NCBI RefSeq assembly: GCF_002994745.2
Contig: NC_037094.1
Coordinates: forward strand, 15,710,001-15,774,000
Source of the DNA: Rosa chinensis
Taxonomy: Eukaryota > Streptophyta > Magnoliopsida > Rosales > Rosaceae
Length of the DNA: 64,000 bases
Direction: 5' to 3'
The position numbers were made by a program, and so were the translations under genes. Every line of letters begins with the position of its first letter. The first letter of the stretch is position 1. The notes beneath the pieces were generated by a model that searched no databases, was not told the DNA's origin, and saw nothing but the letters and a program-made list of their open reading frames with translations. This document shows, in pieces, positions 1 through 64,000 of the stretch.

Positions 1-694
1 TGTAACTTGAATCAAAAGTAGTAAAGGTTCTGGACAAGAATCGAATTTAATTGAAGAGGATTGCAATTAGGTGGACTTTTCCATAACTAAGTTGTACACT
101 TGAGTTGATAGCCTTTCTCTATGTCTAATGCGTTGAACATGTCATGATTGACTAGCTTTCTAGGGCTTGATTGCATGTTTGATAGGATTAATCTAGGTGC
201 TTTCGCTTAGGTTAATTAGCATTGAAAAGTAAAATATGGGAAATCATTTGCTTTCGAATGTTTCACATGATCAACTCCTCTCTCATGACTTGGAAGAACA
301 ATTATAGGGTTTGAATCGAATTTGATTACATGGAATTGGTTTTGATTTTTGTTCCTTGCGTTCCACCCTTGTATATATGTTTTTACGTTTTCTTTATTTT
401 ATTTATTTTAATTTTAATTTTAAGAATCCTAATTCCCCCCTTATTTGTGTTTACTTGTATATATTTATTCTTTATTTTATTTTTGTAAATAATACTTTAT
501 TATTTTAATTCTTTATTTGTTTATACAATTGTATATATATATATTCTTTATTTTATTTTTGTAAATAATACTTCTCTTTATTTGTTTCACAATTACAGGT
601 GTACCCTCAATCCCCGGAATAGAACGATCCCTATTTGCTTATACTACTAACGATATTTCAGGGTTAAATTGCGCGCTTGCTTTTGAGCGCGTCA
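1..694 (+). repeat. 3' part of the left element's 5' LTR
   Basis: This stretch matches, in reverse complement, the part of the inverted LTR at about 3934-4620. It ends in CA at 693-694, five bases before the primer site. It is AT-rich with several TTTATTTT runs and carries no gene. The LTR start lies left of the window. Confidence 0.8.
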
Positions 695-699
695 ATTTT

Positions 700-717
700 T
701 GGCGCCGTTGCCGGGGA
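700..717 (+). other. Primer-binding site, tRNA-Asp type
   Basis: The 18-mer TGGCGCCGTTGCCGGGGA follows the LTR end and matches the complement of the 3' end of plant tRNA-Asp(GTC), the usual primer of Athila-like elements. The same site occurs inverted at 10696-10713. Confidence 0.85.
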
Positions 718-999
718 CGCGTGGGGGCATCAAACGAATCTCGAGGATCCGTGACAGACAAGCTATAGCCGAAAGCATGCCATAAATCCAGGAAAAGAAA
801 GGAATATTTACACGTGGGGGAGTTTCTTGGGCCGTGAACTGTCATAACTCTTCTCCTTCCCGGAGAAGCTTTGTTAAAACCCTGTGCTTGTTGAGATTTC
901 TACCCTATTTTGTGCTTTACATATACATCCTTTTTTGTCTCCTCCAGATTTTACTAAGGTTTGTCTAAGCGTGCAGTTTCAAATTCTTTCTACTTCCTC

Positions 1000-1530
1000 A
1001 TGGCTCGAACCAAGGTTACCCCTCGCAGGGGCGTCAATCAACGCCGTGTTCTCTCTTTGGAAGAAGAAGGTCGTCAAGCGGCCACTAGAGCTGGACTTAC
1101 TCGTCCATGGGACCATCGTCCTATCCGTGAGCGTACCCGCAGTCCCCCTCCTCTGCCTCGTCGCTCTCCCAGACTGCATCCCGGAGAGTCTTCTTCCTCA
1201 CCAGCTGCTCATGCTCCTCGGCCTATGGCCACCCTGGAAAGCTTGTCGGATTCGATTGATGATTTGCGTTCCTCTCTCCGCGATGGTATTATGGTGACAG
1301 ATTGGAGAGTCAATTGCATGATCGATTACATCTCTGAGATGAACTGCTCTTTGATCCGCTGTCATACTGCAATAAACAAGCTTGCTCAGGAAGTCAATAA
1401 CTTGCAGAGTTATCCTCCTGGGTTTCCTCGCAAGGACGCTACTGCATCACAACATGAGGACCCGCCTCTGAAGGCTGAAACCAGCAAGAGGGCTGCCACT
1501 CGCCCGCATACCGCTCCTCCAAAGGAGTAA
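1000..1530 (+). CDS. Conserved 176-aa retroelement ORF of unknown function (left copy)
   Basis: The frame is open further upstream, but the first ATG in it is at 1000, giving 176 codons. The N-terminal half is rich in Arg, Pro and Ser (residues about 10-75). Residues about 76-135 (MATLESLSDSIDDL onward) look helical and could form a coiled coil. The tail is polar and ends PPKE. I recognise no domain, and there is no CCHC zinc knuckle. A nearly identical ORF is encoded at 7594-8124 (about 9-10 differences by eye). It lies roughly 280 bases after the primer site, where gag would begin, so a degenerate gag or an accessory protein is possible, but this is inference. Confidence 0.6.
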   Translation: MARTKVTPRRGVNQRRVLSLEEEGRQAATRAGLTRPWDHRPIRERTRSPPPLPRRSPRLHPGESSSSPAAHAPRPMATLESLSDSIDDLRSSLRDGIMVTDWRVNCMIDYISEMNCSLIRCHTAINKLAQEVNNLQSYPPGFPRKDATASQHEDPPLKAETSKRAATRPHTAPPKE

Positions 1531-3696
1531 ATGGAGGTACAAGTCTAGGCTGAAAGACTTTAAACATTAAGCGCTGCATGGGAGGCAACCCATTTCAACT
1601 GTAGCTGTGGAGGAGACATCAAACGCAGATTTGCTTTCTTGAACTCTTCCTTCTATTTTATTTTCATGAATTTTAAGTTGTTTTAGGTTTCGTTGTGTTA
1701 ATTTTCTCTTCTATGCTTGATTTATGCTTTGCATGATTTATATTTGTTTATACATTGAGGACAATGCATGAATTAAGTATGGGGGAAGGGTTATTGCTTT
1801 ATTGTGTTTTTAGTAGTTAGTATATAAAGAAAAAAAAAAATAGTTGATGTTGGATTGTGTTTTAATTGATGTTGTGATACACTAAGGTATATTGGATTAA
1901 ACATAGTCTTGAAAAAGGGTAGCTGTTTCAGTCCCATTGCACATCGAGACTCCCTGTTCCCGTACCTAAGTGTTGAAATTAAATTAAATTGTTGAAAAAG
2001 AAAAAAAATAATTTTACTTTTGTTTTTGTTTTTGAGTCTTAGGATGCCCTTTCAACTGTCTAGGATGATTCTATATCTCTGAAATCATGATTAAAAGAGG
2101 ATCACAAAATTGAGATGATTTTTAAAATGGTATTCTTTGGTTAATTGAGATATATGAAAAATGCATGCATGTGTAGTGGATATGGATTTCGTAACCTTGG
2201 TACAGAATATGAGCATGTTAGGATGAGTTTTGATTCATAAAAGCCCATGTGAGATATTTGAGCCATGTCCCTTTTTCTTGGAGTGATAAATGAAAAACAT
2301 ATTCTTAATTTCTTGGCGATGTTTTGATGATCTCATTACTCTTTCATTTGATTGATTGCTTGCCATAGATTAAGTTTGATGGACTAGAGAATGCTATAAT
2401 TCGCTCTTGTGCTTGTTGAGACGTTTGTCAATACATGGCCCTGATTCTGGAAAGGATAGAGGCAACCTAGGAATTACCACCATTGCCAAATAAGCATGTG
2501 TCCCTATTTGTGCCCGTCATGGGACTCCCTTAGATAAACCCCTTTGAGCTTACATTAAGCCTTTTCTTTCATCACCCTTAAATCCTTAACCCTGAACCTT
2601 AGTATAGCTACACTCCTACCCTTTGTTCTAAAAACTTAGTGGAGCTATATTTTGGGACTTTACTTGAGGTTTTGGCATTGAGAAAGAAGATTGAGAAGAG
2701 GTGAAAGTTCAAGTGTGGGGGTAGACTTGTCCATGAAAAAAATTTGTGAAAGCCGTGAAAAATGAAAAGAAAAGAAAAAAATTGTGTACGGCTAGAAAAG
2801 AAAAGAAAGAAAAATGTTTATGGATTTTAGTCCCCCATACTTAGTGATTTTGGAGTTTACTTTGAACTGAAGGCCCACTACAGAAAAATTTGGCTTTTGT
2901 CCATTCCACTATAGTTCTAGGGAAGTTTACAATGAAGATTTGGCCCAACATGAAGACATTAGGCCCTTTTATGTTACCTCTAGGGAAAGTGACGTTTTTG
3001 CAATGCCTTGGTGGATTTCTTGAGGTCTCTACATCTACATGTGCTCTGCTAGGTTTTTAGGACACTTTGATAAATCCTTACCTTTCATTTCTTTAAACCT
3101 TGAGCCTTAGCCCCATTACAACCTTTGAGAAGACCTTCTTGATCCTTAAGATGGGACAGCCCTTGATGTGGAGATGAGTTACAAGAGTTGAACCTATGGC
3201 TTGGGTCCATCCGTGCAAGTAATTGATATCCTTCATGAGATCTTTTCAAAAAAATTATATTCACAAAGTGCTTTTCGTTTCTTATATATGTGAGCTATTT
3301 GATTGCCTCAAAATATTTTCTCTCACATATAATTGAGTGATTATAAGCTTTTAAGCATTGTCTTGAATTCTGAGAGAAGAAAGAGTGGATATACCTTGTG
3401 AGGATATGAATCATACTTGTTCGAAGCATGCTTAACAGAAACCATCACCATTATTACAACCAAGTCCTACTTGTGTATGTGTGGATTATATGTTTTAATT
3501 AACTCTTGAATATCTACATATTGATTCTTGGTTGAGTGCTAATCTTGATGTTGTGAAAGTAGGAGATTTCTGAGACAAAAAGTTGAAGGGCAATAGAGTC
3601 ATTGTTTTTGTAGAGTCTTTAATTTTCGTTGAGTCTTAGTGTGTGTCTTAGTGTGATTTTGCTAAGGGACTAGCAAAAGCTAAGTGTGGGGGAATT
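1531..3696 (+). other. Non-coding internal region and polypurine tract of the left element
   Basis: No sustained ORF is present. The stretch contains the motif GCGCTGCATGGGAGGCAACC at 1571-1590, several copies of AAGTGTGGGGG-like words, and the polypurine tract GTGTGGGGGAATT (3684-3696) directly before the 3' LTR. It corresponds in inverted orientation to about 5556-7590. Confidence 0.7.
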
Positions 3697-3937
3697 TGAT
3701 AGGAGCATTTTAATGCGACGTTTTAACTGCATTTCCCTACATTTCTTACGTTATTTCCTTATTAAAACCCTGTTTAGGAAAGTTTCCATTCTTTGATTGG
3801 GAAAGTTCCTATTTGTAGAAAGTTTATATTTTTGTAGTTTCTATTTATCATTTTTAGTAAGTTTCCATTTTCAGTTTAGAAAAGTTGCCATTTTTCATTT
3901 TAGGAAAGTTTCTATTTTTCTTATTAGTTTCTACTTT
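3697..3937 (+). repeat. Truncated 3' LTR of the left element
   Basis: It begins TGATAGGAGCATTTTAATG right after the polypurine tract, the same start as the other LTRs here. After about 240 bases it runs into the inverted end of the neighbouring LTR within a short shared CTTTTGGG. Beyond the first 19 bases it differs from the right-hand element's LTR, so the two belong to related but distinct subfamilies. Confidence 0.7.
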
Positions 3938-5555
3938 TGGGAAGCGCATAATTTAACCCTGAAATATCGTTAGTAGTATAAGCAAATAGGGATCGTTCTA
4001 TTCCGGGGATTGAGGGTACACTTGTAATTGTGAAACAAATAAAGAAAAGTATTATTTACAAAAATAAAATAAAGAATATAAATATATACAATTGTATAAA
4101 CAAATAAAGAATTAAAAATAAAGTATTATTTACAAAAATAAAATAAAGAATAAATATATACAAGTAAACACAAATAAGGGGGGGATTAGGATTCTTAAAA
4201 TTAAAATTAAAATAAATAAAATAAAGAAAACGTAAAAACATATATACAAGGGTGGAACGCAAGGAACAAAGATCAAAATCAATTCCATGTAAGAAATCCA
4301 ATTACAATTCATATAGTTGATTTTAAATGTCATGAGAGAGGAGTTGATCGTGTGAAACATTCGAAAGCAAATGATTTCCCATATTTTACTTTTCAATGCT
4401 AATTAACCTAAGCGAAAGCACCTAGATTAATCCTATCAAACATGCAATCAAGCCCTAGAAAGCTAGTCAATCATGACATGTTCAACGCATTAGACATAGA
4501 GAAAGGCTATCAACTCAAGTGTACAACTTAGTATGGAAAAGTCCACCTAATTGCAATCCTCTTTAATTAAGTTCGGTCTTTGCACAAAACCTTTACTACT
4601 TTGATTCAAGTTTACACAAAACGAAAAGTCGATTTCATGTTCTTAAACCTAGCACCATTCATATCAAAACCCTAAGTGTTTCGAACCACATAAGATTAAA
4701 ATACAAAAGTTTTCTATCATGCAAATTTAATTAAACAAACCCACATAAGCAACATAAAAATCAACATATAGAAATCACAACTTTATCTCAAAACATATAA
4801 ACGGGCTTTAAACTTTGCCCTTAACATTATTTGTTAACTAGAAACAAGTTCATATGAATTCAAACAAGGAAAACAAAAGATCATTACAAGGAAAAAGAAT
4901 GAATTACACCGTGAGGGGAGATGGAGATGGAGAGCTTGAACGTTGGAATCTTGAATCTTGGAAGCAAGTCTTCAAGGTGGACGATGGAGGCTATGTCCTC
5001 ACGGCTTCTTCTTCTTCTCTTTACTTGAAAATGCAAAACTAAGAACTAGAGAATGGAAAAGGAAAATGGAAAGGAAATGGAGAGACAAAGAAGATGAGAT
5101 GGATGAAGGAAGATATTTTGGAATGAGAGGAGAAGGTGTTTATATAGGGAAGAAAAAGAAGAGTGAAATGATGAGTGGAAGAAAAATAATGAAAGTGGAG
5201 TATGTTAGTGTGAGTAATGATGGAGAAAACATGATGATTACACCCTAAAACATGGAATGTTTTTGGGTGATGATGATGGTGGATTAGTGTGAGAAATGAT
5301 GGAGAAAACATGATGATTACACCCTAAAACATGGAATATTTTTGGGTGATGATGATGATGGATTTCCTACTCATTTACTTCAATTTTATCTCCACCATTT
5401 GTAGGTAAGTGTGGACATAATGCTCATTTCACCATCATTTACTCCAATGTACCTAAGAAAATAGAAATTGAGTTAAAAATTGATTCGTTAAGGAATTAAC
5501 TAAGCAAAATGTGAGGAATTAACTATTAAAATACCACATTAAAATGCTCCTATCA
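3934..5555 (-). repeat. 3' LTR of the right element
   Basis: About 1,622 bases, starting TGATAGGAGCATTTTAATG when read on the - strand from 5555. It matches 10719-14185 minus the nested insertion. One clear difference was seen (G at 4571 versus A in the other copy, at about 13201). Short ORFs here are identical in both LTR copies only because the LTRs are identical. Confidence 0.85.
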
Positions 5556-7593
5556 AATTCCCCCACACTTAGCTTTTGCTAGTCCCTTAGCAAAATCAAA
5601 ACACAAAACAAAATAAAGACTCAACAAAAAGTAAGTAAATGACTCTATTGCTCCTAACTGTTGTCTCAGAGACTCCAAACTCATGGCTTTCACGTTAAAC
5701 ACTTAATCAAAATCACAAAGATAATTCCAAGGTTAATAAACGTGTGACACTCATATGACTAAGTAAGATATGGAGAACTTAAGTTTTACAGTGAATGATA
5801 GCATGTTTCGAACAAGTCCAATCCAAACTCACAGGGCATACTCTCGATTTTTCTCTCAGAAATGGCTATGCTTAAAAGCTTCACACTCAAGTATATGCAA
5901 GAGAACAAATTGTAAGGCAACAAACAGCTTGCATATTTCATCAATATAAACATTTTGTGAAGAATTTTTAAAGACCTCATGAAATGACTAAGTGCACAAA
6001 TGGACCTAAACCATAAGCTCGACTGCGTAACTGACTCCACTAACCAAAGACTGCCCATCTCAAGGATCAAGTCAGCACTTAAAACAGGTTGTAATGGGGC
6101 TAAGCTAGGGTTTTCGAAATGAAGATTAAGGATACAAAAAATCCTAAGGACCTAGCAGAGCATATAAGGACCACCTTATGTCATCATTTTTGTAGACCAA
6201 ATATCATTGTTTTGGGCCAAACCTTCACTCTAACCAACATGGGAATGGACAAAGGCATAATTTTCAATTTTGAGCCTTCTACAAATTTGAAAGTCCAAAA
6301 CCAAACTTCAACAATTTCCCAAGAGTTTTCTTTTCAATTTTTCTTCTCTTTTGTCGCTTTTCTTTCTTTCTTTTTTTTTTTTTTTTTTTTTCAAGGCAAA
6401 ATTTTTTCTTTTTTTTCTTCTTGGATTTTCCCCACCCCACACTTGTCTTTCATCGTCACCCCTACATACTATGTCATGCTCTACTAAGTCCTTAAGACAA
6501 GGGTAGAGATATCCTGTACTAAGCTCATGGTAGGGTAGTGAGGGTGATGAAACAAAGGTTTTCAACGTAGGCTCAAAGGGGTTCATTCTAAGGAGTCCCA
6601 CGACGGGCACAATTGGGGACACATGCTTGTTTGGCTTTGGTGGTTACCCTAATGCCTTCTATCCTATCCAGGATCAGTGCATATTATGGCATACAAGTTT
6701 TGACAGTCACAACAGCCGAGTTCTAGTACTCTCTAGTCCATTAAAATCTATGGCACATGATCATTGGATTTTCAAAAGAATGATGAGGTTTTGCAAATAC
6801 AGCCATGAAATTCTAGAATTATCAATAAGCACTCGAAAAGAAAGTATTTTAGCACAAAAACTCACTTTGGGTCAAATGAATCAGACTTAATCCTAGCATG
6901 CTTAATGAACCAAGTTACAATCCTATCTCAAATCTTCATACAAACATCACAATGTCGATTAACCACAGAATTCAATTAAGTCCTATTTTGATTGTGAAAA
7001 CCTTCAGCCATGAATTCAGAGACATGTTCATCCTAGACGTTAGGAGCATCCTAAGACTCAAACACACAAAAACACTCTAAAACCAACATTTTTTTTTTTT
7101 TTTTTTTTTTTTACAATTTAATTTAATTTCAACACTTAGGTACGGGAACAGGGAGTCTCGATGTGCAATGGGACTGAAACAGCTACCCTTTTTCAAGACT
7201 ATGTTTAATCCAATATACCTTAGTGTATCACAACATCAATTAAAAACACAATAAAAACACAATCCAACATCAACTATTTTTTTTTTTTTTTTTTTTTTAT
7301 ATACTAACTACTAAAAACACAATAAAGCAATAATCATTCCCCCATACTTAATTCATGCATTGTCCTCAATGTATAAACAAATATAAATCATGCAAAGCAT
7401 AAATCAAGCATAGAAGAGAAAATTAACACAACGAAACCTAAAACAACCTAAAATTCATGAAAATAAAATAGAAGAAAGAGTTCAAGAAAGCAAATCTGCG
7501 TTTGATGGCTCCTCCACAGATACGGTTGAAATGGGTTGCCTCCCATGCAGCGCTTAATGTTTAAAGTCTTTCAGCCTAGACTTGTACCTCCAT
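5556..7593 (-). other. Non-coding internal region of the right element with polypurine tract
   Basis: The polypurine tract is at 5556-5568 (AATTCCCCCACAC on +). The rest has no convincing gene. It contains long T runs (6369-6390, 7089-7112, 7277-7299) and is the inverted counterpart of 1531-3696. The GGGAGGCAACCC motif is near 7537-7548 on the - strand. Confidence 0.7.
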
Positions 7594-8124
7594 TTACTCC
7601 TTTGGAGGAGCGATGTGCGGGCGAGTGGCAGTCCTCTTACTGGTTTCAGCCTCCGGAGGAGGGTTCTCATGGTGTGATGCAGTAGCGTCCTTGCGAGGAA
7701 ACCCAGGAGGATAACTCTGCAAGTTATTGACTTCCTGAGCAAGCTTGTTTATTGCAGTGTGACAGCGGATCAAAGAGCAGTTCATCTCAGAGATGTAATC
7801 GATCATGCAATTGACTCTCCAATCTGTCACCATAATACCATCGCGGAGAGAGGAACGCAAATCATCAATCGAATCCGACAAGCTTTCCAGGGTGGCCATA
7901 GGCCGAGGAGCTCGAGCAGCTGGTGAGGAAGAAGACTCTCCGGGATGCAGTCTGGGAGAGCGACGAGGCAGAGGAGGGGGACTGCGGGTACGCTCACGGA
8001 TAGGACGATGGTCCCATGGACGAGTAAGCCCAGCTCTAGTGGCCGCTTGACGACCTTCTTCCTCCAAAGAGAGAACACGGCGTTGATTGACGCCACTGCG
8101 AGGGGTTACGTTGGTTCGAGCCAT
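7594..8124 (-). CDS. Conserved 176-aa retroelement ORF of unknown function (right copy)
   Basis: The first in-frame ATG is at 8124, giving 176 codons like the copy at 1000-1530. By eye about 9-10 residues differ (for example K5N, R10S and changes near the C-terminus) and there is no frameshift or stop. The Arg/Pro/Ser-rich N-terminal half and the predicted helical middle are retained. Function is unknown. It is transcribed in the element's sense direction and is divergent from the WUS-type gene starting 612 bases away at 8736. An intact reading frame in both copies of an otherwise non-coding element suggests it matters to the element. Confidence 0.6.
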   Translation of the reverse strand: MARTNVTPRSGVNQRRVLSLEEEGRQAATRAGLTRPWDHRPIRERTRSPPPLPRRSPRLHPGESSSSPAARAPRPMATLESLSDSIDDLRSSLRDGIMVTDWRVNCMIDYISEMNCSLIRCHTAINKLAQEVNNLQSYPPGFPRKDATASHHENPPPEAETSKRTATRPHIAPPKE

Positions 8125-8321
8125 GAGGAAGTAGAAGGAATTTGAAACTGCACGCTTTAGACAAACCTTAGTAAAATCTGGAGGAGACAAAAAAGGATGT
8201 ATATGTAAAGCACAAAATAGGGTAGAAATCTCAACAGGCACACGGTTTTAACAAAGCTTCTCCGGGAAGGAGAAGTGTTATGACAGTTCACGGCCCAAGA
8301 AACTCCCCCACGTGTAAATAT

Positions 8322-8511
8322 TCCTTTCTTTTCCTGGATTTACGGCAATTAGGTCTGCTTTCGGCTGTAGCTTATCTGTCACAACTCCTCGAGAACCGTT
8401 TGGTTCCCCCACGCGTCCTTTCTTTTCCTTAATTTACGGCAATCATACCTGCTTTCGGCTGTAGCTTATCTGTCACAGCTCCTCGAGATCAGTTTGGTTC
8501 CCCCACGTGTC
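8322..8511. repeat. Two tandem copies of a ~95-bp unit
   Basis: Two imperfect units (about 8322-8416 and 8417-8511) share CTTTCGGCTGTAGCTTATCT and GGTTCCCCCACG. The left element has one such unit after its primer site (about 715-800, inverted orientation). The repeat lies between the two divergent start codons at 8124 and 8736. Confidence 0.7.
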
Positions 8512-8617
8512 CTTCACGAGCCAACAGCTTTTCCGTGTTTTCGGGTGACTTTAATCCAACGCGTAGATTTAATCTCAGAGATCGTCGATCCAACGGTGGA
8601 GATCTGCTCACTCGTTC

Positions 8618-8625
8618 TATAAATA
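8618..8625 (+). promoter_or_regulatory. TATA box of the WUS-type gene
   Basis: TATAAATA lies 118 bases before the ATG at 8736, a normal spacing for a plant TATA promoter with an ~85-base leader. It also argues against the in-frame upstream ATG at 8535, which would lie before the transcription start. Confidence 0.65.
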
Positions 8626-8735
8626 GGTGCATTCTGAGCGACTGTTCACTCCAAAAGAAAATTCTTCCGAGTTCCAGCCTTTCTCTCTCAACCCTTCAGC
8701 CTTTCTTTCGAAACTCAAATCCTTTCTTCATCAAC

Positions 8736-9395
8736 ATGGAACCACGAACTCTGCAACTAATGGAGTTACAAACCCAGCAACAAATGGAATTACAAGCCCA
8801 GCAACCAACCGAGGAGGGAGGAAGCATCCAAGCAGCCGGGAGTAGTAACCGGTGGGCTCCCACACCGCCTCAACTAAGAATCCTCAAGGGCCTTTACTAT
8901 GATAAGGGTTTTAAGTACCCAACTCCAGAGCAGATTCAAGAGATCTGCCTTCATCTGAAACAGTATGGGCAGATCGAGGACAAGAACGTCTTCTTTTGGT
9001 TCAAGAACCTCAAGGCTCGTGAGAGGCAGAAGTTGAAGGAATTTCGGAACGTTCGGGTTGGTGGCTCTCTCGATCTCAATTTTGGATCCACTAGTTCTAC
9101 TGATGATGGTAGGTCCATTGATCTAAACTTTGGTTCCACTGGTTCTACTAGTACTGACAGATCCATTGATCTAAATTTTGGGTCACGTGTCGGCTATGGT
9201 GTTGATGGATCGATCATGGAACAACGAGGAGAATATCACCAGGAGATTGAAACCCTTCCACTATTCCCCATGCATGGTGAGGACATCTTTGGCAACATGA
9301 AGACTACTTCCGAGGGAGGTAGCGGTTATGGCGGTGGCTCTCGCATTTCCCTTGAGCTCAGCCTCAACTCCTACGGAAATGCAGACATAGCTTAG
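8736..9395 (+). CDS. WUSCHEL-type homeodomain protein inside an LTR element, intronless
   Basis: The 219-residue protein has the WUS-clade layout. A short N-terminus beginning MEP is followed by a homeodomain at about residues 37-100 with recognition helix [16 protein letters not shown] (84-99), a WUS box TLPLFP followed by MHGED (173-183), and a C-terminal EAR-like motif LELSLN (206-211). Such proteins are nuclear transcription factors controlling stem cells, with the WUS box and EAR motif recruiting TOPLESS-type corepressors. Between homeodomain and WUS box are three S-[IL]-DLNFGS repeats (110-117, 127-134, 143-150). Two oddities stand in helix 3, where family members read WFQNHK: Lys replaces Gln at position 50 and Leu replaces His at position 52. 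No intron is seen although WUS genes normally have them. The start at 8736 was chosen because of the TATA box at 8618. It is antisense to its host element, so a captured copy is likely. Confidence 0.85.
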
Positions 9396-10695
9396 TATAG
9401 AGTATTTTTATTATTATTATTATTATTATTTTTTTAATTTTTTTTTTTTTGTAAATAGCTGAATTTAATAAGACTGAATAAATGCAGTTTTTTTTATATT
9501 TTTTTTATTTTTTTTATTTTTATTTTATTTTTTTATATTATTATTATTATTATTATTTTATATTATTTTTTTTTATATAAAGGACTCAAAAATAAAAGAC
9601 AAATATATATATAGGACTCAAAAATAAAAGAAAAATATATTTATAGGACTCAAAATGAAAGACAATTATATTTATAGGACTCAAAATGAAAGACAATTAT
9701 ATAAATCTCTTCCCCCACACTTAAATATTGCATTATCTTCAATGTAATCAATTAAAAGCATGCAATGAAATAAGTAAGCATAGATAGAAGACATTTACGA
9801 AAACAAATCCTAAAATAAAAACAATAGAGAAAAATTGAAAAATAAAAAGAAATAGGGAAAGAGAAAGCAAATCTGATTAAATTCTGAATTGGGTTGCCTC
9901 CCAAGTAGCGCTTGTATTTTACGTCTTGCAGCCAGACGGTACCTACATTAAATAAAGTTAGTAACTATAATTAACAAAGAAATACAAAATAAAAACAAGT
10001 ATAACTATTAATTACAAACTACAAGTATAATTAACAAGTATATTGTACATAAGACACAAGTTAAGTACTCAAGTGAGTATAAAACGTGAAAAGTATTTTT
10101 ACAAGTTTAAAGTGTGAAACAACAAAATAATTTACACGTATAGAGTATGCACAAGTATTTTTTTTGTTATAAACATTATTGATATCGAATCAAATTCCAA
10201 GCGGTAAATCAAGTGGACGTGCGGCCCAAGTATAGTCGCCTAGACACAAACTCCCTTTCAAATCGTTTGGGCAACCTTAGTGAAATGGCCAGGTGGGGGA
10301 GGACGAACACGAGAGGAAAAATCCATTTTGGCATGAGCTACTCCCACATAGTGGTTTAGGCCCATTTGCAAGCACTTCTGGATTCAAAAACCCGTCATGA
10401 ACGTTGTCCCCTTCCTAGACACCATTCCACATAGGCTATACTTACTAAGATGAAAAAGTTCATAAGTGTGAAGACAGTTCAACAAGTGTTAATAAAGGCC
10501 GCCCTCAACCTTAAGGGACCAGAGCTAGGTACCAATAAGGGGTTTAGGCCAATATTAACAAAAGAGACTTCACCTATTCCTCTCAATTTACAACCTACAA
10601 TTAAAATTCGTGTTCAATAATATAAATAATATTTAAACTAAGTTTTAAACAATTTATATACAATAAATGACACAATTTAGCAAGTGATTTTTCAA
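9396..10695. other. 3' flank of the WUS-type gene and further retroelement internal sequence
   Basis: Immediately after the stop are TTA repeats and T-rich runs with AATAAA at 9477-9482, a possible polyadenylation signal. At 9581-9703 there are four direct repeats of about 31 bases beginning AGGACTCAAAA. From about 9705 the sequence is again retroelement internal DNA on the - strand, including a second GGGAGGCAACCC motif (9890-9911), diverged from the one near 7540. No coding potential was seen at 9960-10695. Confidence 0.6.
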
Positions 10696-10713
10696 TCCCC
10701 GGCAACGGCGCCA
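10696..10713 (-). other. Primer-binding site of the right element, tRNA-Asp type
   Basis: The reverse complement reads TGGCGCCGTTGCCGGGGA, five bases after the LTR end at 10719. It fixes the element's orientation as - and shows 10719-14185 to be the 5' LTR. Confidence 0.85.
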
Positions 10714-10718
10714 AAAAT

Positions 10719-11315
10719 TGATGCGCTTTTGGGAAGCGCATAATTTAACCCTGAAATATCGTTAGTAGTATAAGCAAATAGGGATCGTTCTATTCCGGGG
10801 ATTGAGGGTACACTTGTAATTGTGAAACAAATAAAGAAAAGTATTATTTACAAAAATAAAATAAAGAATATAAATATATACAATTGTATAAACAAATAAA
10901 GAATTAAAAATAAAGTATTATTTACAAAAATAAAATAAAGAATAAATATATACAAGTAAACACAAATAAGGGGGGGATTAGGATTCTTAAAATTAAAATT
11001 AAAATAAATAAAATAAAGAAAACGTAAAAACATAGGATTAATTTCAGTTTACCCCCCTGAAGTTAGGGGTCGTCATCATGTTAGTCCCTCGAGTTTCAAT
11101 TTAATCAGTAACACCCTTGTACTCTCCAAATTCATCACCCGTGTCCAATTTCTACTATTCCGTCCAATTTTGACCGTTAAGTTTGACTTTTGAGGGCTAA
11201 AATGGTCATTTCAAGACAAAAAAAAAAAAAGAATTTTTTTTTCTTTTTTTCGTTTTTATTTTTTTGCATTTTTTTTTCTTTTTTTTTCTTTCATTTTCTT
11301 TTTCTTTTTCTTCGC

Positions 11316-11359
<44 letters not shown>

Positions 11360-12530
11360 TTTTAAATAATTTTGCCTTCAACCTATACACCACAAGTTAT
11401 AATAGGTTTATAAAAAAAAAAAAAAAACTCTAGGTGGTCAAAAAGCAGCTCGCTGGTCTACGATATTTGTGATATATCTCCGATAAAGCAACGAATTTTA
11501 GGATATATCCCCAATAAAATGAAGAAATATCTATAAAATATGATTAAAAAAATAAATACATATATTTCTTCATTTTATTGGGGATATATTCTAAAATTCT
11601 TCGTTTTATCGGAGATGTTCCACAAATATCGTAGACCAGCGAGCGAAGAATTTTAGAATATATCCCCAATAAAGTGAAGAAATATCTGTATTTATTTTTT
11701 TAATTATATTTTACAAATACTTCTTCACTTTATTGGGGATATATCCTATTATTCTTCACTTTATAAACCTATTATATTTTATATATATATTTTACAAATA
11801 TATCCTAAAATTTTTCGCTGGCTGGTTACAAATAAACCCTATAATAGGTTTATAAAAACAAAAACAAAAATACTCTAGGTGGTTAAAAAGTCGCTCGCTG
11901 GTCTACGATATTTGTGATATATCTCCGATAAAGCGAAAAATTTTAGGATATATTTGTAAAATAAATCTATAAAATATAATAGGTGTAAAATATATCCTAT
12001 AATAGGTTTAAAATATAGGTTTAAAATATAATAGGTTTAAATATAATAGGTTTAAAATATAAAATAGGTTTAAACCCTATCATAGGTTTAAAATATAAAA
12101 AATTTCGCTTTATCGGAGATATATCACAATAAAGTGAAGAATTTTAGAATATATCCCCAATAAAGTGAAGAAATATATGTATTTATTTTTTTAATCATAT
12201 TTTATAGATATTTCTTCACTTTATTGGGGATATATCCTAAAATTCTTCGCTCGCTGGTCTACGATATTTGTGGAACATCTCCGATAAAACGAAGAATTTT
12301 AGGATATATCCCCAATAAAATGAAGAAATATATGTATTTATTTTTTTAATCATATTTTATAGATATTTCTTCATTTTATTGGGGATATATCCTAAAATTC
12401 GTTGCTTTATCGGAGATATATCACAAATATCGTAGACCAGCGAGCTGCTTTTTGACCACCTAGAGTTTTTTTTTTGTTTTTATAAACCTATTATAACTTG
12501 TGGTGTATAGGTTGAAGGCAAAATTATTAA

Positions 12531-12568
<38 letters not shown>

Positions 12569-14185
12569 GCGAAGAAAAAGAAAAAAAAATGAAAGAAAAA
12601 AACAGAAAAAAAAAATGCAAAAAAATAAAAACGAAAAAAAGAAAAAAAAAATTCTTTTTTTGTTTTTTGTTTTTTTTTTTGTCTTGAAATGACCGTTTTA
12701 GCCCTCAAAAGTCAAACTTAACGGTCAAAATTGGACGGAATAGTAGAAATTGGACACGGGTGATGAATTTGGAGAGTACAAGGGTGTTACTGATTAAATT
12801 GAAACTCGAGGGACTAACATGATGACGACCCCTAACTTCAGGGGGGTAAACTGAAATTAATCCAAAAACATATATACAAGGGTGGAACGCAAGGAACAAA
12901 GATCAAAATCAATTCCATGTAAGAAATCCAATTACAATTCATATAGTTGATTTTAAATGTCATGAGAGAGGAGTTGATCGTGTGAAACATTCGAAAGCAA
13001 ATGATTTCCCATATTTTACTTTTCAATGCTAATTAACCTAAGCGAAAGCACCTAGATTAATCCTATCAAACATGCAATCAAGCCCTAGAAAGCTAGTCAA
13101 TCATGACATGTTCAACGCATTAGACATAGAGAAAGGCTATCAACTCAAGTGTACAACTTAGTATGGAAAAGTCCACCTAATTGCAATCCTCTTTAATTAA
13201 ATTCGGTCTTTGCACAAAACCTTTACTACTTTGATTCAAGTTTACACAAAACGAAAAGTCGATTTCATGTTCTTAAACCTAGCACCATTCATATCAAAAC
13301 CCTAAGTGTTTCGAACCACATAAGATTAAAATACAAAAGTTTTCTATCATGCAAATTTAATTAAACAAACCCACATAAGCAACATAAAAATCAACATATA
13401 GAAATCACAACTTTATCTCAAAACATATAAACGGGCTTTAAACTTTGCCCTTAACATTATTTGTTAACTAGAAACAAGTTCATATGAATTCAAACAAGGA
13501 AAACAAAAGATCATTACAAGGAAAAAGAATGAATTACACCGTGAGGGGAGATGGAGATGGAGAGCTTGAACGTTGGAATCTTGAATCTTGGAAGCAAGTC
13601 TTCAAGGTGGACGATGGAGGCTATGTCCTCACGGCTTCTTCTTCTTCTCTTTACTTGAAAATGCAAAACTAAGAACTAGAGAATGGAAAAGGAAAATGGA
13701 AAGGAAATGGAGAGACAAAGAAGATGAGATGGATGAAGGAAGATATTTTGGAATGAGAGGAGAAGGTGTTTATATAGGGAAGAAAAAGAAGAGTGAAATG
13801 ATGAGTGGAAGAAAAATAATGAAAGTGGAGTATGTTAGTGTGAGTAATGATGGAGAAAACATGATGATTACACCCTAAAACATGGAATGTTTTTGGGTGA
13901 TGATGATGGTGGATTAGTGTGAGAAATGATGGAGAAAACATGATGATTACACCCTAAAACATGGAATATTTTTGGGTGATGATGATGATGGATTTCCTAC
14001 TCATTTACTTCAATTTTATCTCCACCATTTGTAGGTAAGTGTGGACATAATGCTCATTTCACCATCATTTACTCCAATGTACCTAAGAAAATAGAAATTG
14101 AGTTAAAAATTGATTCGTTAAGGAATTAACTAAGCAAAATGTGAGGAATTAACTATTAAAATACCACATTAAAATGCTCCTATCA
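10719..14185 (-). repeat. 5' LTR of the right element, interrupted by a Mutator-like element
   Basis: After removing the nested insertion (11035-12863) and one copy of its target duplication, the LTR is about 1,629 bases. It begins TGATAGGAGC at 14185 on the - strand and ends in CA at 10719. It matches the 3' LTR (3934-5555) almost perfectly but keeps the seven terminal bases missing there. Confidence 0.85.
11035..12863. mobile_element. Non-autonomous Mutator-like foldback element nested in the LTR
   Basis: A perfect 9-bp target duplication AAAAACATA flanks it (11026-11034 and 12864-12872), and the uninterrupted site is seen in the other LTR near 4226-4234. The ends are inverted, starting GGATTAATTTCAGTTTACC, and the inverted similarity runs roughly 430 bases, to about 11470 and 12430, including a (TTA)n/(TAA)n run in each arm. 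The centre is built of several inverted modules sharing CGCTGGTCTACGATATTTGT and GGATATATCCCCAATAAA. There is no transposase. The 9-bp duplication and long inverted ends fit MULEs. Confidence 0.85.
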
Positions 14186-15106
14186 CTTATGCTCAGAAAT
14201 TTGGTGGTGGGTATTAGTATTACTGGTCCCGGGCATGCAGTACTTTACAACCTCAAAAAAGGTAGGGTCCTTGATATTAATATTGGATCCTATCTCCGGT
14301 ATCGTTCTTCTCTTGGATGGCTCATCCCACAAGAAGATAGGAAATATCTATTGCATCCTTTCAAAGACAAAAAAATTGTGCTGCCACTCTTTTTCAATGG
14401 TTCGGAAATAACGAAGTTTGTCTTATCATCTGCTCCTTCTCTGACATCAGATTACATAATCATGGTTGCTACTGATTACCTTAGAGAGTTCGCATTCTGG
14501 AGACCAAAAGACGATGCATGGACTATAATATCATCACCAGATCGCTGCTGGATGCCAGATGAAGGAAGATACGATATAGCTTATTATGAAGGACAATTTT
14601 ATATCGTGGAAAACGACGGCCGTGTCTTGGTTTGTGACATTGAGGACCCTAAGAAAGCAAAAACAAGGGTCGTTGTTTCAGAGATGCCAATTCTACATGA
14701 GATTGCCGAGAAATTATACCTGGTAAAATCGGCCGGCGTCTTATTGTTGGTTATCAGTCTTCGGGAACCATACAGAAGCACTAACTGGTTTAGGGTTTTC
14801 GAGGTGCCACTTAGTACTGGTAATTGGTCAAACTCAGTGGAGGTAAAGAACTTGGGGAATTGTGCCTTGTTTCTGAGTGAAAATAATTCTTCATTCTCTA
14901 TACGGGTCTCAGACTACTCTGCTTTGAAGGCCAATTGCATATACCACGCAGGTACGTGTTTGGGTGTTTTTAGCATGGAAGATGGAAAGATGGAGCAAAC
15001 ATATTTTTATAATTATGAATTTTTTGATTCAAAACAACCATATGCATGGATTCAGCAGTATGGATACAGCGGTGTTTCTATGGAGAATGAACTCACCCTC
15101 ACCTGA
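14186..15106 (+). pseudogene. F-box/DUF295 gene, 5' end removed by the retroelement insertion
   Basis: Homology to the sister gene at 21848 starts exactly at the LTR border (14186, CTTATGC). About the first 58 residues, including the F-box, are therefore missing here. The remaining frame is open for about 306 codons and encodes a DUF295 (KIB-type propeller) region: SSLGWL, YLLHPFKDKKIVLP, SDYIIMVAT, EFAFWRP, YDIAYYEGQFYIV, DGRVLVCDIEDP and PLSTGNW, ending with TGA at 15104-15106. Family members are substrate receptors of SCF ubiquitin ligases. Without the F-box this copy cannot do that unless the 5' part lies left of the window and is spliced across about 14 kb, which is unlikely. The body has no internal stop, so the disruption is recent. 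Confidence 0.8.
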
Positions 15107-15230
15107 AAAAAAAAGTGTGTCTCCTAGCTTGCAGACTCTTACAATTGTTTGTTTGTTATTTCCTAGTTGTAATTTTAATATAATGGTATTGGATGTACTA
15201 CTGAAAGTCTGAGAGAGTATTTAGTACAGC

Positions 15231-15969
15231 CAGAGCCGTCCCTTGACCAAGGCAACCAACCAAGGCAGCGGGCTTGGGCCTCAGTTTGGGGAAGGCTCCC
15301 ATCTCACATTTTATGTTAAAAAAAAATAGTAAAAAAAAAAACAGACGCAGAACTGCAATCTGTAGAAGACGACGCCAAGACGATGAAATCAAACCCGTGA
15401 CTCCGTGAGGCCTCAAAATTTCCTCTTTTTCTTTTGTATTTGTAAGTTAAACACCCCAAACTTTACTCTTTCTCCATCACTCTGGGATTAGAAAGAAGAT
15501 AACTAAAAGTTTTGCTCTCAGTTTCACCAATTTGGGCAAAAATGAAACATTGGCGGCTGAAACATGAATTTTTGATTTCCCTATGATTCTTTCATAGTCA
15601 AATAGTAACATTTCTTCCTTTTATGTTTATTTAAGCCATTGACAGACTCTCATAGATGCATAGAAGCAATATTTCTCTTCCTCCTACTCAATTCTGAATT
15701 TCATCTTATGTTCTAATTTCGTAATCAGAATTCAGATAGTTGATACAATTGTAACAAACTGTCAAGGCCTGAAGTCCAAAATTTTGTGATTAAAAAATCA
15801 GGTTCTATTGTTCTTTATTGACATTGTTACTTTTTATTTTGTTTATATAATCTGCTATGTTTTAGTTTAAACTTAGTTTTGGTGACATTTTTTTTTTCAA
15901 TAGAAAAAACTATTAGGAAAGTCTCTCTAAATTTTGCCTTAGGCCTCACTTTGTCACGGGACGGCCCTG
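15231..15969. mobile_element. Non-autonomous hAT element (MITE-like)
   Basis: Terminal inverted repeats begin CAGAGCCGTCCC (left) and CAGGGCCGTCCCG (right, reverse complement). Direct 8-bp flanks AGTACAGC (15223-15230) and AGTGCAGC (15970-15977) match at seven positions. Both ends contain the GGGCCTC/AGGCCTC words common in plant hAT elements. No transposase is encoded. Confidence 0.8.
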
Positions 15970-15977
15970 AGTGCAGC

Positions 15978-16294
15978 AACATGCACTTGCACCAACAGGA
16001 ATAAACGGTTAGATAATGTACAATTTTTCGTTATTAAAAAAAAAAAGTTGTCTATAAATATAAACGGCTAAGATCTACTAGTTCACTTGCACTATCAGTG
16101 CATAGAAGATTTTTTTCATACTGAGAGTGCCAGAATACGTTTGGGTCACAAGCTATGATCCCTTAGCGAATAGTAAGAAATATGATGTAATTAGAAGAGT
16201 GTTTCATTGGCCAAAAATAAATAAAATTAGAAGATTGTTTCCCGACGTCGATATAAGATTTTCAAAAATAATATTAGTAGAATGATATATCCCC
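15978..16294. other. Non-coding spacer
   Basis: AT-rich sequence with no gene seen. It contains TTTTCAAAAATAATATTAG (near 16260), a word that recurs in decayed form at 17368, 19540 and 21257-21310. Confidence 0.5.
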
Positions 16295-17324
16295 AACACT
16301 ACTTTATTGGGATAGAGCAACTTGTAACAAAAAAAATCTCTCCGATCTAGCTCTACTAGGGTTTCTAGAGCCATTGTTAGCAACTCCTACACCTTCTCCA
16401 TCCTCAAGGATTAAATTTCCAGTTAGTTGACTAGCTTGTGTCGGTCATCCAAGGTGATGGGTTAGGGTGCGGTGGTGGTGTCTTTGACAGGTCGCTGCAT
16501 CTGAGATGTCAGAAGATGGGGATTGGGGACATGCGGATGGATCGTAATCATGTTACTCGGGGGAGTTAGATGGGAACCGTACTGGATCTTGAAGTTTGGA
16601 AGGTTGGATCTCGATGGAGGTCTGGTGGATTTGATCGGGTTTGGCATATGGATTGTTGGATGATGTGTAGCCTGGTTGGCAGGGGCCATTCTTGTCCGAG
16701 GCATGATCTCAGACTGGCCTTTCTTTTGGCTGCAATGAGTAATGGTGGCGTGCGGGATAGCTTAAGTTTACTCTCGACAGGTGCTCTAGGATTTGGTGTG
16801 GTTGGGTGTTGAGGATGGCTGTGACAATGGAGGCGGCGCTGTTGCTAGCAGTGACAGTGATGTTAGTGAGATTGACAGTGGTGGTGGTGCCTGGTGCAGT
16901 GGTGCCTCTCTTTCTACTCATGCCTAAGCTTGGAGTGATTGGGCCTTCTGGGCTTTGAACCAGGTTATAGGACTCATTTTTGGGCTCATGGGTTGGACAA
17001 CTCCTTTGGTGTAGGGTTGGATGAATTGGGCCTCTATGGCCCATAGTAGTATTTAATTTTTGTTAGGTCGTATAGACCAGTTGCTCTCTTGACTTTTTTA
17101 TTCCTACTTCGGAGTTTCTAGGTTTTTGTTAGAATAAAAATGCGTAGACTTTAAAAAAAGTGGGTGTGCTAGGGGTATGTTGGGTTCTTATTCATTTTAT
17201 AATAGGATTTTAGGGTGCTCGATCTATAAACAGCTCTTGTAACGACCCCTTCTGGAGTGTGTCGTTTTTGTACTGCTTGCTGAAATACAATATTGGGATG
17301 ACCTTTTTCAATAAAGAAAAAACA
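16295..17324 (+). mobile_element. LINE-type non-autonomous retroposon, copy 1
   Basis: Its 3' third resembles the element at 44853-46081: both have CCCATAGTA near the end of a GC-rich part, a GTGGGTGTRCTAGGGGTATG word, TTTTTGTACTGCTT and a final A-rich tail. The flanking 10-bp ATATATCCCC (16285-16294 and 17325-17334) may be the target duplication. The 5' part shares CTAGGGTTT with the other copy. No reverse transcriptase is present. Short G-rich frames here are not convincing genes. Confidence 0.5.
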
Positions 17325-17334
17325 ATATATCCCC

Positions 17335-19097
17335 GATGGATTTGTCATCGGTAAAGGGCTGGTATTCAAAAGTAATATTAGAACAATAAGTTATTTGGCA
17401 AAGTCTAAAAAATAGAACAATAAAAAATAAAAATAAAATAGAAATTGATATCATTAGAATAAATAGCAAATTACCACTACCTACACTTTTAGCCCATAAA
17501 TTATCATCAGTAGGCTTTTTTTTTGAATTCCCATGCGCTAGTGTGCAAGGTTCATGTGCAATATATTATACCTTGCGGTCAGATTCTTTCCCTTTTTGAA
17601 TTATTTCAACTGACAAATAAATTATGAAATTACCCTTGTGGTTTGGATAATATGAATTAACACTGCTGAATATCAGTAGTATTATGAAGAAATAATATTT
17701 CTACATTCCATCTTTGTTTTTCTTAAAACAACTCATTTATTTAATAATTCCAAAAGTTATTTATACATATTACAATATGAAACTTGAACACTAGTATATC
17801 ATTTCTCTCTGGCTTTGCTGCTTTCACATACAAGTAGCTTTGAATTTCACCTCTTCTCATGATGAAAAAGTTTCTCCAACAGGGGATTTTCTCATGTGCT
17901 TGAAGCTCTCTTCGATTTCCTTTTCAATTTGTAGCACATTGTTTGCGTAAACACTTCTATCCCTGACTGCTTGGTTATTTGCAACTTGTTGTATATAGTT
18001 TAGGATATATATGCTCTACAGTCAAACTACAAAATGATAGAGATTTCTAAATGAATGTATTCATTTAGTTAAAGCTACTGACATTCAATAAGGTAATTAA
18101 GTAAAAAGAAATCTTACAGATACATTGTTGCAAGCATATTACATATAATATATAGCAAATTAACATTGCTTCCTCTTTGTCATTGCGATTAATCTATATA
18201 TATGATAAATGCAAATATGAGTACTGGCCCTCAGTAATATACTGACCCTTAGAAGTATATTAGCCCCAGTAGTCTACTGACCTCCGAAAATGGAACATGC
18301 AGAAAAAATCAGTCAAAAAACCCCCAAGTCCTGGCATTGTTTTATCTCCCTCGCTATTACAACAGGCAAACCTAACCAATCCCTAAACCACGACTCCCCA
18401 ACACAACAAACTCCACATATTACAAAAGAAAACAATTCTAGGGCACCCAAAAGCTCAGATCCAACCAAAACAAACCAGATTCTCTCCTAATCAAAAATAT
18501 ACCTCTTCTTCAAAGTCATTGTTGTTCTCGGCCGACGTGTCCTCGTCATCGGATTGATGGTTGTTGTCCTCAATGGCGTCTTCGTCGTCGGAGTCGGTGG
18601 AGCAAGCAACGACCTCCAGCTCTTCCTCATCCTTTTCGTTGTTGATCGGCTCCGCTGGATCCTAGATCTGTTGCTTCACCATCAGAGCCTCTATCTGTTG
18701 CTTTGCCACCGGATCCTTGATTCGTTGCTTCGCCGCCGGAACCTCCCTTTGTTGCTTCGCCACTGAAATGGAGGTTTTGATTTGGAGAGCAATGAATTTG
18801 TGAGAGAGAGAGAGAGAGAGAGAGAGAGGTTGGGAAATTTAGGGTTTGTAGTTTGGGATATGAGTATGAAGCAACAAAGGGAGAGAGAGGTTCGGCAATT
18901 TAGGGTTTGTAGTTTGGGATATGGTTGCTCTCTCTCAAATCCTCTACACTAAATTGCCCATGAGTAAGGGCCAGAGACATGGTCTCCTTGCAGTCATTTA
19001 CAGCTAGCTACAATAACTGTTCATTTGCATTAAAGACATAAAGGATAGTTAAATTTTATGGAATTATGAAAATTACCACTCACTATATCACGATACA

Positions 19098-19190
<93 letters not shown>

Positions 19191-19641
19191 CTTCGTACTA
19201 ACATCCCAAACTACAAACCCTAAATTGCCCAACCTCGATCTCTACAATTCCTCCATTTCTGGTGGCCTCCAAGACCTCTGACGCATGGGAAGGAAATGTA
19301 GCAAATTGCGGTTAATGGTAATTACCTCTAGAATAAATAGCCAAAAGGCTAAAATCTACATACACTTAAAATAAATTTGGCAAGTTACAGTCAAGTCCAT
19401 ATCCAATATTAGTACAATACCAAAGGGTGTTCAAAACTATAATTTAAAACACTGTTTCCTGCTGAATATGGGGTTGATAATTTATAAATAATATTAGTAA
19501 AACAACATTTTTTTTTATTCATATGTTGTTAGGAAAGGGTTTTCAAAAATAATTTTAGTAGAACAGCCTAAATATTTCGTCAAAATAAGGTTTTTTAAAA
19601 TCATAAGTAGAACAACATTTTCTCCTTAAAGATGTCATCGA
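17335..19641. other. Long non-coding stretch with microsatellites
   Basis: No gene was recognised. It holds a (GA)n tract (18801-18829) and a compound (CT)n(AC)n tract (19102-19189). An imperfect inverted repeat sits around the words TTTAGGGTTTGTAGTTTGGG (near 18839 and 18900, + orientation) and their complement near 19205-19232. Those words flank the microsatellites, so this may be a decayed inverted-repeat element. Confidence 0.5.
19102..19189. repeat. Compound (CT)n(AC)n microsatellite
   Basis: About 37 bases of CT repeats pass directly into about 51 bases of AC repeats without interruption. Confidence 0.95.
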
Positions 19642-21247
19642 TGTTGGAAAAGTGTGGCTTAGATTAGAGCCATTTGGAATCCCACATCAGAAAGGTAAAG
19701 AGTCATTCTTGGGTTATATGGACTGGTACCACACACACTAATGCCGAGGCCTTTGTATTAAAACCCCATACCCGTTCTGCATCGGGTGGCCAAAGTGGAG
19801 GGAGTATCGGCATTATTGGATCCGTGTGTGTGGGACTCATTTGCTGCTTTCGCACAAAAAACTGGCATCAGAGCTCTGGTTCTTAATTGGGAATTGATTC
19901 ATTGATTGGAAACCATGGTTGACGAGAAAAAGACAGGGGCTGAGTCTTCAGGTTCTTCGCGTTGGTCAACTTCCAGGCCATCAATTGGTAATGCCAAATT
20001 TGAACTTGAAAAGTTTAATGGCACCAAGAATTTTGGCATGTGGCAGTGTGAGATGATGGATGTCTTGTGTCAACAAGAATTGGATATAGGTCTGGAAGAT
20101 AAACCTATAGATATAGATGATGTGGAGTGGGCGAGAATTAACAAGTGGGCTTGTGGTTTTATCAGAATGTGCCTTGCTAAAGATAAGAAATTATTTGTCA
20201 TGAAAGAAACTTCTGCAAAAGAGTTGTGGAAGAAATTAGAAGACCAATATATGATCAAGAGTGCTGAAAACCGGTTTCACCTGAAGAGGCTGCTTTTTCT
20301 ATTTAATTCTCGATATGGTGTTTCAGTTTATGAACACATAAGTGATTTCAATAAGATACTTGCCGATTTGGCTAATTTGGATGTGCAAATTGGTGATGAG
20401 GACAAAGCTTTGTGTTTGCTAAATTCTCTTCCTGACGAGTACGAGCATTTGATTACAACTTTGTTTCATGGAAAGAATGATGTGAAATTTGATGATGTGT
20501 GTACAGAATTCATTGATAAATAATGAGTGCCGAAAGAAAGAGAAGCAACTTCAGAATGTGTTAGGTGAACCACTTGTAGTAAGAGGCAGATTTGATAAGA
20601 GAAAACCTACTAGAAAAAGAGGTAAATCTCGTTCCAAGTCAAGAAGTAAATGTCCTGCAAAAGATGAGTGTTCTTTTTGTCGCAACAAAGGTCATTGGAA
20701 GAAAGATTGTCCTAAGTTGAAGAATAGAGACAAGAAGGGTTCTGAAGTGAATGTTGTAAGAGATGATGAAGTCATCGACTTTGATTTTGCTTTGAGTTGT
20801 TCATCAGCTTTTGAAGATTTTGAAGACGATGAGATTGAGTTTGCTTTGGCTAGTTCATCTGCAGTTGGTTATTCTGACAAGTGGTATCAGAGCCCAAGTT
20901 ATGCTTCCCATTTGGATTGAGATCACAAGATTTGGAATTGGACTTGTGGTCAAGGTGGAGCTATTGGAATTCGGATCATGAGACAATTGAAGATGGCTCG
21001 AATCACATCAAGGTGGAGATTGTTGGAAAAATGTGGCTTAGATTAGAGCCCTTTGGAATCCCACATCAGAAAGGTGAAGAGTCATCCTTGGGTTATAAGG
21101 AATGGTACCACACTACCACACACACTAACGCCGATGCCTTTTGTATTAAAACCCCATACTCGTTCTACATCGGGTGGCTAAAGTACGGGGAGTATCGGCA
21201 TTATTAGATCCGTGTGTGTGAGACTCATTTGCTGCTTTCGCACAACA
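19642..21247 (+). mobile_element. Gag-only LTR retrotransposon (TR-GAG type)
   Basis: It is complete: a perfect 5-bp target duplication ATCGA (19637-19641 and 21248-21252), LTRs of about 220 bases starting TGTTGGAAAA (19642-19859 and 21021-21247), a primer site TGGCATCAGAGC (19863-19874, initiator-Met-tRNA type) and a purine-rich AAGGTGGAGAT before the 3' LTR. Between them lies only a Copia-type gag with a zinc knuckle. This is the layout described for TR-GAG elements, which provide a gag but need polymerase from another element. The gag frame is broken near 20500, so this copy is probably not autonomous even for gag. Confidence 0.85.
19915..20920 (+). pseudogene. Copia-type gag with zinc knuckle, one frameshift
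   Basis: The first frame starts at ATG 19915 and stops at 20523. It shows a Copia gag helical region (FELEKFNGTKNFGMWQ, then KELWKKLEDQY, then LCLLNSLPDEYEHLITTL). The reading then continues in the +1 frame from about 20490, with a basic stretch (KRKPTRKRGKSRSKSRSK) and a CCHC knuckle CSFCRNKGHWKKDC near 20672-20713. It ends at 20920 where a protease would begin; only a remnant of that junction is left. The frameshift falls just before the stop TAA at 20521-20523. This is a structural nucleocapsid-like protein of the element, not a host gene. Confidence 0.8.
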
Positions 21248-21252
21248 ATCGA

Positions 21253-21847
21253 AATAAGGTTTTTCAAAATAAAAAGTAAACATGTCATCAACACATAATT
21301 TTCAAAAGAGTAGTATTATTAAAAAAGGATGTAGAATTTATATTGAAGATGTGAAAGTTATCCCAGCTAGGCTTAAGTGATTGCTACAAGTTTTTGTGGT
21401 CAAATGGTAAAGTATGCATATTCATAGAAATTAGAAAACTTCCGTAATTTTAATTTATTGATATTGGAGTGATATTCAGATAATCTTTAAAACTAGATTA
21501 TAGTAGCAATATATATAACAATAACCCACTCCATACGGCCATACCTGGAATTTTTTTTTTTTTTTTTTTTACGTTTTCACAAATTTAGAGTACTGAAATT
21601 TGAACGAATATGAAAATTCCAAGCATTTATAGACCAGATTTAGGAAATATTCTACAAGCTGTGCTGATATTATATTTCATTTGGGCCAACGACGAAAATT
21701 GGATTCAAAGGTACGGCTGCTGGACTCGTTGGTAGGCTTTATCTTAACAAGCTTCTTGTTGAGAACTTTTTCCTCTTCTTTTTCCCTCAAACAAATTTCG
21801 ACTTAAGATTACGGCTCTATATTCCTTCCAAAGAAAGCAAGCCTTCA
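21253..21847. other. Upstream region of the second F-box copy
   Basis: AT-rich with a T run at 21548-21571 and no gene. The last 150 bases before the ATG at 21848 are pyrimidine-rich and probably contain the leader. No certain TATA box was assigned. Confidence 0.4.
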
Positions 21848-22955
21848 ATGGCTGACTGGTCTGATCTTCCCCAGGATCTTGTTGTGTGTATCTGCCAAAG
21901 GATGGATTCCATGCAAGACTTCATCACTTTCGGCGCAGTCTGTAAAACATGGAGTTCTGCCGCCACCAAAGATAACTTTACTCGTGGGTTTACACATCAA
22001 GTTCCACTGCTTATCATGCCAGATACAGAGGACAATAATAGTCTTTTTCCCGGCCAGTGTTACAACCTCATAAAAGGTAAGGTTTCCAGACTTAATATAC
22101 CAAAGACTATCACTCAACGTCGTCTAATGCCCCGCTGTAGGTCTTCTCTTGGATGGCTCATCACCGCCTCATCTAGATTTTTGACTGATGATTCCAGACA
22201 TATATATCTGTTGCATCCTTTCAAACATGAAGAAATTGTGCTGCCAACCTTTGGGTTTGAGTTTAGGTTTATAAAGAAGTTTGTCTTATCATCCAGTCCT
22301 TCTCTGACATCAGATTACATAGTCATGGTTTCTACTTGGGTCCGATAGAAAGTTCGCTTTCTGGAGACCGAAGGACAATGGATGGACTACAATATCATCA
22401 GAACTAAATAATTGGGAATCAGAGACACGATCATATGATATAGCTTATTACAAAGGACAATTTTATATAGTTGAATGGGATGGCCGTGTGTTGGTTTGTG
22501 ACATTGATGACCCGAACAAAGCAGCAGTAAAGTTGGTTGTTTCAGAGATGCCAAATAATCTAGTGTCTAATGATAGCGTACAGCAATTGTACCTGGTGGA
22601 ATCAGGTGGCGCCTTACTGTTGGTTTTCCGGCTCAAGAACACTTATCGAAATGGGTTTAGGGTTTTTGATGTGCCACTTAGTACTGGCAATTGGTTGGAC
22701 GCGAAGGAGGTAGAGAACTTGGGGAATCGAGCCTTGTTTTTGAGTTTGAGCAATTCTTCATTCTCTATCGAGGTCTCAGACTACTCTGGGTGTAAGGCCA
22801 ATTGCATATACTTTGCACGTCATCTTGGTTCTGAATGCACTCCGACCTGTACAGATCTGGGTATTTTTGGTATGAAAGATGGAGAGGTCGAACCATTCAC
22901 ACCGAAATCCTGTCGCGTTCAACAACCATATGTATGGACTCAGCGGACTTTTTGA
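21848..22955 (+). pseudogene. F-box/DUF295 gene, frameshifted
   Basis: The first frame starts MADWSDLPQDLVVCICQRMD, a clear F-box (residues about 4-45), and continues into the DUF295 region to a TAG at 22346-22348. The sister gene continues through this point. Here the reading resumes one frame over (KFAFWRP from about 22350) and runs without a stop to TGA 22953-22955. A one-base indel near 22340-22352 therefore breaks the protein, at roughly residue 166 of about 368. It could be a real mutation or a sequencing error. An intact gene would encode an SCF substrate receptor with a C-terminal propeller. It is a tandem duplicate of the gene at 14186-15106, with TR-GAG and other inserts between. 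Confidence 0.8.
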
Positions 22956-23464
22956 GTAAGATGTGATTCATGATTGCTATGTCCTCAGAAACTTTTCTTG
23001 TGCTCTTTCTTTGTTAGAAACATTTTTTTTCAGTTGAATCAGAAAATTATGTACCATTATTCTTCTTTGTTTGGGTTAGAATATAATGATGTTTAAACAT
23101 CTTTGATCTAACTAACATGCAGAATATATGCAGCATGAATATGACTACAGTCTACAGCGGAATTAGGTTTCTTTTTAAAATATTGCAACAATCCAAGCAG
23201 ATTTTCAAGATTTGAAACTGGATATATAGTACTGAGCTTCTGTACCACATAGGCACATAAGATCATTGTTAATCAGCCACACAAGGAATATAACAAGTTT
23301 CTTCAGTTAGGAGAACTGATAGGTACTGTGCTTAATCAAACATTAACAAGTCTTGGGAGACACAAAGCAAGCTTTTTATTTTTTCCTTTCTATACACAAA
23401 GGGCAAGCATATGCATACTGCTTAACTGTGCTGTGACCCGGTTGAAGCTTTCATATTTCAGCAT
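22956..23464. other. Intergenic spacer between convergent genes
   Basis: The F-box copy (+) and a peroxidase gene (-) converge here. The stretch is AT-rich, probably holds both 3' untranslated regions, and shows no further gene or clear repeat. Confidence 0.5.
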
Positions 23465-25531
23465 TCATGAGACTCCCAACAGCGTCTTTATGCCATGCTG
23501 CACAAAAAGTACGATATCAAAAGGTTATGTTGCACAGACACCAGAGAACTCTACTCATGATCGATCAACCACACCAAACAGCACAGGCAACACAACAAAA
23601 CTAAAATAAAAAACCAGACATATGGTTTTACCTCGAGGCTAAGGGCAGCAGTTGTAGGGTAATAGCGATCAGCAACCTTCCCATCTCTGTCAACTAGAAA
23701 CTTGGTAAAGTTCCACTGAATATCATCTTTAAAGAAACCCCATTTGCCTAACTTCAAGAACTTGTACAGTGGAGCAGAGTTATCACCATTTACTTCAATC
23801 TAACACAAGAACAAACGAGGGTCAAATTACAAACCACATTTCACATTATACAATGACCATGAAGCTATTAGATTCTAGTTGAAATAACCATAGAGGAACA
23901 GCAGGTATAAACTTTCTCAAGTTGCAAAAGTTCAACACGAATTACAAGTAATTGGTCATTTAGTACTTACTTCTACTAGTCCAGTTGATTTGACCTAAGA
24001 CTTATAAACAGAGCTATCCTCTAAATGAAGGAAACGAGTTTTGCATGCTCATAGATGGAAATGCCATTCCACATTATTTACAGAAACAATAATGAGCTCG
24101 TGGTTGCAAAACCTTATGACTGACAGAAAATTGTAACAGGTGTGAGCAACGGGAGAGTTAATGCTACATCATTTTCAGTATCTACCTTGTCAAATATCGG
24201 AAATTCTGATTTGAAACGAGTGCAGACAAACTCTTCAATCTCTTCATTACTTCCCGGTTCCTGTGCACCAAACTGATTGCAAGGAAAAGCTAGTATCTCG
24301 AATCCTGTATCAACCACAGTGAATCACACAAAAGGGAAAAATTATGAAAAAGGTGGATTCAGAGCTTTTGAACTAGATATAATACATTTGAAAAAGAAAT
24401 TTCTGATTTACACTAGGAGGATTCTTGTTTCTCTAATAAAGTTGGACCATTCCATATGCAAAACGGTGAAAATCTATAAGAAAATTAAACAAGCAGAAGA
24501 TTTGCACATTCTAGAGAGAGGAAGTCAATGGAATCAAGAAATGTAACCCACATGTTAAAAATAAAAAACTCGATGGTGTCAGCTCAAGAATACAGTTCCT
24601 AAACTGGTTAACATATTACAGTCTCCAATGGTTCTCAAAATGATAGGCATGAAAGAACAATAGTAGTTCAAAATTCAAACCTTGATCTTTATACTTTTCA
24701 TATAGTTGATTCAGCTCCGCGTAGTTTGAGTTTGTCAGTCCACTGCAGTAAATCAGAGGAAAAGAAATGAAAAGACAATAGCTTTTCTATTTCTTACAAA
24801 GAAGAAAAAAATTGAGAAGCTACAGATACGAAGATACCATTTGGAAGCAACATTGACAATGAGCAGAACTTTTCCCTTGTAAACGCTAAGATCCACATCA
24901 TTCCCCTTAGCATCCTGCACTAACATTCAAATTAATATCTACCCCAAGAACATTAATTTCTCGACTCAACCCAACTTCCCACATAGTTTCAACACAAACC
25001 AAACATTCTCACATTCCCAATCGCGATTCTCCATATGTTTCAAATTTCAGGAACTCAGTGGATCAAAAACAGTTGCCTATCCCTCTAAGTAATTGTTGAA
25101 CATTAGGTAAACACTAAGAAGGGACATCTTCCTGAATTGAGGGGGTGCTTTTAGAGATTATACTTCAACAGTTGTCACCCCTGAACCCACCAAAGATGGT
25201 TAAGTTAGGGACGATCAGTCCAATATAGTGCTCTAAACCTTTCAATAATAATGCTTCTTTCTTGACAATCAACTAGACTAGACTAAAGAAGATCATATCT
25301 CAAACATGTTAAAAAAGGAAGCACCTATCATTCAAAGTTTTCTTCTAAATTTTGACATGGTCAACACAATCACATACGGTCAAAACTACCCAGAGCTATT
25401 AATATCTAAATTTTGAAGAACACTTCAAGACACAAGTAGAAAGACGCAGCAGAAAAGCATAAACTAGTTGAACATCGGCTTACCTTGACAGTGAAGTCGT
25501 AGATCGTCTTTGGGGCCTCAGTGGTCGCCAT
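23465..25531 (-). CDS. Glutathione peroxidase, plant thioredoxin-dependent type (copy A)
   Basis: Six exons on the - strand: 25484-25531, 24838-24914, 24681-24742, 24186-24304, 23632-23799 and 23465-23497, all GT-AG, giving 168 residues. The enzyme reduces H2O2 and lipid hydroperoxides using thioredoxin. Catalytic Cys42 is split between exons 2 and 3 (KCGLTNSNY). The catalytic Gln is Q73 in FPCNQFG, with Trp131-Asn132 in WNFTKF. Cys71 and Cys90 (EFVCTRF) are the other two conserved Cys, the latter the usual resolving residue. It starts MATTEAPK with no transit peptide, so cytosol is likely. Exon lengths 77, 62, 119, 168 and 33 are identical in all three GPX genes here. A local change, WGFFKDD near residue 122-128, differs from the [12 protein letters not shown] form of its sisters. 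Confidence 0.92.
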
Positions 25532-27183
25532 CCTATTTTCTGGGTTGAACTCCTAAGTGACAGAAGCAGCAACCTATTTGTAAGCAGCTGGGAGCCTGGG
25601 AAGACAAGTGAAATCTTCCCAAACATTCAATTATTAATGACAGTTTTGCCCCTTAGGATGAAGGAAAAAAAGATTAAATTTATATAAAAATAAGAAAAGA
25701 AAAAATAAGTTACCTCTAAACTTAAAAAGTATGATTTTTTTTTTATGGAAACAAAAATAGAGAAATTCATTGTACCAATTTTTCACTTTAATTTTCATTA
25801 AAATATGTGTCATTTTGAATTTCTTTGCAAAATTTTCTTTTTATCATTTTATTAATTTCTAAAACAAAGTTTTTTGTTTTAAATGTTTTAATTTATTTTG
25901 ATTTTTCTTAATTTATTACATATTTTTAATTTTAAATATATACAACCAAACAATGAAAATTATAATTACTTCAATTTCCATCAAAATAAGTGTCTTTTCG
26001 AATTTCCTTACAAAAGTTTCTTTTTATTACTTTATTAGTTTCTAAAACAAGGTTTTTTTAAGTATTTTTTTTTGTTTTGAATTTTCTTAATTTATTACAT
26101 ATTTCAAATTTTGAATCAAATAACAGATTTCAAAATTTTTCAAAAATCTATAATTGTCTCATAATTTAATTTGCTGGAGTGTGCTATAGTAGGTTACATT
26201 TTGTCCTTGAAGACGATGGGTTTGGTTCCAAGTTCCTTGGGGCCTCGTTTGAACATAGTATGTCAGTATCATTTGATTTAGTGGCATGAATATCTCATTT
26301 GTAAGTGAGAGGTTATAAGTTTGACTCACAAAAGACTAATTATTGATATAATAAAAAGCTTGTGTAATAGACCGTAGTGTATAGAACAATTTTCAAAGAA
26401 TTTTACTACTTATCCCATTTCACAAATTTAATTGCAAGACAGAACTTTCCTAAAGAGAGGGCACTGCAACGCTCGTGCGAATTCTTTAACTAAATTTTAT
26501 GCAAGAATTGATATGCTAGTGCTTGATTAAGTCAATTTTGAACCAAGTTACACGTCATTTGCAAAAATAAAACCCCTCAAATCGGTGCAACGCTATTTCT
26601 TGTCGAGTTTAGGGTATAATTGAGGTCTGATCAGTTTTCAGTAGGGTGAGATAGTTAGATAAGTACTCTACCATTCACGCAAAGGGAACGAGAGTGACTG
26701 CGATGGTGGTTGGTGAGGATGACACCACTTTGGGTCGTGATGAAGCCACATTTACCCGTCACCATGGCTTAACAATGACATTGGTGAGGGCTCAGACTTC
26801 TGTCTCTGAAGCTTATGGCATTGGGGAACAGGACTGAGGATGGATGAACATTCTATGTTCTGATGCTTCATTTCATTTGTAGCACTTTCCTGTGCTAAAG
26901 TATCGTCAGTTATGATCGTGGTAAGATTTAGTCTCAAAGAATGCTGCCTTGCTATATTAGGACCGATTCAATGAACTAAGAAGGTGGTGCAATTTCAGAG
27001 TCTGAATTTCGACTAAATCAAACCATACATTACAAATGGTTTTGCTCAGTTTGATATGACATACACAGATACAACCATAACATGTCTCGGAATCACACTA
27101 AAACTCAAAAGCAACCCTTCTTTCCACTAACTGGTACACAAATAGCAAGCATAAATCCTGATGAAGCCTACAGATCTTTGCAA
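25532..27183. other. Intergenic region between GPX copies A and B
   Basis: It contains the 5' flank of copy A, then a strongly AT-rich part (about 25660-26160) with two imperfect copies of a ~150-180-base unit. The part from 26160 to 27183 shows no ORF of interest. Confidence 0.5.
25770..26120. repeat. Imperfect tandem duplication of an AT-rich unit
   Basis: Two successive segments (about 25785-25935 and 25965-26115) share, in order, a TTTTCATTAAAATATGTGTC-like word, TTTCTTTTTAT, TTATTAATTTCTAAAACAA and TTTCTTAATTTATTACATAT. No coding content. Confidence 0.6.
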
Positions 27184-28961
27184 TCATGAGACTCCCAACA
27201 GCTTCTTTATGTCACACTGCAAAACAAGTTTGGTATATAAAAGCGAGTGATATTCATCCATAGGTATATCTATTGATTATCAAAACAAGAAACAACAGCA
27301 GCATAACATAATCAAAATCAAGAATCAGACATCTAAGTTTTTACCTCAAGGCTAAGGGCGGCAGTTGTAGGGTAATAGCGGTGAGCAACTATCCCATCCT
27401 TGTCAACTAGAAACTTCGAAAAGTTCCATTGAATGTCATCTCCAAAGACTCCCCGTTTGCCTGACTTCAAGAACTTGTACAATGGAGCAGCATTATCACC
27501 ATTTACATCAATCTAACACAAGAACACAAGATGGTGAAATCACAAATTGGTTATAACATGATGAAAAAACTACATCAAAGCTATCACATGTAGTTCAAAT
27601 TGCCAGAGGAAAGAACACATGTAAACTTCTAATTTGCATTACTGTTAATAACTGGTCAGTTAGCACAACTACTCACTACAATATATACCATATTTGAAAT
27701 CCTTGAAACCGAAATCTGTAAAAAGAGAGATCCTCAACAGGTCGAAATGAGTAGATTAAGTTTGTAACGGCCAAGCACATAGATGGTAATGCACTGCTTC
27801 ATCATTTGACAAAGACTACAGAGGAGCTTATGGTTGAAACACCTTGTGTCTGGCCTAAAAGTCGAATAGGAGTGAGCTGTGGGAAAGTGAATGCAACATA
27901 ATTTTCAGGATTTACCTTGTCAAATATTGGAAATTCTGATTTGAAACGAGTGCAGACAAAGTCTTCAATCTCTTTATTACTTCCTGGTTCCTCTTCACCA
28001 AACTGATTGCAAGGAAACGCCAGTATCTCCAAGCCTGCACCAACCAGTATAGCATACATAAAAGGCAAACAACGAAAAAAGTAAACTTCAATGAACTTTT
28101 GTACTAGTCTTATATGTATGATCTGAAGAAGGATTTCTGTCTTAAAATTACACACACAGTCAGAGTTCTTGCTTTTCTGATACAAGTTAAGATTGCCACA
28201 GAGAGATATATGCAAAGCAGTCAAATTTCTAATAGTAATACTTGTTCAACCTTGGTCTTTATACTGTTGATATAGTTGATTCAGCTCCGTGTAATTCGAG
28301 TTGGTCAGTCCACTACAACAAATCAGCAGAAAAAGAAAAACAGCAGTGAACAATAGAACAAAGATTCAGCAAGTGCGAGAAAAAAAAATATGAAGTGAAT
28401 ACCATTTGGAAGCAACATTGACAATCAGTAGAACTTTCCCCTTGTACACACTAAGATCCACATAATTTCCCTTGGCATCCTGCATTAACATACAAACTTA
28501 ACAACTCAACCATCAAAGGGACTGCAAAATCAATATACAAAGAACACTTCTCAACTCAGTTTAGTTTTCAACACACACTTAACACAAATCACAATTCCAC
28601 TTTCATTCCCATTGATCATGGAGTTTTTTTACTCCCTCATCCTTACAATTATGCTTTAATCTTGGCAAACCAACCAGACGAAAAGGAAAACTCTCAAACA
28701 TGGGAATACTCCAACGAGGGTTTAGAAAAAGCAATCAAATTTCTTCAACGATTTACTATTGAGTGTTGACAGAGAAAAAGAGCATATTAAACACAATCAC
28801 AAGTCATCAGAAATACCATCTAGTTACTAATTATTTACATTTTCGATGAACATTTACAGACCCACCTAGAAATTACAGCAGAAACTGATTTGAATATGAA
28901 GCTTTACCTTGACAGTGAGGTCATAAATTGTTTTGGGGGTCTCAGTAGCTTGGGTTGCCAT
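27184..28961 (-). CDS. Glutathione peroxidase, plant thioredoxin-dependent type (copy B)
   Basis: Six exons on the - strand: 28908-28961, 28403-28479, 28251-28312, 27916-28034, 27345-27512 and 27184-27216, all GT-AG, giving 170 residues. It starts [14 protein letters not shown], with no transit peptide. Catalytic Cys44 sits at the exon 2/3 junction, FPCNQFG holds Cys73 and the catalytic Gln, DFVCTRF holds Cys92, and WNFSKF follows. It is a tandem duplicate of copy A, about 1.65 kb upstream on the same strand, with longer first-intron divergence but identical internal exon lengths. Intron 1 contains a ~36-base sequence (near 28624-28660) also present in the Copia element at 37135. Expected role: peroxide detoxification and redox signalling in the cytosol. 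Confidence 0.92.
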
Positions 28962-29202
28962 GATGTTACTTTCTGCTGTGAACAGGGGAGGACGAGAAAA
29001 GTGAAACTGGGGAGGCAGAGAGAAGACGTTGTTTGACTTTCCAATTACGTGTAAACAAATGTTAATTACGCTCATGTCCAGGTCGAGAAGCCTATGTGCC
29101 AAACGGCCCAGACCAATCCAATCGACCTTCAATTTATTAACTTAATTATATTTTGCTGATTTTTTTTGTTTTCAAATAGGGTTAATTACGTGTGTGTGTG
29201 TG

Positions 29203-29240
<38 letters not shown>

Positions 29241-29803
29241 TGCATATTTGAATGTTTTTTTAGCTATAAGGTCACAAACGATTTGTTTTCCTCATAAAGT
29301 CACTAGATTAAAAAAATTTGTTAAATTTTGGATATAAAAAACCAATATATTTACATAAATGACACTAGAGTAAAAAGTCAACAATCATCTTCTCTCTCTT
29401 CTTCGGTGAGGTCTCCGACCAACTCTCACGGTCGACCTCTGACCAACCTCCGGCAACCACAAAAGCTACTGTCACTAACATTAAAAGCTACTCTGGTGAG
29501 ATTTTCGGCAACCTCCGGTAAGGTAGCAAAAGATACTGTCATCAGCAACAAAAGCTACTGACAACTTCCAGCGAGGTAACAAAAGCTATTATCAGTAGCA
29601 ACTAAAGCTATTGTTATAAAAAAAGTTACTGTTACAAAAAAAAAAAAATCTTTTCTCCCCAAAATCAAAATCTACTATCTCCACCAACAAAAGCTATTGT
29701 CATCAACACCAAAAGCTACTCTAACCAACAACAAATGCTACTCTCCAAACATTAAAAAGCTACTTTCACTAACACAAAAAGATACTCTCACTAACACCAA
29801 AAG
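28962..29803. other. 5' flank of GPX copy B, (TG)n(TA)n tract and short-unit repeats
   Basis: After the GPX leader there is a (TG)n(TA)n tract (29190-29238). From about 29440 the DNA is made of loosely repeated ~22-base units with the words AACAAAAGCTACTGTC or ACACCAAAAGCTACTCT, interrupted at 29804 by a hAT transposon and resuming at 34573. Confidence 0.6.
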
Positions 29804-32800
29804 TAGGCCTCATCATATGGCCCTTGGGCCCAAAGCCCGCTCGGCCCATAGGGCCAAAGCCCAGCCCGGCCCTTCCATTAGGGCGGGTCGGCCCGACCCT
29901 TTTTAAAATAGGGTAGGGTATGGGTCATACAAATGAAACCCGGCCCTACCCTACGGCCCGCCCCGATTGAGCCCTTTAGGGCTAGGCCCGGCCCGACCCT
30001 AAGAACCCGGCCCTAAAATTTAAAATTATATTTTTGTTATTTTCTATTATATGTGTATGAAACTATAGAAGTATAGATAAACTTGTATTGAATCTGTCAT
30101 ATTCTATGCCATCTATGGGTCTTTTAAGTTGATGTCCGGCTGAGGCCCAAAGATATGAAGCCCAAGTGCCTAACCATTAAGTCCAACTCGAGGAAAACCT
30201 AGAATCCCTAGATAATACTTCGATCAGTTCGATCTCTGAAGACTCGTTTCCGCCTCTCTCTCACTCTCTCACTCTCTCACAGACTCAAAAGTCAAAACCC
30301 TATCTTCCTTCAGACGCCCAACCTACACACCTCCGCCCTCCGCCTCCTGTAAAATCACCACCACAACCTCCTGTAAAATCACCACCACAGCCTCCAATTC
30401 CGAATGAGTCAATCAGAGTCATCAGACGGTCGGGGAGGGCTTGGCCGGCTCCGTCTCGATCGGGGACTTCTCTGTCTCGATCTGCGACTTCTCGATCTGC
30501 GACGTGTGGTGGACTTCTCCGTCTCGATCTGCGACATGTAGTGGACGGCTCCATCTTCTATCAGCGAGTGCTTGGTCGTCGATGTCTCGATCTGTGTGGG
30601 AGAGTTAACAGCTGCGTGCCTGCGTCCTCGGTCTACACAGTCGGAACCCTTCGCCGTCTCGATCTGCAAGGCGTGGTGGACGACTCCGTCCTTTGTCGGC
30701 GAGGTCTTGATCTGAGAGGAGAGTGGACGGCTGGTCAACACAGCCAATACTTCGGGTTTGGATCTCTCTGCCTTTCTCTCTTAGCCTCACAGCCAACACT
30801 TAGCCTCCGCCTTCAGTCTGAACCCTTCGCCGACATCGCTTCTTAGATACATGGTAAGATCTGAAATTAGAATGGATCTCTCTTACTGTTTTTACATAGT
30901 TACAGTTGAAATTAGAATTATTGATTGATGTTTGTGGGTTTTTGGTTTTCTGGTTGGGTTGAGAGAGAGAAGGAAGAAGCTGATTCTCAACTTTCATGAA
31001 GATGCGGCAATGGTAACTGTGTATGACACTATGACTAATCTGGTGAGTGTTGTTGGATGTGTAGTGACAGTGGGTTTGTTTATATAGACTATAGAGACTT
31101 TAGATCGTTGTTCACAGATTCCCAAAATTTTAAGTTACCGTTAAAAACAGTAATATGTCCGTAGCAATTTTCTTTCTCCAAAATTTTAAGTTACCGTTAA
31201 AAACAGTAATATGTCTAGCCTTTATAACTATAAGTAGTGGAGTAGTGTACATTCTTTCTTTCTTCCAGACATAAACACATATTTAGCATTCAGTTCTGAA
31301 CTACTTGTAAGAGTTTCCATTATTTTCAAAAACATATTTTTCCCTTGATTACAATTCAGTATCAGCATCTTTACAGAATTTCTCTTCTGTGTGTTATAAC
31401 AGTGGAAGACCTGGGAGCAGTAACAGACTTGCAAGGAGAAGGAGATATGTTCTGTTTAGTGAGCAGTGGCTCTTGTATTTTGATACATATGACGTCAAGT
31501 AAACTCTGAACCTTTGTCCTAGTAGTTTAGTGTATGTTCTTGTTGTATTGTTGGTGGTGCACTGTGTTTTGTTAGATTAATTCTCCCGAGTGTGATGGAG
31601 GAAATGTCTGACTCAGTAACTAGTCCCATGGTTGCTGCTTCCATAGGCCCAAACCCAACACCTCAGTCTGAAACAGCCTTACAAACTCCTTCAAAACCTC
31701 CTTTGCCTAAAAAACAAACAGAAAAAAAAGATTCTGTTTGGAGTTTTTATGAAAAGGTTGAAATAGATGATGATAATGTTGCTGTGCAATATGCTAAATG
31801 TAGTGTTTGCGCTCAGTTATTGGTACGTGGAGGAAAGAATGGAACTAGCCATTTACGTAGGCATTGGGAGGGTCATATAAGCAGTCAATCGCTTGATATT
31901 AGGACTCAAATGCAATTAGGTTCAGATTCTAGTGGGAATGTATTAAACTGGTCTTATAATAAAGATTGTGCTAGAAAGGAAGTTGTCGATTATGTCATTA
32001 GGGCAGAACAACTGTTTACATTTGTAGACAAACATGATTTTAAGGGAATGATTCAAAGAGGTTTTACACCTCAGTTTGTGGGATTATCAGCTTCTACTTG
32101 CAAAAGAGATGTGATGAATCTCTTTGTTGCAGGAAGAAATGAATTGCTCAAAACTTTTGAAACTTTTGAAGGGAAAATTTGTTTAACTTCTGATTGCTGG
32201 TCATCGCGTCAAAAGATGGGATATATGTCTTTAACTGCTCATTTTATTGATAAAAAATGGAATTTGAATAAAAGAATCATTACTTTTAAAATGATAGAGT
32301 TCCCACACACCGGTGAGTCACTTGCTAGTCACATATATGAGGAGCTGATTTCTTGGCGCATTCATAGGAAAATATTCTCAATATCTTTAGATAATGCGAC
32401 AAATAATGACGTTGTTGTTGAAATATTGCCTGATTTTCTCATGCTTAATTCTGTGTTTAAAAAGTTGTTTCATGTGCGTTGTAGTGCTCATATTTTGAAT
32501 TTGATTGTTCAAGATGGTCTGCAGTTATTATCTCCATCAGTTGAAAAAATCACAAATATAGTTCGTAGCATGAATAGCTCAATTAAGAGGCATGAGTTGT
32601 GGGTTAATTGTTGTCAAGATTTGAATATGCCAAAGAGGAATATCGATAATGATGTTCCTCATAGGTGGAATTCCACCTATGATTTGCTGCAAGTAGCTGA
32701 AAGGTATAAATTTGTTTTGAATCGATATGTTCAAAAACTAAACCAATCTAATCGCCATTCCACTTTAGCACTTCCCACTGAAGAAGATTGGTTAGTTGCT

Positions 32801-34572
32801 TCAATTGTGTGTCGCGTTATAAAATTTTTTGATTCTTCAACAAAAACCTTGTGTGGTGTGTATTATCCGACATCATGTCGTGTTATTCCTTGCTTAGTAA
32901 GTATCAATGCAGCTTTTAATAAATATGCTAAATATTCTGCAATTGCTGCTGCTTTGGTGGCCATGAAGTCTAAATTTGCTAAGTATTGGAAACGATTTCC
33001 TACCGTATTTTGTCTTGTTGCTGCTTTGGATCCTAGATATAAGTTTTTTGCAATTAGCCAATGGATGAAAAGTATGGGTGTTGAAGATTGGGAAATTGAA
33101 AGTTCTATCTCTAGTATAAAGCATCAATTGTTTGAATTGCACGAAGTGTATAAGGATAATATAGTGCTTGCAGTTCCAACTTCTAGTATAAGCTCTAATT
33201 TACCTGCATCTTCTGCTGATACTATTGTTTTACCTAATGATGAAGATGAGGACTTTGCTGAAGAGGTCTTAAAAAAAGCTAAAACAGCAACTTGTACTTC
33301 CACCTCTTCTAGTTCTGATTTACAATATTATATTGATATGCCTACACTTGAAGTTGCTGATGGATTTGAATTTAATCTTTTAGGTTGGTGGAGATCTCAT
33401 GAAGAAGTCTATCCAGTGCTTTCTTTGATAGCTCGTGACCTGCTATCGATTCCAGCTTCAACAGTAGCATCTGAGGCAGCTTTTAGTGCCGGTGGAAGGG
33501 TTGTATCGGAGAAGAGAGCAAGTCTGAAGCCGGACACAATTCAAGCATTGATTTGCTTGAAAGATTGGAAGTTGGCAGAAGCAAGGCAGCAAGACAAAGA
33601 GCAAGATGAGATCCGAGCTGAAGAGGAGCAAAATGCAAAACTAGCAAGACCGGAATGGATGATTGCACTTGAACGTGCTAATTCAAACACGGAAGGCGTC
33701 GAGTCAATTGGAGATTGAGGAAGAGGTATGTGACTGTTTTTTGGATCTGGTGTGTTTTTTTTTTTTTTTTTTTTTTTGATGTGGTATGTTTTGTTTGTGT
33801 TAAAATGCTTTTGGTTTGAAAGGTGTGACTGCTGCAAAATAAACATGAAATTGTACATTGTCAGGTAATCTTGTTATGATGTTATCTTGTGTGTTAATTG
33901 TTATCAAACTATCCAGTTGGGTTGAAGTCTATATATATATATGTTGCCGAACTAAAGTCAGATATTTATTTAGTTGTATTTGTATTATGTTGCTGAAATG
34001 AAATATATGTCCAGTAGCTAAATTATCTATTTGGTTTTGTGCAGGTTCTTTGCTTGGTTGCCATGAATATGGATATCAGTAAGAGATGAAGGAAAGTTTG
34101 CTAGTGTTAAATCAAGACATCCTTCAGTTTTTGTATCAAAGATAACAACTTTTTGTGAATTGATGAAGACTTGATCAGTTCATCATTTTTTGTATCAAAC
34201 ACTGCTTCACTTTTTGTACCCTCAGTGGCTGTGCAATTTTAATTTCAATTAGAGGACTTGATCACTGAGAATGTGAGTATATGTTGTAACTATTTTTAAT
34301 CAACTCAACCACTCAGTTTCTGAAATCTCAAGTATTTAGTTTCATTTTTAGTTTTTTATCTTTTACAGAAATTTGGTTTGATGTGAGTTAAACAAAAGCC
34401 CGACCCGACCCGACCCTATTCAGAAATGGTGGCCCGGCCCGGCCCTTTCGGCCCTTGTGGAATGGGCCTTAAGGGCGGGTAAGGGCCTACATTTTGAAGC
34501 CTCGGCCCGGCCCTAAGCCCTAAAATTTAGGGTAGGGCTGGCTGGCCCTAGCCCGGCCCATGATAAGGCCTA
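29804..34572 (+). mobile_element. Complete hAT-superfamily transposon with intact transposase
   Basis: A perfect 8-bp target duplication ACCAAAAG flanks it (29796-29803 and 34573-34580). Terminal inverted repeats begin TAGGCCTCATCATATGGCC and TAGGCCTTATCATGGGCC. Both subterminal regions (29815-30010 and 34395-34570) are packed with GGCCC/GGGCC words, the usual pattern of transposase-binding sites in hAT elements. One long gene fills 31592-33718. Everything expected for an autonomous element is visible. Between 30000 and 31590 are the leader or promoter and GC-rich direct repeats (near 30340-30390 and 30470-30700). Confidence 0.9.
31592..33718 (+). CDS. hAT transposase (BED zinc finger, RNase H-like core, C-terminal dimerisation)
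   Basis: 708 residues without interruption. A BED-type zinc finger covers about residues 47-97 (SVWSFYEKV, C70 and C73 in KCSVC, H87 and H91/H95). The RNase H-like core supplies the first two acidic catalytic residues at D201 (CLTSDCWSS) and D267 (SISLDNATNN). The catalytic Glu should lie downstream, after the helical insertion. The hAT dimerisation region is at about 595-660 (WWRSHEEVYPVLSLIARDLL, then SEAAFSAGGRVVSEKRASL). The protein would cut and paste this element and related MITEs. The first in-frame ATGs (two in succession) were taken as the start. It may be live, or domesticated outside its element, but the intact ends favour a recent transposon. Confidence 0.93.
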   Translation: MMEEMSDSVTSPMVAASIGPNPTPQSETALQTPSKPPLPKKQTEKKDSVWSFYEKVEIDDDNVAVQYAKCSVCAQLLVRGGKNGTSHLRRHWEGHISSQSLDIRTQMQLGSDSSGNVLNWSYNKDCARKEVVDYVIRAEQLFTFVDKHDFKGMIQRGFTPQFVGLSASTCKRDVMNLFVAGRNELLKTFETFEGKICLTSDCWSSRQKMGYMSLTAHFIDKKWNLNKRIITFKMIEFPHTGESLASHIYEELISWRIHRKIFSISLDNATNNDVVVEILPDFLMLNSVFKKLFHVRCSAHILNLIVQDGLQLLSPSVEKITNIVRSMNSSIKRHELWVNCCQDLNMPKRNIDNDVPHRWNSTYDLLQVAERYKFVLNRYVQKLNQSNRHSTLALPTEEDWLVASIVCRVIKFFDSSTKTLCGVYYPTSCRVIPCLVSINAAFNKYAKYSAIAAALVAMKSKFAKYWKRFPTVFCLVAALDPRYKFFAISQWMKSMGVEDWEIESSISSIKHQLFELHEVYKDNIVLAVPTSSISSNLPASSADTIVLPNDEDEDFAEEVLKKAKTATCTSTSSSSDLQYYIDMPTLEVADGFEFNLLGWWRSHEEVYPVLSLIARDLLSIPASTVASEAAFSAGGRVVSEKRASLKPDTIQALICLKDWKLAEARQQDKEQDEIRAEEEQNAKLARPEWMIALERANSNTEGVESIGD

Positions 34573-34580
34573 ACCAAAAG

Positions 34581-36147
34581 TTACTGTCACCAACAAAAGC
34601 TACTATTACGAACACTAGCGAGCTACTCTTACACTAAAGAACTACTCCAGTAACAGAAGATACTCCGACCATCAACAAAAGCTACTATCACAAACACAAA
34701 AAACTACTATCATCAGCAAGAAAAACTACTATCACTAATACTAACTGATACAATCACGAGCAAGAAAAACTACCTATACAAAAGCCGCTATAAAACATCA
34801 AAACATTCTGATTTCAACCAAATACAATTGCAATTAGGCACAAACTCAGCCAAATCGTCTGAAACCAAGAACAAACCAGTCTATTAGGGAAAAGAAAATC
34901 TTCGCAATCAAAACAGATCAAATCAAGGACATGTTGGTCCCAATTATTCCAAAAAAAAAAAAAAAACTCCTCCCTCTGGCCTCTAGCGCTCAGCAGCATT
35001 TGACCACTAGAATTCCAGATTTTAGCCGGATCTGCCAAGCAGTTTAAGAAGAAAAGCTCCGACTCCGGCATGCTTCGATTTTCTCATCATATAATCGCAT
35101 ACCAGTTCAGTTCCATTCGAAGAAAGTCGAATCAAAAGCACCTATTCAATTCAAATTCCATCAGATCCAGATCCAAATTAGAATCTCTGAATTCATTTAA
35201 AACCCTATGCAAGAAGCCAAGAAGACGAACCTCATTTTCTTCTCTAAGATTGAGAGTGCCGACGAAGGTGTGCGATTGCTATGGTGTCTCCTCGCCGGAG
35301 GATAGAAAATTTCGAATTCTGACCTGCAGTGATGAATTTTAGCCGGTGACATATATTGATCGAACGACGAGGTCAGATATGCTTTGAATAGGCATCGAGA
35401 TCAGAGAAAACGCTCGAGAAAGAGGGGGAGGTGGTGAAACAATGCCGTCTCGTTTCGCTCTGATCTGTAACAAGGCTTCTCTTCATCGAGATCGTTCTGC
35501 TAGCGATGAGCAATCATCTGTTGCCGCCGAGGGAGAGCTTCTCACGTCGGAGATGTTCTTCTTCGATGACTCCATGGATGATAGCCACAGAGAGAAGCGA
35601 ACGAGCTCATCGGAGAGTGAGAAGGTTGAATCGTCGGCAAGAGAGAGAAAAGATAGAACGATTGATCTATTTTTTTTTTTAAGAGAATGGATTGAATAGG
35701 ATATCAGGTTGGTTTTGACGTCTTGTTAAATGGAAGGGTAAATTTGTCAGAGGTAAAATAATTTGAAGGTGAAAGGGTCTTAAGAAGACAAAAAGAGTTG
35801 TGTGGCCTTGTGGCTAATTACAGTTTCAAAATGACACTTGTGTGTAATTTTCCAAAAAAAGGAAATAACCAAAGCCTATCTGATCAAAATGAAGAGTTCA
35901 CATAGCTAAAAAAGAAAGGAATGATTCCAGGTATCCTTGATGTGTCCAATAGTTGTGACGACATATGAGTTATTTTTTTTAACATGTCATGGCGATTTGT
36001 GTACGTAGAAGAAATTAATTTCTTTACTTTGTTCATGAACATGGACAAAATTTCTAATAGAATTTTATTACAGTAGTTAGGAAAACTAGGAAAATAATTA
36101 GGGAATATGTTTTTATTTCCATTCCACTCTTAGGGGGGATGTGTACA
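34581..36147. other. Short-unit repeats and GC-richer flank right of the hAT element
   Basis: At 34581-34800 the AAAGCTACTATCAC-like units continue. Frames at 35070-35342 and 35442-35699 are open but show no family features. From 35700 to 36147 nothing was recognised. Confidence 0.4.
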
Positions 36148-36415
36148 TCTATACTATTATTAAGAGAATATGGTTTGTTAGCTAAAATAAAATTTTTGAC
36201 AGAAATGACTTTAGAAGATTAAAAAACTTTGAGAATTAATTAAATCACAAGGACAATTATGACATTTACAAAATATATTTTTATTATAGAAAAAAACAAA
36301 AAAAAATCCCACAGCCCATTTACAAAATATACAAAAGACAATTTTCTTTTGTATTTCTGAAAAAAATAAAATAAAAAATACTTGCACATGCAAAACATGT
36401 GTGGAGAATGACTAG
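36148..36415 (+). mobile_element. Small non-autonomous Helitron
   Basis: It begins TCTATACTATTATTAAGAG after an A and ends ...GACTAG before a T, the A|T insertion rule of Helitrons. About ten bases before the CTAG end is a hairpin CACATG-caaaa-CATGTG (near 36385-36401). It is 268 bases with no gene. Confidence 0.65.
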
Positions 36416-36598
36416 TGTTAATTAATTAATCATCAGTAGCCATTTTAGTTTCCAAATGTTTAATTATAGTCGTGTGGTTTGAAAGCTAGCTAGTCAGTTT
36501 TTATCCAAAACTTAATTTTGTCAAAATTCTCTTATAATAAAGGGTGTAAATTGTCTTTTCAAACTCCAAATACGTTGACTTTCTCTTTCCTACTTCTG

Positions 36599-36921
36599 AG
36601 GCCTTGTTTGGTTCGCAGAAAGAAATCTTTTTCCTTTACTTTTCCTATGAATTTTGTTCTTCGCTGTTTGGAAATACTTAGGAAGTTGTCTAGAAAGTTG
36701 GTAGGAAATATGTAATTAATGTAATAAAATAATAAGAAGTAAGTAATTAATGCAGGGCAATAGTGAGAAAAAATGAATCCCTTGGGGGTATGAGAGGACT
36801 TACTTTCCCCCACTTTTTCCCTTCATCTGGAAACTTGTTCCTATCCTTGTGCTTACCAAGCAAAAGAAAGGAAATAGTTTCTTTTTCCAACCTCTCAAAC
36901 CCGCAAGCTAAACGAGACCTT
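36599..36921. mobile_element. MITE with ~24-bp terminal inverted repeats
   Basis: The left end AGGCCTTGTTTGGTTCGC and right end (reverse complement) AAGGTCTCGTTTAGCTTGC are inverted copies. No clear target duplication was found, so the superfamily is not assigned. Confidence 0.55.
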
Positions 36922-37134
36922 ACAATTTAGAATATGGTTCTTAAGCTAAACGACTATGCTTAATGTAAATCCATTTGACTTGACTTCTAAGTTCTTGGTT
37001 GCAAAATTGGAAAAGAGAATCAGAACAAAAGCTAGGAGGATTACGATATTAAAAATTGGAATTTGTTCTACTTGATATTAAAAAATAGAAGTTTACGTGT
37101 CATATTGTTGCATGAGCGAATAAAATATGAGTAT

Positions 37135-40100
37135 TGTTTAAGTAAATCCAAATTGTGTCTGGCCCAAACTCTAGGTTACTTGACCTAGTGGTAATATGGT
37201 TTAATTAGAAGAATCTAGAGATTATATTTCCTTGTATGATTCAGACTCTATGCTTTGTAATATTCTATATAAAGAGGCTCCTATTATCAATGAGAATACA
37301 CAAAAAATTTCTCTCAATTTCTGATTCCCTAGAACACGTTATCAGCACGAGACCCTAACCCTAAAACACATTATCAGCACGAGATGTGTTTTTTTACTCT
37401 CTCATCCTTACAATTATGCTTTCAAAGCACCTCAATCAATGAAGTTTGAGCAAAGAAATGTGTGTTCTCGATGTGGAGTGTCTGATCATTGGGCACACAT
37501 TTGTATAGCTCGTGAAGAACTAGTCACCGCCTACAAAGCATATTGTGAAGCAAGAGAAGCTCACTATGTGGACAAGAAGATCAAGAAGATGATCTAAAGT
37601 GAAGGGTTGAAGACTACAAATCTGGCTGGGATCAATAGATCGCCAATTCTGTTTAAGTCTTTATTTTTCCAAGAGAGGTAATAGGCAATTGCCATATATT
37701 TTTGTAGTAAATACCAATGCTTTAGTTTCTCTTCAAAGTAGGCTTACCCAAAGTAAGTCTGATGTCTAGGAAGGTTATGAGATTAGTGGTACTTAAGCGA
37801 GCCTTGCTCCACCGTCATCTTTCTACTCACCTGGTCACATTTATTTTGGAATTACCGAAAGAAGTTAGACGACTACCATTGTTTTGCATTTGCTAGCATT
37901 TTGGATTAGATTTTCTTTGGTCAAAGAGACAATGATGTAACTCTGTTGGCTTATGAATAAAATTTTGAGTTCTTCTCATGATGACTCAATTTTGATTCTG
38001 AGCATATTACTTTTGTGACTACGATGGTTGGGTCATCAATATTAATTCAAAGACATGGAATAGCCTAAGTTCCACCTGCCAAATGACACCTTGATTATTG
38101 TCGCAAAAACTCTCTACTCTCCTAGGGCAAATCGCACCTATGAATTGCCAACGGATTCCATGCGAAAACGCATGTAGAGAACGGAAATGAGTTCATTTGC
38201 AATACCTCTAATGATTGCGAACAAACGCGCATCTTAGAAAAGTTTATGTGTCTCTCTAGTGACCTTTATGTCAGTATTCGAGTTATTAAATCTAATAAAG
38301 TTATGAGAGAAGATCTCTTAGATTTGGACACACATTGGCTTTGTCATGACAAGATAGGTCATCCTAGTCATGATATGATGATCCATCTACTAAAGACTTC
38401 ACATGGACATCTTTTCTTTCGAGCGAAATAAAGCATGAATCAAAAGTTGATCTCTGGACTAAGTGTGACTGACACTGCTGCCTAAGGCACTGCCTCCATC
38501 CACCACCAGCCTAGTGCTTGCACAGTCCCTATCCATGACACCATGGATAGCGTCTATTATGGTGATGTTGAAATCACCAACTTGCTTCAAATAGCGTTTC
38601 AAACGCTCAGGTCTAACAAAAAATTCTCATTGGTTGCTTTTTAAGCCTCCTGCTCGTTTTACAAAGCCTGTGCCTTAGGGAAATTAGGATTGAGACATTC
38701 CTATGCAAAGGATATAAAAATACTCATTCTATTCTTACATAGAATCCGTAGGGATTCTGTGGACTATTTCAACCAACTTTGGGGCGTTTAAATATCTCAT
38801 GAAGTTGGTTGACACGCAAACACGCTGGTCACGTGTTTTGCCATTGTTCATATGTAATAGCTGCTTATTCTACGCTCCTAGCACATACCATATAACAACG
38901 GGCTCACTCCCTGGATCATCATATTCCGTCAATTGGACTTGACGATGCTAGAGAGTTTACATCGAAGACTTTCGATGGTTATTTCATTGGGACTAACGTT
39001 GGACATCATATTCCCATGAAACACATCCAAATGGTCTCGCGGAAATGATTACGATGGTAGCTCAGACATTGGTAATGCTCACCAATTTCCTTATATCCGC
39101 TTAGGGTGATGCAATCTCGCATGCAGCTACGCTAATTCTTCTACGATCTACCGCCACTCAATCTACCTCTGCGTTACAGCTAGTGACTGGGTGCTAGTAT
39201 CGTACTTATGCACATTTGAGTGAGCCCTTTATGTGCCAATTGCGCTGCCACAATGCACTACGACAGGTCCTTATAGACGAATGGGCAACTACGTTGGACT
39301 TGAGACTCCAACAATCGCCTGCCACTTAATGCTCTTGCATGGCGATCTCCTTACCTCTAGATTTGCTTATATCACTTTGATGAGACAGTCTTCCTGTCGT
39401 TAGGGGGGGGATAAGAACATGGATATTCAGCAGGAACAACAAGAATTGTCTTAACTTGTCCCTACTATGTCTCATCTCGATCCCTGTTAAAGTGACGAGA
39501 TCACACAAATATGCTGCAAACATGCCTGCAAGGAAGTACGTCCCCACGAGAGGATGTAGCGCCACCCTACACGGAGGTAGGCATGGAGCCAACGCCAAAG
39601 AGAGTGGTACTCTGACATTACAGGCCATGGCCCCAGCTAGGATGCGTGGGAGGCCCATGGGTTCCAAGGACACTTTGGCACATTCCAATCCTTTGATCAT
39701 CAATACTCAAAATCCATCTCATGAGAATCTTCCGGGTTAGGGTTATCGTTGGGGGACGCCTCAACGTCAGAACCTATTCCTGAGAATATAGAGCTCTATG
39801 AAAATTACACTAGTGTACATGAGACGGGGGATAGAAACTCCATCATAATTGATGATGTAGTCGCGCATGAGTTTGTTGATTCTGATGATATCGAACCACG
39901 CTTCGTTGATGAATGAATGCCAACGTAGAGAGATTTGGCCTAAATGGAAAGATGTGATCTAGGTTAAGATGGATTCTCTAACAAAGAGGAAGGTTTTTGA
40001 GCCAGTGATGCCAACATCTCCTAACACATAAAACCTATTGACTAATGGGTCTTCGTTAGAAAGCGTGATGAGAAAAAGATATGGCAATCTCGCCTTATGG

Positions 40101-41833
40101 CACAAGGCTTCTCACAAAACTCCTTGGAATCGACTACGATGAGACATATTCTATCGTAATAGATGTCATTGCACTTCACTACCCTATCAGTTTGGTAGTT
40201 TCCGAATAACTGAACATGCAGCTTACAAATGTGGTCACTACATATCTCTATAGAGATCTAGATACAGAATATACATGAAGGTTCATGGTGAACTTCATAT
40301 ACCCAAGTCAAGTGGCTCTAGACCACGGAGCGCGTTTACAATAAGATTGAAACTCTTACTAAAGTGACTACTTGATTGGGAAGGGATATGCCCAAGCGTT
40401 TCTATAACAAGTTTCGGATTCCATCGCGGTTCATGTTGGACATGATCTTCATTAGAAGTCCTTAAAAAGTTAATGGAAACCGCTGAACACTTCAAATATG
40501 AGTTTGAGATGAAGGATTTTGGGAGAACACGATTATGTCTCGGTTTGGAACTTGAGCATCGTGTCGATAGATGCTTAGGCATTTTGACAAGGTCAATCTT
40601 TCAAGCACCCCCATGATCGTTCGTAGTCTTGATCCGGAAAATGATCCTCTTTGTCGAAAGGATGATGATGAAGATGTGCTAGAGGCTGAAGTGCCTTACT
40701 TAGTACAATAGGCCCATTATTGTACTTAGCTAAATGCACAAGACCGAACATCTCATTTGCAGTGAACTTGTTATCTAAGGTATAGCTCTGCGCCAACGCG
40801 ACACCATTTGATTAGTGTAAAAGATATCTTTCGGTACTTGATATGTACGATTGATATAGGTTCGTTCTATCCCTACAGAGAGATGATGGATTCAGACCCA
40901 TCACACACCAGGAACGCCGCCAACACTGGCCTGCGTCCACTATCCCCATCTCAAAACGACATAAGTGTTTTGGAAGGTTTTGCTGATGTTGGGTATCACT
41001 CTGACCCATACAAAGGTCTTTTCCAAACTGGTTAAGTGTTCACCATGGGAAAAGATCGTGATATCTTGGAGGTCTACAGAACAGACCTTAGTCTCTATAT
41101 CTTCGAATAATGTAGAGATTCTTACTCTTCACGAAGTGGTTTGTGAATATATATATGGATTGGATCCATAATTACGCATGTTCGAACAATTGTGGTTTGA
41201 AGTCTACCACAGATGAGCCTACGAGCATTTAGGATAATGCTGCTTGTTTTGAACAAATGAAGCAAAGGCTACATCAAAAGTGACAACACCAAGTATAATC
41301 AGCAATAACAAACTCTCCTTAAGATCAAAGTGAACTAGGTTCGATCTGAGGACAGTATGGCAGACTTGCTCACTAAGTTATTGCCTAAATTCCACTTTCG
41401 AGAAACATGTTGGTAGCATCGTTTGCGGAAGTTATCCGCACTCCAATGACCGTAGTCATCAGGAGGAGATGCAGACATTAGGGGGACGTGTCTACATGTA
41501 TGGTCTCGAAACGTGAAGGGTGTGTTGTGCTCTTTTTCCCCTTCGACCGAGGTTATTTTTGTCCCACTGGGTTTTTGTTACTCGGCAAGGTTTTTAATGA
41601 GGCAACGAGAGGAGCACCACGTTTGGGGGAGTGTTTAAGTAAATCCAAATTGTGTCTGGCCCAAACTCTAGGTTACTTGACCTAGTGGTAATAGGGTTTA
41701 ATTAGAAGAATCTATAGATTATCTTTTCTTGTATGATTCAGACTCTATACCTTGTAATCCTCTATATAAAGAGGCACTTATTATCAATGTGAATACACAA
41801 CAATTTTCTCTCAATTTCTTATTCCCTAAAACA
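37135..41833 (+). mobile_element. Degenerate Copia retrotransposon with most of gag deleted
   Basis: A perfect 5-bp target duplication AGTAT (37130-37134 and 41834-41838) flanks 202-bp LTRs starting TGTTTAAG (37135-37336 and 41632-41833). The primer-site region is CGTTATCAGCACGAG (37337-37351) and the purine tract GGGGGAG lies just before the 3' LTR. The gag N-terminus is missing. A zinc knuckle CSRCGVSDHWAHIC remains at 37463-37504. Downstream, integrase, reverse transcriptase and RNase H remnants are recognisable only in short pieces across many stops and frameshifts. It belongs to the same lineage as the element at 55307, with different LTRs. Confidence 0.9.
37430..37597 (+). pseudogene. 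Gag zinc-knuckle remnant of the Copia element
   Basis: A short open stretch carries one CX2CX4HX4C knuckle (37463-37504) followed by an acidic and lysine-rich tail ending in a stop near 37597. The capsid region that should precede it is absent; just 90 bases separate it from the primer site. Not functional on its own. Confidence 0.7.
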
Positions 41834-41838
41834 AGTAT

Positions 41839-42746
41839 GAAATAAAAGATTATTATTGCAAGTAAAGATTTATCAGATCAATCGACTACTCAATAAGAGT
41901 TAAATTCTCACCTTCTTTATTTTCTTTTTCTCTTTCTTTTTTAAAAAGATGATCAAAAGATTTCACTCCTACGCCCATGGTGACTCGAACCCATGACTTA
42001 GTCATTAGGTAGTGGGTGCTCTAACTACTAAGCTAACACCACTTCGTCCAATTCTCACATTCTTTATGAATCACATGCACAATTATTGCATATCGAATTT
42101 CATTTCAGTAAATCAAAACCTAACTCTAAAAAGAATATCAGCTTGTTTTTTTTTTCTTTTCGTTCTTTTGTTTTTGAGTAATGAATTTTCATTTAAATCC
42201 TAAAAAGGTTGTAGTATTAAGAACAGAGTAAAGATAAAAAAATTTAGGCAATATACAAACCAGAGGAACATATGACAAATGACTATCTTTGGAACTTACT
42301 CTCCTCCTCAGAAGGAGTAGGCAAGCTACAAAATTCTGAATTTTCACCAAATAAGATGGATGATGAAACACCTACACTTTAAACGTTCATGCAAGCAAAT
42401 TGGCCGCAGCATTTGCACTTCTTCTCACAATAGACTCCACCTTCACTTTTTTAACTCCAGCTAAAACGATAAAAAAAAAAAATCCTAAGCTTCACAGCTA
42501 AATTCTGGTTCTGCTTAGGACAACTCAAAAACAGCAATTCAGCTTGTCTAGAAGAGTAAGTACCAGAAAAGAAAAAGAGGAATATGACATCACTAACGGT
42601 GGTAACATGCCCACCTAAACCAAAACCAAGGTGGTTTTCAAATCCTTATTATCCCCTTGCCCTAAAACCTGCAATATCATTTAGGAAAGATAGATAAGAT
42701 CAAACTGCCTTTCTCGAACAAACAGTCCGCCGGAAAATCCAAAGAC
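41839..42746. other. Upstream region of the F-box/LRR gene
   Basis: It contains a SINE (41920-42049). The rest, up to 42746, is AT-rich promoter sequence with an A run at 42471-42481 and no other gene. Confidence 0.5.
41920..42049 (-). mobile_element. tRNA-derived SINE
   Basis: Read on the - strand it starts GGACGAAGTGGTGTTAGC and contains an internal polymerase III promoter: box A-like TAGCTTAGTAGTTAGAGC and box B GGGTTCGAGTC. It ends in an A-rich tail. The 17-base flanks AATTCTCACCTTCTTTA (41903-41919) and AATTCTCACATTCTTTA (42050-42066) are a target duplication with one mismatch. Confidence 0.85.
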
Positions 42747-45700
42747 ATGAAAGAGACCCCAGTTCCACCACCTCTTCCAAACTCTAATCAGAACCTAAAC
42801 GACCTACCGCAGGAAGTCCTCGTCTATATCTTGTCCTTCCTCCCCACAATAGAGGCGATCCAGACCTCTCTCATTTCCAGGAAATGGCGAAACCTCTGGT
42901 TCTTTCTCACCTCTTTCAACTTCTCCTTCGAAACCTGCTTTCCTTACTTCGATAATCCTCTTCCTTTTTATACTCGCCGGATGACTCGACCCTTCGCCAA
43001 CTTTGTGGATCGCGCTCTCACCACTCGCCCCGCCGATCCTGCCGTCCATTCCTTCCGTCTATCATTCATCTACGACTCCGATTACGAAGTTCGTGTCGAG
43101 TCTTGGATACGCACCGCCGTGACGCACCTCCAAGCCCGTGAGCTGCACCTCGACTTCTATATCGACTATGACTATGACTTCTCTGTTTACAAGTATGAAT
43201 TCTTCTTCTCAGAGCTGAGAAATGGCTGCGTACAAGTATTGAAACTCACCAGTTGTAATATTACACTGCCGGACGACATGGATCTTGGCTTGCTGAGATC
43301 CATGTTTCTCGATCAGGTTAATCTAGAAGACGAGGAGGTGCGGAAATTGTTTTCGGGGTGTCCAAATCTCGAGCACTTTGAGCTCCGAAACTGTCTGGGG
43401 GTGAAGGGTTTGTTTATACGTAGCACCAAGCTTAAGAAGCTTGCTCTTGGATTTGTTCCTAATCTAGCTGCATTCAGCTGGAACACTACAGAGATCGAGA
43501 TTGATTGCCCTAACCTTCTTTCATTAAGTTTCACTGAATGCGACTTTAACCAGTTTGTGCTTAAAAAAGCGGCTGCACTAGTCGAGCTTTCTATTCATCT
43601 TTCAGTGCTTGAGTCTGAGGACTATCATTTATGGAGGAGGACTGTGCGGCTACTCCTGCAAGCACCTAATGTTAAGAAGCTTAAGGTGCCAAATTTGTGG
43701 ATTATGGTAAACTTTCTCCATTGTTCATTGTTATAACATTTCGGTTTTTGGTTAGCTAGCTACATGCGAAACTAGTGCATTAATTCTGAGAAATGGATGT
43801 GATTGGTATTCGTTTTTGTTGGGATTCAAATTTGCTCACCACCAATATTTTGGTGGTGATATCACCACTCAATACAAAACTGTCACGTGTTATAAAATAT
43901 AATTATAGTTTATCATGATGTTTTATTAAAAAATTATATTTTAAGTATTCAATTAATTCTATATTACGTAGCAAGTTTTAATTGGGTGGTGATATCACCA
44001 CAAAATAAAAGTGGTGAGCAAATTTGAATCTTTTTTGTCGGGTGTGGGACTAGGAAGTTAGTGGGAATATAGGTTCGCTTAGAAGAGTAATGGCCTTCTT
44101 TCTTTCTTTCTTTCTCTCAGCCTAGATGGAGGCGTTCTGTTTCAGAGGTTTTGTTGGTTTTTCAATTTATATATACTAGCTCCTTAACATGTGCTCCGCA
44201 CTTGTCAATTGACATTTATTTTTTAAAAATTAAAAAAGTTATAGCAATCGTCCTTGATTTTGGGGAAGTTTCTCTTTTTTTCATGGGAGGTATTGCAATT
44301 TTTTCAAATACAATATAGTCTATTGAGTATCTTATCTTCATATAAAAATAATTTGTTTATTAATATTTATATTATGTGAGGGCTATGGTGCTTCAAAAAT
44401 TTAACCATTTAACAATTTCCTCAAGAATTAACTTAATTATATAAGATATGGTTTTTTTTTTTTGAAGCTAGGGTCAATATGTATAGTTTAAACTGCATAA
44501 GTTTTTCAACTTTTTTATATTGAGCTTGAGCAATATATCGAACAATGTTGAAGCATGAAGTTCATCTGTTCATGTAGACATGTAGTTTTTTTTTGTTTTT
44601 TTGACAAGTAAAAGAGATTTCATTAATTCCAAAAGGAAAACGGCACATACAATAAATCCCTATATACTTGCACAGTTGCACCCTAAATCTCTATATACAA
44701 CAAAGTAACAAACATGTAGTATATGTAAACATTTCCTTTGTTTATATATTATTTTTCTTTTCCAAATTGCAAAAGTTATAGAATATTTTCAAATGTAGTT
44801 TTCCACTACGTCCATACATGAGAAGCCATCTTATAAAATTAAGTACTTTTTCCTGATCCAAGAAAGTTGACATAAGACCTAGCGTGCTCTGCTAGGGTTT
44901 GGTAGAGACTCGTCCTTTCTACTATACCTGGTCATCATCTGATTGCTGCTTTGAAGTCAGTCCGACTAGCTTTCGTTCTTGCCACCTCCGTCTGGGTAGT
45001 GCTCTCTGTCGTTGGGGAGGCTCTGGGGGTGGAGTTTGTTCGATCTGAAGGTGTGATTGGAGTCTCAGATTTCATTTGGGAGAGGGAGATGGCTGGCTGT
45101 GTGCGGGTCGGAGATATGGCGGTAGTGTCGGTGACGCCAGGATTTCTATCGTTGAAGGCTCGACTGGGTGGGATTGGATTGGGCGTACCCGATCCTTGGA
45201 TGATCCGATCTTCGGTGGTGGCGGCTCTTGAAGGTTGCATGGGATTTGATTTTGACGATCGTGGTGGAGTGACGGTTCACTTTCCCCTACTGGAGTTGGA
45301 ATCGATTTTGCTTTACTCTAGAGTGGACGGTAATGGCAACTTGAGCGCTAGTTATACCAGGTGTGGTGGCCTCAATGGCACCTATGGTGGATTTGGTTGC
45401 GACAATAATGGTTTTCTGACGGCGGCAGCGGCGAGGGGCATTTATCAGGTGGCTGTTGGTTGGCAAATTCTTCACGCTCCAAAGGTTCATGGTTTGGGAT
45501 CCTTTGGGCTAGGATTGTTGGTGGACTGGGTTGTCTCTTTGGCAACGAACCATGGTGGCGGCTACGTCTTGCTTTGCTATGGTGGATACTGTGGAGCTAT
45601 TTCGTCCAATTGGGCTAGATGGGCCTGGTATGGGTTGGAGGGTCTGTTGCAAGGCTGGATATGGATGGGTTGGGCCTGCTTTTGGAGTGGCTGGGCCTCT

Positions 45701-47607
45701 TGGGCATTGAACTGATCAATGGTCCTCAGCTTTGGGTTCACTGTTCTAAGGCTTTAAGTGGCCTGGATTACCCTTTTGCTTTGGGGTTGGATGGATTGGG
45801 TCTCTATGGCCCATAGTACTGCTTAATTTTTGTTTGGGTCGCAAAAACTAGTGCCTTAGTTGAAATCATTTTTGTCTGCTTCGAGTAGGTTTTTGTTAGA
45901 ATAATAGTGCGTAGATTTCCTAAAAGGTGGGTGTACTAGGGGTATGCTGGGTTCCCATGCTTTAGGATAGGATGTTAGAATGCTCTAAGGAACGATTCTT
46001 TCTGTCGACCCCATAGGGGTGTTTCGTTTTTGTACTGCTTAATGAATCTAATGAATGGGCTGACCTCTTTTGATAAAAAAAATCTTATAAAATTAAGTAC
46101 TTTTTCTTTTATCAAATATAAATATTGCATTATCATTTCCTTTCTACTAAAATATCAATCTCTTTTTTTTAGTTTGGACAAAAAAATCAGTCTCTTTGAT
46201 ATTTTTGAATTTATAAATCCTTCTGACATGTTGAACGTCTTACGCAGTTATTATATAATTTATCTAACAATTACTATTTTTCAATGTACATTTAGTTTGG
46301 TTGGATAAACATTAGTTTAAACAATTCTTGAACCAAACTAAACTGATTTCAAATTGGTTTTGGTTTTGTAATAACCGAGGACATAAAAGGTTGATCCAAA
46401 CCAAACCTTTTTGTTTGGTTTGAGAGGCTCTTTGCAAAGCTGTATTGGTATATTATGAAATTAAAGAGTCAGTGAGTCGTGATATGATATGTTGGTTAAT
46501 TAGCTAGCATAACTGATACTGTGAAAATCATATGTTCAAATCTCATTGGCATCATGGATGAGTGGAGTGGGGTAGGGAAAAGAAACAAAAAAACTTAAAG
46601 ATGGAGTATTGGGGTAACTAAATTTCGGTCAAGGTTGTAACCCCAAATGATCACTAAGCTTTATAGTAGAGATGTAGCTATACCTCTGTGTTTGTCTTCT
46701 TCATACATAGGTGGTTTAACCCTTTTATTCACTTTGCTTGTTAATTAATGTGGCCATGTGGGAGGTGAAAGAGAGATGGTCGAAGGCAGTGGGGTGGGTT
46801 AGATAAAAAATCCGCTCCTAATTTGTGCAAACTTTTCACACTTGATCTCTCAGGAAACAGTGGTTAATTGCGGTTAACTGGTTAAGTAATGAAAAGTCAA
46901 ATGCTTGTTTCTGGACTCTGATATGTTTCTCACCAACTTGATTTGTAGACATTAGGCCTTTGAATGGACCCTTGTTTGCCATAACCTCTTTCTCTATTCT
47001 ACCTGCGCTCGATAACTGGTTTTTGAATAACTTTATATCTAATATGACTTCACCTTTTTACTGCAACCAGCTGGCTCCCTAATTGTTTCTAGATGATTGC
47101 ATTATGTTATCAAGTTATCACCTCTTCTTGAATTACATAGTTGCTTTGCTGCAAATGTTCTCAGCTTCTGACATCAAGGGATCTCTTCCCTACAAGTTTT
47201 AAGCTCCAGAGTCTCAACCATTTAGAGCTAGGGACGGGTTATAGTCAAAAGGATCTGCTTGGTATGGTTGCACTGCTTGGACATTGTCCCAATCTCAAGA
47301 CAATGGTTCTTTATCACCTTCGCACGAGGAATGAAGATGTGAGTACTCTCGATAGCTTAATCTATCATTTTTTTAATTTCTTCTGCTGTTATGGATAAAC
47401 TGCAAATCTAAACTTTGATCTTCCACTTTGTAGGAGAAGCTACCAGAAGGAGTCTTATGTAAACTAGTTGAGTTCACAATGCCAAGGATCAAGCTACTTA
47501 AGATGAGAGGGTATTTTAGAACACAAGATGTCTTCAAGTTTGTGACTATGTTGAGAAGGCAAGGAGTAGTGGCGGAGAAGATTGTAGTTGATTCTCCTCA
47601 AATGTGA
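42747..47607 (+). CDS. F-box/LRR protein with large transposon-filled first intron
   Basis: Three exons: 42747-43706, about 47165-47338 and 47434-47607, all phase 0, giving about 435 residues. An F-box lies at residues about 17-55 (LNDLPQEVLVYILSFLP ... RKWRNLW). Leucine-rich repeats follow (for example VQVLKLTSCNI, CPNLEHFELRNC, CPNLLSLSFTECDF). The last exon resembles the C-terminal part of F-box/FBD/LRR proteins, including VEFTMPRIKLLKMRG and VVAEKIVV. Such proteins pick substrates for SCF ubiquitin ligases. The exon 2 acceptor could instead be at 47140 (adds eight codons in frame); 47165 fits family spacing better. Intron 1, about 3.46 kb, holds a MITE and a LINE-type retroposon. If the intron is not spliced, exon 1 alone ends at a stop at 43734-43736. 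Confidence 0.82.
43823..44030. mobile_element. MITE with long perfect-looking inverted ends (in intron)
   Basis: The 208-base element starts GATTCAAATTTGCTCACCAC and its right end is the same in reverse complement over about 20 bases. Both arms then share GTGGTGATATCACC. A 10-base flanking TTTTTGTTGG/TTTTTGTCGG pair is a plausible Mutator-type target duplication. It lies in intron 1 of the F-box/LRR gene. Confidence 0.7.
44853..46081 (+). mobile_element. LINE-type non-autonomous retroposon, copy 2 (in intron)
   Basis: A 25-base target duplication flanks it (44828-44852 and 46082-46106, beginning ATCTTATAAAATTAAGTAC). It ends in an A tail (46075-46081). Its 3' third resembles 16295-17324. Long duplications of this size are typical of target-primed reverse transcription. 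An open frame of 254 codons (44951-45715) is Gly/Trp/Val-rich with no domain I recognise. No reverse transcriptase is encoded. Confidence 0.8.
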
Positions 47608-47767
47608 TGAAAATCATATCCCAGAGAACTCGTATCCTTCTGTATTCATAAAGATATAGGTCACATGGAAGTAGTTTAAAGACTGAGCTTTATATTCCTC
47701 CCGTATTTCTGTTTCTGTTTTCTTTTCCGATCTTTTTAGACAATGGGAATTTCTGTTTTGTTCATGT

Positions 47768-48959
47768 TTTTTTTTTTTTTTTAAACTAGCAAGGATTAGG
47801 CGATATTAGCTCATCTGAAGCAGTCTGAAAAGGGGAGACTAGCACCCACACAACACCGAAGGGACCCCAACAACCGGGAGCCCACCGCCCGTCCCTTGCC
47901 AGGAATTTATTAAAATGAACAAAGATACAAACATGGGAGGGGGACTAGACCAAAACCTCCCTGGATGGATAGACAGACCCCACGCAGTACAAAATAAGAA
48001 CATAACAATTAAGAAACCAAGACCTAATAGTGTAACAGAACAAATAAATAAGAACAAGCCTGCACTAAGAGAAGCGAAAAGTAACTCTAGAAGCCAAGTC
48101 TCTAGCATACTCTAAGAGAAAGGATGTAGGGAGTTTCCTCCACCAAACTGCCCCCATATTCAAAGCACCATAGCGAGCAAATTTATCTGCCAATGCATTT
48201 CCTTCTCTGAATATATGCGATATCCGAAAGGTAAAATGGCTAATCTTGTATAAACAGTTCATCCAAGGGATACGCCATCTCTAAGGAATCAGATCAGGTT
48301 TATTGAAGTAACGCACCACCAAAGCAGAATCAGTTTCCAACCAAACATGAGTCCAACGTCTAACCATTGCCACCTCAACTGCTTCAATAATTGCTAGAAC
48401 CTCAGCATCAATAGCACTTGGGACAGCAGCATTATAAGAAAATCCTCCCAGGAAGAGACCATCTGAATCCCTAAATACTCCGCCAAAGCCAGCTCTAGCA
48501 GGATCTGAAAAAAACCCATCCGTGTTCGCCTTGATCCAACCCGGAGGCGGAGACTCCCAAACCACAGGGGTAAACTTTGGGGCCCGCGCTCTAAGTGGAG
48601 AAACTCCCAGCAAAGAATAAACTGGGGCTGCAATACCAATACGACCACAAGGAGCAAAGTAGCACATCGCCGATTCCTTAAAAGAATTAATGAAGAACTG
48701 TTTAAATCTCCGGAATTCAAAAACCCTGCCATCAAACCTTATTTTGTTCCGTTCAGTCCAAATGCACCAAAATATATTGCAGACTGCTAGCCTCCATAAT
48801 AATTTAGAAGCCACTGGTAATTGGTTCATCATATTCGAATAAAAAATTCCCTGTAAGGTTAATCCAACTGAGCGCTACAGTCGAAATATATCAAACAACC
48901 ATGTCCACAATTCCCCAAGCGAAGGACAGTTTAGAAATAGGTGAGAGACCGATTCCACA
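47768..48959 (-). mobile_element. 5'-truncated LINE with RNase H domain
   Basis: On the - strand a zf-RVT-like segment (SVSHLFLNCPSL, then CNIFWCIWTERNKIRF) precedes an RNase H domain (RVT_3) with acidic residues in NTDGFF, DAEVLAI, LETDSAL and GNALADKFA. The frame breaks between 48262 and 48281 and again near 48860. A T run at 47768-47783 is the poly-A tail on the - strand, and GTTCATG occurs on both sides (ending 47767 and starting 48960). It is the 3' end of a plant L1-type element, not functional. Confidence 0.8.
48281..48832 (-). pseudogene. LINE RNase H-domain fragment
   Basis: An open stretch of 183 codons covers the linker and the first three acidic RNase H residues (TDG, AEV, ETDS). 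The fourth (GNALADKF) is in the continuation at 48065-48262 after a frame break. It is part of the LINE at 47768-48959; a host gene is unlikely because the zf-RVT linker is LINE-specific. Confidence 0.75.
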
Positions 48960-49175
48960 GTTCATGTTATTTTTACTGCTTTCTTCACATTTCAGATCAT
49001 TCATGGACTGAGTTTCTATCTTGACTAATAAGAAGATTGCTTTCGTTATTTTTACTGTTTTTTTTTTTTTTTCACAATTCAGTGTTGGGAAAGAAGGGTC
49101 GCCTTAAAACAAGGCCGATGGGTAATTAGTTATTTCAGAATTTAAGTAGTCTCACCCCTTGTGTGATTTGTAGAA

Positions 49176-49593
49176 GGGCTAAATACATATTATTACCCTC
49201 TAGTTTGGGTTCAAAATCAATTCAGTCCATGAACTTCTAATTTCATCAAAAACACCCATGCACTTTTAGATTTGATATAATAGGTCCAATTTGTTAGTTT
49301 TCTTACAATTGAGTTATTTAACTTGTTAACGTGGCTCATACATGGCCTATGTTTTATGATGTGGTGTCGAGGTGGCCTGTATAGTCAATTTAGCAGTGAG
49401 TCATACTATTAAAAATAAATAGTTTTTTTCAACAAATAATCCAACTATAACTTGAACTCATAACAAAATATTAACGAATTGGACATATTAGATCAAAATT
49501 GAAAAATGCAGCGGTGTTTTTGATGAAATTAAAAGTCCAGGGACTGAATTGATTTTGAACCTAAACCATAGGGTAGTAACCAGTATTTAGCCC
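49176..49593. mobile_element. Mutator-type MITE
   Basis: A perfect 9-bp target duplication TTTGTAGAA flanks it (49167-49175 and 49594-49602). Inverted ends start GGGCTAAATAC and extend at least 90 bases (both contain CAAAATCAATTCAGTCC in inverted orientation). No gene; 418 bases. Confidence 0.85.
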
Positions 49594-49602
49594 TTTGTAG
49601 AA

Positions 49603-50287
49603 ATACTGAAATAGTAACAGATAAACAAAAGAAGACACAATATTTGAAGAGGTTCGGCAAATGTACCTACATTCTCGGGGCAGCAGTATTTCTTTCTTCC
49701 ACTATGTAAAATAATGGGATTACAAGAACAATCTCACAATAGTGACTAAACTTCACCAAAGTGGTAAAACTCTCTCCCCTCGATATACTCTCGAGAGGTA
49801 TACTCTCTCTCACTTAATTGAGAGTCTTTTTCTCTCAATCTCTTGGTCGATATGTAAAGTCTCATTAGAACTAGACATCAGCATTGTCTAGTTAAGTTGA
49901 TATTTTTGAGAAGTTTAGAGTTCAAATAAATACTAATACGTTGTATATATAAACTTGTAATTGAAAATACTTTTATATATATTGAAATCTATTTGAATTT
50001 GAATTTCAAATGGTTTGGTTATCAATATCAATCCAATCTGACAAGGATAAGGAAGTTATGTAGCAGTTCCTTAATGGATGGAACTGCATAACTGTTTTAT
50101 CTGATATAAAGGACAAATAACGCCTGCATTGATCCCTGCTAGAACACCAAACCTCAATCAAATTGTCCCATTAACAATATGAGATCAAGGGTGGATCTAG
50201 GAGAAGAACAATGGAAGGAGGCAGTGGAACTAGTTAGTATCTCTACACACCCTTTGTCTTTTATTTCAATTCATATCGTATACTGCC

Positions 50288-50341
<54 letters not shown>

Positions 50342-50534
50342 TTATTGTGTTATAGGATTGCAGTGATTTACGCATCCTAACTTAGGATCAGAATAACATA
50401 TCAGTCCTATATTTGTCATAGTTGATTTTGTTCGTAAAAATTTGCAGACATCAGGATAGATATACTGTTTCAGTCCTAAATTATGATACGACTATTACGG
50501 CAATCCTAACATGCAAATTATAGTATAACTTCTA
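49603..50534. other. Non-coding spacer with (TG)n tract
   Basis: AT-rich with no gene. A (TA)n(TG)n microsatellite lies at 50287-50340. Confidence 0.6.
50287..50340. repeat. (TA)n(TG)n microsatellite
   Basis: A short TA run passes into about 38 bases of uninterrupted TG repeats. Confidence 0.9.
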
Positions 50535-50692
50535 GGAAGAATTCCACAAATGGTCACTCAACTATGACTCATTCGACACTTTGGTCGCTGAAGTTTCAAA
50601 TATATCACTTTGGTCACTCAACTATTACACTGTCAATCACTTAATGAAAAAAAGTAATAAAGTGACTTAAGTGACCATTTGTGAAATTTTCC
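50535..50692. mobile_element. Small MITE (158 bp)
   Basis: The ends GGAAGAATTCCACAAATGG and (reverse complement) GGAAAATTTCACAAATGG are inverted. Flanks ATAACTTCTA and TTAACTTCTA match at nine of ten bases. No gene. Confidence 0.65.
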
Positions 50693-50869
50693 TTAACTTC
50701 TAACACGATATTCTCTCAAGAGGGCTTCTGACTTGGTCGATATTCCTTGCTTCTTTGTTGAACATGCTGTCTTTTACAGTGCTCAGTGTGAGAACACCTT
50801 GAGGAGCTGAGTTGCTTAATGACACCACCAAGGGAGAGATTTTACCACAAAAGTGAAAAAGAAAAAATA

Positions 50870-51610
50870 GATGCAAAAGACTAAGGGAAAAGAATGTATA
50901 AGGAAGAATGCATAATATGGAAACAAAAACGATGGTTATCTATCAAATTTTGGAATCTCATCATTCTTTTATGAAGAAATCTAGTCCTCTGATATAAAAT
51001 TAATTAACAATAAGTGAAGATGCTCAAATCCTTATAGATTCTTTTATAATGTATAAATATTTCAATATTGAACAACCCTATTCATTCCATTGCTAAAAAA
51101 TCATTCTTACACCTCTCCAATTACGACAACACAATTTAAGTCGCATAAATAAAAAAATATTTTCAAAATTTCCTAAAATCCTCTCATTATCGTGAGGATT
51201 TATAACTCTAGTCAAGTAGTCATCAAAGGTATTTAACAGTAACTTCTGAAAATGGTAGCATAATCTTACTGACAGGACAAAAACTCTCACTTTCCAAAAC
51301 TATTCTGTCTCCAACCATAGGAGGGAAGACAAACCAAAATTTTGCATCAAAAGATAAGCACAAAACCCAATTATCCTACAACCAAGCAAAATATCCGGTT
51401 CACACCACATAGCCCCAACATCACCGCTGACGTCACATTCCCCTCCCTATACCCCGAACCATCACCATTCACACACCATAAAATACCCATGACCGACCCC
51501 CTGACGCATCAATCTCAGCCGTCCATTGTCCTCATTCCCAAGAAACAAAACTCCGTGCTCGTGCCTCCACGTGCGCGCTTCCACGCCACCTACGTGGACG
51601 CCCACAGACC
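50870..51610. repeat. Inverted duplication of the GPX copy C upstream region, arm 1
   Basis: This ~740-base stretch recurs inverted at 54060-62570, where later insertions split the copy. Matching words include GCATCAAAAGATAAGCACAA (about 51343), TGACGTCA (51428-51435) and CACGTG (51568-51573). Arm 1 ends just upstream of the TATA box at 51672. Confidence 0.85.
51428..51573 (+). promoter_or_regulatory. Promoter motifs of GPX copy C: TGACGTCA and CACGTG
   Basis: TGACGTCA (51428-51435) is a palindromic TGA-bZIP (as-1-like) site and CACGTG (51568-51573) is a G-box. Both are common in stress-responsive plant promoters. Both are preserved in the inverted downstream copy (54186-54193 and 54070-54075). 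Function is inferred. Confidence 0.5.
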
Positions 51611-51671
51611 CTCCACGTCGACAGCGCAAAAATTTGTCACGTAGAAATAGTTGACCTTTCTGGTTCCACCC

Positions 51672-51678
51672 TATAAAT
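51672..51678 (+). promoter_or_regulatory. TATA box of GPX copy C
   Basis: TATAAAT lies 39 bases before the ATG at 51711, implying a very short leader. It rules out the in-frame ATG at 51651, which lies upstream of it. Confidence 0.55.
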
Positions 51679-51710
51679 GTGAACCCGTTTCTGTGTTCCG
51701 GGCATCTCAA

Positions 51711-53437
51711 ATGCTCTGTTCTTCTACTCGTTTTCTCTTGCGAAGAAATCTCACCGTCGCTGCTTCTCTCCTTTTGCCCAAGCACTTCTCGGCCGATTCC
51801 AACCCTACCCTTTTGCGTCCTTCGCGTTCCCCCTCGATTAAGGCAGAGTCTTCGACCCCATTTCCGTCTTTTCGATCCAATCGCACAATGGCTAGCCAGT
51901 CCACCACCAAATCTGTCCACGACTTCACTGTCAAGGTGGGTTCTTTTATGAACGATTTTCATGGTGTTTAGATTTCTAAACACGTTGGTGTTTGCTATTG
52001 GGTTTCTGAATCTGTGTTTGATGATCATAAACTGTTGGGATTGGTTCTTTTCGCGACTTGAAGAAATGGGGAAAGTTGGTTTGTTCTAATCACCTTGTGC
52101 TTTCTTGAAACCGAAGAAACGACAAAATTGATTTCATCAGTTAAATTTAAATATTTTTTTGTATCTTTGGCTTTCTCATTTGTATTAAGAGTCAAATTCT
52201 CCAGAGCAAGCTGTAGTTTATTTATTTATTTTTTTAATTAAGGAATTATGGAGCTAAAACGCTTCTCTGATTTTACATTAGCAATCACTAGTTGAGGGGT
52301 TTCTTTCGAAATTTGTTCTATTACTTAGTAGGCTAGTAGGTTGTGCAGATCCTCTTCCATCTTTATAATTGGGAGTTCAAGAATATAATGTGTTCTTCTA
52401 TTGCAGGATGCCAAGGGCAATGATGTTGATCTCAGCTCCTACAAAGGAAAGGTCCTTTTGATTGTCAATGTCGCATCACAATGGTACACTATGCCTTATC
52501 TTTTTGCATACTTTCTCCCTCTGCTGTTTGTAAGAATTCTCCAATTGATTAAACTCTACTCTGTTACAACTAAGTTGGCACTTAAATCTATGTAGTCAAC
52601 ATATTGCTCTTGGTAATTTGTTGAGGAGTACACTGTAGGGATATCAAGCTAGCTAGGTCTTTAGTCGCGATGACCCTTCTTTCAAAACTATCAGCTTTCT
52701 CTGCTTTTGTCATCGTTCTCGTCCGTTACTTATAAAGTTTGCAATCTAATTTTGATGCAGTGGCTTGACCAATTCAAACTACACAGAGCTGGCTCAGTTG
52801 TACGAGAAATACAAAACTCAAGGTTTTTCTTCGAGTCCTTTCTTCTTTTGCCTAATATTAATTTAACCCTGTTCTTTTGGATGCTCTCTAAATTTTGCAC
52901 CTATTGCCTCTTTAGGTTTGGAGATTTTGGCATTCCCTTGCAATCAGTTTGGAGCTCAGGAGCCAGGATCTAATGACGAGATTGTAGAGTTTGCTTGCAC
53001 TCGCTTTAAGGCCGAGTATCCCATCTTTGACAAGGTATGAGGGGGATTTCATTTTCCAGATGTTAAATGGAATCAAGTCATTAACTATATGTGGTGATGG
53101 ACATACGTAATATATTTTTTTCCCATTCTAGGTGGATGTGAATGGTGACAAAGCCACTCCATTGTACAAGTTCTTGAAGTCGAGCAAAGGTGGACTCTTT
53201 GGTGACAGCATCAAGTGGAACTTCTCCAAATTCCTTGTTGACAAGGAAGGCAATGTTGTCGACCGTTATGCCCCAACAACTTCTCCTCTTAGCATCGAGG
53301 TACAGAACACTTCATTCCATTGCAGTGCCTAAATGTACTACTTTTAAGTGAATTTGATTTTGCTGATTGACTAACAATATTGTGGTTGGTCTTTGTGTTT
53401 GCAGAAGGATGTGAAGAAACTGTTGGGGGTTGCATGA
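51711..53437 (+). CDS. Glutathione peroxidase with organelle transit peptide (GPX6-like, copy C)
   Basis: Six exons: 51711-51935, 52407-52483, 52761-52822, 52916-53034, 53132-53299 and 53405-53437, all GT-AG, giving 227 residues. The first ~58 residues ([13 protein letters not shown]..., rich in Ser, Arg and Leu, few acids) are a likely mitochondrial or plastid transit peptide, ending before [16 protein letters not shown]. Catalytic Cys101 is at the exon 2/3 junction (ASQCGLTNSNY), FPCNQFG holds Cys130 and the catalytic Gln, Cys149 is in EFACTRF and Trp190-Asn191 in IKWNF. The enzyme reduces lipid hydroperoxides with thioredoxin. It resembles Arabidopsis GPX6 by recall. The inner Met60 could start a cytosolic form. 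It lies apart from the A/B pair and inside an inverted duplication. Confidence 0.93.
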
Positions 53438-54059
53438 ATCAGCTCCTTATGAATAAAGGAGAGTTTACTAGGAATAAACAACTGTAATGAGAATAAATCT
53501 CTTTGTATTGTTGGACATGATCTTCTAAGTTTATGTTTCTGTGAAGCAGTACACTCGTATGCAGTGTTATCAGTATAATACAATGAATGTGCATTCAAGC
53601 TTTATATATACATGTTAGTCAGATTGAGGCCTATTGTAGTGTCGAATGTTTCCAAATCAAATCGCAGTTGTTGTCGTTTGTTGAGTGATTGATCAGGAGT
53701 CAGAAACATATTTAAATAATACTTGGCGTTTAATATCTTTTATCAAGTCTCTTTTCCGAGGTAACCATGGCCGGTGCCGGTGTCACAACAACAACGGCCA
53801 ATTGAAGATAACAATTGAAAATCTTATCAAGTCAAGATAGATACTCTCATCTGAATGATGCGTCAGTCCCTAAACCATGTGGGGAATCACACATGAAACT
53901 GATGAAAGATGAGTAAACTATTGCCAGCTTTAATTGAAAAATATGGGTAATTGACAACAGTTTTTAGAAGTAACCTAAGCTACTGTCAGTCTCAGTAGAA
54001 GCGATTTTTTATTTATTTTTAAGTCAAATCAATCTCAAACTAGCCCCAAATAGGTGGTG
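53438..54059. other. 3' flank of GPX copy C
   Basis: Probably the 3' untranslated region up to about 53620, then a spacer without recognised features before the inverted repeat arm. Confidence 0.5.
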
Positions 54060-54297
54060 TAGAAGCGCACACGTGGAGGGGTGAGAACGGAGTTGTGTTT
54101 CTTGGGAATGAAGACAATGGACGGCTAAGATTGCTGCGTCAGGGTGTAGGTCATGGGTATGGTTGGGGGTATAGGGAAGGGAATGTGACGTCAACGGTGA
54201 TGTTGGGGCAATGTGGTGTGAATAATGTGAATTGGATATTTTCTTGGCTGTTGGCTAATTGAGTTTTGTGCTTATCTTTTGATGCAATTTTTTTTTG

Positions 54298-54591
54298 TTA
54301 CAAAAATGGTGGCCAAGTGAGCTACCACTCTGAGGCCGGGAGTAACTTGGGCATGACCCCTCCCTAAGAGATGTTTTTATTGAGTTTTGTGCTTATCTTT
54401 TGATGCAATTTTTTTTTGGCCGAATGAGCTACCACTCTGAGGCCGGGAGTAACTTGGGTATGGCCCCTCCGTAAGAGATATTTTTCACAAGCTGGGGTTC
54501 GAACTAGGGACCTCTTATTACCAGAAGAAGCCTTGCAGTGTCCACTTGCAGCCTAGCATGCTTTCACTAGACCAACCCCATTGGGTTTTTT
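54298..54591 (-). mobile_element. tRNA-derived SINE plus a partial duplicate of it
   Basis: On the - strand the full copy (54591 to 54409) has box A GGTCTAGTG and box B GTTCGAACCCC, then a 3' part with CCCGGCCTCAGAGTGG and a tail. The 3' part occurs a second time at 54298-54378, together with the same target sequence (TTGAGTTTTGTGCTTATC before each). This suggests a local tandem duplication after insertion. ATGCAA flanks the full copy. Confidence 0.75.
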
Positions 54592-54831
54592 ATGCAAAAT
54601 TTTGGTTTGTCTTCTCTCCTATGGTTGTAGACTTGTAGATTTTATTTTGGAAAGTTAGAGTTTTTGTCTTGTGAACAAGATTGTGCTACTCTTTTAGGAA
54701 GTTACTGTTAAATATTTTAGATGACTAGAGTTATAGACGCTCATGATAATGAGCGGATTTTATGAAATTTTGGAAATTTTTTTTGTCTATGTGACTCAAA
54801 TTGTGTGGTTGTAATTGGGGATGTGTAATAA

Positions 54832-55246
54832 GAACAATTCATAGGTTCACCCTTAGGGTGAATGAGTGAGTATATTCACCATTTCTTGCGATTAACGCAT
54901 AATAACTTTATAATTTTCTAATACAACCATTCATGTTGTATAATGTAATACAAAGATTAGCTCTATAAAAAATCAATCAAATTGAAGACCTTTTAGTTAT
55001 TCATTTCTATGAAATACATGGACGGTTTATCATAACAGTAGTAAGTGTTGTTAGAACCATCTATTTGTTTGATTCAATTAGATAATTAAAGGATTTTCGA
55101 TTCGATCGATTTTTTACAGAGATGATTTTTAAAGGATAATTTAGGATATAGACCGTTGGATTGTAAATTTATTAAGTAAAAATAAGCTAATCGACAACGG
55201 GGGTGAATATGCTCGTTCACCCTAGGGGTGAACCTAAAAATTGTCC
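54832..55246. mobile_element. MITE with ~45-bp terminal inverted repeats
   Basis: The ends share CAATTTTTAGGTTCACCC and GGGTGAAC...TATTCACC in inverted orientation. Flanks GTGTAATAA (54823-54831) and GTGGAGTAA (55247-55255) match at seven of nine, suggesting a Mutator-type duplication that has decayed. Confidence 0.65.
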
Positions 55247-55306
55247 GTGGAGTAATGGGCAAAGCTATTTAATATTGAAAGATTGATGCATTGTAAAAGA
55301 ATTTAT

Positions 55307-58300
55307 TGTTGAAGGATGTCGACATAATGTGTGCCTCTACAAACTAGGTTTTAGAGTTGTAATAGGAAAGTGTTCTAGGTATTCAATTGTATTCGGATTC
55401 TATTACCTATTGTGTACCTTGTAACTCCCTATATAAAGAGCTCCTATTATCAATAATAAACACAATTACAATTCTCCTACAATACGTTATCAGCATGAGT
55501 TATAACCCTAGCCCAAAAGAAAAAAAAAACCAAAAATCTCTCTCTCACAAAAATATGCCGAAAACCTTCCTTGCCCACAAGACCCTAGCTCGGCCTACCT
55601 CCTGCCGCACGCCTCTTGCAGGCCCTGCTGCCCCAGCCCCCTGCAGCTCGCCCTGCACACCTACGCAGCCCACCCTGCCACCTCCCTGTGCCACTAAAAC
55701 CCACTGCCTCCCTTGCGGCGGCTGCTGCCCGGCCAGCCTACCTAGCTCGCCTACTCCTCACAAATCTGCAGCCCACCGCCGCAGCCCGTGCTGCTGCCTG
55801 CACACTAGCTAGCCTCCTTGCAACGCACCTGCCTGCACACCTTCTGCCGCAAGCCACACCACCCTGCCCGGCCTGCTTGCTGCCCCCGCACTGCAGCCTA
55901 CCGTCCTGCAGTCTTGCCCAACGACTGCCTCCTGCCAGCGAAAGAAAAAAAAAAACAGAAAACATAAGGAAGAAGAAGAAGACGCATAGAAGAAGAAGGG
56001 AGAAGGAGTGGGCCCAGAAGAAGAAAAGAAGAAAAGAAAGAAAAGAAGAAAAAGAAAGAAAGGGGGAAGCAGGCCTGGGCCGAGAAAAAAAAAAAGAAAA
56101 AAAAAGGGGAAGGGAGAAAGGCAGCCCACCAACTGCCAATTTCCTACCAGATTCCAGCAATCCTAATTTGGCTACACGCCTGCATCAACACGCGTGTGTA
56201 TAAAGAATCGTGAAGCAAAGCTTCAAATTACCAAGTAAGTTTTTACGATTAAAGTTCCTGCTTTCTTGTCTTTTAAATTCCTTTTATTTTCTGCAGAATA
56301 TTGGAATATATGTTGCCAAATGATTTTGAGTATTTAACAAAGTGGAATTGTAGGGATTCACGCTTAACGAACTAAGAGTGTTAGTATGAACTAAGAGTGT
56401 TTATAATTAAACGAACTAAGAGCGTTCGTATGAACTAAGAGTGTTCATAATGCTTAGACTAAGAGCATCTGTAAGCATCTAATTGTGACCATATTAAAAC
56501 ATCATTGTTTGGTCTAATCCAAAAGAGATTCTTGGAAATTGATTTCTTGGAAGCATAGCTCGGAAATCTTATTGTTTTAGTTTTCGTGGAAGTTTAACTC
56601 CGAAACTAATATATCTTCTCTTCTTATTTTCAGGATGTCAAATGAACCTATACTCGACTTTCCCATGCTTGACTCAACAGGCTCGGATTACCACAGTTAG
56701 GTAACCGATGTTGAGAACCATCTCACTTCAAAGGGAATATTACCCATAATCCAAGCACCTAACCCGGATCTTGTGTTCGTACGAACACCTATAAAGCATG
56801 CTCAAGCAGTTATCTTGATGCGACGCCATATGGACAAGGCACTCAGATTGGAGTATATGTCGATCAAGAATGCAAGAGAGCTATGGGTAGCGCTAGAAGA
56901 GCGCTTTGGCAATGTCCAAGATTCCCTCCTCCCTGACTTGAAGGTTCAATGGAACAATTTGCACTTTGCTGATTTCAAGTCTGTTGCTGAATATAATTCA
57001 GAAGCTCTTCGCATACAGTCCATGTTGAGGTTTTGTGGACAACCTGTCACAGAGCAAGAGCTAATTGAGAAAACTCTCTTCACCTTCCCTGTTTAAGCCA
57101 TTATGGTATCAAAGCAATACCGTACTGAAGTCAATGCTGGATGGATCACGAGGTTCCATTAGCTTATCAATGTTATATATGTAGCTGAGACACATGATAA
57201 CATACTCGTGAGGAATTATAATTCAAGGCCCATTGGAACTAAGAGCGTCCATGAGGCGAATTATAATGTACCCAAATGAGGGCGTAAGGAGCGGTACCCT
57301 AAGAATGAGGGATGTATGTGCCCATATAACAGCCCTAACCAGGAAGGAAACCGCAAGTTTGGTGTGGATACACGTGGTGGTAATGCCACACGTGGGAGAG
57401 GGGGTCGTGGTATCCCTAGACGTGGAGGTGGAGCCATGGGTCGTGGTGGTGGCACCAACCCTCCTGGGGAACGCCCGCAACGTGCACCTCAATTAAAGGG
57501 AGGCAACCACAATGATGTGAGTCATCGATGTGGATCAATTGAGCATTGGTTCAAGCAATGCAAGGCAAGCGAGCAACTAGCTGCAAGTTACAGGGCATAC
57601 AGGGACCTGAGGGAGCAAGAAGTGTACCTTGCAGAAGAAGAAGATAGTGGAGATGTCAATCTCACCATAGAGGACTTCAAAGTTGAAGATGAAGTGCACA
57701 AGGATGCAGCAGACTTTGATTAGATTAGTCATTTTATTTTTCTAAGAACTTTTGTAATGACAATATGCCTTAGTCAATAAATGACAATTGTATTAACTCT
57801 TTCTTATGTGGCGGACCCAATAAAATGTGATGTCTAGGAAAGTCATTGAGGTACTCAAGAGAGCCTCGCTCCACCAACGCCTCTCTCTACTTTCCTGGTC
57901 ATATTTGATTGGAGTTACCAAACGGATAGAGTGACTACAATGTGTCTTAGTTTGATTTTATTTTGGATTAGATTTTGGAAACTTTGATGTAATCATTGGC
58001 TATTAATAAAGTATCAATTCTTTTACTTAATGTCTTGGACATACCTTAATTCGAACTTTATTATATAAGAGCCAATGGTTTTCATGTGGAAACACATTAT
58101 GAGAATGCATAGAGTTCCTTTGCATCACCTCTAATGACTATGGACATAAACGAGTATTAGAGAAACTTATGTGTCGCTCTAGTAGATTGTATGCAACCAC
58201 TATTTGAGTTATTGAATCCAACCATGTCATGAGAGACGACTTATGGGATTCTGACACATATAGGCTTTGGCATGATGATCCATGTATTGAAGACTTTACA

Positions 58301-61300
58301 CGAACATCTATTTTCAGAATGAAGAAAAGTAAGAACCAAGAATTGGTTCGAGGAGCTGTACATACGCCTCATGGCGCCATGATTGTGCAAAGACCAGCCA
58401 CACATGGCCAGTGCCGCCTAACCCCTGCGGTAAATACATGGCATTGATGCCATAAACCCTTATTCAACTCCTCTCCCTACTTCTCAAGTCCATTGTGACA
58501 TTGTGACTTAACCAAACCTTCATTGGTTGATTATAAGGCCCATGTTTCGTTCTGTAAAGCCTGTTATTTAGGATTGAGACCATCCTATGCAAAGGAGATT
58601 GAGGAAATAATTCCATTCTCATAAAGAATCTAAGGGAATTATGTGGATTTGATCAACCAACTTGCGGACCGTATAAATGTTTTATAGTGTTGGTTGATAC
58701 GCAAACACACTGGTCACGTGTTGTGCCATTATCCACTCATAATGATGCTTATACTACACTCCTAGCACATAACATATGGCTACGAGCTCACTACCCAGAT
58801 CATCCCATTTAGTCAATTTGACTTGATAATGCTAGAGAGTATACATCGAAAATTTTCTATGACTATTGCATAATATTGGGTATTGATATCAAGTATCATA
58901 TTCCCATGTACACACCAATTGGTCTTTCGGAAAAGCCACAATTCAAAGACTACGATGGTAGCCTGGACTTTGGTAATGCGCACCAATATTTCCGCTTGGG
59001 TTATGTAATATCCCATGCAGCTATGCTCATTCGTCTACGACTCATAGCAGCTACTCAACTTTTATTTGCGTTACAGTTAGTGACTGGGTTCGAGTCTAAT
59101 ATCTCGTACTTATACATATCTGAGTGTGCGGTTCATGTGCCAATTGCGCCGCCACAATGTATCAACATGAGTCATTGCAACGAATGCATATATATATATT
59201 TGTTGGACATGAGTCTCCAACTATAAGTCTGCTATGTAGAACCCTTGACAGGCGATCTCTATTTCACTGGATTTGCGAATTGTCACTTTGATGAGACAGT
59301 TTTCCCGTCATTAGGGGGAGATTAGAACGTCAATGTTCAACAGAAAAGACAAGAATTGTCGTGGCCTGTCCCCACTATGTCTCATCTTGATCTCCTAAAA
59401 GTGACGAGATCACATATACCTGCTGCAAACATGCCTGCAAGGATTGATGCCGCCACAAGAGGACATGGTGCCACCCAGAGAAGATGCGTACAGCAACACC
59501 ACCATGGATGGTGGTATGGTGACGCCACAAAGGTGGCATAATGGCTTCATAGGCCATGGGTTCCGCTAGAGAGAGTAGGAGACCCATAGGTTCGATGGAT
59601 TCTCGCCCTAAGAAGAGAGCGAGTTTGGCACAACTTGATCCATTGATCATTGATACTCAAAATCCGTCTCGTGAGAATATTTTGGATTGTGGTTATGTCC
59701 AAGAGACATCATTGGGGGACGCCTCATTGTTAGAACCAATTCCTGAGAATATAGAGATCTTTACGAACTACACCAGTGTACATGAGGATGTAGAATTGTT
59801 GAGACCAATGACATCGAACCTTATTCTGTTGAAGAATGTCAACGTAGAGAAAATTGGCCTAAATGGAAAGATGCTATCCAGGTTGAATTGGATTCACTAA
59901 CGAAGAGGAAGGATCGGGCCTGAGATGCCAACACCTCCTAACATAAAACCTATTGACATTAATAGGTCTTCGTTAGATAGCGTGATGAGAAAAAGAGATG
60001 GTAATCTTGCCTTATGGAGCAAGGTTTCTCACAACGCCCTGGAGTCGACTACGAGAAGACATATTCTCTTGTAATGGATGTCATTGCACTCCACTACCTT
60101 GTCAGTTTGGTAGTTTCCAAATAACTGAACATGCAGCTTACGAATGTGGTCACTACGTATCTCTATGGTGATCTAGATACGGAATATAATGAAGATTCTT
60201 ATGGACTTCATTTACCCAAGTCAAGTGGCTTTAGACCACGGAGCGTATTTGCAACGAGGTTAAAATGCTCACTAAAATGACTACTTGATTGGGAAGGGAT
60301 ATGATGAACTATGCCCACGCGTTTCCATGACAAGTTCCAGATTTGCAATTGTTCCGGTTTATGTTGATAAACATAATTGGAACCCCTGAGAGTTAAGGGA
60401 AACCGCTGAACACCTGAAATCCGAGTTTGAGAGGAAGGACCTTAGGAGAACACAGTTTGTCTAGATTCAGAACTTGTATATCGTGTCAATAGATGCTTAG
60501 GAATTTTTGATAAAGTCAAAGATGCACCATGGTCGTCCGTAGTCTTGACCCTAAAAGGGATACGTCTCGTCCCAGGGATGATGACGAAAACGTGTTAATA
60601 GCAGAAGTGCTTACTTATGTACAATAGGCGCATTATTGTACTTAGCACAATACAAGACCGGACACCTAAATTATTATGAACTTGTTGGCTAGATATAGCC
60701 CCGCGCCAACGCAACGCCATTAGATTGGTATAAAGACAATCTTTCGGTATTTGAGAGGTACGATTGATATGAACTTGTTCTATCCCTACAAGGAGAAAAG
60801 AAATGACGGAAGTGAGGGATCAGACCCCACAAAGAAAAATACCACTTTCCGTGCTCCTCCTCCCCTCCATCAAAATGACAACAAGCACTTCTAAATATTG
60901 AAGTGAACCAAATCCGATCAAAGGATAATGTAGCGGACTTATTTACTAAGTCGTTACCAAAATCCACCTTCGAGAAACATGTGAAGAGCATCGGATTGAA
61001 AAAGTTATCCGAACTCCCATGATTGTGGCAATCAGGGGGAGATATTGACATCAGGGGGAGGCATGATGTCTACATGTTCGATCTCGAAGAGTGAAGGACG
61101 TGTTGTGCTCTTTTTGTCCTTCGACCAGGGTTATTTTTGTCCCATAGGGTTTTTGTTACCTGGCAAGGTTTTTAACGAGGCAACAATCAAAGCGTCATCA
61201 CCAAGTTTGAGCGGCACAAGGGGGAGTGTTGAAGGATGTCGACATAATGTGTGCCTCTACTAACTAGAGTTTAGAGTTGTAATAGGAAAGTGTTCTAGGT

Positions 61301-61404
61301 ATTCAATTGTATTCGGATTCTATTACCTATTGTGTACCTTGTAACTCCCTATATAAAAGGCTCCTATTATCAATAATAAATACAATTACAATTCTCCTAC
61401 AACA
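55307..61404 (+). mobile_element. Degenerate Copia retrotransposon (6.1 kb)
   Basis: A perfect 5-bp target duplication TTTAT (55302-55306 and 61405-61409) flanks 178-bp LTRs starting TGTTGAAGG (55307-55484 and 61227-61404). CGTTATCAGCATGAG follows the 5' LTR and ACAAGGGGGAG precedes the 3' LTR. The leader (55490-56630) is Pro/Ala-rich or purine-rich and gives open but meaningless frames. Gag starts at about 56638. Integrase, reverse transcriptase and RNase H remnants follow to about 61000, with many stops and frameshifts. It is inserted in arm 2 of the inverted duplication. Confidence 0.92.
56638..57723 (+). pseudogene. Copia gag remnant
   Basis: Reading from about 56638, the capsid-like helical region is recognisable (ARELWVALEERFGNVQ, then FADFKSVAEYNSEALRIQSM) but has an in-frame stop near 56698 and ends at 57096. 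A Gly/Arg-rich segment (57316-57480) leads to a defective knuckle, HRCGSIEHWFKQC, in which the first Cys is lost, and an acidic tail to 57723. Non-functional. Confidence 0.75.
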
Positions 61405-61586
61405 TTTATAAGGCTTTGAGACTCTTCACTTATTAATTTTAAGTTAGATGGTCTAGATTTCTTCATAAAGAATGACGAGATTCCAAAATTCAATCGTTAT
61501 CAATTGATAACCATCTTTTTTGTTCTCAACTTCCAATATGCCTTCTTTCCTTGTACTTCTTTCACCTTCGTCTTTTGCATCTATTT

Positions 61587-62552
61587 TTTTTTTTAGGGCA
61601 ACGGAAGACTAATCCATTGATCGAAATCATGACGACCTCACTCGGTCAAGCATGAAGGGTACAAGCACCCCTCATATTACAATGCAAGCTCACGAAGAGT
61701 ACTAAATCCAAAAGAAATCCATACTTGAAAACTAAAATTCTAAAGGAACTGCTGAAAAGGAAAATGCAGAATTGAAAAAACTCCCTAATCCTACACTGCC
61801 CAAAAATGAAACCAATGTCCTGAACATCTTGACGCCTAAGACCCTTTTGGTGTACGTCGCGACATTCAACACACCCACAACAACATTCTAGGAACAGATG
61901 CAGGACAAAGAGCAGGACAAACCATCCCAAAAAGCCCAAACCCGACCCAAGTGTGAGAAATAGGGGGAATTGGGCTATAGACCCAAGTCTCTAGACTGCA
62001 TCCATGCAGCCCAGAAAGGCAGAGGCCCAAGGCCCACTACCCACACCCTACGTGCCTCACACCCAGCCGCCAAATCTGGCCCTTCCGAGAAGCCGCCCGC
62101 CACCGCCAAATCAGTCTGGCGGCCTCCCCAGGCAGGAGACCGTGGCAGCCATCTCGCCGCCCACCAAAGCTTGTGCTAGCCGCAGATCCGAACACCGATC
62201 TCTAGCAGGAAAGCGCTGAACCCGCTCCTCCTCTAGTCCCGAAACCACGACCGATCTCCTCTTCTAGTCCCGACGCCGATTCACTCCGACTGGAAGCTGA
62301 TGATGTAGGAAGAGCCTCCCCCAAAAGCCTGATGCCGACCACAACGTAGCCTGAAAGAACCAAAACCGGGCTCGACCACAACGCAACCCGAGATCGAAGT
62401 CTCGTCCCCCTTGGTCTGGAAAAAGACGCCGGAGCGCCCTGCTGTAGATCGGAGCCAAGGGACGCTGCCGCACTGCTCACGAACCCTTGGTTTAGATTTC
62501 GGAATTGCTCCGACTTTTTTGGAGCCGTTTATTGTTTGGGCCTACACCAATT
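61587..62552 (-). mobile_element. LINE-derived non-autonomous retroposon
   Basis: A 14-base target duplication TTTTGCATCTATTT flanks it (61573-61586 and 62553-62566). The poly-A tail is the T run at its left end (61587-61594), so it reads on the - strand. The 5' half is GC-rich (frames near 62202-62480 are open but unrecognised); the 3' half is non-coding. No reverse transcriptase. Confidence 0.75.
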
Positions 62553-62760
62553 TTTTGCATCTATTTCTTCTTCATGTTTCAATGGAAAATGAAACCAAGA
62601 AACTCTTCTTTTCATGTATTTCCTCTTCATGTAAACAGAGGACCAGACATGTGTGACTAAACAGGCCTTGACTTAAAAGTTATATGAAACAATATGATTG
62701 TAATCGAAAATGAAAAATAAAACAAATAAAAGAGAAAATTACATGAATCATCCTCATATA

Positions 62761-64000
62761 TTATACAGCTAAATCCAATTTGGTGACCCTCTCCATCAGA
62801 TTTCTCATTGTAATCGAAAATGCATCCTGAAACTTGTCAAACTTGGCATTTGAATCCCCATAAACCAAACCAGGCAACAACTCATACACAATGTGCCTCC
62901 TCATATCATCCCTCTTTTCCTTAGAAATCTTCATAAGCATTTCCACCACATTCACCTTCATTCCCCTCACATCTTCTTGGTCTACAAACACAGAATACTT
63001 TCCATGTTCCTCTGGGAGATGCCATGGATACTGATAGTAAGCTGTGAAAGGATCGAAAATCACAGGAATACAACCTGAAATTAAGGAATCGAATAAGGAC
63101 TTTCGAGTTGGGCTATCTCCTGGAGGCTGCAAGCAGAATTCAGACTCCATGAAAAGCTCAGTGACCATTTCTGGCTGATCACAACCACCTGAACCACAGT
63201 TGAGAAAGTGACATTTCCCATTTTCGGCTGTGTAGCACTGGTTGATCAGTATGGACCTTATGCTTTCAGCTGCACCAGGCCTTGCTGCACCAGCGAAGCT
63301 CACTAGCTTTTTTCTATATGAGCTAATGATCTTCCATTGCAATGCCATGATGTCTTCGTCTGAATTCGGATGGAAGAATGTTGGATGTGGGATTCCAATG
63401 TCATTTGGTTGCCATGGTTGTCTCTCGATCAAGAGCTTGATTGGATTTTGCATTTGATCAATTTCAAGCAATCTAGTCCCCCACGAACCATCTTTTCTCC
63501 TAAAATCCCATGAGATCTTCCCCAACACCAGAAAATGATCTCTACCTGAATTCTTAGTCCAAGAGTCTTGCTTCTCAAGCCATGTTATGAGCTCCAAGCT
63601 CAAAGTGTCCTTGACATCATTGGACACATTCTTGAAATGCCATCTCAGAATGTCCAAACCGCCATAAAATGGAACATAGAAAAGCTTCGCTTCATTTTCA
63701 CTGTAAACCCTGCAAGGGTGCTTCAAGATCCTTTGGTGGAATATGGGCTCCAATGAGTACTGATGAGTGTGGTACCACCCCTCTCCAAGTTTGGGAATCG
63801 GTTCACCCAACGCCTCATTCCCGAAGTACTTGCAGAAATCCATCCATGGAACCATGTCTCTGCATTGACCCAACAAGTCCTTGTTAAACTTGGATGGTAA
63901 GTCATACACGTAGACTCCTCTTCCTTCACACCCTTCATGCTTCTTATTTGATATCCATGATCTGTGCAATCTTAGCTGTTCTTCGACTTCCTTCTTTGCA
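62761..64000 (-). CDS. MUR3/KATAMARI1-like GT47 glycosyltransferase (exostosin family), 5' end outside window
   Basis: The frame is open from the window edge to a TAA at 62761-62763, about 412 residues of a protein that in this family is usually near 500-600. Visible motifs are GRGVYVYDLPSKFN, WYHTHQYSLEPIFHQRI, FYVPFYGGLD, HFLVLGKISWDF, IPHPTFFHP, SFAGAARPG, FCLQPPGDSPTRKSLFDS and GCIPVIFDP. These are hallmarks of plant exostosin-domain GT47 proteins, many of which act in the Golgi as type II membrane proteins that galactosylate xyloglucan. The N-terminal membrane anchor should lie right of the window. The true start is not visible. The sugar and acceptor cannot be told from sequence here. 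Confidence 0.88.
   Translation of the reverse strand, partial: AKKEVEEQLRLHRSWISNKKHEGCEGRGVYVYDLPSKFNKDLLGQCRDMVPWMDFCKYFGNEALGEPIPKLGEGWYHTHQYSLEPIFHQRILKHPCRVYSENEAKLFYVPFYGGLDILRWHFKNVSNDVKDTLSLELITWLEKQDSWTKNSGRDHFLVLGKISWDFRRKDGSWGTRLLEIDQMQNPIKLLIERQPWQPNDIGIPHPTFFHPNSDEDIMALQWKIISSYRKKLVSFAGAARPGAAESIRSILINQCYTAENGKCHFLNCGSGGCDQPEMVTELFMESEFCLQPPGDSPTRKSLFDSLISGCIPVIFDPFTAYYQYPWHLPEEHGKYSVFVDQEDVRGMKVNVVEMLMKISKEKRDDMRRHIVYELLPGLVYGDSNAKFDKFQDAFSITMRNLMERVTKLDLAV

What the first reader, a model, noticed from the sequence alone, without database searches (positions are those of the whole stretch)
8736..9395. Intact, intronless WUSCHEL-type homeobox gene carried antisense inside a gag-pol-less LTR retrotransposon
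The 219-residue ORF has a full WOX homeodomain, WUS box and C-terminal EAR-like motif, its own TATA box and a possible poly-A signal, and sits inside an element whose LTRs are nearly identical. A stem-cell regulator mobilised by a retrotransposon would be a rare gene-capture event. Intron absence suggests a processed origin, but a processed copy should lack a TATA promoter. Either the promoter arose anew or the donor lost its introns first.
Basis: partly seen in the sequence, partly recalled or inferred. Interest (0 to 1): 0.9.

Follow-up and report, generated by a model that had tools for sequence, protein, structure and literature searches.

The report
WUSCHEL gene carried by rose retrotransposon
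A young jumping element in a rose genome carries, in antisense, an intact gene derived from the plant stem-cell regulator WUSCHEL, and elements like it probably explain why roses have hundreds of extra WUSCHEL-type genes.

Summary
Window 8736-9395 (+) is an uninterrupted 219-codon WUSCHEL-type homeobox gene with WUS homeodomain, WUS box, C-terminal EAR-type motif and three LDLN/IDLN repeats. It lies antisense in a gag-pol-less LTR retrotransposon (3934-14185, sense minus) with PBS, PPT and LTRs differing at 1 of 1622 positions. A WOX-less sibling (1-3933) shows that the WOX cassette (~8510-10695) is an extra segment beginning at the edge of the PBS.

The plant is a rose. 63 named Rosa clusters (366 member sequences) of related proteins were listed. 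In a tree all 53 sampled Rosa-type rows form one group beside Fragaria/Argentina WUS, so the donor was Rosa-lineage WUS. A 2024 paper counted 381 R. chinensis WOX genes, 364 rose-only, and left the expansion unexplained; its largest clade has the C-terminus of a close relative of this gene. Retrotransposition is the likely cause, but LTR context was seen here at one locus only. A meeting report describes an LTR-linked WOX burst in Vigna. Function is open: 359 of 364 rose-only genes were almost silent in rooting cuttings, yet functional motifs vary least.

The parts
8736..9395 (+). WUS-derived homeobox gene, 219 aa, uninterrupted
8847..9035 (+). Homeodomain (aa 38-100); lysine at homeodomain position 50 (codon AAG) in this copy
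9069..9182 (+). Three LDLNF/IDLNF motifs (aa 112, 128, 144) in a 48-bp tandem repeat
9252..9269 (+). WUS box TLPLFP
9348..9365 (+). C-terminal EAR-type motif SLELSL
8618..8627 (+). TATA box TATAAATAGG, 118 bp before the ATG
9477..9482 (+). Possible poly-A signal AATAAA
8510..10695 (+). WOX cassette: segment absent from sibling element 2, between PBS and leader; ends approximate
8322..8509 (.). 94-bp leader unit, doubled here (89% alike), single in element 2
3934..5555 (-). 3' LTR of element 1 (1622 bp, terminal 7 bp missing)
10719..14185 (-). 5' LTR of element 1 (1629 bp without the nested insertion)
10695..10713 (-). Primer binding site (complement of plant tRNA-Asp 3' end, recalled)
5556..5572 (-). 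Polypurine tract
7594..8124 (-). Sense ORF MART..., 176 aa, no known domain; five clusters found, the two named ones both Rosa chinensis
11035..12863 (.). Nested foldback transposon in the 5' LTR with 9-bp target duplication
1..3933 (+). Sibling element 2 without WOX (5' LTR cut by the window edge, 3' LTR truncated)

Best explanation
A non-autonomous (LARD-like) LTR retrotransposon of roses acquired a copy of the host stem-cell gene WUSCHEL, in antisense and with a promoter of its own, at the edge of its primer binding site. Enzymes supplied in trans copy it, and repeated rounds built the hundreds of rose-only WOX genes. The protein is a shortened WUS: intact homeodomain, WUS box and EAR motif, plus an array of LDLN repeats that seems to have grown from the WUS stretch GGSI(S/T)HNFGS. 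If expressed it most likely acts as a compact WUS-like repressor; most copies are probably silenced passengers. SHOWN: uninterrupted gene, structurally near-complete element, antisense position, WOX-less sibling, WUS origin, many Rosa relatives, conservation concentrated in functional positions. INFERRED: that the other copies also lie in such elements, mobilisation in trans, repression, silencing.
For: LTRs, PBS, PPT, sibling. No retroelement domain in 24 of 24 internal ORFs of 60 aa or more. Of 120 listed homologues (of 185), 66 are Rosa-type: 47 R. chinensis clusters (315 members), 16 R. rugosa (51), 3 unnamed (11). Tree: 53 of 53 Rosa-type rows on one side of one branch (SH-aLRT 92), within a 100-supported set with Fragaria and Argentina WUS. 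20-residue block [20 protein letters not shown] identical to Argentina WUS. Published: 364 rose-only WOX genes, members on all seven chromosomes, 0 collinear pairs, clade V motif matching P0014. Functional positions vary less than the rest, 0.042 against 0.109, 0 of 218 circular shifts as extreme.
Against: LTR context was seen at one locus only; no other Rosa DNA was reachable. The sense ORF has far fewer annotated members (largest cluster 18) than the WOX gene, so other element families may carry many copies. No target-site duplication. 359 of 364 rose-only WOX genes were almost silent during rooting. Duan et al. place clades I-V apart from the WUS clade in their tree, whereas my tree had only WUS outgroups. 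Conservation was judged on annotated proteins, which favours intact copies, and the functional positions were fixed after a per-region table had been seen, in which the WUS-box region (0.063) was not much lower than the linker (0.075).
Confidence: 0.85

Rival explanations
1. Inert passenger: the WUS copy was captured by chance, is silenced with its element, and is carried without benefit to element or host; its intact state only reflects youth.
For: LTRs nearly identical, so little time to decay. 359 of 364 rose-only WOX genes almost silent in rooting cuttings. No enrichment of WUS-type sites in LTR, body or cassette that survives 18 tests.
Against: Homeodomain recognition helix (0.023) and EAR (0.008) vary far less than N-terminus (0.121) and tail (0.182) across 22 copies; 5 of 364 genes were expressed; only one tissue context was examined there.
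Confidence: 0.5
2. Selected cargo: the mobile WUS-like protein is made in meristems or reproductive cells and helps the element's own transmission.
For: Own TATA promoter; motif-biased conservation; an LTR-linked WOX burst also reported in Vigna.
Against: Near-silence of most copies in the one published context; no expression data for this copy; the Vigna report gives neither subtype nor promoter.
Confidence: 0.2
3. The expansion came from whole-genome or segmental duplication (the hypothesis of PMC11405225), and the element here is a separate curiosity.
For: Proposed by Duan et al..
Against: They found 0 collinear pairs; a near-identical protein sits in a mobile element here; R. chinensis clusters listed lie on contigs of seven chromosome-scale lengths.
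Confidence: 0.04
4. Ordinary host WUS locus with retroelement sequence assembled or inserted around it.
For: The left junction is irregular: 7 bp of LTR missing, no target duplication.
Against: The gene is 219 aa against 296-299 for Fragaria and Argentina WUS and has hundreds of near relatives; the cassette lies inside PBS and PPT, and the sibling lacks it.
Confidence: 0.03

Closest known systems
Gene capture by plant LTR retrotransposons (672 captured genes in rice, 1343 in sorghum; PMC3726574, passages seen)
   Same: A host gene lies between LTRs and is multiplied with the element
   Different: Here one transcription-factor gene is antisense with its own promoter and has hundreds of close relatives; the word homeobox does not occur in that paper's main text
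WOX amplification in Vigna marina and V. riukiuensis (meeting report PMC10714607, section 7 read)
   Same: WOX genes multiplied (over 1000 copies in V. riukiuensis), mostly flanked by identical LTRs with target duplications
   Different: Another plant family; WOX subtype, orientation, promoter and element family not stated. The Rosa copies group with Fragaria/Argentina WUS, so an independent event is likely
RcWOX family of Rosa chinensis (PMC11405225; abstract, passages, sections 17, 18 and 23 read)
   Same: Clade V motif ...[18 protein letters not shown] equals the end of P0014, 87% identical to the window protein over 93% of it
   Different: The stem 'transpos' occurs 0 times in its main text; expansion left unexplained; clades I-V drawn apart from the WUS clade
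WUSCHEL of Fragaria vesca (P0059) and Argentina anserina (P0056)
   Same: Homeodomain, WUS box, EAR-type motif, C-terminal block
   Different: 219 aa against 296-299; middle region lost; LDLN array; lysine at position 50 in this copy; mobile

Membership tests
WUS-type WOX transcription factor | WUS-type homeodomain | tested here: met
WUS-type WOX transcription factor | WUS box and C-terminal EAR-type motif | tested here: met
   that SLELSL and LDLN are EAR-type motifs is recalled
WUS-type WOX transcription factor | Descends from WUS rather than another WOX subgroup | tested here: met
   20-residue C-terminal block identical to Argentina WUS, tree (outgroups were WUS only, other WOX subgroups not included)
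WUS-type WOX transcription factor | Binds WUS sites and regulates stem-cell targets | not testable with these tools
   needs expression and binding assays
LTR retrotransposon | Two near-identical LTRs with TG...CA ends | tested here: met
   the left LTR lacks its terminal 7 bp
LTR retrotransposon | PBS and PPT beside the LTRs | tested here: met
   identity of the tRNA recalled
LTR retrotransposon | Target-site duplication | tested here: not met
   right flank CTTAT has no partner beside the truncated left end; the lost left terminus could account for it
LARD / non-autonomous LTR element | No gag-pol coding | tested here: met
   24 of 24 internal ORFs of 60 aa or more scanned, two of them in part
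LARD / non-autonomous LTR element | Mobilised in trans by an autonomous partner | not testable with these tools
   no rose genome reachable
Processed retrogene | Donor introns precisely missing | tested here: inconclusive
   ORF uninterrupted, but donor gene DNA not available and the middle of WUS is deleted
Processed retrogene | Poly-A tail | tested here: inconclusive
   an AT-rich low-complexity tract follows the stop codon; no clean tail

The most novel reading that the evidence does not exclude
LTR retrotransposons in two unrelated plant families (roses here, Vigna by report) independently took up the stem-cell gene family WOX and burst to hundreds or thousands of copies, because a mobile WUS-like repressor with its own promoter helps the element reach or enlarge the stem-cell lineage that becomes gametes: a plant analogue of an oncogene-carrying retroelement, selected for germ-line transmission.
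Probability: 0.15. Interest if true: 0.95.

Novelty: new variant of a known kind. Interest (0 to 1): 0.8.

Why it matters
It offers a concrete cause for a published, unexplained expansion (381 WOX genes in R. chinensis, 170 in R. multiflora, 105 in R. rugosa) and warns that WOX surveys in roses may be counting transposon cargo. With the Vigna report it makes a broad question testable: do plant retrotransposons gain by carrying stem-cell regulators? The Rosa copies, graded from WUS-like to shortened with amplified LDLN motifs, record how a captured developmental gene evolves once it is mobile.

Tried and rejected
WUS-type binding sites: 18 tests over LTR, body and cassette. Only TTAATTAA in the LTR stood out (4 seen, 0.5 expected, p=0.015), which does not survive 18 tests; rejected. 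Other WOX relics in the window: only two stretches at E=0.50 and 0.84. The WOX protein in viral and prokaryote contigs: 6 and 43 pattern matches, no relative. The sense ORF: 5 clusters, 2 named, both R. chinensis; Pfam matches only below cut-off. Sense ORF of element 1 against element 2: dN 0.024, dS 0.060, 17 differences, 3, 3 and 11 by codon position: mild constraint on small numbers. A full-length Rosa WUS as donor: a search with Fragaria WUS (2370 hits, 120 listed) showed only partial or diverged Rosa models, closest P0126 with 192 aa. dN/dS among WOX copies was not possible (proteins only). Rosa1 (PMC9100400, one passage): an insertion reported near genes including the wuschel family; not a cargo. 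PMC4855734 (passages): an RcWUS of Rosa canina was studied; whether it is a host gene or an element copy could not be told. PMC6786968, PMC6747050, PMC9182980 (passages): nothing on the element. No tRNA gene in the window.

Literature: ten searches of the open-licence library. Among the titles and abstract starts listed, none ties the rose WOX expansion to retrotransposons; nine papers were opened, each in part only. Most subscription papers and preprints lie outside that library, so absence from print is not shown.

On rechecking, the boundary of element 2 was corrected (3933), the remaining 17 of 24 internal ORFs were scanned, and motif counts were recounted.

Full report
WHAT IS THERE. The ORF at 8736-9395 on the plus strand encodes 219 residues without interruption. 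It matches the Pfam homeodomain (E=5.1e-10). Its best sequence match among solved structures is the WUSCHEL homeodomain (6ry3, E=2.2e-21), then STENOFOLIA (6.7e-19). An AlphaFold2 model is confident only in the homeodomain (blocks 41-100 at mean pLDDT 83-93; 58.4 overall), and Foldseek ranks a WUS-homeodomain chain first (6ryd, E=2.0e-06). Downstream lie three LDLNF/IDLNF motifs (aa 112, 128, 144) in a 48-bp tandem repeat, a WUS box TLPLFP (173) and SLELSL (205). That SLELSL and LDLN are EAR-type repression motifs is recalled. TATAAATAGG begins 118 bp before the ATG; TATAAAT arose in 0.25% of 2000 shuffles of that stretch, CTATAAATA in none. AATAAA occurs at 9477 and 9591.

THE ELEMENT. Two LTRs flank the gene: 3934-5555 and 10719-14185, the latter split by a later foldback transposon (11035-12863) with a 9-bp target duplication. 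The LTR pieces show 0 mismatches in 309 and 1 in 1322 bp, 1 in 1622 once the shared 9 bp are counted once. With a recalled rate of 1.3e-8 per site per year that is some tens of thousands of years, with wide error. On the minus strand the right LTR is followed, after 5 nt, by a PBS (10695-10713; complementary to plant tRNA-Asp, recalled), and the left LTR is preceded by a purine tract with GTGTGGGGGAATT. So the element's sense is minus and the WOX gene is antisense. All 24 internal stop-to-stop ORFs of 60 aa or more were scanned, the two main ones in part; no gag or pol domain appeared. One sense ORF (7594-8124, MART...) has five related clusters; the two named ones are R. chinensis. Irregular: the left LTR lacks its terminal 7 bp, no target duplication is visible beside the right flank CTTAT, and the left end abuts a truncated LTR of a sibling element. 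A rearrangement or an assembly misjoin at that junction is possible.

THE WOX-LESS SIBLING. Element 2 (1-3933, plus strand) has nearly the same PBS (700-717) and the same sense ORF (17 differences in 528 nt). In it a leader unit (CGCGTGGGGG...) follows the PBS directly. In element 1 the sequences agree through GGGGA of the PBS, then differ, and the same leader unit, there doubled (8322-8509), resumes only after about 2.2 kb. That stretch is the WOX cassette. Its distal part (about 9710-9949) resembles the element's own region 7337-7594 at 69%, so the cassette may have come through a related, older element (inference).

ORIGIN. Of 185 protein hits, 120 were listed. Of these, 66 are Rosa-type: 47 R. 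chinensis clusters (315 member sequences), 16 R. rugosa (51) and 3 unnamed (11); the other 54 are from other plants. One search tabulated 68 rows, adding P0126 and P0165. Many one-member clusters are held by three sources, so members are not simply repeats across databases. The R. chinensis clusters lie on contigs of seven chromosome-scale lengths. A tree of 68 rows, a selection (window, 36 R. chinensis, 13 R. rugosa, 3 unnamed, 15 other WUS), puts the 53 Rosa-type rows on one side of one branch (SH-aLRT 92), inside a set with Fragaria and Argentina WUS (100); 30 of 65 inner forks are open. A 20-residue block, [20 protein letters not shown], is identical in Argentina WUS and nearly so in Fragaria. 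Of the 68 tabulated rows 56 keep TLPLFP, 53 keep SLELSL, 49 keep both, 44 have at least one LDLNF/IDLNF and 30 have two or more. P0048-like forms keep much of the WUS middle; the window type has lost it, and the WUS stretch GGSI(S/T)HNFGS seems to have become [10 protein letters not shown] and been repeated (reading of sequences, not a reconstruction).

THE PUBLISHED PUZZLE. Duan et al. 2024 (PMC11405225; abstract, passages, sections 17, 18, 23 read) count 381 WOX genes in R. chinensis, 364 of them in rose-only clades I-V; 226 of the 381 lie on chromosome 2. They give 170 for R. multiflora and 105 for R. rugosa. They suggest whole-genome duplication, find 0 collinear pairs and say further evidence is needed. 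The stem 'transpos' occurs 0 times in the main text. Their clade V motif ending [18 protein letters not shown] is the end of P0014, 87% identical to the window protein over 93% of it. Against my reading, their tree draws clades I-V apart from the WUS clade; mine had WUS outgroups only. A meeting report (PMC10714607, section 7) describes over 1000 WOX copies in Vigna riukiuensis, mostly between identical LTRs. Ten searches listed no paper that ties the rose expansion to retrotransposons.

HOW IT MAY WORK. Template switching between packaged RNAs is a known route of capture (review PMC13317346, passages); it should leave a captured mRNA in the element's own sense (inference). Antisense placement with a TATA promoter fits better with insertion at the DNA level, or with capture of an antisense transcript. 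Across 22 aligned copies, homeodomain, LDLN, WUS-box and EAR positions vary less than the rest (0.042 against 0.109; 0 of 218 circular shifts as extreme). The cautions: only annotated, hence intact, proteins were available; ancestral constraint contributes; the regions were fixed after a per-region table, in which the WUS-box region (0.063) was close to the linker (0.075). Against function, 359 of 364 rose-only genes showed almost no expression during rooting, a single context. This copy has lysine at homeodomain position 50 (AAG), while 49 of 68 tabulated rows have glutamine, 7 valine, one each K, A, R and G, and 8 lack the motif. Position 50 is recalled as a specificity residue, so this copy may bind other targets.

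VERDICT. What a reader of one window could not see is that this is one of hundreds of related rose genes, and that it offers a cause for a published puzzle. The weakest link is that LTR context was seen at a single locus; a genome-wide check is simple and decisive.

Noticed in passing
11035-12863: Foldback (MULE-like, recalled) transposon nested in the 5' LTR: inverted ends (199 bp at 98% and further arms), 9-bp target duplication AAAAACATA, internal repeats.
   Followed up: partly
3697-3945: Truncated 3' LTR of element 2 abuts the left LTR of element 1, which lacks its terminal 7 bp; no target duplication. Rearrangement or assembly misjoin.
   Followed up: partly
14174-15106 and 21848-22955: KIB1-4 beta-propeller ORFs; the second begins with an F-box, the first has none and is cut off at the element's right end.
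   Followed up: partly
31592-33718: 708-aa ORF with hAT transposase domains.
   Followed up: no
19642-21248: Copia-type gag ORF between direct repeats of 93 and 109 bp at 92-94% identity: possibly a small gag-only LTR element.
   Followed up: no
listing: No full-length canonical Rosa WUS among the 120 listed of 2370 hits to Fragaria WUS; the Rosa models are partial or diverged (P0126, P0165, P0048). Perhaps masked as a repeat during annotation, or replaced.
   Followed up: partly
Rosa protein clusters: Homeodomain position 50 varies among Rosa copies (V in 7 of 68 rows; one each K, A, R, G).
   Followed up: no
24094-28496: Diverged tandem copies (84-90% repeats), one with a glutathione peroxidase match (27802-28221).
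   Followed up: no
62761-63969: Exostosin GT47 ORF on the minus strand.
   Followed up: no
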